This document shows, one piece after another, positions 1 through 64,000 of a stretch of 64,000 bases of DNA. Positions within the stretch are counted from its first letter, which is position 1, and every line of letters begins with the position of its first letter. The translations under genes were made by a program, and so were the position numbers. Origin of the DNA: Gracilariopsis chorda (lineage: Eukaryota; Rhodophyta; Florideophyceae; Gracilariales; Gracilariaceae); NCBI GenBank assembly GCA_003194525.1, contig NBIV01000121.1, forward strand, positions 1 through 64,000, given 5' to 3'. The notes below the pieces were generated by a model. That model worked only from the letters and a program-made list of their open reading frames with translations. It was not told the origin of the DNA and did no database searches.

Positions 1-245
1 GCGCGACACGTTGCTTTGTGTAACTGGCTGGCACTGCAGTCATTATGGGAGTGCCAGCCAGTAAGCAGAAAGCTTTGCTGCTGCTGCTGCTGCTGAATTT
101 TTTGAATGGTGGGGAGGCGTTGCGCCAAATGGGTGATTTGCATGGCAAACGGGGGCGTGCAAGCGAATTTGTGGCGCAACGCCTCCCGTCAGTCAACAAC
201 ACCCCCCTCATACATGTGTAAATCATTAAGAGTGGGGTGTTGAGA
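1..245 (-). mobile_element. Helitron array, partial unit (5' end only)
   Basis: This is the 5' end of a further array unit that continues beyond the left edge of the window. Read on the minus strand it begins TCTCAACACC at 245. Visible parts are a subterminal inverted repeat with arms GGAGGCGTTGCGCCA (113-127) and its complement (172-186), a CTG-trinucleotide run (about 74-95), and a 12-bp perfect inverted repeat CTGGCTGGCACT (24-35 and 50-61). Its 1-70 segment matches 16000-16075, the 5' part of the mini-unit at the other end of the array, and not the other eight units, so the array holds at least two kinds of 5' region. Confidence 0.8.
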
Positions 246-394
246 CAAGAGGAAGCGGCCTTCGGCCGCGGGCGGCGCTGCGCGCGCCGCGGTGGAGGAG
301 TGATAAACAGCGGTGAGGAAAAAAGAGGGTGGAGAAAGCAAAAGCAGAAAAGCAAGTAGTTTAATTCAATGAAAGAAGAATGCAAGAGATATGA

Positions 395-1542
395 TTACGG
401 TTGTGGAGGGATGCAGAACTGAATGGCTTCAGGCAGCACTGGGTTGGCGATGGGAACAGGCATGGGATGAATTGTGTGCGCATTCGAGGGTGTAAGCTGC
501 GGATCATGCAGGAGCAGCACATGGTCGTTCCTTCGAACGCGCGACAATGCGACATACAACTGACCAGCGCAGAAGAAGTTGGATCGCACATCCACAACCA
601 AGCCATCCAACGTCTTTCCCTGTCCTTTGTGAACGGTAGCTGCAAACGCGAGACGAATGGGAAACTGCCTTCGAATCATGCGAATATCTGCGAAAGAAAA
701 CTCGAAGTCGATACGATGCAGGAGCTGTCGTTCGAGCACCTGTCTGTTCTCGTCGAATCGAGCCACCTGCATCGTAAATTGATCGACACGCACGACTACG
801 AACAGCTTTCCGTTGACCACAGCGGGATGCAGCACGTTCCGAATGACCATAACTGGCACACCAATCTTCAAGTCCAAGTTATGAGGCGGTACTACAGTAG
901 GCGCATACTGATACGCAAACTCGGGAACAAAGGTATTGGTGACGTCGGGCTCTGAGTTTGGTACACAGGTTTGTACTGTCGTAGCTGGCGGAAGAGTGAA
1001 GCGTTCACCAGGAAACAGATCCAGCGCTGCCGCATTGTGTTCATCGACCAACTGATTTGTGGAGGCAATGAGCATTTTGCTGAGATCCACATCCTCTTGC
1101 GTCGTGTTGTGAGCCACTTCCACAGGAATTGGTAGGCGGTTTGCATGCCACCGGTAGATCTGAGTGGTAGTGGAGCGTTGTTGGATATTGTGTTTCGTGC
1201 AATGGAACGCAACAGCGACGCAAATGCCGGATCATCCGCTTGGCGTACTTGTTCCGTGAGGTACAGCACTTGAACCGAGCACAATGTCCACAGATCACTC
1301 TTCCACGGCAATTCGTTGAGAATGTTTGTGTACACTCGTCTCACATTTCCACTTGGCTCGGCCTCCATGTACACCTGCGGCACCACTGGAAGCAGTCCGG
1401 TTGTAAGGATTGGTCTGCCTTTACTCACACACCGAAGTGTGCTTTCCGGCCCCAAGAGGTACGACACGGCGGCCGCCCCGGACCCTGCACAGCAAGCTGG
1501 TATTAGGTCCGGTAAACCCTCAGACTTCCTGATCGCCGTCAA
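395..1542 (-). pseudogene. Pif1-type helicase C-terminal fragment, unit 1, frameshifted
   Basis: Encodes the C-terminal part of a Helitron Pif1-like DNA helicase (family knowledge: SF1B helicase fused behind the Rep nuclease). Motif V (VHKGQGKTL) and motif VI (LYVALSRVR) are present. The first part comes from the 5' region of the element (residues such as [17 protein letters not shown]) and is joined to helicase motif III ([13 protein letters not shown]). The reading frame breaks near 1093, where one C of CCTCC is missing compared with the other units, so 395-1123 and 892-1542 lie in different frames. A second local change lies near 965-975. Walker A and motif II are absent, so the product could not act as a helicase even if the frame were open. 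Confidence 0.8.
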
Positions 1543-1820
1543 ACGACCAGTATACCACAGAAGAGCACCTGACTTTTCCCAGATCCGTGGTACTTAGTGG
1601 GTTACTCTTGTGGCGACCTGCACACGAGCTCGGCCTTGCCTAGGTCCCAGGCCAGCAAACAGTGCCCAAAGTAGCAAAAGGTTACGACACTGCGCTATTG
1701 GCCAAGCCTGAATGGGATGCAAAAAAGTGGTTAGGGTCAGCAAGCGAGATGCATTGGGCACTGCGCCAGTGCAGTATATACGTTTGTTGCAGGCAAGTCT
1801 GCAATGAAACTTCAGTATAC

Positions 1821-1926
1821 GCTGCACTGGCGCAGTGCAATTTGCACGTGTCGGAATGCACTGGCGCAGTGCAATTTGCGTGTCGGAATGTGCACTGGCG
1901 CAGTGCAATTTGCCACGTGTCGGAAT
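1821..1926 (-). repeat. 38-bp minisatellite of unit 1 (about 3 copies)
   Basis: Tandem copies built on TGCACTGgcgCAGTGCA, a 7-bp stem with a 3-nt loop, followed by AATTTGCCACGTGTCGGAAT. Two copies are shortened. CACGTG is itself a palindrome. The repeat sits between the 5' end of the element and the helicase fragment. Confidence 0.85.
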
Positions 1927-2358
1927 GAACAGGCGGGGTTTTGCTGCTGAGTGGCTGGCACAACAATTTGATTGTATTGCAAGCCATTCAGCAGCCATTG
2001 CACAGTCAACTTGCAGCAGCAGCAGCTAATTAACTGAACGCTTTGCTGCTGCTGCTGCTGCTGAATTTTTTTAAATGGCAGGGAGGCGTTGCGCCAAATG
2101 GGCGATTTGCATGGGCAAACGGGGGCGTGGAAGAGGATTTTATGGCGCAACGCCTCCATTCAATCAAGAACACCCCCCTCATAGAGGAACAAATCATTAT
2201 AATGGAGAGACAAGAGGAAGCGGCCTTCGGCCGCGGGCGGCGCTGCGCGCCGCAGTGGAGGAGTGATAAAACAGCGGTGAGGAAAAAAGAGGGTGGAGAA
2301 TGCAAAAGCAGAAAAGCAAGTAGTTTAGTTCAATGAAAGAAGAATGCAAGAGATATGA

Positions 2359-3453
2359 TTACGGTTGTGGAGGGATGCAGAACTGAATAGCTTCAGGCAG
2401 CACTGGGTTGGCGATGGGAACAGGCATGGGATGAATTGTGTGCGCATTGGAGGGTGTAAGCTGCGGATCATGCAGGAGCAGCACATGGTCGTTCCTTCGA
2501 ACGCGCGACAATGCGACATACAACTGACCAGCGCAGAAGAAGTTGGATCGCACATCCACAAACCAAGCCATCCAACGTCTTTCCCTGTCCTTTGTGAACG
2601 GTAGCTGCAAACGCGAGACGAATGGGAAACTGCCTTCGAATCTTGCGAATATCTGCGAAAGAAAACTCGAAGTCGATACGATGCAGGAGCTGTCGTTCGA
2701 GCACCTGTCTGTTCTCGTCGAATCGAGCCACCTGCATCGTAAATTGACCGACACGCACGACTACGAACAGCTTTCCGTTGACCACAGCGGGATGCAGCAC
2801 GTTCCGAATGACCATAACTGGCACACCAATCTTCAAGTCCAAGTTATGAGGCGGTACTCCAGTAGGCGCATACTGATACGCAAACTCGGGAACAAAGGTA
2901 TTGGTGACGTCGGGCTCTGAGTTTGGTACACCGTCAGGTTGTACTGTCGTAGCTGGCGGAAGAGTGAAGCGTTCACCAGGAAACAGATCCAGCGCTGCCG
3001 CATTGTGTTCGTCGACCAACTGATTTGTGGAGGCAATGAGCATTTTGCTGAGATCCACATCCTCCTTGCGTCGTGTTGTGAGCCACTTCCACAGGAATTG
3101 GTAGGCGGTTTGCATGCCACCGGTAGATCTGAGTGGTAGTGGAGCGTTGTTGGATATTGTGTTTCGTGCAATGGAACGCAACAGCGACGCAAATGCCGGA
3201 TCATTGGCTTGGCGTACTGTTCCGTGAGGTACAGCACTTGAACCGAGCACAATGTCCACATATCACTCTTCCACGGCAATTCGTTGAGAATGTTTGTGTA
3301 CACTCGTCTCACATTTCCACTTGGCTCGGCCTCCATGTACACCTGCGGCACCACTGGAAGCAGTCCGGTTGTAAGGATTGGTCTGCCTTTACTCACACAC
3401 CGAAGTGTGCTTTCCGAAGAGGTACGACACGGCGGCCGCCCCGGACCCTGCAC
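2359..3453 (-). pseudogene. Pif1-type helicase C-terminal fragment, unit 2, multiply frameshifted
   Basis: Same fused helicase fragment as in units 5 and 6 but the most damaged copy. Compared with its neighbours it has an extra A near 2560 (CACAAACC), a missing base near 3216 (GTACTGTTCC) and a 4-base deletion near 3416 (TTTCCGAAGAGG). The helicase part runs from 2359 to about 3260 and the 5'-derived part up to 3453. Motifs V and VI can be read only across frames. No Walker A. A neutral remnant is the simplest reading. Confidence 0.8.
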
Positions 3454-3781
3454 AGCAAGCTGGTATTAGTCCGGTAAACCCTCAGACTTCCTGATCGCCG
3501 TCAAACGACCAGTATACCACAGAGGAGCACCTGACTTTTCCCAGATCCGTGGTACTTAGTGGGTTACTCTTGTGGCGACCTGCACACGAGCTCGGCCTTG
3601 CCTAGGTCCCAGGCCAGCAAACAGTGCCCAAAGTAGCAAAAGGTTACGACACTGCGCTATTGGCCAAGCCTGAATGGGATGGAAAATAGTGGTTAGGGTC
3701 AGCAAGCGAGATGCATTTGGCACTGCGCCAGTGCAGTATATACGTCTGTTGCAGGCAAGTCTGCAATGAAACTTCAGTATA

Positions 3782-3909
3782 CACTGCACTGGCGCAGTGC
3801 AATTTGCCACGTGTCGGAATGCGCTGCACTGGCGCAGTGCAATTTGCCACGTGTCGGAATGCAGTGCAATTTGCCACGTGTCGGAATGAAATTTGCCACG
3901 TGTCGGAAT
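3782..3909 (-). repeat. 38-bp minisatellite of unit 2
   Basis: Two full copies of the hairpin plus CCACGTG unit followed by two shortened copies that keep only the AATTTGCCACGTGTCGGAAT part. Confidence 0.85.
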
Positions 3910-4319
3910 GTTTTGCTGCTGAGTGGCTGGCACACAATTTGATTGTATTGCAAGCCATTCAGCAGCCATTGCACAGTCAACTTGCAGCAGCAGCAGCAAT
4001 TAACTGAACGCTTTGCTGCTGCTGCTGCTGCTGAATTTTTTAAATGGTAGGGAGGCGTTGCGCCAAATGGCAGTTTGCATGGTAGGGGGCAACAGGGCGG
4101 TTTTTGGCGCAACGCCTCCATCAATCAAGAACACCCCCCTCATACATGTGTAAATCATTAAGAGTGGAGAGACAAGAGGAAGCGGCCTTCGGCCGCGGGC
4201 GGCGCTGCGCGCCGCGGTGGAGGAGTGATAAACAGCGGTGAGGAAAAAAGAGGGTGGAGAAAGCAAAAGCAGAAAAGCAAGTAGTTTAATTCAATGAAAA
4301 AAGAATGCAAGAGATATGA

Positions 4320-5474
4320 TTACGGTTGTGGAGGGATGCAGAACTGAATGGCTTCAGGCAGCACTGGGTTGGCGATGGGAACAGGCATGGATGAATTGTG
4401 TGCGCATTCGAGGGTGTAAGCTGCGGATCATGCAGGAGCAGCACATGGTCGTTCCTTCGAACGCGCGACAATGCGACATACAACTGACCAGCGCAGAAGA
4501 AGTTGGATCGCACATCCACAACCAACCAAGCCATCCAACGTCTTTCCCTGTCCTTTGTGAACGGTAGCTGCAAACGCGAGACGAATGGGAAACTGCCTTC
4601 GAATCATGCGAATATCTGCGAAAGAAAACTCGAAGTCGATACGATGCAGGAGCTGTCGTTCGAGCACCTGTCTGTTCTCGTCGAATCGAGCCACCTGCAT
4701 CGTAAATTGATCGACACGCACGACTACGAACAGCTTTCCGTTGACCACAGCGGGATGCAGCACGTTCCGAATGACCATAACTGGCACACCAATCTTCAAG
4801 TCCAAGTTATGAGGCGGTACTACAGTAGGCGCATACTGATACGCAAACTCGGGAACAAAGGTATTGGTGACGTCGGGCTCTGAGTTTGGTACACCGTCAG
4901 GTTGTACTGTCGTAGCTGGCGGAAGAGTGAAGCGTTCACCAGGAAACAGATCCAGCGCTGCCGCATTATGTTCGTCGACCAACTGATTTGTGGAGGCAAT
5001 GAGCATTTTGCTGAGATCCACATCCTCCTTGCGTCGTGTTGTGAGCCACTTCCACAGGAATTGGTAGGCGGTTTGCATGCCACCGGTAGATCTGAGTGGT
5101 AGTGGAGCGTTGTTGGATATTGTGTTTCGTGCAATGGAACGCAACAGCGACGCAAATGCCGGATCATCCGCTTGGCGTACTTGTTCCGTGAGGTACAGCA
5201 CTTGAACCGAGCACAATGTCCACAGATCACTCTTCCACGGCAATTCGTTGAGAATGTTTGTGTACACTCGTCTCACATTTCCACTTGGCTCGGCCTCCAT
5301 GTACACCTGCGGCACCACTGGAAGCAGTCCGGTTGTAAGGATTGGTCTGCCTTTACTCACACACCGAAGTGTGCTTTCCGGCCCCAAGAGGTACGACACG
5401 GCGGCCGCCCCGGACCCTGCACAGCAAGCTGGTATTAGGTCCGGTAAACCCTCAGACTTCCTGATCGCCGTCAA
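4320..5474 (-). pseudogene. Pif1-type helicase C-terminal fragment, unit 3, frameshifted near the end
   Basis: A frame of 348 codons (4428-5474) covers the 5'-derived segment, the motif III junction and the helicase up to the motif V region. It breaks near 4520, where ACCA is duplicated (CAACCAACCAAG). Motif VI therefore lies in another frame, and a 1-base deletion near 4387 shifts the tail again. The frame has no ATG before the MEAEPSG segment, so any initiation would be internal. Walker A and motif II are missing as in units 1, 2, 4, 5 and 6. Confidence 0.8.
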
Positions 5475-5748
5475 ACGACCAGTATACCAGAGAGCACCTG
5501 ACTTTTCCCAGATCCGTGGTACTTAGTGGGTTACTCTTGTGGCGACCTGCACACGAGCTCGGCCTTGCCTAGGTCCCAGGCCAGCAAACAGTGCCCAAAG
5601 TAGCAAAAGGTTACGACACTGCGCTATTGGCCAAGCCTGAATGGGATGCAAAAAGTGGTTAGGGTCAGCAAGCGAGATGCATTGGGCACTGCGCCAGTGC
5701 AGTATATACGTTTGTTGCAGGCAAGTCTGCAATGAAACTTCAGTATAC

Positions 5749-5865
5749 GCTGCACTGGCGCAGTGCAATTTGCACGTGTCGGAATGCGCTGCACTGGCGC
5801 AGTGCAATTTGCCACGTGTCGGAATGCACTGCACTGGCGCAGTGCAATTTGCCACGTGTCGGAAT
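5749..5865 (-). repeat. 38-bp minisatellite of unit 3 (3 copies)
   Basis: Three tandem copies of the TGCACTGgcgCAGTGCA hairpin plus TTTGCCACGTGTCGGAAT unit, the first lacking one C of GCCACG. Confidence 0.88.
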
Positions 5866-6294
5866 GAACAGGCGGGGTTTTGCTGCTGAGTGGCTGGCAC
5901 AACAATTTGATTGTATTGCAAGCCATTCAGCAGCCATTGCACAGTCAACTTGCAGCAGCAGCAGCTAATTAACTGAACGCTTTGCTGCTGCTGCTGCTGC
6001 TGAATTTTTTAAATGGCAGGGAGGCGTTGCGCCAAATGGGCGATTTGCATGGGCAAACGGGGGCGTGGAAGAGGATTTTATGGCGCAACGCCTCCATTCA
6101 ATCAAGAACACCCCCCTCATAGAGGAACAAATCATTATAATGGAGAGACAAGAGGAAGCGGCCTTCGGCCGCGGGCGGCGCTGCGCGCCGCGTGGAGGAG
6201 TGATAAACAGCGGTGAGGAAAAAAGAGGGTGGAGAATGCAAAAGCAGAAAAGCAAGTAGTTTAGTTCAATGAAAGAAGAATGCAAGAGATATGA

Positions 6295-7448
6295 TTACGG
6301 TTGTGGAGGGATGCAGAACTGAATAGCTTCAGGCAGCACTGGGTTGGCGATGGGAACAGGCATGGGATGAATTGTGTGCGCATTCGAGGGTGTAAGCTGC
6401 GGATCATGCAGGAGCAGCACATGGTCGTTCCTTCGAACGCGCGACAATGCGACATACAACTGACCAGCGCAGAAGAACTTGGATCGCACATCCACAACCA
6501 AGCCATCCAACGTCTTTCCCTGTCCTTTGTGAACGGTAGCTGCAAACGCGAGACGAATGGGAAACTGCCTTCGAATCTTGCGAATATCTGCGAAAGAAAA
6601 CTCGAAGTCGATACGATGCAGGAGCTGTCGTTCGAGCACCTGTCTGTTCTCGTCGAATCGAGCCACCTGCATCGTAAATTGACCGACACGCACGACTACG
6701 AACAGCTTTCCGTTGACCACAGCGGGATGCAGCACGTTTCCGAATGACCATAACTGGCACACCAATCTTCAAGTCCAAGTTATGAGGCGGTACTCCAGTA
6801 GGCGCATACTGATACGCAAACTCGGGAACAAAGGTATTGGTGACGTCGGGCTCTGAGTTTGGTACACCGTCAGGTTGTACTGTCGTAGCTGGCGGAAGAG
6901 TGAAGCGTTCACCAGGAAACAGATCCAGCGCTGCCGCATTGTGTTCATCGACCAACTGATTTGTGGAGGCAATGAGCATTTTGCTGAGATCCACATCCTC
7001 CTTGCGTCGTGTTGTGAGCCACTTCCACAGGAATTGGTAGGCGGTTTGCATGCCACCGGTAGATCTGAGTGGTAGTGGAGCGTTGTTGGATATTGTGTTT
7101 CGTGCAATGGAACGCAACAGCGACGCAAAATGCCGGATCATTGGCTTGGCGTACCTGTTCCGTGAGGTACAGCACTTGAACCGAGCACAATGTCCACATA
7201 TCACTCTTCCACGGCAATTCGTTGAGAATGTTTGTGTACACTCGTCTCACATTTCCACTTGGCTCGGCCTCCATGTACACCTGCGGCACCACTGGAAGCA
7301 GTCCGGTTGTAAGGATTGGTCTGCCTTTACTCACACACCGAAGTGTGCTTTCCGTCCCCAAGAGGTACGACACGGCGGCCGCCCCGGACCCTGCACAGCA
7401 AGCTGGTATTACGTCCGGTAAACCCTCAGACTTCCTGATCGCCGTCAA
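6295..7448 (-). pseudogene. Pif1-type helicase C-terminal fragment, unit 4, two frameshifts
   Basis: Same fused frame as unit 6, broken by an extra T near 6737 (CACGTTTCCG) and an extra A near 7127 (GACGCAAAATG). Pieces are 6295-6765, 6404-7204 and 6945-7448 in three frames. Motifs V and VI lie in the first piece. Because unit 6 is open and almost the same, these two indels are likely recent, or possibly assembly errors. Confidence 0.8.
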
Positions 7449-7726
7449 ACGACCAGTATACCACAGAGGAGCACCTGACTTTTCCCAGATCCGTGGTACT
7501 TAGTGGGTTACTCTTGTGGCGACCTGCACACGAGCTCGGCCTTGCCTAGGTCCCAGGCCAGCAAACAGTGCCCAAAGTAGCAAAAGGTTACGACACTGCG
7601 CTATTGGCCAAGCCTGAATGGGATGGAAAATAGTGGTTAGGGTCAGCAAGCGAGATGCATTTGGCACTGCGCCAGTGCAGTATATACGTCTGTTGCAGGC
7701 AAGTCTGCAATGAAACTTCAGTATAC

Positions 7727-7884
7727 ACTGCACTGGCGCAGTGCAATTTGCCACGTGTCGGAATGCGCTGCACTGGCGCAGTGCAATTTGCCACGTGTCG
7801 GAATGCGCTGCACTGGCGCAGTGCAATTTGCCACGTGTCGGAATGCGCTGCACTGGCGCAGTGCAATTTGCCACGTGTCGGAAT
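7727..7884 (-). repeat. 38-bp minisatellite of unit 4 (4 copies)
   Basis: Four near-perfect tandem copies of the hairpin plus CCACGTGTCGGAATG unit. Confidence 0.9.
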
Positions 7885-8320
7885 GAACAGGCGGGGTTTT
7901 GCTGCTGAGTGGCTGGCACAACAATTTGATTGTATTGCAAGCCATTCAGCAGCCATTGCACAGTCAACTTGCAGCAGCAGCAGCAAATTAACTGAACGCT
8001 TTGCTGCTGCTGCTGCTGCTGAATTTTTTAAATGGTAGGGAGGCGTTGCGCCAAATTGCAGTTTTGCATGCTCGTAGAGGGGCATACAGGGCGGTTTATT
8101 GGCGCACCGCCTCCCATCAATCAAGAACACCCCCCTCATACATGTGTAAATCATTAAGAGTGGGGTGTTGAGACAAGAGGAAGCGGCCTTCGGCCGCGGG
8201 CGGCGCTGCGCGCCGCGGTGGAGGAGTGATAAACAGCGGTGAGGAAAAAAGAGGGTGGAGAAAGCAAAAGCAGAAAAGCAAGTAGTTTAATTCAATGAAA
8301 AAAGAATGCAAGAGATATGA

Positions 8321-9472
8321 TTACGGTTGTGGAGGGATGCAGAACTGAATGGCTTCAGGCAGCACTGGGTTGGCGATGGGAACAGGCATGAGATGAATTG
8401 TGTGCGCATTCGAGGGTGTAAGCTGCGGATCATGCAGGAGCAGCACATGGTCGTTCCTTCGAACGCGCGACAATGCGACATACAACTGACCAGCGCAGAA
8501 GAAGTTGGATCGCACATCCACAACCAAGCCATCCAACGTCTTTCCCTGTCCTTTGTGAACGGTAGCTGCAAACGCGAGACGAATGGGAAACTGCCTTCGA
8601 ATCATGCGAATATCTGCGAAAGAAAACTCGAAGTCGATACGATGCAGGAGCTGTCGTTCGAGCACCTGTCTGTTCTCGTCGAATCGAGCCACCTGCATCG
8701 TAAATTGATCGACACGCACGACTACGAACAGCTTTCCGTTGACCACAGCGGGATGCAGCACGTTCCGAATGACCATAACTGGCACACCAATCTTCAAGTC
8801 CAAGTTATGAGGCGGTACTACAGTAGGCGCATACTGATACGCAAACTCGGGAACAAAGGTATTGGTGACGTCGGGCTCTGAGTTTGGTACACCGTCAGGT
8901 TGTACTGTCGTAGCTGGCGGAAGAGTGAAGCGTTCACCAGGAAACAGATCCAGCGCTGCCGCATTGTGTTCATCGACCAACTGATTTGTGGAGGCAATGA
9001 GCATTTTGCTGAGATCCACATCCTCCTTGCGTCGTGTTGTGAGCCACTTCCACAGGAATTGGTAGGCGGTTTGCATGCCACCGGTAGATCTGAGTGGTAG
9101 TGGAGCGTTGTTGGATATTGTGTTTCGTGCAATGGAACGCAACAGCGACGCAAATGCCGGATCATCCGCTTGGCGTACTTGTTCCGTGAGGTACAGCACT
9201 TGAACCGAGCACAATGTCCACAGATCACTCTTCCACGGCAATTCGTTGAGAATGTTTGTGTACACTCGTCTCACATTTCCACTTGGCTCGGCCTCCATGT
9301 ACACCTGCGGCACCACTGGAAGCAGTCCGGTTGTAAGGATTGGTCTGCCTTTACTCACACACCGAAGTGTGCTTTCCGGCCCCAAGAGGTACGTCACGGC
9401 GGCCGCCCCGGACCCTGCACAGCAAGCTGGTATTAGGTCCGGTAAACCCTCAGACTTCCTGATCGCCGTCAA
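8321..9472 (-). CDS. Fused 5'-region/Pif1 helicase C-terminal ORF, unit 5 (open, 383 codons)
   Basis: Open frame of 383 codons. Residues 1-47 derive from the element's 5' region, the counterpart of 20440-20640 in the related full-length element. From about residue 50 it is Pif1-type helicase from motif III on ([10 protein letters not shown]), with motif V VHKGQGKT at 305-312 and motif [11 protein letters not shown] at about 330-338. The frame shown starts at a TTG; the first ATG is at 9298, residue 59, giving 325 codons. Walker A and the DEASM motif II are missing, so ATPase activity is not expected. The element part of the frame is kept in phase across the deletion junction. It could be a retained nucleic-acid-binding fragment or simply a young remnant. 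Expression is unproven. Confidence 0.6.
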   Translation of the reverse strand: MTAIRKSEGLPDLIPACCAGSGAAAVTYLLGPESTLRCVSKGRPILTTGLLPVVPQVYMEAEPSGNVRRVYTNILNELPWKSDLWTLCSVQVLYLTEQVRQADDPAFASLLRSIARNTISNNAPLPLRSTGGMQTAYQFLWKWLTTRRKEDVDLSKMLIASTNQLVDEHNAAALDLFPGERFTLPPATTVQPDGVPNSEPDVTNTFVPEFAYQYAPTVVPPHNLDLKIGVPVMVIRNVLHPAVVNGKLFVVVRVDQFTMQVARFDENRQVLERQLLHRIDFEFSFADIRMIRRQFPIRLAFAATVHKGQGKTLDGLVVDVRSNFFCAGQLYVALSRVRRNDHVLLLHDPQLTPSNAHTIHLMPVPIANPVLPEAIQFCIPPQP

Positions 9473-9750
9473 ACGACCAGTATACCACAGAAGAGCACCT
9501 GACTTTTCCCAGATCCGTGGTACTTAGTGGGTTACTCTTGTGGCGACCTGCACACGAGCTCGGCCTTGCCTAGGTCCCAGGCCAGCAAACAGTGCCCAAA
9601 GTAGCAAAAGGTTACGACACTGCGCTATTGGCCAAGCCTGAATGGGATGCAAAAAAGTGGTTAGGGTCAGCAAGCGAGATGCATTGGGCACTGCGCCAGT
9701 GCAGTATATACGTTTGTTGCAGGCAAGTCTGCAATGAAACTTCAGTATAC

Positions 9751-9868
9751 GCTGCACTGGCGCAGTGCAATTTGTCACGTGTCGGAATGCGCTGCACTGG
9801 CGCAGTGCAATTTGCCACGTGTCGGAATGCACTGCACTGGCGCAGTGCAATTTGCCACGTGTCGGAAT
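9751..9868 (-). repeat. 38-bp minisatellite of unit 5 (3 copies)
   Basis: Three tandem copies of the hairpin plus CACGTG unit; the first has GTCACG in place of GCCACG. Confidence 0.88.
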
Positions 9869-10297
9869 GAACAGGCGGGGTTTTGCTGCTGAGTGGCTGG
9901 CACAACAATTTGATTGTATTGCAAGCCATTCAGCAGCCATTGCACAGTCAACTTGCAGCAGCAGCAGCTAATTAACTGAACGCTTTGCTGCTGCTGCTGC
10001 TGCTGAATTTTTTAAATGGCAGGAGGCGTTGCGCCAAATGGGCGATTTGCATGGGCAAACGGGGGCGTGGAAGAGGATTTTATGGCGCAACGCCTCCATT
10101 CAATCAAGAACACCCCCCTCATAGAGGAACAAATCATTATAATGGAGAGACAAGAGGAAGCGGCCTTCGGCCGCGGGCGGCGCTGCGCGCCGCAGTGGAG
10201 GAGTGATAAACAGCGGTGAGGAAAAAAGAGGGTGGAGAATGCAAAAGCAGAAAAGCAAGTAGTTTAGTTCAATGAAAGAAGAATGCAAGAGATATGA

Positions 10298-11449
10298 TTA
10301 CGGTTGTGGAGGGATGCAGAACTGAATAGCTTCAGGCAGCACTGGGTTGGCGATGGGAACAGGCATGGGATGAATTGTGTGCGCATTGGAGGGTGTAAGC
10401 TGCGGATCATGCAGGAGCAGCACATGGTCGTTCCTTCGAACGCGCGACAATGCGACATACAACTGACCAGCGCAGAAGAACTTGGATCGCACATCCACAA
10501 CCAAGCCATCCAACGTCTTTCCCTGTCCTTTGTGAACGGTAGCTGCAAACGCGAGACGAATGGGAAACTGCCTTCGAATCTTGCGAATATCTGCGAAAGA
10601 AAACTCGAAGTCGATACGATGCAGGAGCTGTCGTTCGAGCACCTGTCTGTTCTCGTCGAATCGAGCCACCTGCATCGTAAATTGACCGACACGCACGACT
10701 ACGAACAGCTTTCCGTTGACCACAGCGGGATGCAGCACGTTCCGAATGACCATAACTGGCACACCAATCTTCAAGTCCAAGTTATGAGGCGGTACTCCAG
10801 TAGGCGCATACTGATACGCAAACTCGGGAACAAAGGTATTGGTGACGTCGGGCTCTGAGTTTGGTACACCGTCAGGTTGTACTGTCGTAGCTGGCGGAAG
10901 AGTGAAGCGTTCACCAGGAAACAGATCCAGCGCTGCCGCATTGTGTTCATCGACCAACTGATTTGTGGAGGCAATGAGCATTTTGCTGAGATCCACATCC
11001 TCCTTGCGTCGTGTTGTGAGCCACTTCCACAGGAATTGGTAGGCGGTTTGCATGCCACCGGTAGATCTGAGTGGTAGTGGAGCGTTGTTGGATATTGTGT
11101 TTCGTGCAATGGAACGCAACAGCGACGCAAATGCCGGATCATTGGCTTGGCGTACCTGTTCCGTGAGGTACAGCACTTGAACCGAGCACAATGTCCACAT
11201 ATCACTCTTCCACGGCAATTCGTTGAGAATGTTTGTGTACACTCGTCTCACATTTCCACTTGGCTCGGCCTCCATGTACACCTGCGGCACCACTGGAAGC
11301 AGTCCGGTTGTAAGGATTGGTCTGCCTTTACTCACACACCGAAGTGTGCTTTCCGTCCCCAAGAGGTACGACACGGCGGCCGCCCCGGACCCTGCACAGC
11401 AAGCTGGTATTACGTCCGGTAAACCCTCAGACTTCCTGATCGCCGTCAA
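10298..11449 (-). CDS. Fused 5'-region/Pif1 helicase C-terminal ORF, unit 6 (open, 383 codons)
   Basis: Subtype B counterpart of the unit 5 frame, with the same length and the same fusion point. It differs at scattered residues: V for L in GLPDVIP, T for P in GTEST, N for D in RQANDP, and K for M in ADIRKIRR. Motifs III, V and VI are intact; Walker A and motif II are missing. The nominal start is TTG and the first ATG opens MEAEPSG. That both subtypes keep the frame open while having diverged in sequence would suit some constraint, but the four broken sister copies argue against a strong one. Confidence 0.6.
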
Positions 11450-11727
11450 ACGACCAGTATACCACAGAGGAGCACCTGACTTTTCCCAGATCCGTGGTAC
11501 TTAGTGGGTTACTCTTGTGGCGACCTGCACACGAGCTCGGCCTTGCCTAGGTCCCAGGCCAGCAAACAGTGCCCAAAGTAGCAAAAGGTTACGACACTGC
11601 GCTATTGGCCAAGCCTGAATGGGATGGAAAATAGTGGTTAGGGTCAGCAAGCGAGATGCATTTGGCACTGCGCCAGTGCAGTATATACGTCTGTTGCAGG
11701 CAAGTCTGCAATGAAACTTCAGTATAC

Positions 11728-11885
11728 ACTGCACTGGCGCAGTGCAATTTGCCACGTGTCGGAATGCGCTGCACTGGCGCAGTGCAATTTGCCACGTGTC
11801 GGAATGCGCTGCACTGGCGCAGTGCAATTTGCCACGTGTCGGAATGCGCTGCACTGGCGCAGTGCAATTTGCCACGTGTCGGAAT
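11728..11885 (-). repeat. 38-bp minisatellite of unit 6 (4 copies)
   Basis: Four near-perfect tandem copies, matching the array in unit 4. Confidence 0.9.
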
Positions 11886-12322
11886 GAACAGGCGGGGTTT
11901 TGCTGCTGAGTGGCTGGCACAACAATTTGATTGTATTGCAAGCCATTCAGCAGCCATTGCACAGTCAACTTGCAGCAGCAGCAGCAAATTAACTGAACGC
12001 TTTGCTGCTGCTGCTGCTGCTGAATTTTTTTAAATGGTAGGGAGGCGTTGCGCCAAATTGCAGTTTTGCATGCTCGTAGAGGGGCATACAGGGCGGTTTA
12101 TTGGCGCACCGCCTCCCATCAATCAAGAACACCCCCCTCATACATGTGTAAATCATTAAGAGTGGGGTGTTGAGACAAGAGGAAGCGGCCTTCGGCCGCG
12201 GGCGGCGCTGCGCGCCGCGGTGGAGGAGTGATAAACAGCGGTGAGGAAAAAAGAGGGTGGAGAAAGCAAAAGCAGAAAAGCAAGTAGTTTAATTCAATGA
12301 AAAAAGAATGCAAGAGATATGA

Positions 12323-13777
12323 TTACGGTTGTGGAGGGATGCAGAACTGAATGGCTTCAGGCAGCACTGGGTTGGCGATGGGAACAGGCATGAGATGAAT
12401 TGTGTGCGCATTCGAGGGTGTAAGCTGCGGATCATGCAGGAGCAGCACATGGTCGTTCCTTCGAACGCGCGACAATGCGACATACAACTGACCAGCGCAG
12501 AAGAAGTTGGATCGCACATCCACAACCAAGCCATCCAACGTCTTTCCCTGTCCTTTGTGAACGGTAGCTGCAAACGCGAGACGAATGGGAAACTGCCTTC
12601 GAATCATGCGAATATCTGCGAAAGAAAACTCGAAGTCGATACGATGCAGGAGCTGTCGTTCGAGCACCTGTCTGTTCTCGTCGAATCGAGCCACCTGCAT
12701 CGTAAATTGATCGACACGCACGACTACGAACAGCTTTCCGTTGACCACAGCGGGATGCAGCACGTTCCGAATGACCATAACTGGCACACCAATCTTCAAG
12801 TCCAAGTTATGAGGCGGTACTACAGTAGGCGCATACTGATATGCAAACTCGGGGACGATAGAACTGGCAAAGTCAGACTCTGGGTTCTGTCCACGAACAG
12901 GTTGCACGGTTGTCGCTGACGGAAGAGTGAAGCGCTCACCAGGAAACAGATCTAGCGCTGCCGCATTATGTTCGTCGACCAACTGATTTGTGGAGGCAAT
13001 GAGCATTTTGCTGAGATCCACATCCTCCTTGCGTCGTGTTGTGAGCCACTTCCACAGGAATTGGTAGGCGGTTTGCATGCCACCGGTAGATCTGAGTGGT
13101 AGTGGAGCGTTGTCGGATATTGTGTTTCGTGCAATGGAACGTAACAGCGACGCAAATGCCGGATCATCCGCTTGGCGTACTTGTTCCGTGAGATACAGCA
13201 CTTGAACCGAGCACAATGTCCACAGATCACTCTTCCACGGCAATTCGTTGAGAATGTTTGTGTACACTCGTCTCACATTTCCACTTGGCTCGGCCTCCAT
13301 GTACACCTGCGGCACCACTGGAAGCAGCTGGGAGTAGTCGCCGGATAGAACGATGGTCAAGCCCCCAAACGGAGGTGGGTTTTCCATTCCACTGCAGCGA
13401 AGATCTTTGAGCAACGCATCCATGAGTTCGAAGAGCTTTCTTGAGAGCATGGACGCCTCATCCAAGACGAGCAGTTGTATTTCGCGTAGCAGTTCTGCAC
13501 GTTGAGATCGGGGACCGTACTTTGACAAAGTGGCTGTAGTGTTGCTTGTGCTGTCCCTATCAGCTACACCCAGTCCGTACTGACACAGTGCAATTTGCCA
13601 CGTGTTGGAATGCACTGCACTGGCGCAGTGCAATTTGCCACGTGTTGGAATGTACTGCACTGGGGCAGTGCAATTTGCCACGTGTCGGAATGAACCGCTG
13701 GGTTTCTGCTGCTGAGTGGCTGGCACTACAATTTGATTGTATTGCAAGCCATTCAGCAGCCATTGCACAGTCAACAT
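12323..13777 (-). CDS. Minisatellite-fused Pif1 helicase fragment, unit 7 (open, 484 codons)
   Basis: Open 484-codon frame with a real ATG at 13777. Residues 1-67 are translated from the 5' region and minisatellite (repeated HSDTW/TRGKLHCASA-like peptides). Residues from about 69 on are Pif1-type helicase: motif II DEASM at 106-110, motif III GDYSQLLPV at 146-154, motif V VHKGQGKT at 406-413 and motif [12 protein letters not shown] at 431-440. Walker A, which would lie just upstream, has been deleted, so a working ATPase is unlikely. The deletion joined the repeat to the helicase in frame. Unit 8 has the same frame. Confidence 0.65.
   Translation of the reverse strand: MLTVQWLLNGLQYNQIVVPATQQQKPSGSFRHVANCTAPVQYIPTRGKLHCASAVHSNTWQIALCQYGLGVADRDSTSNTTATLSKYGPRSQRAELLREIQLLVLDEASMLSRKLFELMDALLKDLRCSGMENPPPFGGLTIVLSGDYSQLLPVVPQVYMEAEPSGNVRRVYTNILNELPWKSDLWTLCSVQVLYLTEQVRQADDPAFASLLRSIARNTISDNAPLPLRSTGGMQTAYQFLWKWLTTRRKEDVDLSKMLIASTNQLVDEHNAAALDLFPGERFTLPSATTVQPVRGQNPESDFASSIVPEFAYQYAPTVVPPHNLDLKIGVPVMVIRNVLHPAVVNGKLFVVVRVDQFTMQVARFDENRQVLERQLLHRIDFEFSFADIRMIRRQFPIRLAFAATVHKGQGKTLDGLVVDVRSNFFCAGQLYVALSRVRRNDHVLLLHDPQLTPSNAHTIHLMPVPIANPVLPEAIQFCIPPQP
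13580..13691 (-). repeat. 38-bp minisatellite of unit 7 (3 copies, coding)
   Basis: Three copies with GTGTTGGAAT or GTGTCGGAAT ends. Here the repeat lies inside the 484-codon frame. Confidence 0.85.
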
Positions 13778-14124
13778 GCAGCAGCAGCAGCTAATTAACT
13801 GAACGCTTTGCTGCTGCTGCTGCTGCTGCTGAATTTTTTAAATGGTAGGGAGGCGTTGCGCCAAATGGGCGATTTGGATGGGCAGACGGGGGCGTGCAAG
13901 AGGATTTTGTGGCGCAACGCCTCCATTCAATCAAGAACACCCCCCTCATAGAGGAACAAATCATTATAATGGAGAGACAAGAGGAAGCGGCCTTCGGCCG
14001 CGGGCGGCGCTGCGCGCCGCGGTGGAGGAGTGATAAACAGCGGTGAGGAAAAAAGAGGGTGGAGAAAGCAAAAGCAGAAAAGCAAGTAGTTTAATTCAAT
14101 GAAAAAAGAATGCAAGAGATATGA

Positions 14125-15579
14125 TTACGGTTGTGGAGGGATGCAGAACTGAATGGCTTCAGGCAGCACTGGGTTGGCGATGGGAACAGGCATGAGATGA
14201 ATTGTGTGCGCATTCGAGGGTGTAAGCTGCGGATCATGCAGGAGCAGCACATGGTCGTTCCTTCGAACGCGCGACAATGCGACATACAACTGACCAGCGC
14301 AGAAGAACTTGGATCGCACATCCACAACCAAGCCATCCAACGTCTTTCCCTGTCCTTTGTGAACGGTAGCTGCAAACGCGAGACGAATGGGAAACTGCCT
14401 TCGAATCATGCGAATATCTGCGAAAGAAAACTCGAAGTCGATACGATGCAGGAGCTGTCGTTCGAGCACCTGTCTGTTCTCGTCGAATCGAGCCACCTGC
14501 ATCGTAAATTGATCGACACGCACGACTACGAACAGCTTTCCGTTGACCACAGCGGGATGCAGCACGTTCCGAATGACCATAACTGGCACACCAATCTTCA
14601 AGTCCAAGTTATGAGGCGGTACTACAGTAGGCGCATACTGATATGCAAACTCGGGGACGATAGAACTGGCAAAGTCAGACTCTGGGTTCTGTCCACGAAC
14701 AGGTTGCACGGTTGTCGCTGACGGAAGAGTGAAGCGCTCACCAGGAAACAGATCCAGCGCTGCCGCATTATGTTCGTCGACCAACTGATTTGTGGAGGCA
14801 ATGAGCATTTTGCTGAGATCCACATCCTCCTTGCGTCGTGTTGTGAGCCACTTCCACAGGAATTGGTAGGCGGTTTGCATGCCACCGGTAGATCTGAGTG
14901 GTAGTGGAGCGTTGTCGGATATTGTGTTTCGTGCAATGGAACGTAACAGCGACGCAAATGCCGGATCATCCGCTTGGCGTACTTGTTCCGTGAGATACAG
15001 CACTTGAACCGAGCACAATGTCCACAGATCACTCTTCCACGGCAATTCGTTGAGAATGTTTGTGTACACTCGTCTCACATTTCCACTTGGCTCGGCCTCC
15101 ATGTACACCTGCGGCACCACTGGAAGCAGCTGGGAGTAGTCGCCGGATAGAACGATGGTCAAGCCCCCAAACGGAGGTGGGTTTTCCATTCCACTGCAGC
15201 GAAGATCTTTGAGCAACGCATCCATGAGTTCGAAGAGCTTTCTTGAGAGCATGGACGCCTCATCCAAGACGAGCAGTTGTATTTCGCGTAGCAGTTCTGC
15301 ACGTTGAGATCGGGGACCGTACTTTGACAAAGTGGCTGTAGTGTTGCTTGTGCTGTCCCTATCAGCTACACCCAGTCCGTACTGACACAGTGCAATTTGC
15401 CACGTGTTGGAATGCACTGCACTGGCGCAGTGCAATTTGCCACGTGTTGGAATGTACTGCACTGGGGCAGTGCAATTTGCCACGTGTCGGAATGAACCGC
15501 TGGGTTTCTGCTGCTGAGTGGCTGGCACTACAATTTGATTGTATTGCAAGCCATTCAGCAGCCATTGCACAGTCAACAT
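14125..15579 (-). CDS. Minisatellite-fused Pif1 helicase fragment, unit 8 (open, 484 codons)
   Basis: Same 484-codon ATG-initiated frame as unit 7, with motif II DEASM, motif III GDYSQLLPV, motif V and motif VI at the same positions. It differs from unit 7 by K for N in VRSKFF. That K is shared with subtype B units 4 and 6, which suggests sequence exchange between units. Walker A is absent, so helicase activity is not expected. Confidence 0.65.
   Translation of the reverse strand: MLTVQWLLNGLQYNQIVVPATQQQKPSGSFRHVANCTAPVQYIPTRGKLHCASAVHSNTWQIALCQYGLGVADRDSTSNTTATLSKYGPRSQRAELLREIQLLVLDEASMLSRKLFELMDALLKDLRCSGMENPPPFGGLTIVLSGDYSQLLPVVPQVYMEAEPSGNVRRVYTNILNELPWKSDLWTLCSVQVLYLTEQVRQADDPAFASLLRSIARNTISDNAPLPLRSTGGMQTAYQFLWKWLTTRRKEDVDLSKMLIASTNQLVDEHNAAALDLFPGERFTLPSATTVQPVRGQNPESDFASSIVPEFAYQYAPTVVPPHNLDLKIGVPVMVIRNVLHPAVVNGKLFVVVRVDQFTMQVARFDENRQVLERQLLHRIDFEFSFADIRMIRRQFPIRLAFAATVHKGQGKTLDGLVVDVRSKFFCAGQLYVALSRVRRNDHVLLLHDPQLTPSNAHTIHLMPVPIANPVLPEAIQFCIPPQP
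15381..15493 (-). repeat. 38-bp minisatellite of unit 8 (3 copies, coding)
   Basis: Matches the unit 7 repeat copy for copy. Confidence 0.85.
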
Positions 15580-15778
15580 GCAGCAGCAGCAGCTAATTAA
15601 CTGAACGCTTTGCTGCTGCTGCTGCTGCTGCTGAATTTTTTAAATGGTAGGGAGGCGTTGCGCCAAATGGGCGATTTGGATGGGCAGACGGGGGCGTGCA
15701 AGAGGATTTTGTGGCGCAACGCCTCCATTCAATCAAGAACACCCCCTCATAGAGGAACAAATCATTATAATGGAGAGA

Positions 15779-16248
15779 CAAGTGGAAACGGCCTTCGGCC
15801 GTGGGCGGCGTTGCGCGCCGCGTTGGTTTTGTAGCTTTTTGTATTTCGTAGCGTTCGGAGGCTCTCCGAGCACTTTGCTCGCTTGCGCTCGCAATAGCGC
15901 TCGTAGAACCACGGGGCGCCGCGGCGCCTAGAGTATGTGGAGCCGTTAGGGTTTTTGTTTAGGTGCCTAAATTGACTGCAGTGCCAGCCAATGATGAGAA
16001 AGCGTGACACGTTGCTTTGTGTAACTGGGTGGCACTGCAGTCATTATGGGAGTGCCAGCCAATAAGCAGGAAGCTTTGCTGCTGCTGCTGCTGCTGAATT
16101 TTTTAAATGGTAGGGAGGCGTTGCGCCAAATGGCAGTTTTGCATGCGCGTAGAGGGGCATACAGAGCGGTTAATTGGCGCACCGCCTCCTATCAATCAAC
16201 AACACCCCCCTTATACATGTGTAAATCATTAAGAGTGGGGTGTTGAGA
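15779..16248 (-). mobile_element. 470-bp mini-Helitron capping the array
   Basis: Most upstream unit in the minus-strand reading. Its 5' terminus TCTCAACACC is at 16248, preceded by A in the flank (A|TC), and its 3' end lies at 15779 after the paired GC hairpins (about 15790-15823). The helicase and minisatellite are gone. Between the ends are the CTG run, the subterminal inverted repeat and about 150 bp (15835-15990) not seen in other units, containing the palindrome GGCGCCGCGGCGCC at 15915-15928. Length and structure are those of a non-autonomous Helitron. Confidence 0.8.
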
Positions 16249-19200
16249 TAGTGGAGAGATTCAATCAGGGTGGACAGCTATTCCACCTGATATGCATTTA
16301 TCGATCCATATGTGAGTGATAGCTGTAGCTAGCTATCTCGACATTTTAATGCTTTTTATACAGGCGCTTCTACGCTCTTAGAAATATTTCATGCTACGTG
16401 TCTAAAGTTGATGAAGGTTTCGAACATACCAAGTATTCTGACGTTGTTCTGGAGCTACACAAGGTGTTGGAAGATTTCAAACATTTTCAATGACCTCCAC
16501 GTCCATCTTCTAGTCGTTTTTGTACTTTGGATGGTATTGGTCTTCGTATCAGAAGCCTAGAAAGATATGTGTACCGTGCGACTTCCTTTTTTCGCAAAGG
16601 TTTCTAAGATCTACTTAGTCAGGGCTTAGTGGAGGGATCTTATCCCTTCCTGAGCTACTCAGCGAGATACGTACACATGACGGTCTAGCATATGCTGTAT
16701 CAGGCTTGGGTGAGTTTCTAAATCCAGACTCGCTACTTAGGGAGGATTGAAGTGTAAAAGATGAAGCATATACATATATCGACAGGTTGATCACATCGAT
16801 ACCCCCTTCAAATGTTGTAGATCCCTTCGAAGATAGGTTAAAATTCTGTTTATCTTCGCTAAGAGTTCATGTAGAATAGGCTTTCGGTATGTTGGTTGCC
16901 TGGTGGAGAACTTTACGAAACTAATTGCAGTTCTCGGTGCCCGCCTAATTTCGTGTTATTTTTCTATGCATTAATCTGCATAAGTTTTGTTTCGAGAATG
17001 GAGAACAGATTATGCAGCCCGTATGGTGCGACGAAATTGCACAAAGAGAGATAGAGATGCAAGAACTGTGCAAAATATGGATGCAAGATAATCTTCTTCG
17101 ACTCTTTCCGTTAGGAGATCCGAGATCTCGCAGTGTTGTATCAGAAAAAAGAGAGGAGCTTGAACCCATATTCCGCCGTAAGGTTCTTTGGCGGCCTATA
17201 TTATATGGAGTTTCTCGTGATCGTTTTGACTAGAACGCAGTATGTCACGTTGATGCATTCATGCGAAATAGCTGTCACTAGCTGCGTACGCATCATGAAC
17301 CGGTCTCCTCTTTGGTCATCACTGTGCCGGACACTGTACTAGGACTCCACTGAAAGGCAGTATTTCACGGCGTCGCACACCTCCTTTCCCTCCGACATGA
17401 GCGCATATACGTTTCTCTTCCTACAGAACCACAGAAAGTAACTACTCCGCAACTTCTTATTCTTAGCTCTGATAGATACATAAACTGAACTATGATGATG
17501 CTCATTTGCTGCTTTCCGCTCGCAACGAATGCGCTCTTACAAGTTATTTCTCCCCAAACCGCATCTACAGCAACTTTTGTACGACAGATTCTTCGGCATG
17601 GTTCACACAAGCTTGTGTGTATCCTTCGATTTAACACTTGTTACTAACAGGTACAAAACTTCTGTCTAGTCTAATCGACCCGAGCCAATCCCAGGTTTAA
17701 TCTTCGATGTGGTGTCGATCGCAACGATTCTAAAAAACACAAAGCGCATAGGCTCAAGAACAAAATATTGATGGATTTGAGTAGGAATATCAAGACTGTA
17801 GCAATGAGAAAATGAACAATTTATCATAGATTATTCTCGAGAGTATGAAAATGAGGACTTGGTACCTCGTCTACTACGTCCAAGGAATGCCCAATTCGAT
17901 GAACTTAAGCGCATGAAGAAGAAAAACGCTATTTGCCTGTCTCTACGACGGTCTCGAGTAGGCTGAGAAAGATTTCAAACAATTGAAAGAAGAGGAGAAC
18001 CAAATTGACTGGCGTCATAAGCTAAAGAGGCTTCGAAAAGATGCGGCGGACGAAGGATAAATTGCTATCAATGGTTACGTTTGCAATGGATATCAATGTA
18101 CACCAGATATCCGACGCAGACAAGGACCGTCTAGCTATGTGCAGTACAGAAAAGGTCTCCTATCAAAAGCAACTCTTGACTTGGGTTCCCATAGTGTTCT
18201 CAGAAGACGGCACTTCAGTTGGATGATGGTATAGCCCACGCGCCGGTTCTTTGTCAGATGTCGCCTATGATATGGGACGTGGGCGGAAGAAAGTCTACAA
18301 TTGTATCTATGGAGGCCACCCTGGTACAGGCAAAGTGCTCTGTTTTGGTCTGTCTCATAACAAACGATTTACAGAGGATGAATAAGGAGGTGCAGAGACG
18401 AAAGCGGTAACTATCGGAAACAAAACGATTCAGGGGTTGAAGACTTCTGCGGGACCTGAACCTACTGTGTATCATATGTAGCACAGTGAATGCAGTGTAG
18501 GCACTGATTTGTAGATTTGGCTACTGCATAGTAGTATTGCGGGTTGTTGTGGCTCCTAGAAAAACCATGCGCTACAAGGAACTAGTGAATACAAGTTCGT
18601 AAGCGATAAGAATAAGGTGCGTGGTGGGAGTTTTCAGTGGCAGACTATTACATAAACACGTATCTAAATGAGTCTGGCAGCTGTGAGTCGTGAAAACAAC
18701 GTTGCAGCCCATCGAACTGGTCTTCCCACTGAAAAAGACGTCGATACTTATGACACAGCAGTTGAGTTAGCCAACAAGATTGAAGTTCAAGAGTACCCTA
18801 TCATATCCCGGGACGGAATGAAGGCAGAAGAAGGAGACTTGGGCACTACGATGAAGCCAACTCCACGAAAATGGATTTGACATGCAATAAATTACTGAGG
18901 CATATATACATAATAGAAGAAAAGGACCGGTCAGACGAGACTAAATGAGTCCATTAAGGAGGACAATTGCTGCTTCTTTACTTGTAAAGCGCGAATTCCT
19001 AAATGATTTGTTGGAGAACTTCTTTGGCACAGAAGAGATTGATTGCTCCAATGCGTCAGTTAGATATATGAGGCCCATCAGAAGACTCGCCATACGATAC
19101 TTAGATCGGTGGATCCAACGTCCTGGCTATGAAAGAGAAGACCGGCATGCTTCCACCAGTTCATACATACTGAGACTCTACTCCCCATATCGACTTAACT

Positions 19201-19844
19201 GCCCAAAGGGCCATTGGAATTAGTCGCTGGACTGGTATATGAGCAGACAGTCACTTGTATTCAATCAGGACAAAGCTAGTGCTCTCGGATAATTTCGTTG
19301 TCAAAGCGTGTAAGGCCAGAAGTCATCAACTACTTTAGAGAGCTTATCGGGACTATGGTCTGGGAATCGGCGTTGGTCGGTGATGTACGGGCGCGATGGA
19401 ATAGCCGAAACTGAACGCTGGGGGTGTAAAGATAGCGGGAAGTTACTCTGTCGGACACGCACGTGGTTTCAGGAAGAAGGAATTAGTCTGACATGGTGAT
19501 GGTTTGGAGAGAATCGGGAGAGGTAGTTTGGTGGGGCGGGTGGGAGGCGTTGGTGTTAGGGGTGTGGGGGATGTTGTAAGTTTTATTGGTTGTGCTGTAC
19601 GTTATAGATTGGTTACAGGATGTTTAAAGACTTCCCAAGGTTACTCATGTGCCGGTAGTAGTAGTAGCCGCCGAACCTCAACATACTCTCCATGCATTGC
19701 CAGTTAATTACCAACGCTCGGGGGCTCCATTGCTACTCTGTTCCATAATCACTCTTGGCGATGCAGCCCTCATTGGTTTGCAGGCCGTTTGCGAGCATTA
19801 GCGAGCAAAAGCAGCCTGCGGATCACCCAAATTCACCCCTATGC
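16249..19844. other. 3.6-kb stretch without a recognisable gene
   Basis: Only short open frames occur here (longest about 90 codons, at 18945-19223), none with a motif I recognise. Frames at 17870-18470 and 18600-19230 give mildly protein-like text across several frames and may be an old decayed element, but I cannot name it. Confidence 0.6.
19533..19570 (+). other. G-run cluster, possible G-quadruplex
   Basis: Five runs of three or more G (GGGG, GGG, GGG, GGGG, GGGGG) on the plus strand within 38 bases. The spacing between the third and fourth runs is long, so folding is uncertain. Confidence 0.4.
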
Positions 19845-19888
19845 AGCGGCGCGCAGCGCCGCCCGCGGTCGAACGCCGCCTCTACGTG
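19845..19888 (+). mobile_element. Helitron 3' end relic, head-to-tail with the next copy
   Basis: The GC hairpin GCGGCGCgcaGCGCCGC followed by CCCGCGGTCGAACGCCGC and CTCTACGTG matches the 3' ends of the array units. It ends exactly where the next element's TCTCTC 5' start begins (19889). The body of this upstream copy cannot be recognised, so it is a fragment. Confidence 0.7.
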
Positions 19889-20147
19889 TCTCTCTATTCT
19901 ATAGATTTACAAGCGTATGAGAGCCTAAATATTTATTGAAAGGAGGCGGTGCGCCAATAAACATGCCAGCATTCCCTCTTCAGCACATGCATAAACCTCT
20001 TTTGGCGCGACTCTTCCCTACTGTTCTAAAAATTCACTACAAGCACCAGCACCAGCAACAGCAGCAAAGCTCAAATGTTTTTGGCTGCAGCTTTTTGTGG
20101 ACTGCCAGTGCTGCACAGTAACTGCCACTATAGTAAAGGACTGTAGT

Positions 20148-20180
20148 GCTGGCACTACAGTCATTTACTGTAGTGCCAGC
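20148..20180. repeat. 14-bp perfect inverted repeat, 5-nt loop
   Basis: GCTGGCACTACAGT, loop CATTT, then its exact complement. It is the counterpart of the GTGGCACT/AGTGCCA inverted repeats in the partial unit (24-61) and mini-unit (about 16025-16060), so it is a conserved part of the element's 5' region. Confidence 0.85.
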
Positions 20181-20966
20181 CACTCAGCAGTAGTTGATTT
20201 GCACGACACGTGGCTGCTCTTTTGCACTGCGCCAGTGCAGAAAAATGCACAACGCATATATATACTGCACTGGCGCAATGCCGAATGCATCTTGCTTGGT
20301 GACCCTAAGCACTATTTTGCAACCCATTTCGGCTCAATCAATAGCGCAGTGTCGTACTTTTTCACTACTTTGGGCATTGTTTGATAGCATGGGACCTTGG
20401 GAAGGTCAAGCACGTGTGTATGTTGCGACAAGATAAACCCACTGAGTACCACGAATCTGGAAAAAGTCAGGTCCTAATCTGTTGTATACTGATCTTTTGA
20501 TGGTTATCCAAGAAGTCCGACGATTTCCTCGATTTAATAACAGCTTGTTGTGCCGGGTCCGGGGTGGCTGCCGTATACTACCTTTTAGGCCCGGAAAGCA
20601 CACCTTGATGTTTGAGTACAGGCAGACGAATCCTTAGAATCTGACGCGGGTTAAAAATTAAATGCCTAAAGAACCAGCTTGGCACATGCCGCCCATCATA
20701 ATCCAACAGGAATGTGTCGACAGTCCCAGTGCTGCTCACAACTGCATTCGGTAAATATAATTCTTGCATCAATTTGTTAATTGCTCAGGCGACTACGCCT
20801 AGTGAGTACAAGGAAACAAACCGCAACCAGGTTTTCAGTTTCACAATTTTGTTATATTTGAAATGCTCTGGGACCCTTCCAATTTTTTTTGGGTTTGAAA
20901 AACTTGAATTGATTCTTTCTTTTTCTGATATTATAATGATGCGAAGAGGTCCATGTCCAAAGTCTA

Positions 20967-21221
20967 GTGGGCCTAGAACGAACTCTGGAGGTGCTCAAGC
21001 GAACTCTGGAAGAGTCAGAGCCAATTCTAGAGGTACAGGAGCCAATTCTGCAGGTTTCCGAGCCAGTTCTGGAGGGACTAGAGCCAATACCAGGGGTGCA
21101 TAAGGCAACGCTGGAGGTGCCAGAGAGAATTCTGGAGGTGCCAGAGAGAATTCTGGAGGTGCCAGAGCCAATTCCGGAGGCACCAGACAGAATGTTGGAG
21201 GTGCTCGCGCAAACGCTGGAG
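20967..21221 (+). repeat. 21-bp coding minisatellite (N-S-G-G-A-R type)
   Basis: Imperfect copies of GGAGGTGCCAGAGAGAATTC-type units with a 21-bp period, encoding repeats such as GGARANS. The same repeat resumes at 22061-22125 after an insertion. Part of the N-terminal region of the Helitron protein. Confidence 0.75.
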
Positions 21222-21229
21222 GCGCCTGA

Positions 21230-22053
21230 AGTGCAACGCCCTCAGGGAGGGATTCTTGGTACTTGATCGTTTTCCCGATATTATCGGTTGTGTAGTGTGT
21301 ATATGAACTACGCCCCACAATGGTGGGTATGGACACGTGGGACACGGTTTTGGGTCAATTGGCGGTTGGCCACAGTAGTGGATGTTGCCACGAAATGTGG
21401 ACTATTTTAGTTAATATTATTTATTATTTTCACACCCATTTCTGGGAAGCTAGTACTTAGTGCGACGGCGCACTGCCGTCGCACCAGTAAACCTTCCCCA
21501 ACAAGGGACCCCAACCTGGGGAATTGGCTCTAGTTGTTGCCGCCTGCGCGCGTGCTCTACTCCTCCTTGGAGGGAAACGCCGTAAACCACGGGACATCTA
21601 ACCCCCTTGCACGTCTAAAGAAGCCCATCCTTGGGAGTATAATTGTTCCAATCATATTGGTGTTTCGCCCTGTATAGGGAGTCCTGCCCACCGGCATTGC
21701 CGTATCTGTTCGTCGCTCTCGCGACTCACTTCGTCCTCTCTTCCTCCTCTTCGCCCTTCCTTTTCTCCCTTTTTAGGGTAGCACCTCCCGCTACCCGCGG
21801 CCCTCGTGTGCGCATCTGCTCACACACCCCCACTTACGTGGAAACATACCTCTACTGAGGATCACACCCCGCTCACGCGGATACCGATTCTTCGCCTTCA
21901 CCTCCCTGCGCGAGTTGCGACAGGTGTCCCTGGTCTTACAAACCGGCTTCGCCGTGACACCTCTGGGAGGTCTCTACCCAACTGGGTTCACCTCGTGAGA
22001 GGAAGATACCGAACGTCTTTCGGTGTTTTTCCCCTTTGGGGCATTGCACCACA
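21230..22053. mobile_element. Putative 824-bp insertion with short terminal inverted repeats
   Basis: The 21-bp repeat is interrupted by 824 bp. The ends are GTGCAACGCCC (from 21231) and GGGGCATTGCAC (ending 22049), which are inverted with respect to each other with few mismatches. GCGCCTGA (21222-21229) and GCGCCCGA (22054-22061) flank it and could be an 8-bp target duplication with one difference, as hAT-like elements make. Inside is a GCGACGGC hairpin (about 21451-21473) but no transposase. The two ends are not perfectly symmetric, so this is a moderate call. Confidence 0.5.
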
Positions 22054-22061
22054 GCGCCCGA

Positions 22062-22720
22062 GCCAATTTTGGTGTTGCCAGACCTAATTCGGGAGGTGCC
22101 AGAATGAACTCAGGCAGCGCAAGGCCAGGAGCTGGACGACCTCGACGATTGCCAGTTCCTCCCGCTCCAGATGACATGCCGGTAAATGAGAGCGGAGCAC
22201 ACGTGCTGAGACCCATTGCTCCAGCCGTGGAAGAGGACGAAATTACTCCTGCACCTACTTCGGTTACAGCTACAGATAGCACAAACGCTGCTACAGCCAT
22301 GGGTCCGTTGCCATAGGTCTACCAACTTCGTGCCCAATTCCTGGATTTCTGGAGTTTGTGAGAGGCTTTCAAAGTCACATTCCACTGCCTCCGATTCCTC
22401 CCCCTCTCCAATCTATGCCTGCATAACAGATGCCGGTTGCGATGGAATTGGAAGAGGATGAGATCATCCTTGCTCCTTCACAGCCACTGCTGTCACCACC
22501 GCCGCCACAGCAGCCTGCTCTGCCACAAGCTGAACAAGAGGAAGAACAGATGCCAGTCCCGATGGAATTGGAAGAGGATGAGATCACCCCGGCTCCCTCA
22601 CACCCGCTGCCACAGCCTGTGCTGCCACAAGCTGAACAGGAAGAACAACAGGTGCCCATTCCGATGGAAGTGGAAGAGGGTGAGATCACACCGCCTCCCT
22701 CACACCAGCCGCCGCATTAG
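22062..22720 (+). pseudogene. Helitron N-terminal acidic/proline repeat region
   Basis: Encodes the continuation of the NSGGAR repeat, then three clear copies of a unit of about 35 residues built on MELEEDEITPAPS followed by PLPQPVLPQAEQEE, plus an earlier weaker copy (VEEDEITPAP). Frames 22023-22316 and 22430-22720 are out of phase and each ends in a stop, so it is broken. Acidic and proline-rich low complexity suggests a disordered linker ahead of Rep. I know no domain for it. Confidence 0.55.
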
Positions 22721-22951
22721 CCACAGCAACAGCTTGATACGAGGATCATGCAGTGTGCTGGACGTCCGGATCGAGGACTGCATGCCGTGTAATATGCGTG
22801 GGAAACCACGGCTGATGAAGCTTGGAATGGTCCATCCATCCGTGCAAGCGTTCCAGAGTTTGAGACGCCTTCCACTGCTGGTGAAAGGCAATGTGGAAGA
22901 TGCGGCGAGCACGCACACACGCTCTCCTCCTGCCCGTACCCGGACTGGACA

Positions 22952-25289
22952 TTGAGAATTCATAGCTTCAAGTACTGCGGATGCGTTTTACTTGGCAACG
23001 AGACCAATAGAGTGTGCTGTGGAATGAAAAGAATGTCAATGTGGGGCGTCACGTTCCGCAAAAGGCATAGCAGCGAGTTTGTTTGCAGTCGTTATAGCCG
23101 CCTTTCACAGCCATTTCCTCAACTTGAATACGCCCTTTGCGACGCGTTCATGGACATGTCGTATGTGACGGGATGCGGTCCCTCCTTTCTCAGACTTGAG
23201 GGCAACGCAGCTCTCGCTCTGCCCACCCAGAACCAGAACAACACGCGCTATAGGTTTCTGTGGGGTACCGGTCCGTCTTCCTTGGATCTATCTGACTATG
23301 CTCGTGCCAACATGCGTATGTTCATTCAGGACATCAACGTAAGAGACATCGTACCCAAGTTGTACGATGTGATCCAGCCGAAGCCTGACGTGGTGCACGA
23401 ACGCTACCGATCCTTGCTTAGCACGCAACAGCAACAACGACAACAAAATGCGGAGACCGCCGTTGATATCAGCGTGCACGCAGCGGAACAAGAAGTAGTC
23501 GTACGGGGATACGAAGGAACCGGAATTGCTACAGTCAGTACTCCTCATGCAGGTGCTGGCCCTCTCCCTGAAGATATTCCTGGTGTGGGGCCAACCATGA
23601 TGAGAAGGCTCGTGGTTGGTCCGACTGGCCTGTACCGAGTGGAGTCTCAGGTATTGCGCTGGGTAGAAGGAACCGTAACCGAAGAGCACGCTGCAGTGAC
23701 GAGTGCTGCTGCTGCTGAAGCAGGGGCTACTGCACATGCCCCAAACAATGCGCAAGTGCGGTACCGACTTCTAAAACAGGCATCCAAACTTGCAGAGAAG
23801 GGCACTTTCCCTCTTTTCTACCCGTACGGGGATCAGCATGAACCGTTTGACATCGGCCTCTTCCTCGATGCAAGGAACGCCACACAGCAAAGCTCAGGTC
23901 TCAGCGTTAACGAATGGAATCTCCGAAAGCTCACCTGGGCTCAGAACGCGAATTGACGTCTGTACTCGGACAACATCCTCTTCAACAGTGGACCGTTGAT
24001 GCAGATGTGGATGCTCCGCACTCACACAAACATTGAGGACATGCGACTACGCTTCCTGGAGAGAGAACAACAGGCACGTATTGTACGAGAGCAAGAGATC
24101 CAGCAAGCACAACAGCAAACAGCTCATGTATCACCATCACAGTTCGCACAAATGGGACCCATATTTCTGCCCGATGACTCGGTCAACCAAGCAGCGTACT
24201 GGAAGAACAAGCGCATGGATGTACAGGCGATCGTAGCGCGGAGAGGACCGCCTTCTCTTTTCAGTACAGTCACCATGAACATCTGGAGAGAGGACATCCA
24301 GCGCCTTGGTATGGATACCAGCAATCGGAGCGCATTTACAGCACAGAGTAACCGCCCTCGACCGTGTAACCGACCGGATCTGATTGCAAAGTTGTACAAC
24401 CAGTACGCAAACGACTTCATGAAGGACTTGGAGAAAAACTCGGAGCACATCTTTGTATTGAACTGCCTGGGGTTTGCATCAAAGCTCGAGTTTCAGGAGC
24501 GCAATGTGGCTCATCACCACATGCTCGTGTGGCTCGAAGGAGGCGTGATTGAAGACGTTTATGTGATCGACGAGCTCATTCGTGCAGAACTTCCTCTTCC
24601 CGGTGAAGACGACGCGTTGCCTGGCCTCATTCGTTCCATGCACAGGCACCGCCACTTCCCCTATTGTCGGAATCGCACTGGTCGTTACAAGTTTGGGTAC
24701 GACCGCAACATGATTGTGCCGGAGACGTACATTGAAGTTGGAACGAATCACGTGGTCTACCGCAGAAGAAGGCAACATGACCTCAAGATTGTGCCGTACA
24801 AAACAACTTAGACCAAGAAGTACCGCTCTCATAGCAACGTAGAACGCACGCAAGGAGGGGGCAGTGGCTTATCTGATGAAGTACGCGTTCAAGCAGCCCA
24901 AAGCTCAAGAGGTGGTGCTCAATGTGAGTGGTGCTAATGAGACAGGCTGACAGAACGAGCAGCAACAATAGCCACAGGTGCAGAACGACATTCGTGCATA
25001 CATGCGAGCGCGTGTGGTGGGCGTCGTCAACGCGCCTTGGAGAATTTTCGAATTTCGACATGTTCACATCGTACCAAAAGTGGAGCGACTGGCCATTCAC
25101 TTGGAAGGAGAGCAAACGTTTCTGTTCAGAGGTCCAAATCAAATCCATTGCGCATCGCCACCGTCTACGTTGGAGAGATACTTTGCAAGGCCCGAAGCAT
25201 ATGCGAACCTCAACAACCTTTCGTACTTTGAAAACGTTCGATTGTATCCAACGCTTCCAGCCCACGTGCCTAACCAGTACTACTGAGAC
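22952..25289 (+). pseudogene. Helitron Rep (HUH nuclease, Helitron_like_N type), decayed
   Basis: Rep nicks and joins DNA at element ends during rolling-circle transposition. One frame runs 22952-24811 with a single TGA at 23954. The Helitron-like N domain shows PSLFSTVTMN (residues 86-95 of the second part), NRPDLIAKLYNQY, and the metal-binding H-x-H as AHHHMLVWL (His 173-175 of the second part). The paired catalytic tyrosines are seen at 24870-24884 (YLMKYAFK), but in another frame, so a frameshift lies between 24811 and 24861. Further stops follow at about 24948 and 24970. The 24978-25286 piece is the segment between Rep and helicase. The residues are those of a once active enzyme; the gene is dead. 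Confidence 0.8.
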
Positions 25290-27478
25290 AGCACTCAGGT
25301 GCCCACAGACGACTGAGAGCCGCCCATGTACATGGTACAGCGCACGGAAGAGGAGCAGTGCGTCGCAAGGATCAGAGGTGTTTGACTGTCCGACATTGAG
25401 CTCTTTGCTCTGCGCTTGCTGTTCGTGTATCACGGCTCGAGCTCTTATGAAGACGCAAGGACTTTCAACGGACAGCAGTATGGAACGTATCTTGAAACTG
25501 TGATTGTAATTGGACTGCTCACGGACGGATCCAAGTCTGATATTGCATTTCAAGAAGCAGTGCAGATCAAAAGATCTGCACTGCTTCTTGAAATGCAATA
25601 TCAAACTTGTACAGCACGCCCTCAGAGCTACGACATCTGGTTGTAACACTGTACCAACAAGGCGCAGACCCAGAAACAATTGCAGTCGAAAACTGGGAGG
25701 CTCTATCTAGCGACATACATACAGAAGATGAGCAGCAAATAAAGCAAGAAATGTATGGACGTGTGGTGGAGATCTCAGATCAGCACGGAGGACGACTTCT
25801 TCGCGATCACAGCCTCTTCTCTCAAAAGCTACAACAGGATGATGCAGCATTCACTGAGGCGAATCGAGCTACAAGAACTGGAGACGTGTGAATGGTGCGA
25901 AACTCGTCAACTTTGTAGTCAAGGTACGCTCCCTTAAAACCTTGCCAAATGAAACCGTAATTGGCGCATTGCAACAACGGCAGGCGCTGGAGGAGCGGTG
26001 AAGCACTCCTGGAAACGTGTTCTTTGTGAAATGATCCGCAAGATCCAGAAATACATACGTCCTCAACCTGCTTCGCGATATCGCTGAGCCGGAACGAATG
26101 CTCACCGAAATGACTGCTACAACAGGCATTCCAGCATCATTGTACAAAGGTGGCCGCACTCTACATAGCCTGCTCCGACTGAGTGTAGCTGACAAGGACA
26201 GTACAAGCAGCACTAGCCATTTTATCAAATTACGGTCCTTGATCTCAACGTGCGAAACTGCTACGCGAAATACAACTGCTCGTCTTGGATGAGGCTTCCA
26301 TGCTCTCACGAAAGCTCTTCGAACTCATGGATGCGCTGCTCAAAGATAATTTCTGCAGTTGAATGGAAACCCCGCCTACATTTGGGGGATTGAACATCGT
26401 TCTATCCGGCGACTACTCCCAGCTGCTTCCAGTTGTGCCGCAGGTATACGTGGAGGCTGAGTCGAGTGGAAATGGGAGACGAGTGTACACAAACACTCTC
26501 AAATAATTGCCGTAGAAGAGTGATCTGTGGACAATGTGCACAGTTCAAGTGCTCTACCACACCGAAAAAGTACGCCAAGCCAGTGATCCGGCATTTCCGT
26601 CGCTGTTACATTCCATCGCATGCAACAAAATATCCAACAACACTCCAGTACCACTCAGATCCACCGGTGGCATGCAAACCGCTTACCAATTCCTCTGAAA
26701 GTGGCTCACAACACGACGCAAGGAGGACCTGGATCTCCGCAAAAATGCTCATTGCGTCCAAAAATCAGTTGGTCGACGAACACAATGCGGCAGTGCTGGA
26801 TCTTTTTCCTGGTGAGCGCTTCACTCTTTCGTCAGCTACGAAGGTACACCCGGGTGGTAGACAAAACTCAGAGCTCGACTTTACCAATACTTTTGAGCCC
26901 GAGTTTGCATATCAGTATGGGGCTACTGGAGTATCATCTCATAACTGGGACTTGAAGGCCCATGTGCCAGTTATGGTAGCTCGAAACGTGCTGCATTCCA
27001 CTATGGTAAACGGAAAGCTGTTCATAGTATTTCGTGTCGATCATTGCACGATGCACGTGGCTCGCTTTGACAAAAAATGACAGGTTTTAGAACGACAGCT
27101 ACTACATCATATCGAATTCGAGTTTCTGTCGCAAAATTGGGCATGATTCGAAGGCAGTTTCCCATACGTCTCATGTTTGCAGCTACCGTTCATAAAGGAT
27201 AGGAAAAGACCTTGGAGGGCTTGGTTGTGGATGTTCAATCCAACTTCTTCTGTGCCGGTCAGTTGTATGTCACATTGTCGCGCTTTCAAAGGAATGACGT
27301 TGTGCTGCTGTTGCATGACCTGCAGCTGATATCCGTGAATGCGCACACAATTCATCCCCTGTCTGTAGCCATCGCAAACCCAGTGTTTCCTGAACCCATT
27401 CAGGTCTGTATCCCTGAAGAACCGTTATCATATTTCTTGTGTTCTTTATTCATTGATTTAAACTACTTGCTTTTTTGA
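25290..27478 (+). pseudogene. Helitron Pif1-like helicase, decayed
   Basis: Follows Rep in the same element, as in all autonomous Helitrons. Readable pieces, in several frames, are the pre-helicase segment (LSDIELFALRLLF near 25390), LRHLVVTLYQQGADPETIAVENW (25620-25690), the region after Walker A (26056-26200), VLSGDYSQLLPV-like sequence (26398-26440), [16 protein letters not shown] (26746 on), MVNGKLFIVFRVD (27003 on) and motif VI LYVTLSRFQR (27262-27291). The Walker A site at about 26031-26058 is destroyed by a 1-base loss and three G-to-A type changes. A 78-bp palindrome interrupts the gene at 25532-25609. It ends IQVCIPEEP, matching the end of the array ORFs. Confidence 0.75.
25532..25609. 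repeat. Near-perfect 37-bp-arm palindrome inside the helicase
   Basis: Arms 25532-25568 and 25573-25609 around the loop AAAA. The inner 30 bp of each arm (25539-25568, 25573-25602) are exact complements, and the outer part pairs with one mismatch. The left arm is native helicase coding sequence (SDIAFQEAVQIK), so the right arm is an inverted copy made in place. Confidence 0.93.
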
Positions 27479-27524
27479 ATATGCTTTATCCACCCATTTC
27501 TTCTTCTCACTGCTTTTAATGACT

Positions 27525-27575
27525 CCTCCACTACAACGCGCAGCGTCGCCTGCAGCCCAAAGCCGGTTTCTGTTG
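27525..27575 (+). other. Helitron 3' terminus (degenerate GC hairpin)
   Basis: CTCCACTACAACGCGCAGCG... GCCGGTTTCTGTTG aligns by eye with the array 3' end (CTCCACTGCGGCGCGCAGCGCC... GCCGCTTCCTCTTG). The hairpin arms are eroded. The next base in the flank is T. Confidence 0.65.
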
Positions 27576-27617
27576 TGAAATTTTAACTATTTGTTTGGTT
27601 TATTTGGGAGCTATTTT

Positions 27618-30479
27618 TTAGCCGTACAGGTAGCATATAATCAGAATCAAGTCCCAATCCTTAGGCTTGTTCTGAATAACATGGCGTAGCATTTGGCTAA
27701 GTGTCCGAATTTTGATCTCACTCTGTCCGTCAGTCTGAGGGTGTCCCTTTGTTGCCATGTTCTTCTCGATGTTCAACATGTCTGTGATTCCTTCAAAATA
27801 TTTGGATGTGAACATCGGATCTCTATCCAAGATGATCCTATCCGGCATTCCACGCTTGGAAAACACATGATCGAACAAAATCTGGACGACATCCCCAGAT
27901 GTAATACGCTTAGTCGTGGGAATGAAAAGACTACGCTTCGAAAGTTTGTCCACGATGACAAACACAGAGTCATTTCCTTTCGCGGAGGTTGAAAATTCAG
28001 TTAAGAAATCCACTGTCAACACTTTCAAACATTGCTCAGGAATCTTATGTGGCTGCAGCATGCCTTTTTCTTTAGCTCGTTCTTCCTTGTTATGCTGACA
28101 CGGAAGACAAGAACGCACATGATTCACAACATCTTTGTATATACCTTTCCAGTAGAACAACCTGGCACATTGGTAAAACGTTTTCTCGATTCCAAAGTGA
28201 GAACAATTATGTACTTCAGCAATGGCTCGTCTCTGTACATCTTCTGCTTGCGGGACGTAGAGTCTCTGTGTGCTTTTTGCTGTCCAGAAAAGTTTCTCCT
28301 TTTCAAACGTATAATTATTTACATACATCTGGACTTTCTTGGAATTTTGCGTTCCTTTGTCCCAGAAACATGCTCTAAGCTCCTTTGACCATCTGTCATG
28401 AGCGTAAGCTTCTTGAATTCTTTGCACTAGAGTTGGGTCTTTCAGTTGTAATGAGTTCAACAGAGCTGGACTTTCCAAGATTCTGTTTAGGGCGTCAGCA
28501 GCGCCATTCATTGAGCCCGATAGGTGTTCAACTGTGAAATTGTAGCTCTGTAGTTCATCAATCCTACGCATCTGTCTTCCATTCAGCTTCTTTTTTGACT
28601 GTAGATACTTGATCGGTTCATGATCTGTTCGTAGAACAAAAGGTCTGTCACGGAGGTATACTGCCCAGGTTCGTAGTGCAATCATTACTGCCAAGAGTTC
28701 CTGGTCTCCTGTATCCCATCTTGTCTCCGTATCCGTCAATCTATGCGATAGATATGCGACTGGATGACCATTTTGCTCCAAAGTTGCTCCTACGGCAAAC
28801 TTAGAGGCATCTGTTGTTAGAAAAAATGGTTCTGTTGATGACGGATGTTTGAGAAGTGGCGCATTCGTAAGCTTCTGCTTCGCTTCGTCGAACGCACTCT
28901 GCTCACTCTCAGTCCATCTGAAATCTTTTCGTCGAACCAAATTAGTCAAGGGTAACACAATGCCTGAGTAATTCTTCATGAACCGCCTGTAGAAGTTAGC
29001 TAGGCCTAAGAACCTTTGCACTTCTTTGACAGTGTGTGGTGCTGGCCAATCTTGAACGGCTTTCACCAATCTCTGCTGCGTTCTAATTCCTTTAAAACTG
29101 ACGTTGAATTCCAAGTACTGGACTTCCTCAAGTCCAAAAGCACACTTGCTTGGTCGAAGGTACAGCTTGTGCTTTCGTAGTATCTCGAATACACGCTTCA
29201 GGTGTTGTCGGTGTTGTTCCATAGACTTGCTGTGGATCAAGATGTCATCAAGGTATAGTACCATACATTCACCTAGAAGGTCCTGGAACAAACTGGCTAG
29301 TAGACGCGAGAATGCTGCTGGAGCGTTCGTCAATCCAAAGCATAAGACTTGCCACTCGAAAGAACCAAACCGTGTTCTTATCGAAGTCTTGTGGCAGTCT
29401 TCCTCTTTCAATCGCATCTGGTGATATCCCCAAATCAGATCGAGCTGTGAAAAAATATTTGCGCCAGCTACCTGATCAATTGTCTCGTCTATCAGCGGGA
29501 TCGGGCTCGAATCGGGTATTGTGATCTTGTTTAAAGCCCTGTAGTCGCATACCATGCGTAAATCGCCGTTCTTCTTTTTCACAAAGAATACTGGAGCGCC
29601 AAATGGTGAAGAATATGGTCGGAGCAACCCTTTATCAAGGTACTTCTGTAGTTGTACCTTAAGTCCTCTCAGCTCCTTCGGGGACAATCGGATTACTGGT
29701 CTTACTGGAGTAGGCTCTCCGGGCTTGAGATTGATTTCGAACTCCATCCCGCGCGTTGGGGGTAACTTCTCTGGCAAGTCGTCACGAAAAATGTCATTAT
29801 ACTCGGTAAGAATGTCTCTGAATTCTTCCGTGGTATCCACTTTCTCTAAGTGGGATGGCACATCTTCAGTAATTCGTGCCATATACAACTCACAGTTGCC
29901 CTTCTTTAGTACCCGTGCTAGTTTCTTAAATGACATTCGCTTCAACGTTTTCGTGTTGCCGGAGTTTTTGATGGCCCTCGGAACGACCCTGACTCTGGAG
30001 CCATCTGGTCGCGTCAATAGTAGCTCATTACTAGACCAATTGATTTCTGGATTCCGCTGTTTCAACCATGACCGCCCAAGAATGATGATTGGTATACTCT
30101 CTTCAATTCCCATGTCGATGAGAAAAGCATTTTCGGTAGATAAAAATCCTCTTATGCTTAAAACTGCTGTAGTCTTACCAGCAACCGGTTTGAATGTCTT
30201 ATCTCCGAGTTCAAAATCAACACCTTCTGTGTTCTCGACATCAAGACAAAACTTTTTGGCTGTCTTCAATGCCATAGAATTATGAGAAGCAAACGAATCA
30301 ACCACCACTCGAACAAGATGTCCGGCAAAACTTGCGTCGTACATCCAGTTATCCTCCTCTGCCACGTTCAAGGCAGAGAGGCGAGGCATCTTACTGATGT
30401 CTCGAGGAGCCGCACCACTGTGCGGCAATACTAGTTTTTCTGGTTCGTCTTGTTTTGAACTTTTCCATCTCCGCGACAA
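27618..30479 (-). CDS. Ty3/gypsy Pol polyprotein, C-terminally truncated (about 950 codons)
   Basis: Uninterrupted frame. Protease near residue 61 reads VVVDSFASHN, where the usual DSG/DTG has F in place of the glycine, which would be expected to harm protease activity. Reverse transcriptase spans about 230-470 with catalytic YLDD at 409-412. RNase H has TDAS at 556-559. The integrase zinc site is H757, H761, C791, C794, and the catalytic triad D824, D885, E921 keeps the D-35-E spacing. The frame ends soon after, so the integrase C-terminal tail is missing. The first codon shown is TTG; there is no convincing ATG, and the frame overlaps gag, which fits expression by frameshifting. An otherwise open pol implies a fairly young insertion. 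Confidence 0.9.
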   Translation of the reverse strand: MSRRWKSSKQDEPEKLVLPHSGAAPRDISKMPRLSALNVAEEDNWMYDASFAGHLVRVVVDSFASHNSMALKTAKKFCLDVENTEGVDFELGDKTFKPVAGKTTAVLSIRGFLSTENAFLIDMGIEESIPIIILGRSWLKQRNPEINWSSNELLLTRPDGSRVRVVPRAIKNSGNTKTLKRMSFKKLARVLKKGNCELYMARITEDVPSHLEKVDTTEEFRDILTEYNDIFRDDLPEKLPPTRGMEFEINLKPGEPTPVRPVIRLSPKELRGLKVQLQKYLDKGLLRPYSSPFGAPVFFVKKKNGDLRMVCDYRALNKITIPDSSPIPLIDETIDQVAGANIFSQLDLIWGYHQMRLKEEDCHKTSIRTRFGSFEWQVLCFGLTNAPAAFSRLLASLFQDLLGECMVLYLDDILIHSKSMEQHRQHLKRVFEILRKHKLYLRPSKCAFGLEEVQYLEFNVSFKGIRTQQRLVKAVQDWPAPHTVKEVQRFLGLANFYRRFMKNYSGIVLPLTNLVRRKDFRWTESEQSAFDEAKQKLTNAPLLKHPSSTEPFFLTTDASKFAVGATLEQNGHPVAYLSHRLTDTETRWDTGDQELLAVMIALRTWAVYLRDRPFVLRTDHEPIKYLQSKKKLNGRQMRRIDELQSYNFTVEHLSGSMNGAADALNRILESPALLNSLQLKDPTLVQRIQEAYAHDRWSKELRACFWDKGTQNSKKVQMYVNNYTFEKEKLFWTAKSTQRLYVPQAEDVQRRAIAEVHNCSHFGIEKTFYQCARLFYWKGIYKDVVNHVRSCLPCQHNKEERAKEKGMLQPHKIPEQCLKVLTVDFLTEFSTSAKGNDSVFVIVDKLSKRSLFIPTTKRITSGDVVQILFDHVFSKRGMPDRIILDRDPMFTSKYFEGITDMLNIEKNMATKGHPQTDGQSEIKIRTLSQMLRHVIQNKPKDWDLILIICYLYG

Positions 30480-31445
30480 GGATGGTCAAGGTCACTCCAA
30501 CCCTTTCGACCACAAGTAAAACATCTGTCGTTCTTTCTGTAAAGGGTTCGTTCTCCATTCTTGGCTGGACCCCAACTCACATGGGTATTGTCCTCCCAAG
30601 CAGTTTTAGAATCTTTCGTCTGTTCTAAACTCTTGTTTCCTCTCTTAAAGTTCTTATTCTCGTACCCCTTCGTCTTTTCCTGCGAAGTCTTTTGAAATTC
30701 TCCACTTAACTTCATTGAGAGCTCCAACGTTCTAGCGTAGTCGTAAGCAATATGAATGCTGGGACGATCTGTGCGATCAATTGGTTGGGAATCTGGAAAG
30801 CGTTCGGCAAACTTTCTCTTGTAAGACTTGGGTAAACTGTTGAAAAAGTAGATATATGCTTCATTCGTTGGAGTACCACACAACGAAACCAAGTCTTCAA
30901 AAGTTGCTACATGCTCGTTGAGGTCGTTGAATTCTTTCAACTTAATGTCCATCAATTGTACACGAGCCGCTGGTTTCTCGTTTGTCGGTACAAATTCGTG
31001 AATCATCTCGCACTTCAGCTCTTCTAGTGTCTGAGGTTTCTGATTTTCGCATTCCAAGTGAAGCATCTATGACGCCGCACGATCTTGCAAATGACATTCG
31101 GCCAAAGCTATCATTTTAGCTTCAGAGTATGCACAACGTTTCATACTTCTCAATTGAGTAGAAAAAGCTTTTCACTCGTTCGGACTGGCGGTCTGCGGTA
31201 GTCCCTTTAAAAATCGGAACCGACGGCGCCTTGAAAGCACTTGCTCCAACGTTAGCTTGGCCTCCAGATATACTCTGCCTGCTGTTCAGCTGAGTCTGAA
31301 GAGTCTGAAGAGTCTGAATGAGATTCGCCTGCTGCTGAACTGTATTTTGCAGTAAAGTCAGCTGTTGCTGAAACTGTGAAACATCAGCTGGTTCCACATT
31401 TTGTTCAAGGTTTGCAACCCCGCGATTGCGTGTTACTGAGCTCAT
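30431..31445 (-). pseudogene. Ty3/gypsy Gag, broken once
   Basis: The capsid-type segment (PAARVQLMDIKLKEF, YIYFFNSLPKSYKRKF) and a zinc-knuckle-like CFTCGRKGWSDLDHPC are in 30431-31066. The N-terminal part, rich in Q and with a coiled-coil look (QQQLTLLQNTVQQQANLIQTLQ), begins at an ATG at 31445 and runs in another frame to 31122. Between them is a frameshift near 31130 and a stop near 31070. The 3' end overlaps pol by about 49 bases in the -1 relation. Confidence 0.75.
30434..30440 (-). promoter_or_regulatory. Candidate -1 ribosomal frameshift heptamer at the gag-pol overlap
   Basis: In the gag frame the last sense codons read cag AAA AAC followed by TAG. The heptamer GAAAAAC resembles the A-AAA-AAC class of slippery sites. 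A -1 slip here continues as GAA AAA CTA, exactly the pol frame (EKLVLP). Position and phase fit; the first base deviates from the classic motif. Confidence 0.45.
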
Positions 31446-31465
31446 GTTCTTAAAAACGATTCTGA

Positions 31466-31483
31466 GATCGTTAGATGCTACCA
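31466..31483 (-). promoter_or_regulatory. Possible primer binding site of the gypsy element
   Basis: On the minus strand TGGTAGCATCTAACGATC begins a few bases after ...TTACA, as expected for LTR end, short gap and tRNA-complementary PBS starting TGG. The tRNA cannot be named. Confidence 0.3.
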
Positions 31484-31604
31484 AATGTAAGAGAGGAGAG
31501 AGGATAGCAATTGAAGTTCACGTTTACTCACTGCAACGATGAAGCTTGCTGCTTCTGTCGTTTGCTATGAGACTCTTGCCTTTTGTAGGCATGTCTCCGA
31601 CCGT

Positions 31605-31635
31605 TCATATGTTTGAATCACATTCAAACATATGA
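31605..31635. repeat. 14-bp perfect inverted repeat, 3-nt loop
   Basis: TCATATGTTTGAAT, CAC, then the exact complement. It lies between the gypsy element and the outer edge of the peroxidase inverted repeat and is not present at the other arm's edge. Confidence 0.9.
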
Positions 31636-33032
31636 ATTGAAATAAGCCGTCGTCACTAACAGTAGTCTAAAAGGAGTAGCGTAATACTATATTACAGACT
31701 TCTAGTTGGGAATAAGGTTCGATGCAAAAGGAAAAGCGATTTGTTTCGTTAAGAAAGCTGAAGAACACGATAGTTCAAGATGCGTACAACCAAAAATGCA
31801 TTTTCGTGCTATACCTAGCTCATTCTTTTGCATGGGTGTCTCTAAAAGCATCATGCATATGATGTCTCCTGTCGCTTTCCAGGACGTGAATCTCTCATGA
31901 AACGGTTCTCAGCATATAGTTATTGTTGAACTGCGCGGTGCTAAGGTCTTTACGTCGTTTGGACTTAGGGTGAGGACAGAGTATATAATCTGTTCATCTG
32001 GTAGCTACGCGTAACTAGTTACCGACACATTAGTGAAGCACTTCATGTTGCTTCCGGGATGGAAAAGTGGCTTTTAAATGACAGCTTACAAAGAGAGCTC
32101 GGCGGTCGTCTTTTGTTCAGGACCTTGCTGATCACGATACTGAAATAGAGTCCAAAACGTCCACCAGGGACAGCAAAAAATCTGCATCACGACCATCGCC
32201 GCCTCAAAGTTCCAAAATATATCAATTTCTGCGTTTCCTTGCAAATCCTCCGCAGTAGATAACATGGAATCACTGGTTTAGTAAGACGAAAATGTAGAAT
32301 GGCACCACAGAAGGTTTCCCGTTCTCACTGGATTTAGGTGAATGGTTTGATTTAGAATCATCGTTTCTCATTTTTCTTCTTCTGTTCGAGCACTTACTGC
32401 CAAATTACGTTTGTACATGAAAAGGACCAAAGATCCACAGATAAAGAAGTCAAGGAGAGACACGTGAAAAGTTCTCTTCCTCCAAGTGAAAACGTCATTG
32501 CGGATAGAAAACTGGCTAGCGAGATCAGATTAGCAGAGGTAATAACGAAACCCGCACTACCTGCTGATACTAATTCCGATCAAAAGACAAGAGTGCAGTT
32601 GGTTCCGATTCTTTCTGTTTGCTATAGTATTCCATCACTGGTGGCTGGATGTGTGATGCGATCCGTACACGACGGCATCGTGCTACTCTCTTATTGAAGC
32701 TCCGCTGATCCCCTTTCATACGCATACTGAATTACAGAGAGGAATCAATACATCACACTGCATCAGTTCACTTGGACATACCGGTGCATGCGGAAGAGAT
32801 ATGAATACCCTCGACGTTGTACACATCAGTTGAAGCCGTTCACCTGGTATAGGACGTGGTTATAGGTAACCGAACCGACTAGAGCTGTAATACCCCACAG
32901 TTCAAACAGTTTCAGGAGAAAGGAATACACATAATACTGTTTGTATATTATTTGAGTAGCCACTGTAGGCGGGAGATCAAACGCCCGCCTTTTTATAGTA
33001 ATTCATTTCAAATACTATTGAAGAGTACTGGT

Positions 33033-34715
33033 CTATGCTACAAAAGCATTTCGTGACCTCGGCAGAAATTTAGCAGGGATTCGCGTATTGCGAACCAGAA
33101 TACGATTGAATAAGGGGCTAGAAGAGAATATACCTCTCTTGATACCAGGGAGTTTCTCCAAGACTATAAAAGGTATCTGGTTCTTGAGCAGGTAAAAGAA
33201 CTGATCACCGTCACGAAGTCGAGTGAATTCAGTTTTTAACAGGGCCTCAAGTGTGCGTCCAACACCCGCTCCTGGGTTCTTGTCTTCAGCCATCAATCCG
33301 ATCCATGCCTCAACATTATCGACGTTCCCGTATGCTTCTTGGAGGTTATTGGCAGTTGTAGGATCGCTGGAGATTTCTTTGAATGATCGTGCCCGAGAGC
33401 CAAGGAAGAATTCGCGTAAGTCATTGAATTTGACCACACCATGATCTCGTCCACGTTGCAGATTAAGTGCGATCAGATCAAAGCCTTCCTCTTCCTCAAC
33501 GTTCTCAAACAAGAAATCTCTGAGGATATTCACAACTTTTTCGTCGAACTCTTGCGCCTTGGTATACGAGGCCCCACGCAAGAATTCTTCAATCCGTCTC
33601 GGAGAAATACTGGAGCTGGGGGCGAAGAACATATCTTCGGCCGGAATCGGTGGAAGCTTCTTTCCATACTCGTTGATGCGAGTAACATCTTCTCCAACGA
33701 GTGTGTGACCCAGACGGAAGCCGGCAGTGGTAAACTCGAGACTTACAGTCGGATTTACATTCTTCTGATACCCAGTGTATGATGGGAGTCTGCTTCCCAG
33801 AAGTGCGGGAAGCCATTCCTCGTAAACAATCTTCTGATACTGAGCGATGTTAATAGCACGGGCGGTCTCGTACAGTTTCTCAGCGCTGAAAATTGGGAAG
33901 GTATTCTCAAGTCGACGGCAAATTCTGTTGTGTTCACGTAGCCAGATAGTGTGAATAGCTGTGAGCATTGGGGTTTCGTTGGCTCGAGTGTCACCGGCGA
34001 TGAACAGATCTGCAGAGGTGGACGGAGAGTTCACAAGACCTCCGGTGTTGAATGGGAGAAGGTTTCCTCGAGAAGTCTTGAGCCTGCAAGAGTTGGGAAC
34101 TCGCAAGAAAGAGTTTCTTATTTCATCCACCCCGTACACTGAAGAGAGGTCAAGCGCTGATGAAAGAACAGTAATAGGGCGTTCCACGGTAGTGGAATCA
34201 TTGACTGGAGCACGTTGCGAACGTACGAATTCCAAGGTAGACTTGGAAAGGGATGGATCGTTCGTAGGCACCTCAATTTCGAGTTCTTCTTCAGGGTCAC
34301 TGAATGGCGAGAGAGCAAAGTCGTGATCGATGAACTGTCCAAAGAAGGTTAACATCTCGTTAAGCCCGAGGGAATTGAAGGAGTTGCCATTCTGCGCGCT
34401 CACAATATTCGAAATGAGTCGCGGGCTGGGAAGATCTTCACCAATAGGATTCACAGTGTTGACATCAAAGTAACTGAACTGAGCCCGGCGGGCCTCGCCG
34501 AGAGCTGGATCCGCGGCTGAGGTGCACCTCCCTGACAAAGTGCGAATTGCAACGGTGGTACATTCTTCAGCAACGCCAGGAGCGTTGGGATTTTTTGCCG
34601 GAGGAAGAGGCTTGATGAAGCCCCAGCCATGCCCAAATGGTTTCGGAGCTTGGGCCGCGACAATGGTAAAAAGGGCGGCTGTGGAAAAGATAAGTTTGAG
34701 CATCGCAGTTCTCAT
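33033..34715 (-). CDS. Animal-type heme peroxidase, secreted (copy 1, 560 aa)
   Basis: Likely a secreted heme peroxidase of the animal (myeloperoxidase/peroxinectin-like) superfamily that uses hydrogen peroxide to oxidise small substrates or halides. The start is the ATG at 34715, because it opens a signal peptide (MRTAMLK, hydrophobic LIFSTAALFTIV, AAQA cleavage region) and lies about 100 bases after a TATA box. Family motifs in the 560-residue numbering: distal His 131 in GQFIDHD, calcium-type SSVYG at 191-195, catalytic Arg 244 in GDTRANETP, HNR at 262-264, proximal His 337 in GFRLGHTL, and QRGRDHG at 420-426. All key residues are present, there are no introns and no breaks. Substrate is not predictable; halide oxidation is only one possibility. 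It encodes the same protein as copy 2. Confidence 0.93.
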   Translation of the reverse strand: MRTAMLKLIFSTAALFTIVAAQAPKPFGHGWGFIKPLPPAKNPNAPGVAEECTTVAIRTLSGRCTSAADPALGEARRAQFSYFDVNTVNPIGEDLPSPRLISNIVSAQNGNSFNSLGLNEMLTFFGQFIDHDFALSPFSDPEEELEIEVPTNDPSLSKSTLEFVRSQRAPVNDSTTVERPITVLSSALDLSSVYGVDEIRNSFLRVPNSCRLKTSRGNLLPFNTGGLVNSPSTSADLFIAGDTRANETPMLTAIHTIWLREHNRICRRLENTFPIFSAEKLYETARAINIAQYQKIVYEEWLPALLGSRLPSYTGYQKNVNPTVSLEFTTAGFRLGHTLVGEDVTRINEYGKKLPPIPAEDMFFAPSSSISPRRIEEFLRGASYTKAQEFDEKVVNILRDFLFENVEEEEGFDLIALNLQRGRDHGVVKFNDLREFFLGSRARSFKEISSDPTTANNLQEAYGNVDNVEAWIGLMAEDKNPGAGVGRTLEALLKTEFTRLRDGDQFFYLLKNQIPFIVLEKLPGIKRGIFSSSPLFNRILVRNTRIPAKFLPRSRNAFVA

Positions 34716-34810
34716 GTTTGGGCAGTTACTCTTTGCAATAGATGGGGGTTTCAGCTCGACGTCACGTATGGACTTTCGGAGTGAGCTGAGGAAGTGCGAA
34801 TGGAGCAACC

Positions 34811-34817
34811 TTTTATA
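34811..34817 (-). promoter_or_regulatory. TATA box of peroxidase copy 1
   Basis: TATAAAA in the context CCTATAAAAGG on the minus strand, about 100 bases upstream of the ATG at 34715. It is conserved at the same place in copy 2. Confidence 0.65.
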
Positions 34818-35985
34818 GGCATGTTAGCGGAGGCATGAACAAAGGTTTGATTTGTACGGCGAAATGGAATGATAGCAGGAACGGAGGCAAACGTAGTGTA
34901 CACCGAATCTTTTTCTCTGGAGAGCGTCGTGGAGTGATGTCGGGCTCTCGCGGCATACAAGCTCAGTGCGTAGGGGCCTGAGAAAGGTTTGAAGAAAGTA
35001 CATCGGAACTGCACATTAGACGAATTGGGGAGAAGAAACAGAGCTGTGGGTTGGTACAGAGAAAGATTTAGAGCCGAAAAATAATGGGTACGTGGGGATG
35101 CGGTTGCTGGTTTCAGCAAGATCAGAGCTCTAAAACGCCGGCAACTTCCTAAAATTTTGAAGTATCCTTGGGTACAAAATGTAAACGGTACCGCTGGTTC
35201 CACGGGTACCGTTCGTACACGAAATGCAGTGGTCATGAATGACATCGCTCCTGCGCCAGGTTTACCTCGAGGGTGCTTTTTTCTCGTGACATTGGCTGAG
35301 CGTTGGGTACATTCGTACTCTTGTAATCCTTACACTGTTTCACACCCGCACGGGAATATCTGCTTTCTTGGAGAACATGAAAACGATCCGCTCAGCTTCT
35401 CACACCACAATGGCACCACAAGGTCCCAGAGACACCACGTGTCATGTCCTGTGTGTGTTTACATGACGGTTTGAAAGATAAGTGGACAGTGGATTTTCAG
35501 TACTCTTCTTGGCGCCGAGCCGCAACATCAGTCACAGCAATCCAACATACGTGTATAGAACCCAACCACAACAACATTATTCGTCCAAAATGCACCTGTT
35601 CGCGCGGTTGCATAATGGCATGATAGCTAAACGCGTAGAAATAGCCATTGCATGCATTTTTCATATCAAAATTAAGCATTTTCTTCTTTACGAAGCTGCC
35701 TCAAAGAGATGCAGTAGTGGGTGAGCAGGGTGGGCAAAAGAAATAGCCCATGTGAAGATTCTCTAAAGGCTATTACAAAAGGGCAGCTATGAAACATGGG
35801 ACAGAGTAGTTTGCTCACACATCGGCAGACTTCTCCAGTGTACAAGAGAAAAAGGGCGAAGCAGAAGAGATTATATTAGTATTCGCCTGTACTGCTGTTC
35901 GCAGGCGCCGGGCCGTTAAGAGTTCGTCTCGGAGGTGCTCTCGTGAACACGTTTCTGCGGCAGCTGTGCCCTTGCACACAAGGGT

Positions 35986-38489
35986 AAGGCTTACGCCTCG
36001 GTTCGAGTCCCAAAGCGAAGGGTCCACTCATACCTGAGGTGAACCATGCCACGTCGGTACGTCATCTCATGTTTTACTTCGCTGAGAGGATCTGCGAACA
36101 CGCATTTCTCTACCAATCAAGTAACGTACGGGCCAACATTCTCAACCGCTGGGTAGCCCCACCAAAAGTTCCACGCTTATTTAAGATCTCACCCCATCCC
36201 TCGAGCTCCGCCACTGTCTTCATCTGTCGTGAACCCAAAGGTATTTTTTTCAAGCAGTGGAGCAAATAATATTCCTCTGTACGCCCGAAACAGGAAGATT
36301 GGCTTCGAAAATTAACCTACAGTGCTTTGTAGATCCCAGAAAAGTCACCTGGATTGCAGTTTTGGCTTTGTAATATCGCGCATTATCGACCATTCCGACA
36401 ACGAGGACGTTTCACAACAGCCCAGCATTTAAGTACCTGAATCACTTGTACGTCTCTCATCGAAGACCTCATCACTTTTGTGCAGTTCCGCATAGATTTT
36501 ATCTTTCCAACTCGCATTGAAATTGTTCCGAGGACTTCCGGTCCTGCAGATCATGGCACCACCCTCAACGACATTCCGCAGTCAGATTTTCGTAGAATAC
36601 GCCCCCAGCCGAAATAGCAAGAACTATAACCTGATAATACGTAACGAGCACTCGAACTGTAAGTAGTTCCTGGATTTCGCTATCAAAACTGCCAGGAGCG
36701 GTTTTCCGGCCATATGTTTTGGTGTGCCGGTTTCGTGATACACATAGACTGATCTATGAGAGCCATTCTCACTCTATTAAGGAAAAATCAGGTCCGTCAG
36801 TAGAGTTTGGCCATTGTCATATCATTTTACTGTGTTTTACACCTTTTCTAGCATGCATGCAGTGACGCGGTCTCGCCAAGAAGTTAGTCCTGCTCTACAA
36901 GCACTCACACCAAAACCCAATCCCAGATGGTACGCACAAACGTCTACTCAACGAAAGCCCGTACCGATGCCATATTTTAAAAAAAAAGGTATATATTTAT
37001 TCAATGCTCAATCATATTTTTGCAGAAACTCGTTCTAATACATCAGGAACGATAATATCCAACCAAACTGTTGAACTACTTATACAACAGCAACATTGCT
37101 AGATGGATATTTAATAGGACTTCCCAATTGCCAATCCTTGCCTCTATTATACTAGTGTTTCAAGGGACGCAGTAGGTTGTTTATCCGAAGCAGAGAATGC
37201 GACGCGAGTGACACATTTCGGCTCTCGGTGGTGTGCTGGTACTGGTGCGTGTGGGGGGACAGTCGAGCGTCGATGCCGAGAGCCGAGGAAGGCGGACAAC
37301 AAGTTCACTCGTAGAGCGCATTCCTTTGTTCTGCTGCTTCTAAGCCCTCCCGCCTTTTTTCCCTCATGTTTTTGGGGGAGTGATAGAGCTTCTTAGCTCT
37401 GGAAGACACAGGGTTCTTACGCCAGGTCTAGCGACGAGGTTGTTACCAAGGTCGCAGGCCGAACTCAATAAAGATCGCTCGCTGAGCTTGGTGTGAACGA
37501 ACGGAGAAACTACTATTTCATGAGCGTCGGCAGTTTCCTTGAAAAGGGTTCGACGAACAACGTTACCGAACACAACCTTATAAGATTTGTAATTAGGTTC
37601 TCGGACCTCTTTTCGCAAAACGTGGACATTTTCAGTGATAAGGCGAACAAATATAATTTCTCACTTACGTAAAAAGGCCTGCGTACGGTCGGTGTGAAGC
37701 GTTTCCATCAAAAGCACTTGTCTTTTCAGTTTATCTGATTAAAACGTGGTCAAAGTTACGATTCGGGCTGTTTCGTCATCAAGTAGCAATGCGTTATGTC
37801 GTTAGAGTCACAAAATAGCTTTTTAACATACTTTACCAATTGCCGGAGTCGTGAAGGTTCTTTTTTTCGCATGGATTCATACGGGGAGCAAGAAAGCAGG
37901 TCCCATCATTTCAGAGAAAATGCCGACGTGAGGAGAGGAAAACGATTTGGGACTATGACATGTGTATCCACATTATTTCCATACACAAAAAGAATATATT
38001 GGAAAGGGCTTAAAACCTCCGAAAAAGTAACAATGTGTACCGCGCAATAACCAGTAAAACCCAGCGGCTACCAAGTGGGAAACGTTGGAACGATACTCAA
38101 TAGTGTAAAGCGCTCTGTTACAACAATCGGCGCAGCGCAAAATTGTACCACGCACTTAGCCGCAGAGCGGATGTAATGATAAGTATTTTATATTAAGCAG
38201 CGTGTAAAGGGGTTTTACTGACTTCGTTTTCTACTGCAAGGTAAAGATTCTACTTTTGGAGACATGTCAAAGAACGTAGTACAATTGTGACATTGTGTCA
38301 AGGTTCATTGTCATCTGCACGGTGGGAGAAGGTTCTATCTTCTCACAACAGTGGACGATACAACTCTGCCGGGAGCTTGCCATAGCTTGGGAAGATTGAA
38401 TCGTTTATATAGAGATACTACGCGACCCTTAAGCTACTGAGCTTCAAAAAATTACGTACCGAACATGTATGAATTGCTTTTTTTAAATT
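35986..38489. other. Inverted-repeat spacer, left part: no gene seen
   Basis: Only short frames (up to about 85 codons) without recognisable domains. A 10-bp inverted repeat CGGCTCTCGG lies at 37219-37228 and 37276-37285 around a G-rich loop. Confidence 0.6.
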
Positions 38490-38491
38490 TA

Positions 38492-40661
38492 ACCCTCACA
38501 AGGGCTTAATTTGGCAGGTATTCGTGTGTCTGAGAAACAGATCAAAACAGACGCACAAAGGTTGATTCTGCTTCAATTTTTACTGCTCAAAAGCAACAGT
38601 GGTCACCAGAAGCTCAATTTTGCAGGCGAACCCCGCGCTCCGCTTCTACGTCTCAAAGCTAGTGGCAAATTTAAGACAGAAGCAGCTTCATGGTGTGTGG
38701 ACGACCCAAAGCCACCATTCACAGTGTTCTTGGCTCTTCTTGGCAACATTGCGGTCGGCAAGTCATCAAATTTTTCAAGAGCGTTTGACTTGACCAAACA
38801 CGGAAGCTTATGTCACCTCTTTGAAGATTTTTCTTCTATTCCTGCGCTCCACAACCGAACGCAGACGCATTTTGAGTGCCAACGACACCATTTGGCGAAT
38901 TGAAAGGAACAATACCTTCCGTTAGCGACAAGGCACGAGTGTTTCAGGGTTTGTGTTGGCTTTAGCTTTTGTTGGCGTTATTACTCGTTCAAAACGCCAG
39001 ATTAAACTATTTGCTGACGGTTGTTGTTGCAGAACGTTCGTAATCTGACGTAAGCAGCTACTGGAGCTCGTGAATTCGTGCGCAATTTTTTGAACTCTTG
39101 TCACAATCGCATCATCGGCATGCTGGGAGCATCCTGTGGCTGGGACGTTAACTTGCGTACCGGGCACTGGTTCAGACAGTGGGGACTTCGAAAAATTTAT
39201 AATTTTGTCCGTGTCAAGCAGGTATAGACCACAGTTGAAGAAACTTCTGACAGCACGGTTTGTATTCAAGGACCGATATGCAGCCGCTGCAAATTTCATC
39301 TTTCCAGAGATGGCATCCAGGTAAGCTCCATTGTATAAGAACACATCCAAAGCGTTTCTGAACTTTTCTTCGTACAACTTATTTATGTGATCGTCACAAG
39401 CATGTAGAAAGTGAGAGGTGTTCACAGGGAGTCGGGTGACTTCAATGTTTTTGGCTATTGCTACGTCAATCCATTCTGTTTCCTTTCTTGAACTATGGCC
39501 ATCGATGTACAGAAGAATATTTTCTTCTTTTGGGGCAAATTTGCACACAAAATTGTTCAAGTGTTCTATAACTTTCGGCTGAAGTTCTTCGGTGATTGAC
39601 CACTTTGCCCTGCATACGAGCGCCGTGCCTGCTGGAATCCGCTAGCGGTGACCAAGCCATTTATAATATTGGTGAAGCTTATCGGTAATGTGATGTGGAG
39701 TTGGATTCATCAATATTTTAACAGGACCTTTTCCTTGCGCGATGAGGAACATTGGAGCAATATGGCTTGCAGCGCAACTTATGATGACGGATGTAAGGTG
39801 CTTTCTACTCTCCTTCATTTTCATTCTGAGACCTCCATTTCTCCGGTTTGCGGCATTGAAACCATGATACTGACGACCGTATGAAGCAGAAACGACGGCT
39901 TCATCCAGGTTCCACACCTTTCGAGGGTCTGTGAAAAGATCTGGCATCTTTTCTCTGAACCGATCTATGATTTCTACTAAGGTCTTCAGGTGTCCGGGTT
40001 TTGTGCGTTGATTCGCTTGTGCACAATATTTTTTTTTCCGCATTGCTAGCTGGCGATTGCAAGACCGAAACGACCGTAAATCCTTTATGGAAGGTAGGCC
40101 ATTTTTGAACGTCTTGCGACCATCATTGGCAATCTTATCCATCACTGACCGCATTTCATGCTTCCCCATCGTAAACGCCAGTTCAGACGCAAATACCGCG
40201 CAATCTACCAGCATGTGCTCTTCTGAACGTGATAGACTTGGTATGCGACCAGCATGGTGTTCAGTGGGTGTGAGGAAACGGTTTAGGGTCTGCGTTTGAT
40301 CGTTTGTAATAGCTTTTCTGATACAATAAAGTGTTCATACACTTATTGACATTTCAGCGGCAACGTAAGTAATAGTGTGCTAGGCTAGAATGAGCTCAGC
40401 GGCTTTTTGGCGGCGAAGTTGTAAGTCTTCCCTTCTACACTGGGCGGCTTTGAGTTCCGCCGTTTGCTGGCGCAGGGAGGGGGGGCATGATGTGGTTTGT
40501 AGCGTCAAAAATCTGATCGAGACCCAAAAGAGGTAGAACGAAAGTGCAACGGGAGATCCGGGAGCTCATTGGGAATAAGAATCTGTTCTCTACTGACTAA
40601 CTTGTTGTAAAGATGGCTCTGCGAAATTGAGCCGTTTGCCAAATTGACACCTTATGAGGGT
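38492..40661 (-). mobile_element. Tc1/mariner superfamily (pogo/Tigger-like) transposon, 2170 bp
   Basis: Terminal inverted repeats: ACCCTCACAAGGGCTTAATT from 38492, and on the other strand ACCCTCATAAGGTGTCAATT from 40661. Over 25 positions 21 agree. Both ends are flanked by TA (38490-38491 and 40662-40663), the target duplication of this superfamily. A DDE transposase lies inside on the minus strand. Complete ends make the boundaries firm. Confidence 0.88.
38922..40520 (-). pseudogene. DDE_1 (pogo/Tigger-like) transposase with in-frame stops
   Basis: Cut-and-paste transposase. The catalytic acids can be seen as D in VWNLDEAVV, D in ILLYIDGHSSR and D in FLHACDDHINK, the DDD/DDE layout of pogo-like enzymes. 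One reading frame runs through the gene with three stops and no frameshift: TAG at 40380-40382, TGA at 40335-40337 and TAG at 39642-39644. The first ATG after the upstream stops is at 40214. The part upstream of it (LRRQKAAELILA, TYVAAEMSIS) looks like the usual N-terminal helix-turn-helix region. Stops without indels suggest modest age. Confidence 0.82.
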
Positions 40662-40663
40662 TA

Positions 40664-42514
40664 CCTTTACGTGTTCTCTTACCGCCGTCCGAAAGTTGTA
40701 CGTTATTCCACAACAATAAATCTCAATTTACGTGATGAATGTAAAGAAGTGATAGTGAATGAAGACCTTTTCTAGGTAGACGGGAAGGTCGGCTAAGGAT
40801 TTTTTTATACAGATTTTGTAGAGGTCTGGAGACTTCTATGACTACGCTACAAGCTAGCTACTTTCTATGAACATATCACCTACAAGCCGATCACCGTGAT
40901 CAGGCGTGACTTGGCTTCGTTTTGCTGCAGCAAAATTCTGCATTAAGAAAAACATCAGGATATTCTAGCATATTCTGGTCGGCGCATTTGCGTGGCTTTC
41001 CACGTTGGAAAATGAGAGTTGCATGCACAAGGAGTCTGGTCAGACCTCTATGCCTGTTCATCGTCGAACAGACTGCCACATGGTTGGATAGCCACGGGTT
41101 GGGTTCTTCGGAGAGGACCTCTACCTCCAAGCAGGATGTACGACATAGATGAACAGCTAAGTACTGGTCTGCAAAACATTATAAGTAGCGATAGATTTAG
41201 CTTGATCTGAATGAAAAGAAGAATGAAGCTTCAAATACCGCATTACACCTTCTCCCTTGCAACTACACTACACACTGCACAAACTAAGTTTTGAACCTGG
41301 TAGGCTGTGTTTTGTGTTACAATGAAGGCCTCGGCTACACTAGCAGAAAAAATTAATATCTAGCTAAGCTTGTCCACACGTCTATGGCTTTCCTTTCTCT
41401 GGGCACTACTGTCTATCCGACTGGCTTGCTGACAATATATGAGGTCAGAGGAACGTTCAAAAATTAAATCAAGTTAATACCTGATGGTACTTGCTTTCAA
41501 AGCATCTCTATTCTACCATATGCAATCTAGAAAGATATTTTAATGTTACTCAGAAACAATGGTAGATGAATTGTATTATATTTAATAGGACTGCTACGAG
41601 CTCTGGTATCCGAAGGTTTGGTGAAGCGCAGACACTTTTAACGCAGATCAGAAAACCAAAATTTGGTATGGTATAAAAATAGAACCCTTCTTGACAGCTA
41701 TTATAGCAAAAACAACTTATGATATTTGCAAGAATAACTATGATACTGATTCTTCAACGCTTCCTACATACTCTTAGCAAAGTTTATTAATCTAGCTACT
41801 TGACATACTTTTCTGTAGATATTCTTTTACTGCAAAATCAAAAAGTAGTTTTTGCTTACTTTTTGAGCTTTTGACAACATTTGGTTTTATAGATAACGTA
41901 AAAATCTCTGTTTGAAATCTAATAACTGTTGAATGCCTTAACAGCCTTTGTGTTTCCGATTAATATGGTATAAAAAGCATTATGAAGAGTTTTAAATTTT
42001 TGTTTTACATAAAAGTTTAAATCTGACCTGTGACTGACGAGACGGCAGTAGAAGAGAATACGAAAGAGGGTCAAAGCTGGTCAACAAGGCAACAAAAATG
42101 TGATTGGAATATCACAGGGTCCCGAGCGCTAGTAAATATAGTAAATGGGTAAGAGATATGAAACGGTGGCAAAAATTATGCTTCTGGTGATATAAGTAAT
42201 CAAAGAATAGCGTTAGCTTCTTTAAAAAACAACGCGAAAAGGGTACGTGAAGTTTTGTATTACCTAACCCATGTGCAAAATTTCACACCATTTCTCTGTA
42301 CCCTCTCATTGGCGTGATTTGATGCTCCTCCGTCGTAAAACTTACACTAGCTACTAAAGCTTTCAACAGAGGACTTCGAAGCCCTGTAGGCACATCATGA
42401 AGTTTAGATTACCGCACTCCATGCGCGTCAAATTGTTCTACATACACATGTGTGTTTGTCTCTTATAAATATGTATTCATATTCTCAGGGCACAGCACAG
42501 CAAAACTGGACAAC
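40664..42514. other. Inverted-repeat spacer, right part: AT-rich, no gene seen
   Basis: Strongly AT-rich from about 41450 to 42250 with many stops. No coding, RNA or repeat signal that I can support. Confidence 0.6.
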
Positions 42515-43553
42515 CAGGCCGTGCACCCTGCAATGTGGTACAGCTCCTTCACAATGATGTTCACGAAAGTCTCTGACACAAACCCTTGACCAACCGCCGG
42601 CTGATTGTGAACAATAATACACGCGAACAGTAATCTAACCTATTCTGCTTCCCCCCGTCCCTCTTGTACAGGGTAGAAGCCTACCGATCCGAGCGCAGAC
42701 TACGTCTGTCCCATGTTTCATAGCCCTTCTGGAAGAGCTCTAAGAGGACCTTCTCTTTGGGTATTTCTTTTGTTCACCATGCGCACCCATTGCTGCAAGT
42801 ATATTTCAGGGAAGGAACTTCTTGCATGCTAGATCTGCAAAGTATATAATTCGTCTATTTTCTACCCGCTTTGCTACCAGCACAATAGAAATTTCTCGAA
42901 CAAGTACTGCCGATGAACCAATCAAGAGGTTGTGGTTCAGTTGCATACACGTGTGCCTCGCCGTTGGCAATGCTAACAAGCGGATCGTCATGACGTTCTC
43001 CAAGAAAAAGAGTCATACACGTGCGGTGTGAAACAGTGTAAGGATTACAAGAGTACGAATGTACCCAACGCTCAGTCAACGTCATGAGAAAAAAGGACCC
43101 TCGAGGTAAACCTGGCGCAGGAGCGATGTCATTCATGACCACTGCATTTCGTGTACGAACGGTACCCGTGGAACCAGCGGTACCGTTTACATTTTGTACC
43201 CAAGGATACTTCAAAATTTTAGGAAGTTGCCGGCGTTTTAGAGCTCTGATCTTGCTGAAACCAGCAACCGCATCCCCACGTACCCATTGTTTTTCGGCTC
43301 TAAATCTTTCTCTGTACCAACCCATAGCTCTGTTTCTTCTCCCCAATTCGTCTAATGTGCAGTTCCGATGTACTTTCTTCAAACCTTTCTCAGGCCCCTA
43401 CGCACTGAGCTTGTATGCCGCGAGAGCCCGACATCACTCCACGACGCTCTCCAGAGAAAAAGATTCGGTGTACACTACGTTTGCCTCCGTTCCTGCTATC
43501 ATTCCATTTCGCCGTACAAATCAAACCTTTGTTCATGCCTCCGCTAACATGCC

Positions 43554-43560
43554 TATAAAA
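43554..43560 (+). promoter_or_regulatory. TATA box of peroxidase copy 2
   Basis: TATAAAA in CCTATAAAAGG, 96 bases upstream of the ATG at 43656, same spacing as in copy 1. Confidence 0.65.
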
Positions 43561-43655
43561 GGTTGCTTCATTCGCACTTCCTCAGCTCACTCCGAAAGTC
43601 CATACGTGACGTCGAGCTGAAACCCCCATCTATTGCAAAGAGTAACTGCCCAAAC

Positions 43656-45338
43656 ATGAGAACTGCGATGCTCAAACTTATCTTTTCCACAGCCGCCCTT
43701 TTTACCATTGTCGCGGCCCAAGCTCCGAAACCATTTGGGCATGGCTGGGGCTTCATCAAGCCTCTTCCTCCGGCAAAAAATCCCAACGCTCCTGGCGTTG
43801 CTGAAGAATGTACCACCGTTGCAATTCGCACTTTGTCAGGGAGGTGCACCTCAGCCGCGGATCCAGCTCTCGGCGAGGCCCGCCGGGCTCAGTTCAGTTA
43901 CTTTGATGTCAACACTGTGAATCCTATTGGTGAAGATCTTCCCAGCCCGCGACTCATTTCGAATATTGTGAGCGCGCAGAATGGCAACTCCTTCAATTCC
44001 CTCGGGCTTAACGAGATGTTAACCTTCTTTGGACAGTTCATCGATCACGACTTTGCTCTCTCGCCATTCAGTGACCCTGAAGAAGAACTCGAAATTGAGG
44101 TGCCTACGAACGATCCATCCCTTTCCAAGTCTACCTTGGAATTCGTACGTTCGCAACGTGCTCCAGTCAATGATTCCACTACCGTGGAACGCCCTATTAC
44201 TGTTCTTTCATCAGCGCTTGACCTCTCTTCAGTGTACGGGGTGGATGAAATAAGAAACTCTTTCTTGCGAGTTCCCAACTCTTGCAGGCTCAAGACTTCT
44301 CGAGGAAACCTTCTCCCATTCAACACCGGAGGTCTTGTGAACTCTCCGTCCACCTCTGCAGATCTGTTCATCGCCGGTGACACTCGAGCCAACGAAACCC
44401 CAATGCTCACAGCTATTCACACTATCTGGCTACGTGAACACAACAGAATTTGCCGTCGACTTGAGAATACCTTCCCAATTTTCAGCGCTGAGAAACTGTA
44501 CGAGACCGCCCGTGCTATTAACATCGCTCAGTATCAGAAGATTGTTTACGAGGAATGGCTTCCCGCACTTCTGGGAAGCAGACTCCCATCATACACTGGG
44601 TATCAGAAGAATGTAAATCCGACTGTAAGTCTCGAGTTTACCACTGCCGGCTTCCGTCTGGGTCACACACTCGTTGGAGAAGATGTTACTCGCATCAACG
44701 AGTATGGAAAGAAGCTTCCACCGATTCCGGCCGAAGATATGTTCTTCGCCCCCAGCTCCAGTATTTCTCCGAGACGGATTGAAGAATTCTTGCGTGGGGC
44801 CTCGTATACCAAGGCGCAAGAGTTCGACGAAAAAGTTGTGAATATCCTCAGAGATTTCTTGTTTGAGAACGTTGAGGAAGAGGAAGGCTTTGATCTGATC
44901 GCACTTAATCTGCAACGTGGACGAGATCATGGTGTGGTCAAATTCAATGACTTACGCGAATTCTTCCTTGGCTCTCGGGCACGATCATTCAAAGAAATCT
45001 CCAGCGATCCTACAACTGCCAATAACCTCCAAGAAGCATACGGGAACGTCGATAATGTTGAGGCATGGATCGGATTGATGGCTGAAGACAAGAACCCAGG
45101 AGCGGGTGTTGGACGCACACTTGAGGCCCTGTTAAAAACTGAATTCACTCGACTTCGTGACGGTGATCAGTTCTTTTACCTGCTCAAGAACCAGATACCT
45201 TTTATAGTCTTGGAGAAACTCCCTGGTATCAAGAGAGGTATATTCTCTTCTAGCCCCTTATTCAATCGTATTCTGGTTCGCAATACGCGAATCCCTGCTA
45301 AATTTCTGCCGAGGTCACGAAATGCTTTTGTAGCATAG
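43656..45338 (+). CDS. Animal-type heme peroxidase, secreted (copy 2, 560 aa)
   Basis: Encodes a protein identical to copy 1 along all 560 residues, including the signal peptide, distal His 131, Arg 244, proximal His 337 and the QRGRDHG motif. The gene points away from copy 1 (head-to-head, about 8.9 kb apart). The upstream region differs by only a few bases, three of which would be amino-acid changes if that strand were translated. Two identical genes with the same promoter may simply raise dosage. Whether both are expressed cannot be told, and short reads could not separate them. Confidence 0.93.
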   Translation: MRTAMLKLIFSTAALFTIVAAQAPKPFGHGWGFIKPLPPAKNPNAPGVAEECTTVAIRTLSGRCTSAADPALGEARRAQFSYFDVNTVNPIGEDLPSPRLISNIVSAQNGNSFNSLGLNEMLTFFGQFIDHDFALSPFSDPEEELEIEVPTNDPSLSKSTLEFVRSQRAPVNDSTTVERPITVLSSALDLSSVYGVDEIRNSFLRVPNSCRLKTSRGNLLPFNTGGLVNSPSTSADLFIAGDTRANETPMLTAIHTIWLREHNRICRRLENTFPIFSAEKLYETARAINIAQYQKIVYEEWLPALLGSRLPSYTGYQKNVNPTVSLEFTTAGFRLGHTLVGEDVTRINEYGKKLPPIPAEDMFFAPSSSISPRRIEEFLRGASYTKAQEFDEKVVNILRDFLFENVEEEEGFDLIALNLQRGRDHGVVKFNDLREFFLGSRARSFKEISSDPTTANNLQEAYGNVDNVEAWIGLMAEDKNPGAGVGRTLEALLKTEFTRLRDGDQFFYLLKNQIPFIVLEKLPGIKRGIFSSSPLFNRILVRNTRIPAKFLPRSRNAFVA

Positions 45339-46671
45339 ACCAGTACTCTTCAATAGTATTTGAAATGAATTACTATAAAAAGGCGGGCGTTTGATCTCCC
45401 GCCTACAGTGGCTACTCAAATAATATACAAACAGTATTATGTGTATTCCTTTCTCCTGAAACTGTTTGAACTGTGGGGTATTACAGCTCTAGTCGGTTCG
45501 GTTACCTATAACCACGTCCTATACCAGGTGAACGGCTTCAACTGATGTGTACAACGTCGAGGGTATTCATATCTCTTCCGCATGCACCGGTATGTCCAAG
45601 TGAACTGATGCAGTGTGATGTATTGATTCCTCTCTGTAATTCAGTATGCGTATGAAAGGGGATCAGCGGAGCTTCAATAAGAGAGTAGCACGATGCCGTC
45701 GTGTACGGATCGCATCACACATCCAGCCACCAGTGATGGAATACTATAGCAAACAGAAAGAATCGGAACCAACTGCACTCTTGTCTTTTGATCGGAATTA
45801 GTATCAGCAGGTAGTGCGGGTTTCGTTATTACCTCTGCTAATCTGATCTCGCTAGCCAGTTTTCTATCCGCAATGACGTTTTCACTTGGAGGAAGAGAAC
45901 TTTTCACGTGTCTCTCCTTGACTTCTTTATCTGTGGATCTTTGGTCCTTTTCATGTACAAACGTAATTTGGCAGTAAGTGCTCGAACAGAAGAAGAAAAA
46001 TGAGAAACGATGATTCTAAATCAAACCATTCACCTAAATCCAGTGAGAACGGGAAACCTTCTGTGGTGCCATTCTACATTTTCGTCTTACTAAACCAGTG
46101 ATTCCATGTTATCTACTGCGGAGGATTTGCAAGGAAACGCAGAAATTGATATATTTTGGAACTTTGAGGCGGCGATGGTCGTGATGCAGATTTTTTGCTG
46201 TCCCTGGTGGACGTTTTGGACTCTATTTCAGTATCGTGATCAGCAAGGTCCTGAACAAAAGACGACCGCCGAGCTCTCTTTGTAAGCTGTCATTTAAAAG
46301 CCACTTTTCCATCCCGGAAGCAACATGAAGTGCTTCACTAATGTGTCGGTAACTAGTTACGCGTAGCTACCAGATGAACAGATTATATACTCTGTCCTCA
46401 CCCTAAGTCCAAACGACGTAAAGACCTTAGCACCGCGCAGTTCAACAATAACTATATGCTGAGAACCGTTTCATGAGAGATTCACGTCCTGGAAAGCGAC
46501 AGGAGACATCATATGCATGATGCTTTTAGAGACACCCATGCAAAAGAATGAGCTAGGTATAGCACGAAAATGCATTTTTGGTTGTACGCATCTTGAACTA
46601 TCGTGTTCTTCAGCTTTCTTAACGAAACAAATCGCTTTTCCTTTTGCATCGAACCTTATTCCCAACTACAA

Positions 46672-48835
46672 GTCCGAATCCGCCGCCGGATTCCTGTGTT
46701 CTATGCCGACTATTTAGGAGCATCGGAGGCTCTGAATCGGAACCGGTATCAGATCGCTTTACCTAGAGACGTTCGGCTTTCATAGTATGGCTTAGACATT
46801 GCGGACGCACAGACATCTCGAAATACTGGGCGTTTTCAGTTCGTATCTATCACAGATAAAGAAACTATCAACTTCATTTCGAAATATAGAGAAGCAAACC
46901 ACTACAAAATGCGTTTGTCTACTAGGCGCAGATACGAAAAACAAAGACAACGTTAAGTCCGATGTAGGTCGTGGTCGTAGCGCGTCCCTCCTGGAGATCT
47001 GCTGGACGCCACCACTTTTACTTGTCAGGGCAGGTATCGGCTGAGAACAGAGACACATGTACGTGGATGGGAACGGAGACACCTCTACGTGTCTGCCGGA
47101 AACGAACACACCTCTACATGTTTGCTGGACACGAAAACACCTCTACGTATGTAATTCTAAGTTCTAATACATTCGCTCCCTGTAGGTACCAACTTCTCAC
47201 TGCCAAGTCTACGACGCATTTTGCGCGAGTTGAAAAGCCACTGAGAATAACATTCTCATTTTCCGTGTGAATCTGCTGATAGATCGAGCCATTTTCTAAA
47301 TAGAATACGACCGTTTCTAAAAGAAGAACAGGACCCGACGTATAGCTGTGCAGATTGAGTGGGAAACAGTGCAATATACACGAAAGAAGCCGTTATCAGC
47401 TTCCAGCATGAAGAAGGTTTGCAGCAGAAGAGGACAATAAAAGCCACCTTCAAGAAGAAGAACTCTGGAGGTAGCGGACAACCCTAGTAAGACATCTGAG
47501 GTCTTTCTGCATGTTTTTTTCTCTGTCACATGGCTAAATATTCGGCATTTAGCTGCGTAGCGTACCCGATCAACAAAGCGCCTTAAAACGTCAAATCGTA
47601 CCAAAAAGTTGCAAAAAGAGCATTTCGACCTATGCTGTGGTAAACACGACCAAGCCGCAGTAGTTGAGGAAAGAAACACAACCGGAAATTATTCACATTA
47701 GAGCAAACTACTCCACATACGTGAAACTCGTAGAAGAATTCAAAGCCGGTAGGCCTGTAAGGGAGAAAAACTAGGCCGCCTCAATACTTCAGTACATTAA
47801 ACACAAACTCTTCCATATGGCCTGTGCATTGTTCTAAGGATTTAGGACGCTTTCAAAGCAGAAAAGGGGACAGACAAAGCTGTGAAAACATGGTTGGAGT
47901 CTCGGTTGGCATATGGCTCAAGAGATCTGAAAAATTGAGTTGAAGAAGCAATCTGAAGAGTAAAATCACCGTCTTCCTAAAGGACTGAACTAGAACGGTA
48001 GATTAGTTTGTTCTGGATATTATAACTTCGCATGATGAACACAACGCATCCAAAGTAGTCACTGACACTGGTCGCTGCAAAAGCTCCTGATAAAACTCTT
48101 TAACAAAGTAAAACCTCTGGAACTCAAACTGCTCTTAGAGAACCAAATGGGAATATGAAAAGCAAAAAAAGAAGAGCTAAAGAACTTTCTTCGCCAATAG
48201 ATTATGTACTGTTGCAGATCAGGTGCATGCTGCCAAATAAGCGACCTCCACACGCAAACGAAAAAGGAATCGTCCATTATAGGGATTCGTACAAAAATAA
48301 TAGCCAACAGCCTCTCTTGAGTTCCATAAGAAAAGCCGCTCTATCGGAAAGCGTCTTGGAAAGTAGGAGGACCCATACACCAAGAAGAAAAACGGATAAG
48401 AAAGAGCAATAAACTCTCTGCCTCAGCAAAGATGAATTTGTCTGGATCCATACAATTCTGGGCTAATTGATAGCTGCACGCATGTATCATCCGACGCTCC
48501 CTTGAGCGTGCACAGAGTCAGGCATGGGCTGACAATGACAGCGGCTTGTGTATGCACAGTGTTTCGAATGTGACTCGTTTGCGTGAGTGCGGGTTTGCAA
48601 GAAGATCGTTCCTGGAAGTATTCGGCAGGATGACGGCGAACCTGGTTTGCAGTCAGCATGCGGTCACTCTGACGAAAATCTTGGGTAGCACAATCACTTT
48701 CGATACATTTCTGTGTACAGGTCCAGAAGGGTCATCAGATCGCAATCAAAGGTCTTCGTGGGCTTCTAGTGGACAAGTTAAGCCAGGTTCTGAACATCTT
48801 ATTTAGCTTTTCTCGAAGTTAACTCCGTTTTCTAC
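46672..48835. other. 2.2-kb stretch without a recognisable gene
   Basis: Short frames only (up to 120 codons at 47317-47679), no domain recognised. It contains a small tandem repeat at 47049-47155. Confidence 0.6.
47049..47155. repeat. Degenerate 29-31-bp tandem repeat, about 3.5 copies
   Basis: Copies share ACACCTCTACGTGT followed by TGCTGGACACGAA-like sequence. No coding context. Confidence 0.6.
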
Positions 48836-50821
48836 TCATCTCTTGAGTGGATAAAATGCTCCTCTCTTTTCGCTGTCCAAACTAAGCCTTTTCATCTCTC
48901 CCCGCCATAAATTCATTGTAACTGTGACGAAAAGCGTCGGGGAGTACAGTCGAGCGACCATTGCTTGCACGTCCAGTCGTTTTTGTCTCCAATACGCCGG
49001 AGAGATTTTGTGATTACCTGGAGGGAAGATTTTACAAGGAGAACCGAGTTCATCTTTTTCGGTATGTGTTCCAGTCCGCAGTTCACGTTCGTCAACCCTT
49101 TTCTTCTGTTCTGTTTCCAAGTAACGAAGTCCCATTCTTTTAATGTTTGTGGTAGTACGAAGCAACCATTGCTGGAGAAGACTGCCAGAGTTAAGCAGCA
49201 AATTATCAGTATACAGTCCTGACTTAGAGGATTTTGCCGATGTTAGGCTTCTTTTGTCTCATTGTTTGGTAGCCCCGGATGAAATATATGTTGCTGTATC
49301 ATACAGGGCATGAATTTGACCATAAAGGTAGAGCATTGTAAAAGCTCCTTTCTCAGCGTCAATTGAATCAGGCTTCAAACGCTTGTACTTGACAACTCTA
49401 CGTCAAAGATTTCCGGTTGACATGTGATGGGATTCTCTTCTCCTTGCCAAGTGGGTGACTGGGGATTCTAACTGGAAAAGTCCACTTGGCTCTACGGCGA
49501 AAGCTCTCAGTTTAAGAAGTCTACGTCACCGGTCTTCTGGTAAAGGTCCTGCACCGGAGCTCACCTCGATTCGGGCTTCATGGGCACCTTGAGAATTTTG
49601 GACTACTATTCCTTCCTGAACAGCATCTGCAGAGATGTCCAGAGTAGACTTGTCCACGTTTGATCTCCTCCTAACACTTTCGTCCGGTCCGACAAAAATC
49701 TATTCCACTGTCGGAAAATGACTGCTCTTTGTTGCAGGATATCGTATAACTTCGGAACTAAGTATCAAATATTTGGGTGAAGCACCATTCTTCCGTTGAA
49801 ATAAGAATAATAATCCCATAACTTAAGACTGGGAGAACCTTCCGACCACGAATATGCGTAGCGTAGGTCCTGGCCTGGAATAGAAAGAGACAAATTGCCT
49901 TGAAGTCAGAGAAATGACGGAACTCTGCCCGGAACATACTTAATATCCATGAATGTGAACACAGTTTCAACTCATTTAAGTGTGTTAATAGCGTTCGAAA
50001 AGAACGTAAGCGATATAATTATTCAAGTTGCGAGTTGGTATGCACTCTTCTGAAAGAAACTTCAAGCAATCTAGAGCCGTTATATCCACAGTGGTTTTTC
50101 TTCCGTCTCCGCACCAACCACCAACCAGAACTGTGCCAAAATACTTGCAAGTACGAGTACAAAGCACCCACCCTGAATCATAAAGGGTAAATGTAGGTGC
50201 TTGATGGTGTTTTGCACCGCACGTGCCACAAAACGCTGGGAGTGTGCCAGTGATTGGTTGGTACCTTGGATGTGAAGAACTTGGACGTGCGAGGCCTTGA
50301 AAACTATTTTCGGCCGTTACATCCCAGGCATATTTTGCTCCATAGTGAATGCCTTGACGAAGTCTCCCATTGAACTGTAGAACCGTCCTGTCTCGTTCCT
50401 TTTGAATACCCGAAGATTGAGAGGAGTTCCCATACATCTCTTCAGGGTTATGAGGTTCCATAACCGTCCTGTCTCGTTCCTTTTGAATACCCGAAGATTG
50501 AAAGGAGTTCCCATACATCTCTTCAGGGTTATGAGGTTCCATAACGTTTTGGGGAAGCTTAGTTCTAGTTCCTGGGTTCACCTGCACAAGGGCCGCGGTT
50601 TGTCTCGATAATGCAGAGGGTTCATATTCTATAATGAACGACAGCCTGAACCCAACCAGGGTCCACCACGTCGTAATGGCTTTCGATGCGAAGAATAACT
50701 CATGTCGGGTTGCAAAAACTAGAGAGAGATTGAGAGATTTGGTGATCACCTCTCGATGCAATATGTACCGTCTCAGCCGCTTAAGTAGAGAACTAGTGTT
50801 GCACAATAGTTTCCTGCACAA
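48836..50821 (-). pseudogene. Helitron Rep N-terminal half, decayed and truncated
   Basis: Frame 49985-50821 carries the segment ahead of Rep (GIHYGAKYAWDVTAEN, a Cys/His cluster CGTCGAKHH, then KYFGTVLVGG). Frame 48836-49201 carries the start of the Helitron-like N domain (SPTLFVTVTMNLWRGEMKRL). Between them several frames hold Rep-like pieces. Both parts align by eye with the plus-strand copy and with 23996-24300 of the first-family element. It contains an in-frame 81-bp duplication. The catalytic residues lie beyond the truncation. Confidence 0.72.
50381..50542 (-). repeat. 81-bp tandem duplication (27 codons, in frame)
   Basis: Two direct copies (50381-50461, 50462-50542) differing at only a couple of bases. 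They encode VMEPHNPEEMYGNS(F/S)QSSGIQ-type repeats. The sister copy at 55400-55490 has a single unit, so the duplication arose after the copies separated. Confidence 0.92.
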
Positions 50822-51070
50822 TGTATACGTATAAATACTGCCCTCATGGTCTCAACATGTTCCTGAAACCAGCAGTAGATTGATACTGTACATATGTAAT
50901 ACATTAATGAGTACGTGTGCATTGAATTCTTATTTAGTGTTGGGTTCAGACGTCAATAAATATAGAGGACATTGTTACCTAAGTATGCAGCGTATTATTA
51001 ATTTCTATCCTTTTTAGATTGTTCTACGTTTGTAGGGTTGTGTGGCATAGGTATGCAATAAACAGATTAA

Positions 51071-51320
51071 AACTATTTTTCTTAGAAGGGTACACACTTG
51101 CAGTAGTGCGCAGCCTACGTAGGCACTACACAGATTGCAACTATTTCTGTTGGAAGGGTATACGTTTGCAGTACTGCGCAGCCTACATATGCACTGAGCA
51201 AAGTGCAACTTTTTCAGTTCCAAGGTTTCTAGTTTGCAGTACTGTGCAGCCTGAGTATGCACTACGTACACTATAACTATTTTTTTAGAAGAGTATGCGG
51301 TGGCAGTACTGTACGTAATT
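51071..51320 (-). repeat. Minisatellite of about 65-70 bp, second Helitron family (left copy)
   Basis: About 3.5 copies built on GAAGGGTA(C/T)AC, TTGCAGTACTGCGCAGCCTA and a TGCACTAC plus AACTATTT segment. It lies in the 5' noncoding part of the element, the same place where the first family carries its 38-bp repeat. Confidence 0.8.
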
Positions 51321-51903
51321 TATTTTGTTGTTTGAATAGGATATGTCTCTAGTTTAACTATTGTCTAATGTGCTGACAATTTTCTATTCAAGTTAAAATG
51401 TACTGTAAAGTTGCAAAAAACGTGTCTTCAAGAATCCACCTACAATTTATTTCACTTTACTTATTAACTTGTTTCAACTATCATCTAACGCTCTGAACGA
51501 TATGCTTCAAACACAGTTTCGCTACCTACAACTATGATGTTTGCGCAACCGCAAGTATTTTATTGTAACGCGCTTGTGCATGTTATTGGAAAAGCTGTGC
51601 ATAGTATAGGGTGCACTAAATCAAAATGATGTACGCCATGGCACTTTGAAATGGCTTCTTTTGGAATAGATATTGTGTTCCGTTGGCCCGAAGATCGACA
51701 TCCTGTACAAGTAATTCGAAGACTGCCGCCTGATTTGACGCAGAAATGATTTGCCTGTTTGATGTCTGTCAGAAATATCCTGGTTTGGGATGGGCTTGAC
51801 GGGGCTTAAAGAGTTTGGGGCTGTCGGGAGAGACAGATATTACAAGTGCTTGACTGACTTGCGCCGGTAAGGCAAATCATTTGATTACCATTGGCTAATC
51901 GTT

Positions 51904-52075
51904 TGTGTCAGACGTAGAATGAGAGAGAGTTGCATTGTAATTCTGTAAATTACTATGCAACTCCGAATTGAGACTGCATTAGGTACTCTCCTTCAATTAG
52001 GCTTGCGAAAAAATTAGATATTAGATTCTATAAAGGAGCGGCCGGGGGTGCAGTCTGTGCTTTCTGCCGGACACA
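51904..52075 (+). repeat. 5' LTR of the copia element (about 172 bp)
   Basis: TGTGTCAGACG ... GGAGCGGCCGGGGGTGCAG ... GGACACA. It matches 61221-61391 in direct orientation, including CAACTCCGAATTGAGA and CTCTCCTTCAATTAGGCTT. The exact outer base is uncertain by a few positions. Confidence 0.78.
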
Positions 52076-52149
52076 CAATTCATCTCATGGTCGCATTGCT
52101 AACCCATCCCTCGACCGCAATCCCCAAATATCCCTCTTTCCACGTCACA

Positions 52150-52161
52150 CCCCCCCCCCCC
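52150..52161 (+). repeat. Poly-C tract (12 C)
   Basis: Uninterrupted C12 in the copia leader, followed by ACCCCTA. Confidence 0.9.
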
Positions 52162-52897
52162 ACCCCTACTTCATAGCCTTCCTTCTCGACATCAACCTCG
52201 TACTTCTCTCCCCAACAAAGCTCCGCAACGCGCATCCTTTTTATCACAACCCCTGTGGAGACCGCGGAATTCATTTTCGGACTCGACGCCTACAGTCTCA
52301 ACTGGGTCATTAATACTCAGCTTTACAACTCTACTTTCTACTTTGGAAACTCAACAATCACTTTCAAAGTAAGGCTGAACAGCTTGCAAGTCCAGTACCG
52401 GGACGGACATTGATTCGGAACTTGGAGTAATCCTTGGGATCTGATACCACACTGGATCACTGGCTCAGCTGGGGTGTGCTCTCTCTGCCTTTCGTGACAC
52501 GGTGTGTCTTCGTTCGGCCCGAGCGGTTCAATAAGCCTTTTCCTTGATCAAAAAAACAAATCCACTTTCGAGTCTTGCAAGGATGTAGAGGGGGTCAACT
52601 GGGAAAAGCTTATCTTCAGTTAATTACCTCCCTTGGACATTCTGTAGAGATTAAAAGCACCTCAATCTTCTTCAAGAAGAGCTTGGCAGGCTGCAGAAAG
52701 TCATAACTCACCGGGAGATGGTAACCCGGGTCCAGAGGCCAAACCTCTAGGGTAGCAAGGGTAGTCTCTCCTGTCAGTGCGCCCGAACAAAGGAAGAATA
52801 AGAAAAGGAACCTCGCTAGCTAGCGGTCAAGCAGACTAACAAAAAGAACCTCGCTAACCAGAATCCATCACCCTCCTTTCACCCTTAACCCAATCAG

Positions 52898-53703
52898 ATG
52901 ATTGGAAGTAGAGAAGAAGGCAAGAGAACAATCCCACGCCTTAAGGGATCCACAGAATATTACACATGGAGAATATATGTTCGAGACATAATGAAAGCTG
53001 AGCAAGTTCTCTTTGTATTAACAGATGCCCGCTCATTGGAAAGTGAGAGCTCTGCACAAGCTCGCTGCCGATAGGATGACGCGGATAGAAAAGCACGATC
53101 ACCTATTGTGCAGAACCTTGGTACTCAGCCAAATTTTTCCATATCAGAGCTTCTTGAAAGAACGCAATGTTCTGCATTGAAAGTCTGGACCAAGCTTGAG
53201 ACTACCTACAAAAAAGATAGCATTCAACGAAGATGAATCTTCGAGAACGTTCCGACAGTCAAGTGTTCAAGGATGACGGAAACATTCTCGACCATCTCCA
53301 TGATATGGAAACAATATTCCTTGAGCTTGCTCGTCTCAGAGATCCATTACCCGACAAGGAGCGAACATCGTGTTTACTGAGAACCTTACCAGATTCATTA
53401 ATGACGATCAAATTATTCGCAGATGCCAATAACATGGAACAAGACCAGGTGATCTCGTGGATAAGATCTGAAATAGATCACCGCAAACACCGTGATTCCA
53501 CTAGTACCATCGAAACCACTGGTACACAAAGTGGTTCCAAAAACCACCATATTGCAGCTCGGAAGTCCAAAACCGCGATCATAAAGCCGGTTAGGAGATC
53601 CACAACGGTTCGATGCTGGCATTGTGGAAGACTAGGCCATATTCGGTCCTAGTGTCGTTGGAGAAAGGAATCCAAGCCAGACGAGGATTACCCGAAACGA
53701 TCT
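52898..53703 (+). pseudogene. Copia Gag, decayed
   Basis: Starts ATG at 52898. The UBN2-type gag domain is recognisable from IPRLKGSTEYYTWRIYVRDIM and VWTKLETTYKKDSIQ, then, after a frameshift at about 53230, HLHDMETIFLELARLRDPLPD. The zinc knuckle reads CWHCGRLGHIRS, then a stop in place of a residue, then C (CX2CX4HX4C layout) at about 53611-53655. There is an in-frame stop near 53072 and others. It would package element RNA; now dead. Confidence 0.78.
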
Positions 53704-53860
53704 TCAAACCGATTGCGCAGTAACAACTTCAGATTGAAGGAATGGGACTCCAACCGAAGAAACTCCAGCAAGCCCAACCCCGATAGACAGAACACCGAAT
53801 ATCGTTTGTTTTATTGCTATAACACAGGCAAAACTATCCGTTCGCGAACATAAGGCAGTT

Positions 53861-54226
53861 AAGTGGCTGGACTGCGGCGCTAGTCATGTTTTCGTCAACG
53901 ATAGAGCCCTCTTTTGGGATTATAAAGCTGTGGGGAATCAATCAGTGCGTATATGCGACAGAGAGTCTGAGATAAGACGGACAGGAACGATCATGCTGCC
54001 TTTGGGAGATGGAATCTTTTTACCTGCAAAGCACACTCCCTTATTTGATTCCAATCTCGTCTCTCTATCAGTAGTTGCAGATTATGCTACTGGCACATTC
54101 ACCAATGATAATACCTTTACCGGGTCTAACCTACCTAAGGATTGCTTTGACAACGAGCAAGTTGAACCTTTAGAATACATCAATAAATGCACATTTATTT
54201 GCTTCCAGACAAGTAGCCAATGGTAA
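53861..54226 (+). pseudogene. Copia protease segment
   Basis: Open in this frame: KWLDCGASHVFVND carries the aspartic protease D-x-G-A-S-H signature (DCGASH) at about residue 4. The frame continues through SLSVVADYATGTF and stops at 54226. Upstream and downstream frames are broken, so no polyprotein can be made. Confidence 0.72.
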
Positions 54227-54756
54227 TCAAAGGATTTGCCCTACTGGAGCGAATTGGTCGATCACGTGTATGATCTGTCGTTCTCGACAGCCTCAAATTC
54301 TATCATTCTCATTGAACCCGTTTCACAAGTGGATATCTCTGACGGCCAGCGAACAGGCAAATCCTTGCTGCGTCTAATCGGGCGGTAGTCTTCCAATTAC
54401 GTGTAAACGGTGTCGATCATCGGGCCAATGGAGTATAAAATCTCTTAAAACCACAGTGCATATCAATCTGCCTCAATGCAGCCTCTATTATGCACAGGTT
54501 TTGCCCAAGTACGGTAGTATAGCATTCTTACGGTCGCGCAAAAGGCAAAGTTATAGGTAGCGAACATCTGTTTGGAACATATTGGCCTTAGAATTAGACG
54601 ATAGTTGAACCAAAGAAGTAGAGTGAAATTAATTGTAGGTGGCTGCTTGGAGAACAGCCTTCTGCAACTTAAAGGTACGCTCTAGCTTATGTAAACGATC
54701 TTCAGCACATTAGACAATAGATAAAATAGAAACTTATCCTATTCAAACAAACAAAA

Positions 54757-54935
54757 AACATAGTATAGTACAACCTACGTATACCCTTCTAACATAAATA
54801 TTTATAGTTTACATAGTGCATACGTAGGCTGCGCAGTACTGCAAACGTATACCCTTCTAACAAAAATAGTTTTAATCTATGTAGTGCGTATGTAGGCCGC
54901 ACAGTTATACAAATGTAGAACGCTGTAACAAGAAT
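54757..54935 (+). repeat. Minisatellite of about 65-70 bp, second Helitron family (right copy)
   Basis: About 2.5 copies with ACGTATACCCTTCTAAC, TAGTGC(A/G)TACGTAGGC and GCGCAGTACTGCAA, the complement of the repeat at 51071-51320. Confidence 0.8.
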
Positions 54936-55237
54936 GGGAACTAACTATACGTTGCATACGAAAGAAAAATCGTACTCGATACGTATTGACGTCTGAAACC
55001 AAGACCGAAAAAGAATGCAATGCAAATGTTTTTAGTAAAGCACTAAGTGTATAAACTATCAAGGTACTGCTGGTGTCATGACATCTTGACACAATGAAGA
55101 CAATAAGTATACGTATGTTTCAGGGAGTAAACTATTGTGCAACAACATTTCTCTACTTAAGGGGCAGAGACCGTACATGTTCCATCGAAATGTAATGAAT
55201 AGCCCTCTCAATCTCCCTCTGGTTCCTGCAGTCCGAC

Positions 55238-57845
55238 ATGAGCTCCTCTTCGCATCGACTGCCATCACGACGTGCTGGACGCAAGTCAGGAGCAGCCGTT
55301 TGTCCAAGAGAGAATATACAGCCCGTGCATAATCGGGACATAACCAATGAGCTTGCGCAGGTGTACTTAGGAACTAGTACCGAGCTTCCCCAAAATGTTA
55401 TGGAACCTCATAACCCTGAAGAGATTTACTTGAACTCTTATCATTCTTCCGGCATTCAACAGGAACAAGATAGAACGGTTATGCAGTTTGCTGGGAGACC
55501 TCTCCAAGGAATTCACTATGGAGCAAAATATGTCTTGGATGCAAGGGCAGAAAATATTCGTCAAGGCCTCGCACGTCCAAGCTCATCATATCCGGAGTAC
55601 CAACTAATCACTGGCACACTTCCAGCGTGTTGTCGGAAGTGTGGTGCAAACTGCCATCCAGCACCTCGATGTACTCTCAAAGATTCAGGGTGGGTGCTTC
55701 GTATTCGTATGTGAAAATATTGTGGCGCAGTTCTGGTTGGTGCAGAGACCGAAGGAACATGCTGTGGATATAGAAGCTTCAGATTGCTTGAAGGTTCTTT
55801 CAGACGACTGCATATCAATTCGCAACTTGAAGACATACATTGCATTCGTTCTTTTCAAACGCTATCAACCTTAAATGTGCTATTTACAACCGTTGTCGCA
55901 TTCATGGATATGAACTACGTTTGGGGTGGAGATCCGTCATTTATTCGACTTCAAGGCAATCTGCCTCTTTTTGTTTCAGGCCGAGAAGTGCACTACACAT
56001 ATTTGTGATCGAAAGGTCCTCCCAGTCTTAATACATGGGACTATTTTACTTCTTTCACGAGAAGAATGAAGTCTAAACCGAATATTCGATACTTAGTTAC
56101 AACGGTAGACGATCTCTTGCAAAGAAGACCAGATATTGTCCGACAAAGATATAGAAATTTGTTCAGACCAGACGAAAATATTCGGAAGAGATCAAACGGA
56201 GGCAATCCTACTCTGGATATCTCTGTAGACGCTGTTCAGGAAGGAGTAGTTGTCCAGAATTATCAAGGTGCCAATAAAGCCCAAATCGAGGTGACATCTG
56301 GTGCAGGACTGTTACTAGATGACAGCCAAGGCAGACGTCTTGCGATGAGAGCTTTCATCGTAGAGCCAAGTGGACTGTTAAGGTCTGAAGCCCCAGTTGC
56401 CCAGCTGTTATGGGGAGGAGAATCCCATCCCATGTCAACCGGAAATCCTCGACGTCGAGTTGTGAAGTACAATCGTTTGAAACCTGAATCAAGGGACGCT
56501 GAAAAAGGAGCTTTTTCACTGCTCTACCCTTACGGTGAGATTCATGCCCTGTATGATATAGCAACATATATTTCATCAATGGATGCGAAAAATCGAGAGG
56601 AAAGGGGTCTAACATGGGCAGAACACTCTAAGCGAGGACTGTACAACGAAAATGCGCTGCTGCACTCTGGTACTGTTCTTTAGCAATAGGTGCTTCGTAC
56701 TAGCAGAAACAATGAAGACTTGAGAATTGGTTACTCGGAAACCGAAGAGATGAGAATAGTTGAAGAACGGGAGCTGCAAGCTGGGACCATTACCGGTACA
56801 GATGAACTTGGCCCTCCGGGTAAAATCTTCCTTCCAGGTAATCACAAAAACTCTCCGGCGTACTGGAGACAAAAATGACTGGATGTGCAAGAAATGGTCC
56901 CTCGACTGGGTTCCCCTACTCTTTTCCTCACAATCACAATGAAAGTATGGCGGGAAGAGATGGAAAGGCTTAGCATGGAAAACGAAAACACCGGAGCATT
57001 TTCTACACAGGGACACAGAAGCCTTTTTTTTCATAAGCCAGATCTTATTGCAAGAGTGCACAACCCGTATGCGAATTCAATAATGAAGGATGTACAGAAT
57101 TATTCAGAACAGGTCTTTGGCTTGAAAGTGATTGAGATTGCCGCCAAACTTGAGTTCTAGGAGAGAAATACTGCACATCATCACATTCTTTTCTGGGTAG
57201 AGAGGTGCAAAATTGAAAATCCTGAGATCATTTACAGTTTTTGATGAAAGCCAAACTGCCTCGAGTTGACTCGCCTGAAGACCAGGAACTCCGGAAATGG
57301 GTTAAGAAATTCAACATGAACAGACACTCTCCATATTGCTGTGGTCGTACCTCTGACGGGAGCCGCAGGTTTGGGTATTATCGACAAGGAATGGTCGTTT
57401 ACAGAACGAGAAATCAGTACACAGATTGAGTGACCTACCGAAGAAAAAGGGCAGAAGGTTTGAAAATGGTTCTGTAAAATCCAGATCTCACAATGAAATA
57501 CAAGGCTCACATCAATGTTGACAGAATTCAAGCAGGCCGTGCTGTAGCATAACTGATACAGTACGATTTCAAGAGTGCCAAAAAACAGGATTTGGTCGTA
57601 TCAAGTTGAACGGAAAGTTAATGAAGTGCACAGAGCGACATGCTTCATAATGAAATCTGGGGGTACATGAGAGTGAGATTGGTGGGCGCGGTTGAAGCAG
57701 CGTAGAACCTCTTTGAGTTCAGGCATGTTTGCACCAATCCAACTGTACAGGCACTTAAGATACATCTCCGTTGAGAGCGATAGGTTTTGATTCGAAACGC
57801 AAGACTGCCTACACGTGTGAAGTCTTCCCTGCTCGAAAGATATGT
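55238..57845 (+). pseudogene. Helitron Rep, nearly complete but decayed
   Basis: Mostly one frame from 55238 to 57160. The Cys/His cluster CCRKCGANCH and KYCGAVLVGAET lie in the N-terminal part. Then come YLVTTVDDLLQRRPDIVRQRY (from 56090), the Helitron-like N core SPTLFLTITMKVWREEM (56912-56962), FFHKPDLIARVHNPYAN, and the metal-binding AHHHILFW (57173-57196). Stops at 56876 and 57158 replace R/K and Q codons by single transitions. The first tyrosine of the catalytic pair is a stop codon (TAA near 57550), with the second Y kept (LIQYDFKSAKK). It is clearly inactive. Confidence 0.78.
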
Positions 57846-57914
57846 CAAGTGACCCTACCGGTACATGGACTTGGAATACATGACATACTACGAGACAAAC
57901 GCTGACGAAAATGA

Positions 57915-58128
57915 TAATTGACGTTCGAAAAAACTATTTGTTGTCGGGCCTGGTCTATGTTAGATTCTCGTGTAAACACATCTGGGGATGTGTTACTGCT
58001 TCATAATGAAGACTACACTCCCCAAAATGAGCATGATTTTCATCCAATGCCCGTAAGCATCAAAACCCGTGTTTTACAAGAAGCTGTAGAATTTGTACAT
58101 GGGCGTCATAAATTTGAAATAATTTAGT
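57915..58128 (+). pseudogene. Helicase C-terminal stub (about 65 codons)
   Basis: In two frames: VRKNYLLSGLVYVRFS-like sequence, corresponding to the motif VI region, then LLLHNEDYTPQNEHDFHPMPVSIKTRVLQEAVEFV, matching the last residues of the array ORFs ([21 protein letters not shown]). Everything between Rep and this stub is deleted. Confidence 0.75.
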
Positions 58129-58159
58129 TTATGCGTAAACCAAAACTTGTGCAGATATC

Positions 58160-58220
58160 TTATGCAAGCCTTCGGCCCCGGCGCTTCGTGCCACCTGCGA
58201 CCGAGGGCCGCTTTTCTTTG
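58160..58220 (+). other. Helitron 3' terminus with GC-rich hairpin
   Basis: GCCTTCGGCCCCGGCGC ... GACCGAGGGCCGCTTTTCTTTG. The last bases align with the array 3' end GGCCGCTTCCTCTTG and with 27561-27575. Confidence 0.7.
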
Positions 58221-58224
58221 TTTA

Positions 58225-59125
58225 TCGCTAAGGATTCTCAAAACCCAGCAATACTTCAAAAATGCACAGCGAAGAACGGACTTTATCCACTACCAAACCC
58301 AATCCCTCCCATTCGCCCTCAGGCCAGTTCTACAGCACCTGGGGATACAGCGAACGACTAGCACGAAAAACTAGGACTTCCTGGAAAAGACCGACTACTC
58401 TTCACCGTCCACCAGTCCAGCTTCGTACCCAATCTGTCGAAATCCGATGTTCAAAATGCACATCATGCTTAGAAGCGGGATCGAGATGTGCTCCACTACG
58501 AAGATCCTAATCTTTAGCGACTTCTCCATTGGAGCTCACGCACATAGACCTAACTGGTACCATCACCCCACCTTCATTACAAGATTCAAAGTGCATGCAG
58601 TTACTCCTTGATGACGCCACAAGAGCATCGTAAGTTTACTTCCTATCAACTAAATCACAGTTCTTCGTTTCCATAAAGTGGTAAAAGGCTGTCGCGGAAA
58701 ATGAACAACCAAGGAACCTTCTATACCGCTTTCGCCTTGACGGAGCGGGTGAGAATAAATCCAACGAGTTCGTCACTTATGCAATGGACAACGGAATAAT
58801 CCTTGAATACACACCACCTTATGCACACCAATCGAACGGCGTTGCTGAGAACATCATCCAGGAGTTGTGGAAGACGGCTCGAAAATTTCTCTACGCATCT
58901 AAACTACGTCCACAGATTTGGGAAGAAGCCATATCCTGTGCGAATTGGATATGGAACCGCCTACCAAATTCTAGAATCGGCATGAAGGTCCTTTACACTG
59001 AGTAGTTTGGTAAAACGCCCGAGTTCTCCAATCTACTTAAGATCGGACAAGAAAGTCATGCGTATATCTATCGTTCTGCTACTGCACCGAACAAGAAGTT
59101 ACTAACCTGATCTTTGAAGGAACAC
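58225..59125 (+). pseudogene. Copia integrase region, decayed
   Basis: The GAG-pre-integrase segment shows HEKLGLPGKDRLL just after a stop that replaces the usual tryptophan (near 58360). The integrase core follows as LTHIDLTGTITPP, LDGAGENKSNEFV and HQSNGVAENIIQELWKTARKFL (58830-58890), giving the D, D and E of the triad. Frames 58784-59005 and others are interrupted by stops near 58630 and 59003. It is dead. Confidence 0.75.
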
Positions 59126-60953
59126 TTCGCTGGAATGGAAAGCACTCAAACGCTATACAGAGTTTACATCCTTTTCACAGAGAAAGTGATCATGGTCAGG
59201 CAAAAAGACGTCAAGGTATCAAAAGACTGTCTACCATCCATGAACACGCTAATTGACTTCTCGTCTTTGGGCTGGACTGAAGCTGAGCAGCGACTCGATG
59301 AAGAAGAAGAGGGGTACAATGAAGCCACTTTCGTGCATTGCTTAGCTACACACTCTCGCTCGAAAGATGGAAACGACTCGTTTAAAGTACCGAATAACTT
59401 CGAGGAAGCAAGACATATTCCCGTATGGGCACACGAAATCAACAGGGAATACGATGCTCTCGTGAAAAGAAAAACTTGGAGACTTATTGACAGGAAGGCA
59501 GGAATGAAACCTCTTCCCTTCTTGTGGACTTTTAACGGGAAATACATAAGTATAAGTCCTCCAAAAATTCTCCCCAAAGCTCGATGTGTCGTAAGAAGCG
59601 ACATGCAAAGACCGTATCTGGATTACGACCCTGACCATCTGTACGCACCTGTGGCACGGCTCGGAACATTCCCACTAGCGTTGGCCAAGGCAGCCTCACA
59701 GACTATGCTTTTGGAGAAAATGGATATAAGCAACGCTTACCTTTACGGTGACCTAGATGAGCTCTTTGACAATAGAGCAACCAGAATGCCTCTGGCTCTT
59801 CTTATGTTCCTGGTGAAGTTTGCTTGCTGTTGAAATCCATATACGGTGCAAAGCAAGCGGGAAAAATTTTGAGATCTCTCTTGCACACAGAGGTAGTTTG
59901 ACTGGGATTTAAGCAGTCGAAGACGGACAGTGGGCTGTACATTTACAGGTCAGGAAGTGGCAAAATAATTATTGTCGTCTTTGTAGACGAAATTCTGACT
60001 CTGTCCGATTCAAAGTCTCCCTTGGGAGACTTTAAGGACGAAATGAAGAAACTGTTTCAGGTAAAACTTCTTGGTGAGGCCAAGTCTTTAACTGGTCCGG
60101 AACTAAAAAGAGATCAGAATGGCATTCGTGCAAGCCAATGGAGGTATGTAGAAAAACAACTTCGGGATTACAATATCTGCAATGCCAACCGGGCAAAGAC
60201 TCCATTAGCGTCTCCTGGTACTGTTTCAGTGACCAGTCATAGTGGAACAATTCTACCATCACTGCGTCACGCAAAATACCGTAAATTGGTTGGTCACCTA
60301 ATGTACTTAGGAGTGCCATCGAGGCCTGATATTATGTTCGCGTCATCAATATTGGCGATACAGGTACACAATACTTTTCAGAGGCACCTTGCGCTGGCAA
60401 AACGTGTCTTAGAATACTTGAAAGGCACAAAGAACCTTTGTCTCTACTTCTCGTCGGAGAGTGGTGCTCCGATGGAAGCATTATGTGATGTAGAATGGGC
60501 TGGTTGTCGCGAAATTAGACAGTCTACAACTGGCATAGTAGTGTAGCTGAATGATGGACCCGTGTTATGGACGACAACAAAGCAACCAATCATTCCTTTG
60601 TCTTCTGGAGAAGCTGAATACATTGCTCTTTCGTATTGTGGAACGCTTCTAACGTGGTAACGAAGACTGTTTTGGGAGCTTCAAAATAGCACAATTCTTG
60701 AAGATGAACCGAATGACATGTACCCAAGTCGTATTAGTACCGACAGCTCCACTGCAAATTTATTGTGAATGCGTCCAAGACTTCTGAAAAGAACAAACAC
60801 ATTGCACTGACGTTCCATCATTTTAGGGAACTTGTGAAGTCTGGGGTTCTCAGTTTCTCGCAGATACGAAGCGATTTTCAACCAGCAGATATTATAGCGA
60901 AAGCTGTTTCTGAAGACCACTTGTATAAGATGTATAGTCTTTGCGGTTTGTGA
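59114..60953 (+). pseudogene. Copia reverse transcriptase/RNase H, decayed
   Basis: Landmarks in order: RCVVRSDMQRP, LYAPVARLGTFPLALAKAA, MDISNAYLYGDLDE (59719-59760), KSIYGAKQAGK, FVDEIL at about 59978-59995 where copia enzymes have YVDDIL (second catalytic Asp replaced by Glu), SRPDIMFASSIL, RNase H VEWAGCREIRQSTTG and SSGEAEYIALS, ending NKHIALTFHHFRELV ... FQPADIIAKAV (60783-60920). Breaks: a stop and frame change at about 59831, TGA near 59898, TAG at 60544, TAA near 60658 and a frameshift near 60765. Confidence 0.82.
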
Positions 60954-61220
60954 TAATTTCTTTTAACTACATTCCTATCCTATGGTTTTCCTTTTTTTTC
61001 TGTCGTGGACATTCGCAGAACTTATGAATAATGACCTTGAGAAAATCAAACAAAGCAAAGGCTATACCTTTATTTATTGTACGCAGATTTCTTTCCTACT
61101 AGGTTTTTACGGGTGCAAGAGGTTTTCACCGGTAGCCGTTAAGCTACAAACTTTAGCATAGTTATTATCTTATGTTCTCTGTTTCCAACACAAAGCATTT
61201 AGATTTTTTTTGCAAAGGAT

Positions 61221-61391
61221 GGTGTGAGAGGTATAAGTAGAGATAATTGCATTGTCATTCTTTAAATTACAATGCAACTCCGAATTGAGATTGCATTTGA
61301 TGCTCTCCTTCAATTAGGCTTACGAAAAATTAGAAGATAGAGTCTCCAAAGGAGCGGCCGGCGGCGCAGTCTGTCCTTTCTCCCGGACACA
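61221..61391 (+). repeat. 3' LTR of the copia element (about 171 bp)
   Basis: Direct-orientation match to 51904-52075, with scattered substitutions and small indels. It is preceded by a purine-containing tract (GCAAAGGATGG). Confidence 0.78.
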
Positions 61392-62075
61392 AACTTCTCA
61401 GTTTGAAGGGAACTAAATGGTTTATTCATGTATTCTTAGTGGTCAACTTGCTCGTTGTCCGAGGAATACGTAGGTAGGTTGGAATTTCAAATCATAGCAG
61501 TGCTCAATATCGACGCAAAATCCTTCACATTCGCGTTGGTTCTAGGTGTATCCATCATGAAGACTTTATGTTCGTTTTGTTTCAAATTTTCTGTAGCATC
61601 GATTAGTTTTTTTGGTTGATTACGTAGAATTCTTTAACGCAAATCATCTGGTATAGACGTTGGAGCGGTCGGAAAGTGCAGATTCATAATATTCGGTGAG
61701 CTGGAACTTCAACAATTTCTATTTATACACTAATTGATGTAAGAATTGAATCTGCATAAAAGTTTGTTTAAGCTGGGGTATGAGCATATGGATGTTCAGG
61801 AGTCCTGAACACCCATATGCTTATAACTATACTTGTCTTGAAGCAGGACAAGCGTTTCGGTCTAATGTTTGGCGCGAATTTTTAGTGGGCATGTTTGGAA
61901 TGTAATTTCTGAAAGTTTATTCTGAACAACAAATCTGTTGAACTGGTAATCTCTGCATGCACCCACTGTAACTCATTTGAATGTAAAAGCAATTTCAGAT
62001 CGTTGTGCCTAATCGCGGGATTCTCATGCTCCATTGTGAATTGACACGAAACTGTGACATGGCTGTAAGCCATTA
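61392..62075. other. Intergenic stretch without a gene
   Basis: No coding signal. It holds a 39-bp palindrome (61783-61821). Confidence 0.6.
61783..61821. repeat. 39-bp near-perfect palindrome
   Basis: Arms of 19 bp (AGCATATGGATGTTCAGGA at 61783-61801; complement at 61803-61821) with one mismatch around a single central G. Confidence 0.92.
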
Positions 62076-64000
62076 CAGGGGGGTCTCGATATAGTGCTTA
62101 ATGGAATAGTGCCACCTACAGCATTGTGCCACCACAATCGCTTGGCAAGAAAATGGCGGGATTTGAGGAGTTTCGTTACCAACTGCTGAAAACTCTCATC
62201 AGTGCGCAAAAAATGAATCGTTCTTCGCACCAATGCCTCTCTTGAAGCTCTACATAGAACAGCCACTGCCGTGACAGATTCTGTCTGAAGAGCACAATCA
62301 TTCACCTCACTAATGCAGACCTAACATCCCCTTCCGAAGCACAAACGTACTTGACTAAAAGTCTCTCAGCAGGTCAATGCAGATCAGCAGCTTACCACCG
62401 GCACTAATGCCGCATTCATTATGCATCAGTACAAGATCTCGCGCCGTTTGATAACAGAACTTCGGCGCAATGCTCTTTTGCTGAATCAACATGCAGAGGG
62501 TACCACTATTACTTCTAATCGCAAATCAACCACACCACTTGCATTCCCGATGATTGAAGAGCAGCTACTCAAATTTGTACACTTTGCATGGTCGTGCAAA
62601 ATGCCAGTTACACAGTCTGTGCTTAAACACACAGCGCTGATGACACGAAACAAACTTTGCGAAAAGCTGTTTGGCGCAGAAGCAGACAACTATCAGACAC
62701 TAATGAAGTTTAAAGCCTCAATCGGGTGGGTCCAGCAGTTCTTCAAATGGTATTCTTTGCGGTTAGTTGCCTTCCATAGGGAGGATGGTAGTGTTCCCTC
62801 CGCACTTGTTGCGAACAAAATGAAGCAAATACGGGAGAAACTTGGGAGCTTCGATATCGACTGCATTTACAACGTCGATGAAACTGGTCTGTTCTTCAAA
62901 CTGCTGCCTCGTAGAATGACCATTTCTGATTACGAAAATCACAAAACGGTTCGTGGTACGAAGGCATTGAAAAGCAAGGAACCAATCAGTGCATATGTTT
63001 GCACCAATCGAGATGAAACACAAAAGCTTCCAATGGCAACTATCGGTAAGTCAAAGAATCTTAGGTTCTTTCGTCTAGGTAGGCCTCCTGTGCCATACTA
63101 TAGTCAAAGAAATGCTTTTCGGATACTGTTAAATTCAAGTGCTGGGTTTATGAGATATTTTTACCACATGTAAGAAAGGTAAATTTTCGAAAGTGTGTTT
63201 CGTTGATGGATAACTGTGAGCCACATGAAACGGATATAGTTGACAGCAGAAGACGAGTGACTATTATGAAGTTGCCGCCCGACTGTACTGCATTGCCTCA
63301 GCCTATGGACTTAGGATTTATATCGGCTTGGAAGATAAAGTACCGTATTCGTCTCCTTTACGATATTTTTGCGACTATTGAGACGACACAGAAGCACAGG
63401 GAAAGTTCAAGAGCTTCGATAGCTAGAATTCGTGTGATGGAGGAAGTTTTTGACCCTCAATTACTTGATGTATCTATAATAGTTAAGAAAGCGTGGGAAA
63501 CGTATCACAGGCAACTTTGGCTCGTTTTTGGGTGAACGCAAATGTTATTCCGGTGTATCACGTTTCAAAAGTGTTACGGAGCGAAGGCAAGATGCTTGGT
63601 CACGGTAATAGAGAGAATTTTGGAGCATATTGCAAATGCACTTGAATGGCTAAGTTTGAGTTGGGGTTGTCGTGATCCTTTTCACAAACAAATGTTAGAC
63701 GTTGTTGCAGAGAAAGACGTCTCAAAATGGGTCACGATTGTAGATAATTTAAGTGTTTAAGCAGCAATGGTTGGAGATGTGTTGCAGTTTGAGAATGTGA
63801 GAGACAATAACGTATCCCAAACAATCGAAACGGATTCTGATGACGACGGTGACTATTTTTTTTGCAAGCGGCTGCCTCCTGAATCTATAATTATTGATCG
63901 CATAGCTGAATTGCAGCGTTGGGCGTTTGAAAGTAACTGAGGCGATGTTGGTTGTTGTTTGCAGCAGGTGAGTCTTGGATTTGTCCGCGCCAAACGTGGC
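62076..64000 (+). mobile_element. Tigger-like transposon, cut by the window end
   Basis: The likely left end is CAGGGGGGTCTCGATATAGT at 62076, directly after TA (62074-62075). It resembles the CAGG...CTCG start known for Tigger ends. The right end is outside the window. A DDE transposase on the plus strand fills most of it. Confidence 0.65.
62421..63760 (+). pseudogene. DDE_1 (Tigger/pogo-like) transposase with one frameshift and one stop
   Basis: The N-terminal part has a CENP-B-type DNA-binding look (LLKFVHFAWSCKMPVTQSVLKHTAL). The catalytic core shows D in IYNVDETGLFFKLLP (about 62865-62910), D in SLMDNCEPHE (about 63203-63230) and D in ALPQPMDLGFISAWK (63295-63340). Frame 62421-63173 shifts near 63140 into the frame of 63203-63535, which ends in TGA at 63533 and continues in the same frame to 63760. 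A tail rich in acidic residues follows (near 63835). All three acids are kept, so it is a recently silenced gene. It is not a close copy of the transposase at 38922-40520. Confidence 0.8.

Follow-up and report, generated by a model that had tools for sequence, protein, structure and literature searches.

Head-to-tail arrays of Helitrons in the Gracilariopsis chorda genome are probably, if with no great certainty, stacks of separate elements that accumulated at one host A/T site (slash, point of insertion or joint) by repeated insertion at the 5' edge, followed by local duplication. A single A/T site, mostly perfect junctions, mixed units, an age gradient, local dimers, and two-unit blocks that are not common to different arrays above chance in our sample were all observed.

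Structure of the window array

The window is the whole stretch of DNA that was analysed, 64,000 nucleotides in length (C121:1-64000). Its positions 1-16248 form a minus-strand head-to-tail Helitron array without spacers, made up of a partial unit, eight units between 1.8 and 2.0 kb in length and a complete unit of 470 bp. Since the partial unit (1-245) is truncated by the start of C121, the visible copy number is a minimum. Every junction reads CTTG/TCTC, or GAGA/CAAG on the plus strand. The nine junctions and nine unit lengths given in the original prediction were all exact on recheck, and its description of Helitrons joined head to tail with no spacer holds for the window, where no host target sequence lies between units. 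The features are as follows.

1-245, minus strand: incomplete unit with a type B 5' end TCTCAACACCCC; the contig begins inside it, so that its 5' part alone is present
246-2210, minus strand: unit of 1965 bp, type A 5' end, helicase remnant
255-269, minus strand: 3' terminal hairpin GCGGCCGAAGGCCGC, 9 nt from the 3' terminus and 5 nt ahead of CTTG (z -2.95)
272-290, minus strand: second GC hairpin, beside the 3' terminal hairpin
2211-4172, minus strand: unit of 1962 bp, hybrid A/B 5' end
4173-6148, minus strand: unit of 1976 bp, type A; 99.6% identical to 8174-10150, gaps left out
6149-8173, minus strand: unit of 2025 bp, type B; 99.95% identical to 10151-12175, gaps left out
8174-10150, minus strand: unit of 1977 bp, type A
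8321-9472, minus strand: 383-aa ORF, Pif1 2B domain; near copy at 10298-11449
10151-12175, minus strand: unit of 2025 bp, type B
12176-13977, minus strand: unit of 1802 bp, type A; 99.89% identical to 13978-15778, gaps left out
12323-13777, minus strand: 484-aa ORF, PIF1 helicase remnant without Rep (PF05970, E 2e-19)
13978-15778, minus strand: unit of 1801 bp, type A
14125-15579, minus strand: 484-aa ORF, near copy of the ORF at 12323-13777
15779-16248, minus strand: complete mini-Helitron of 470 bp with both ends, at the 5' edge of the array
16200-16245, minus strand: possible 5' foldback AACACCCC/GGGGTGTT of type B ends (z -2.9)
16249, minus strand: host A before the outermost 5' TCTC (canonical A/T target, 5' side)
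19889-27575, plus strand: decayed relative of the full-length element (85.8% identity in the main block), immediately following an older 3' end at 19888

The array has coding content, as had been proposed, in the form of PIF1 helicase remnants such as the PF05970 match at 12323-13777; in the two window-unit ORFs examined, these remnants occur without a Rep domain. The 3' hairpin core was found in all 9 complete units of the window. The foldbacks of type A and type B 5' ends differ by eye. A covarying 5' hairpin is not claimed, given that the type A variants are uncompensated and the hybrid A/B end has a z of only -0.45. An Rfam scan of the window gave no match at the gathering threshold. The nearest relative of the mini-Helitron at 15779-16248 is 98.9% identical and lies in the C24 array. 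Outside the array and in the opposite orientation, 19888/19889 is an old and eroded head-to-tail junction.

A search for an empty counterpart of the window array gave none: nothing else in the genome matches its 5' flank in full (best 67% over ~400 bases), and its 3' side lies off the contig. For the other arrays, among the fetched loci and the matches listed, the host flanks hit no location but their own.

Head-to-tail joining across the genome

The 3'-end pattern of the window family was searched across the 91-Mb assembly, with the reversed pattern as a control. There are 555 intact 3' ends, against 0 for the control; in 552 the next base is T, and 440 (79%) are joined directly to the TCTC of another unit, so that chance is excluded as the source of the junction pattern. 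Such junctions are not confined to the window. Exact type B 5' ends number 304, of which 81 are preceded by A. Head-to-tail joining is also found in a second Helitron family, where 100 of 155 3' ends run straight into another unit. In keeping with a probable red-algal source, the assembly gives 7 matches to phycobilisome linkers, and a 493-aa linker has as its closest relatives of known structure other phycobilisome linkers, including LRC2 of the red-algal entries 5y6p and 6kgx.

Units were analysed in a sample of 18 array regions containing 111 parsed units. Two of these (587 and 3828 bp) fell outside the length classes and were excluded from the identity tests, leaving 109; left unparsed were units truncated at the borders of the fetched stretches and a 1-kb part of C282 whose ends are damaged. 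Neighbouring units abut exactly in 91 of the 93 listed pairs, the two exceptions lying in C282 and C38. The imperfect joints in C38 are one that has an additional T and one that has a 5' stub of 39 nt; three such stubs were seen, of 21-39 nt. The base before the first unit is a host A in 13 of the 14 regions with a visible 5' edge, and in the fourteenth (C289) a 21-nt 5' stub, with an A in front of it, comes before the first unit. The base after the last unit is a host T in 7 of 7 regions. Different length classes are mixed within arrays at one A/T site, namely 0.43-0.48-kb minis (83 parsed across the 18 regions, 432-481 bp), units of 1.8-2.0 kb that retain remnants of a helicase, and Rep-PIF1 elements of 6.6 kb. 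Every one of the 111 parsed units carries its own 3' end. The 3'-terminal nine bases read TTCCTCTTG in 24 of the 26 long and full-length units, versus 0 of the 83 minis.

The family has hallmarks of Helitrons. A 5' TC is present as TCTC in 110 of 111 parsed units, the 3' hairpin, expected ~10 nt before the 3' end, stops 9 nt from the terminus, and the edge bases (A in 13/14, T in 7/7) agree with the insertion between A and T, without target duplication, of Helitron1; the target of Helitron2/Helentron is T-rich or TT. The Rep (Helitron_like_N) and PIF1 helicase domains of an autonomous member are found in the 6.6-kb units. The one in the C78 array encodes PF14214 and PF05970, and the one in the C275 array PF14214, both with the ends of the window family; the C78 copy looks decayed, because its PF14214 is split across two ORFs. 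The 3' tetranucleotide is CTTG in all 111 parsed units and not the CTRR of Helitron1. Because CTTG ends have already been mentioned, in passages of PMC4778049, for maize Helitrons and some Helraiser insertions, the family is best filed as a Helitron with a variant 3' tetranucleotide, rather than as a strict consensus member.

Unit relationships and the growth of arrays

Direct neighbours are at least 99% identical in only 4 of 93 pairs, the other 89 differing in length class or falling below 99%. With three length classes mixed as well, the arrays do not belong to satellite DNA, in which homogeneous monomers are kept alike by exchange. Units two apart reach at least 99% identity in 10 of 75 pairs, and two-unit blocks recur inside single arrays far above shuffles. 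Local expansion inside arrays, which the original prediction had allowed for, is thus supported, and it is mostly dimeric. By contrast, the nearest relative sits in a different array for 69 of 109 units. Two-unit blocks common to different arrays of the 18 regions numbered 1 at a cut-off of 98% (0.8 in shuffles), 0 at 98.5% (0.5 in shuffles) and 11 at 97% (9.0 in shuffles, p 0.27). Within the power of 18 regions, a spread of arrays en bloc was rejected, since between-array blocks are not above chance; rare transfer may occur.

Polarity was tested by permutation, relating the position of a unit in its array to its divergence from the closest unit of any other array. In this test, which was refined in three rounds (including three drop settings and two measures) so that its p-value was not pre-planned, divergence climbs from 5' to 3' with p=0.0006 when local duplicates are collapsed (n=94) and p=0.0004 for all 109 units. 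In other words, the nearest relative elsewhere is closer for units toward the 5' edge than for those toward the 3' edge. When arrays were left out one at a time, the worst value was p=0.007. The expected sign is seen in 11 of 15 arrays, and the opposite sign in four (C289, C76, C47, C40); for the window array rho is 0.9, on the few units remaining after collapsing. A comparison of the 5' edge with the 3' edge by itself is not significant (p=0.11). Minis of at least 450 bp sit toward the 3' side (p=0.0002), and we read these longer minis as older from their mostly lower identities rather than from a separate test. Among minis only, polarity weakens to p=0.03 without C38 (0.01 by a second measure) and p=0.08 without C38 and C24 (0.02 by the second measure).

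We suggest the following order of events. A first element would insert canonically between a host A and T. A later Helitron of the same family would then insert at an A/T in which the A is the host's and the T is the resident's first base (A/TCTC); because insertion falls at this point, the A/T rule would be kept and a perfect CTTG/TCTC junction made. Repeats of this step would produce a head-to-tail array that is youngest at its 5' edge and oldest at its 3' edge. What draws new elements there is probably the 5' end of the resident itself. To begin transposition the Rep nuclease must cut there, and we infer that the nick may serve an incoming Rep-bound circle as acceptor. Finally, one or, more often, two adjacent units would be duplicated locally, via unequal exchange or dimer insertion, which would have made the ~4-kb A-B dimers of the window array. 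A broader proposal, which we advance tentatively and at a little short of an even chance, is that the 5' end of a resident Helitron is a dedicated landing site for its own family (and separately so in the second family), and that arrays grow unit by unit at one edge, leaving a readable time series with the oldest unit 3' and the youngest 5'. Observations that run counter to stacking include the four arrays of opposite sign, the non-significant comparison of the two edges, the weaker polarity of minis without C38 and C24, the hybrid 5' end of unit 2211-4172, the failure to find an empty site, the imperfect joints in C38 and C289, and the damaged C282 stretch. The second family on C389 is also near-homogeneous, with units of full-length size, and is better fitted by a concatemer or unequal exchange.

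Perfect joints and mixed arrays would also be accounted for if circular Helitron intermediates recombined homologously with resident copies, each event giving two head-to-tail units with a perfect joint. Type A and type B 5' ends are found on similar bodies, the hybrid 5' end of unit 2211-4172 suggests that recombination also acts, and one full-length unit of the C76 array has a mixed 3' end. This origin is nevertheless unlikely, as it does not predict the 5'-to-3' age gradient, and the distribution of TTCCTCTTG indicates that 3' ends are rarely exchanged between classes.

The main origin put forward in the original prediction was a concatemer, in which the 3' terminator is missed, multimers of one element are inserted whole and unequal crossing-over expands them. 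The perfection of the junctions and the four adjacent near-identical pairs are consistent with it, and circles of Helraiser with precise 5'-3' joints are documented (in passages of PMC4778049). On C389, moreover, the second family has 12 junctions spaced 6.11-6.17 kb apart, and of the 11 intergenic C389 copies listed, counting the query itself, one is 93% identical to the query and the others are 98-100% identical to it. Elsewhere the picture is different: 89 of 93 neighbour pairs are not near-identical, length classes are mixed at one site, most units have their nearest relative in another array, sampled arrays have no blocks in common above chance, and there is an age gradient. A concatemer is therefore a distinctly unlikely explanation, and a one-shot concatemer was rejected as the general origin on neighbour identities, the block test and the gradient. 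For the few adjacent pairs that are almost identical, and for the 6.1-kb second-family array with its near-uniform units, read-through or insertion of dimers may still be the cause.

The gradient could also stem from 5'-edge units being preferred donors. If only the unit beside the host A donated efficiently, 5'-edge units would look young and an identical gradient would result, whatever the route by which the array had formed; an intact left end is indeed required by Helraiser (in passages of PMC5876387). By itself, this effect leaves it unexplained that unlike elements share one A/T site, and some internal units also have relatives of at least 99% identity elsewhere, so that we give it little probability. 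Wrong joining of dispersed Helitrons during assembly has a next to negligible probability: the arrays of the window, C289, C373 and C1024 lie at or near contig ends, but there are 440 junctions, in six sampled arrays (C275, C107, C282, C183, C76, C90) the host sequence on either side lies within contigs of 79-285 kb, the A...T rule at array edges is exact to the base, and the window holds a decayed old junction.

Significance and comparison with known Helitrons

Both the target choice of Helitrons and the reason why they occur head to tail are unsettled, and hundreds of joints make the question testable. If serial insertion at the 5' edge is correct, and the Rep nuclease cuts at a resident 5' end and uses the cut as acceptor, target choice would be self-directed, arrays would be a dated record of subfamily activity, and tandem DNA would arise without replication slippage or concatemers. 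Annotation of repeats by a single consensus may hide Helitron arrays, which may also break assemblies, as at the start of C121. Tandem Helitrons are already known; what appears to be new is the scale, completeness, mixture and polarity, and the open-access literature appears to contain no account of arrays in which complete Helitrons of mixed kinds show an age gradient.

The closest likeness is to a maize pair described in passages of PMC2267711, in which different Helitrons lie side by side with a G/T rather than an A/T joint, explained by consecutive insertion. Insertion at the host A and the resident's first T was given there as one possible order, and the order was left unsettled. In both cases unlike elements adjoin at a non-A/T joint and serial insertion is the proposed explanation, but the maize case is one pair, whereas the present genome has joints by the hundred, arrays with many units each and a gradient favouring the 5' order. 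Long tandem arrays derived from Helitrons are also known from plant centromeres (Xiong et al. 2016, as treated in passages of the review PMC12628747). Those units are truncated and decayed, and many of the arrays have multiple 5' ends but a single 3' end; here both ends are present in the parsed units, and the arrays are mixed and take in full-length elements. A rolling-circle array of that type was accordingly rejected for the 111 parsed units, each having its own 3' end.

In the bat Myotis, head-to-tail junctions (Pritham and Feschotte, cited in passages of PMC2267711) share the perfect end-to-end joints and were read as tandem repeats, there being no A between units; this argument fails if insertion takes place at the 5' edge. 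Tandem copies are likewise described, in passages of PMC5148889, for fungal FoHeli and as a three-copy tandem in Metarhizium acridum, and insertion into the 5' end was considered. FoHeli elements differ in being of Helitron2 type, with asymmetric inverted repeats, another target and few cases. Helraiser, in passages of PMC4778049 and PMC5876387, shares the canonical A/T insertion and a circle joint of the 3' end to the 5' TC, whereas its joint occurs in extrachromosomal circles and its end is CTAG, compared with genomic arrays and a CTTG end here.

Units of the window array and their relatives

The elements of the window array lie on the minus strand and read 5'-TCTC...CTTG-3'. They abut directly, upholding the absence of spacers claimed in the original prediction, whose nine junctions and unit lengths proved exact when the window sequence was re-checked. 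"At least ten" units is correct as a minimum, since the contig (C121) begins inside the array and the copy number is thus a lower bound. Other features of this first family in the window are as follows:

15779-16248, minus strand: complete mini-Helitron, 470 bp
19888 / 19889, plus strand: eroded 3' end followed directly by a TCTC start, an old head-to-tail junction
19889-27575, plus strand: decayed full-length relative with a T after its end, containing 21-bp and 102-bp tandem repeats

Because the junction at 19888 is eroded, tandem joining in this family is not recent only.

Two GC hairpins terminate the units, the last lying 9 nt from the 3' terminus, and the 3' tetranucleotide is CTTG, deviating from CTRR. 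In the ORFs tested, the 1.8-2.0-kb (long) units of the window encode a PIF1-type helicase reduced to its C-terminal part (PF05970, PF21530). Units of 6.6 kb (full-length) in other arrays have ends identical in kind; that in the C78 array carries both Rep and PIF1 domains, the Rep match being split across two ORFs, and that in the C275 array has a Rep domain. The window units are therefore non-autonomous derivatives of a Helitron family resident in this genome. Comparable ends were found on 83 units of 432-481 bp (minis) parsed from 18 array regions. Judged by the phycobilisome linker genes present in its assembly, the host is most likely a red alga.

Within the long units (246-16248) there is a repeat of ~40 bp in about 2 to 4 copies (e.g., 7728-7885, 11729-11886). 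Elsewhere in the window, a 3.7-kb inverted duplication (arms 31697-35392 and 42979-46674, 99.5% identical) carries on both arms a 591-aa haem peroxidase ORF, identical in translation (PF03098, on the one arm tested). The ORFs of a second, older inverted pair (48853-51165 and 54777-57002, 76-79% identical) resemble by eye the N-terminal part of a Helitron protein, and those at 27618-31066 and 59114-60546, again by eye, look retrotransposon polyprotein-like.

Frequency, joints and edges of the arrays

Across the assembly (91.3 Mb, 1081 contigs) the exact 3'-end pattern occurs 555 times and its reversed control 0 times. The following base is T in 552 cases, and 440 of the 555 intact ends (79%) run into the TCTC of a further unit. 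The exact type B 5' end, one of two variants, occurs 304 times, 81 of them preceded by A. At 262.8-298.0 kb of contig C7, all 22 minus-strand 3' ends among the matches listed are junctions; their spacing corresponds to minis, 2-kb units and 6.5-6.6-kb units, plus a single 7.4-kb step. In that stretch two 5' ends have A before them, a hint that insertion took place more than once.

The complete units from the parts of the 18 array regions that were retrieved, including the window, number 111: 83 are minis, 22 long and 4 full-length, and 2 fall outside these classes. Abutment is exact in 91 of 93 listed neighbour pairs, the others being separated by a 39-nt 5' stub (C38) and by a 1-kb unparsed stretch with damaged ends (C282); another C38 joint has one additional T. 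The 5' host flank is A in 13 of the 14 regions with a visible 5' edge, the exception being C289, where A precedes a 21-nt 5' stub before the first unit. In C373, C7, C40 and C38 the first fetched unit is preceded by another, placing the 5' host edge out of view. The 3' host flank is T in 7/7 regions with a visible 3' edge. Thus, an entire array occupies a single canonical A|T site.

Stubs directly before a new 5' end (L027, from C289, 6706-6726, 21 nt; L045, from C38, 554-592, 39 nt; G000:C29 249275-249301, 27 nt) are perhaps aborted replication or insertion starts. In L034, from C76, a mini is inserted inverted within the 5' part of another unit (1084-1522; C76:215084-215522).

Proposed order of arrival

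Adjacent pairs are at least 99% identical in only 4 of 93 cases (67 of the 93 share a length class), and pairs two units apart in 10 of 75; for 69 of 109 units the closest relative lies in a different array. Recurrence of neighbour pairs between sampled arrays was not above that in shuffled unit order (1 vs 0.8 at 98%, 0 vs 0.5 at 98.5%, 11 vs 9.0 at 97%), and recurrence inside arrays was strong (25 vs 5.0 in shuffles at 98%). From unlike neighbours and these two patterns of recurrence, units seem to arrive singly, with arrays duplicating locally afterwards, mostly two units at a time, as exemplified by the roughly 4-kb A-B dimers of the window.

Going 5' to 3' along an array, units become more divergent from their nearest counterpart in the other sampled arrays (p=0.0006; 94 units, local duplicates collapsed; worst leave-one-out p=0.007), in a test refined during analysis. 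The expected sign is found in 11/15 arrays, with rho 0.9 in those of C121 and C38, and the opposite in four; an edge-only comparison of 5' and 3' units gave p=0.11. With minis only, the result weakens when arrays are dropped: p is 0.03 without C38 (second measure 0.01) and 0.08 without C38 and C24 (0.02).

Serial insertion at the 5' edge is the simplest account of the arrays. Together, the host A and the first T of the resident supply a proper A|T target for an incoming Helitron, and insertion there would yield a CTTG|TCTC joint with zero host bases between units. The attraction of this one dinucleotide probably lies in the left end of the resident itself, which Rep must nick. Duplication of local dimers is a separate, second process.

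A second family and known cases

A second Helitron family, which at E 1e-3 does not match the first at the nucleotide level, has its own Rep and PIF1 domains and its own ends (3' ...GGAGCCACTTG, 5' TCCC); 100 of its 155 3' ends run into TCCC. On C389 it forms a near-homogeneous array of 12 junctions with steps of 6.11-6.17 kb, to which concatemers or unequal exchange may contribute more. Among the matches listed, arrays of this family with ~2.24-kb steps have 8 junctions (G000:C942) and 7 (G000:C1081, with one wider gap).

In the red alga Gracilariopsis lemaneiformis Helitrons make up 1.71% of the genome, and the portions of the genome paper available to us make no mention of Helitron arrays (PMC5970526). 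As far as the accessible text of the sources goes, adjacent or tandem Helitrons are on record in maize and bats (PMC2267711), fungi (PMC5148889) and plant centromeres (PMC12628747). The nearest known case is the maize pair, whose insertion order its authors, in the text available, left open (PMC2267711). By comparison with known cases, nearly all parsed joints here are exact, the arrays combine complete units of unlike elements, another unit follows 79% of the intact 3' ends, and an insertion order is inferable.
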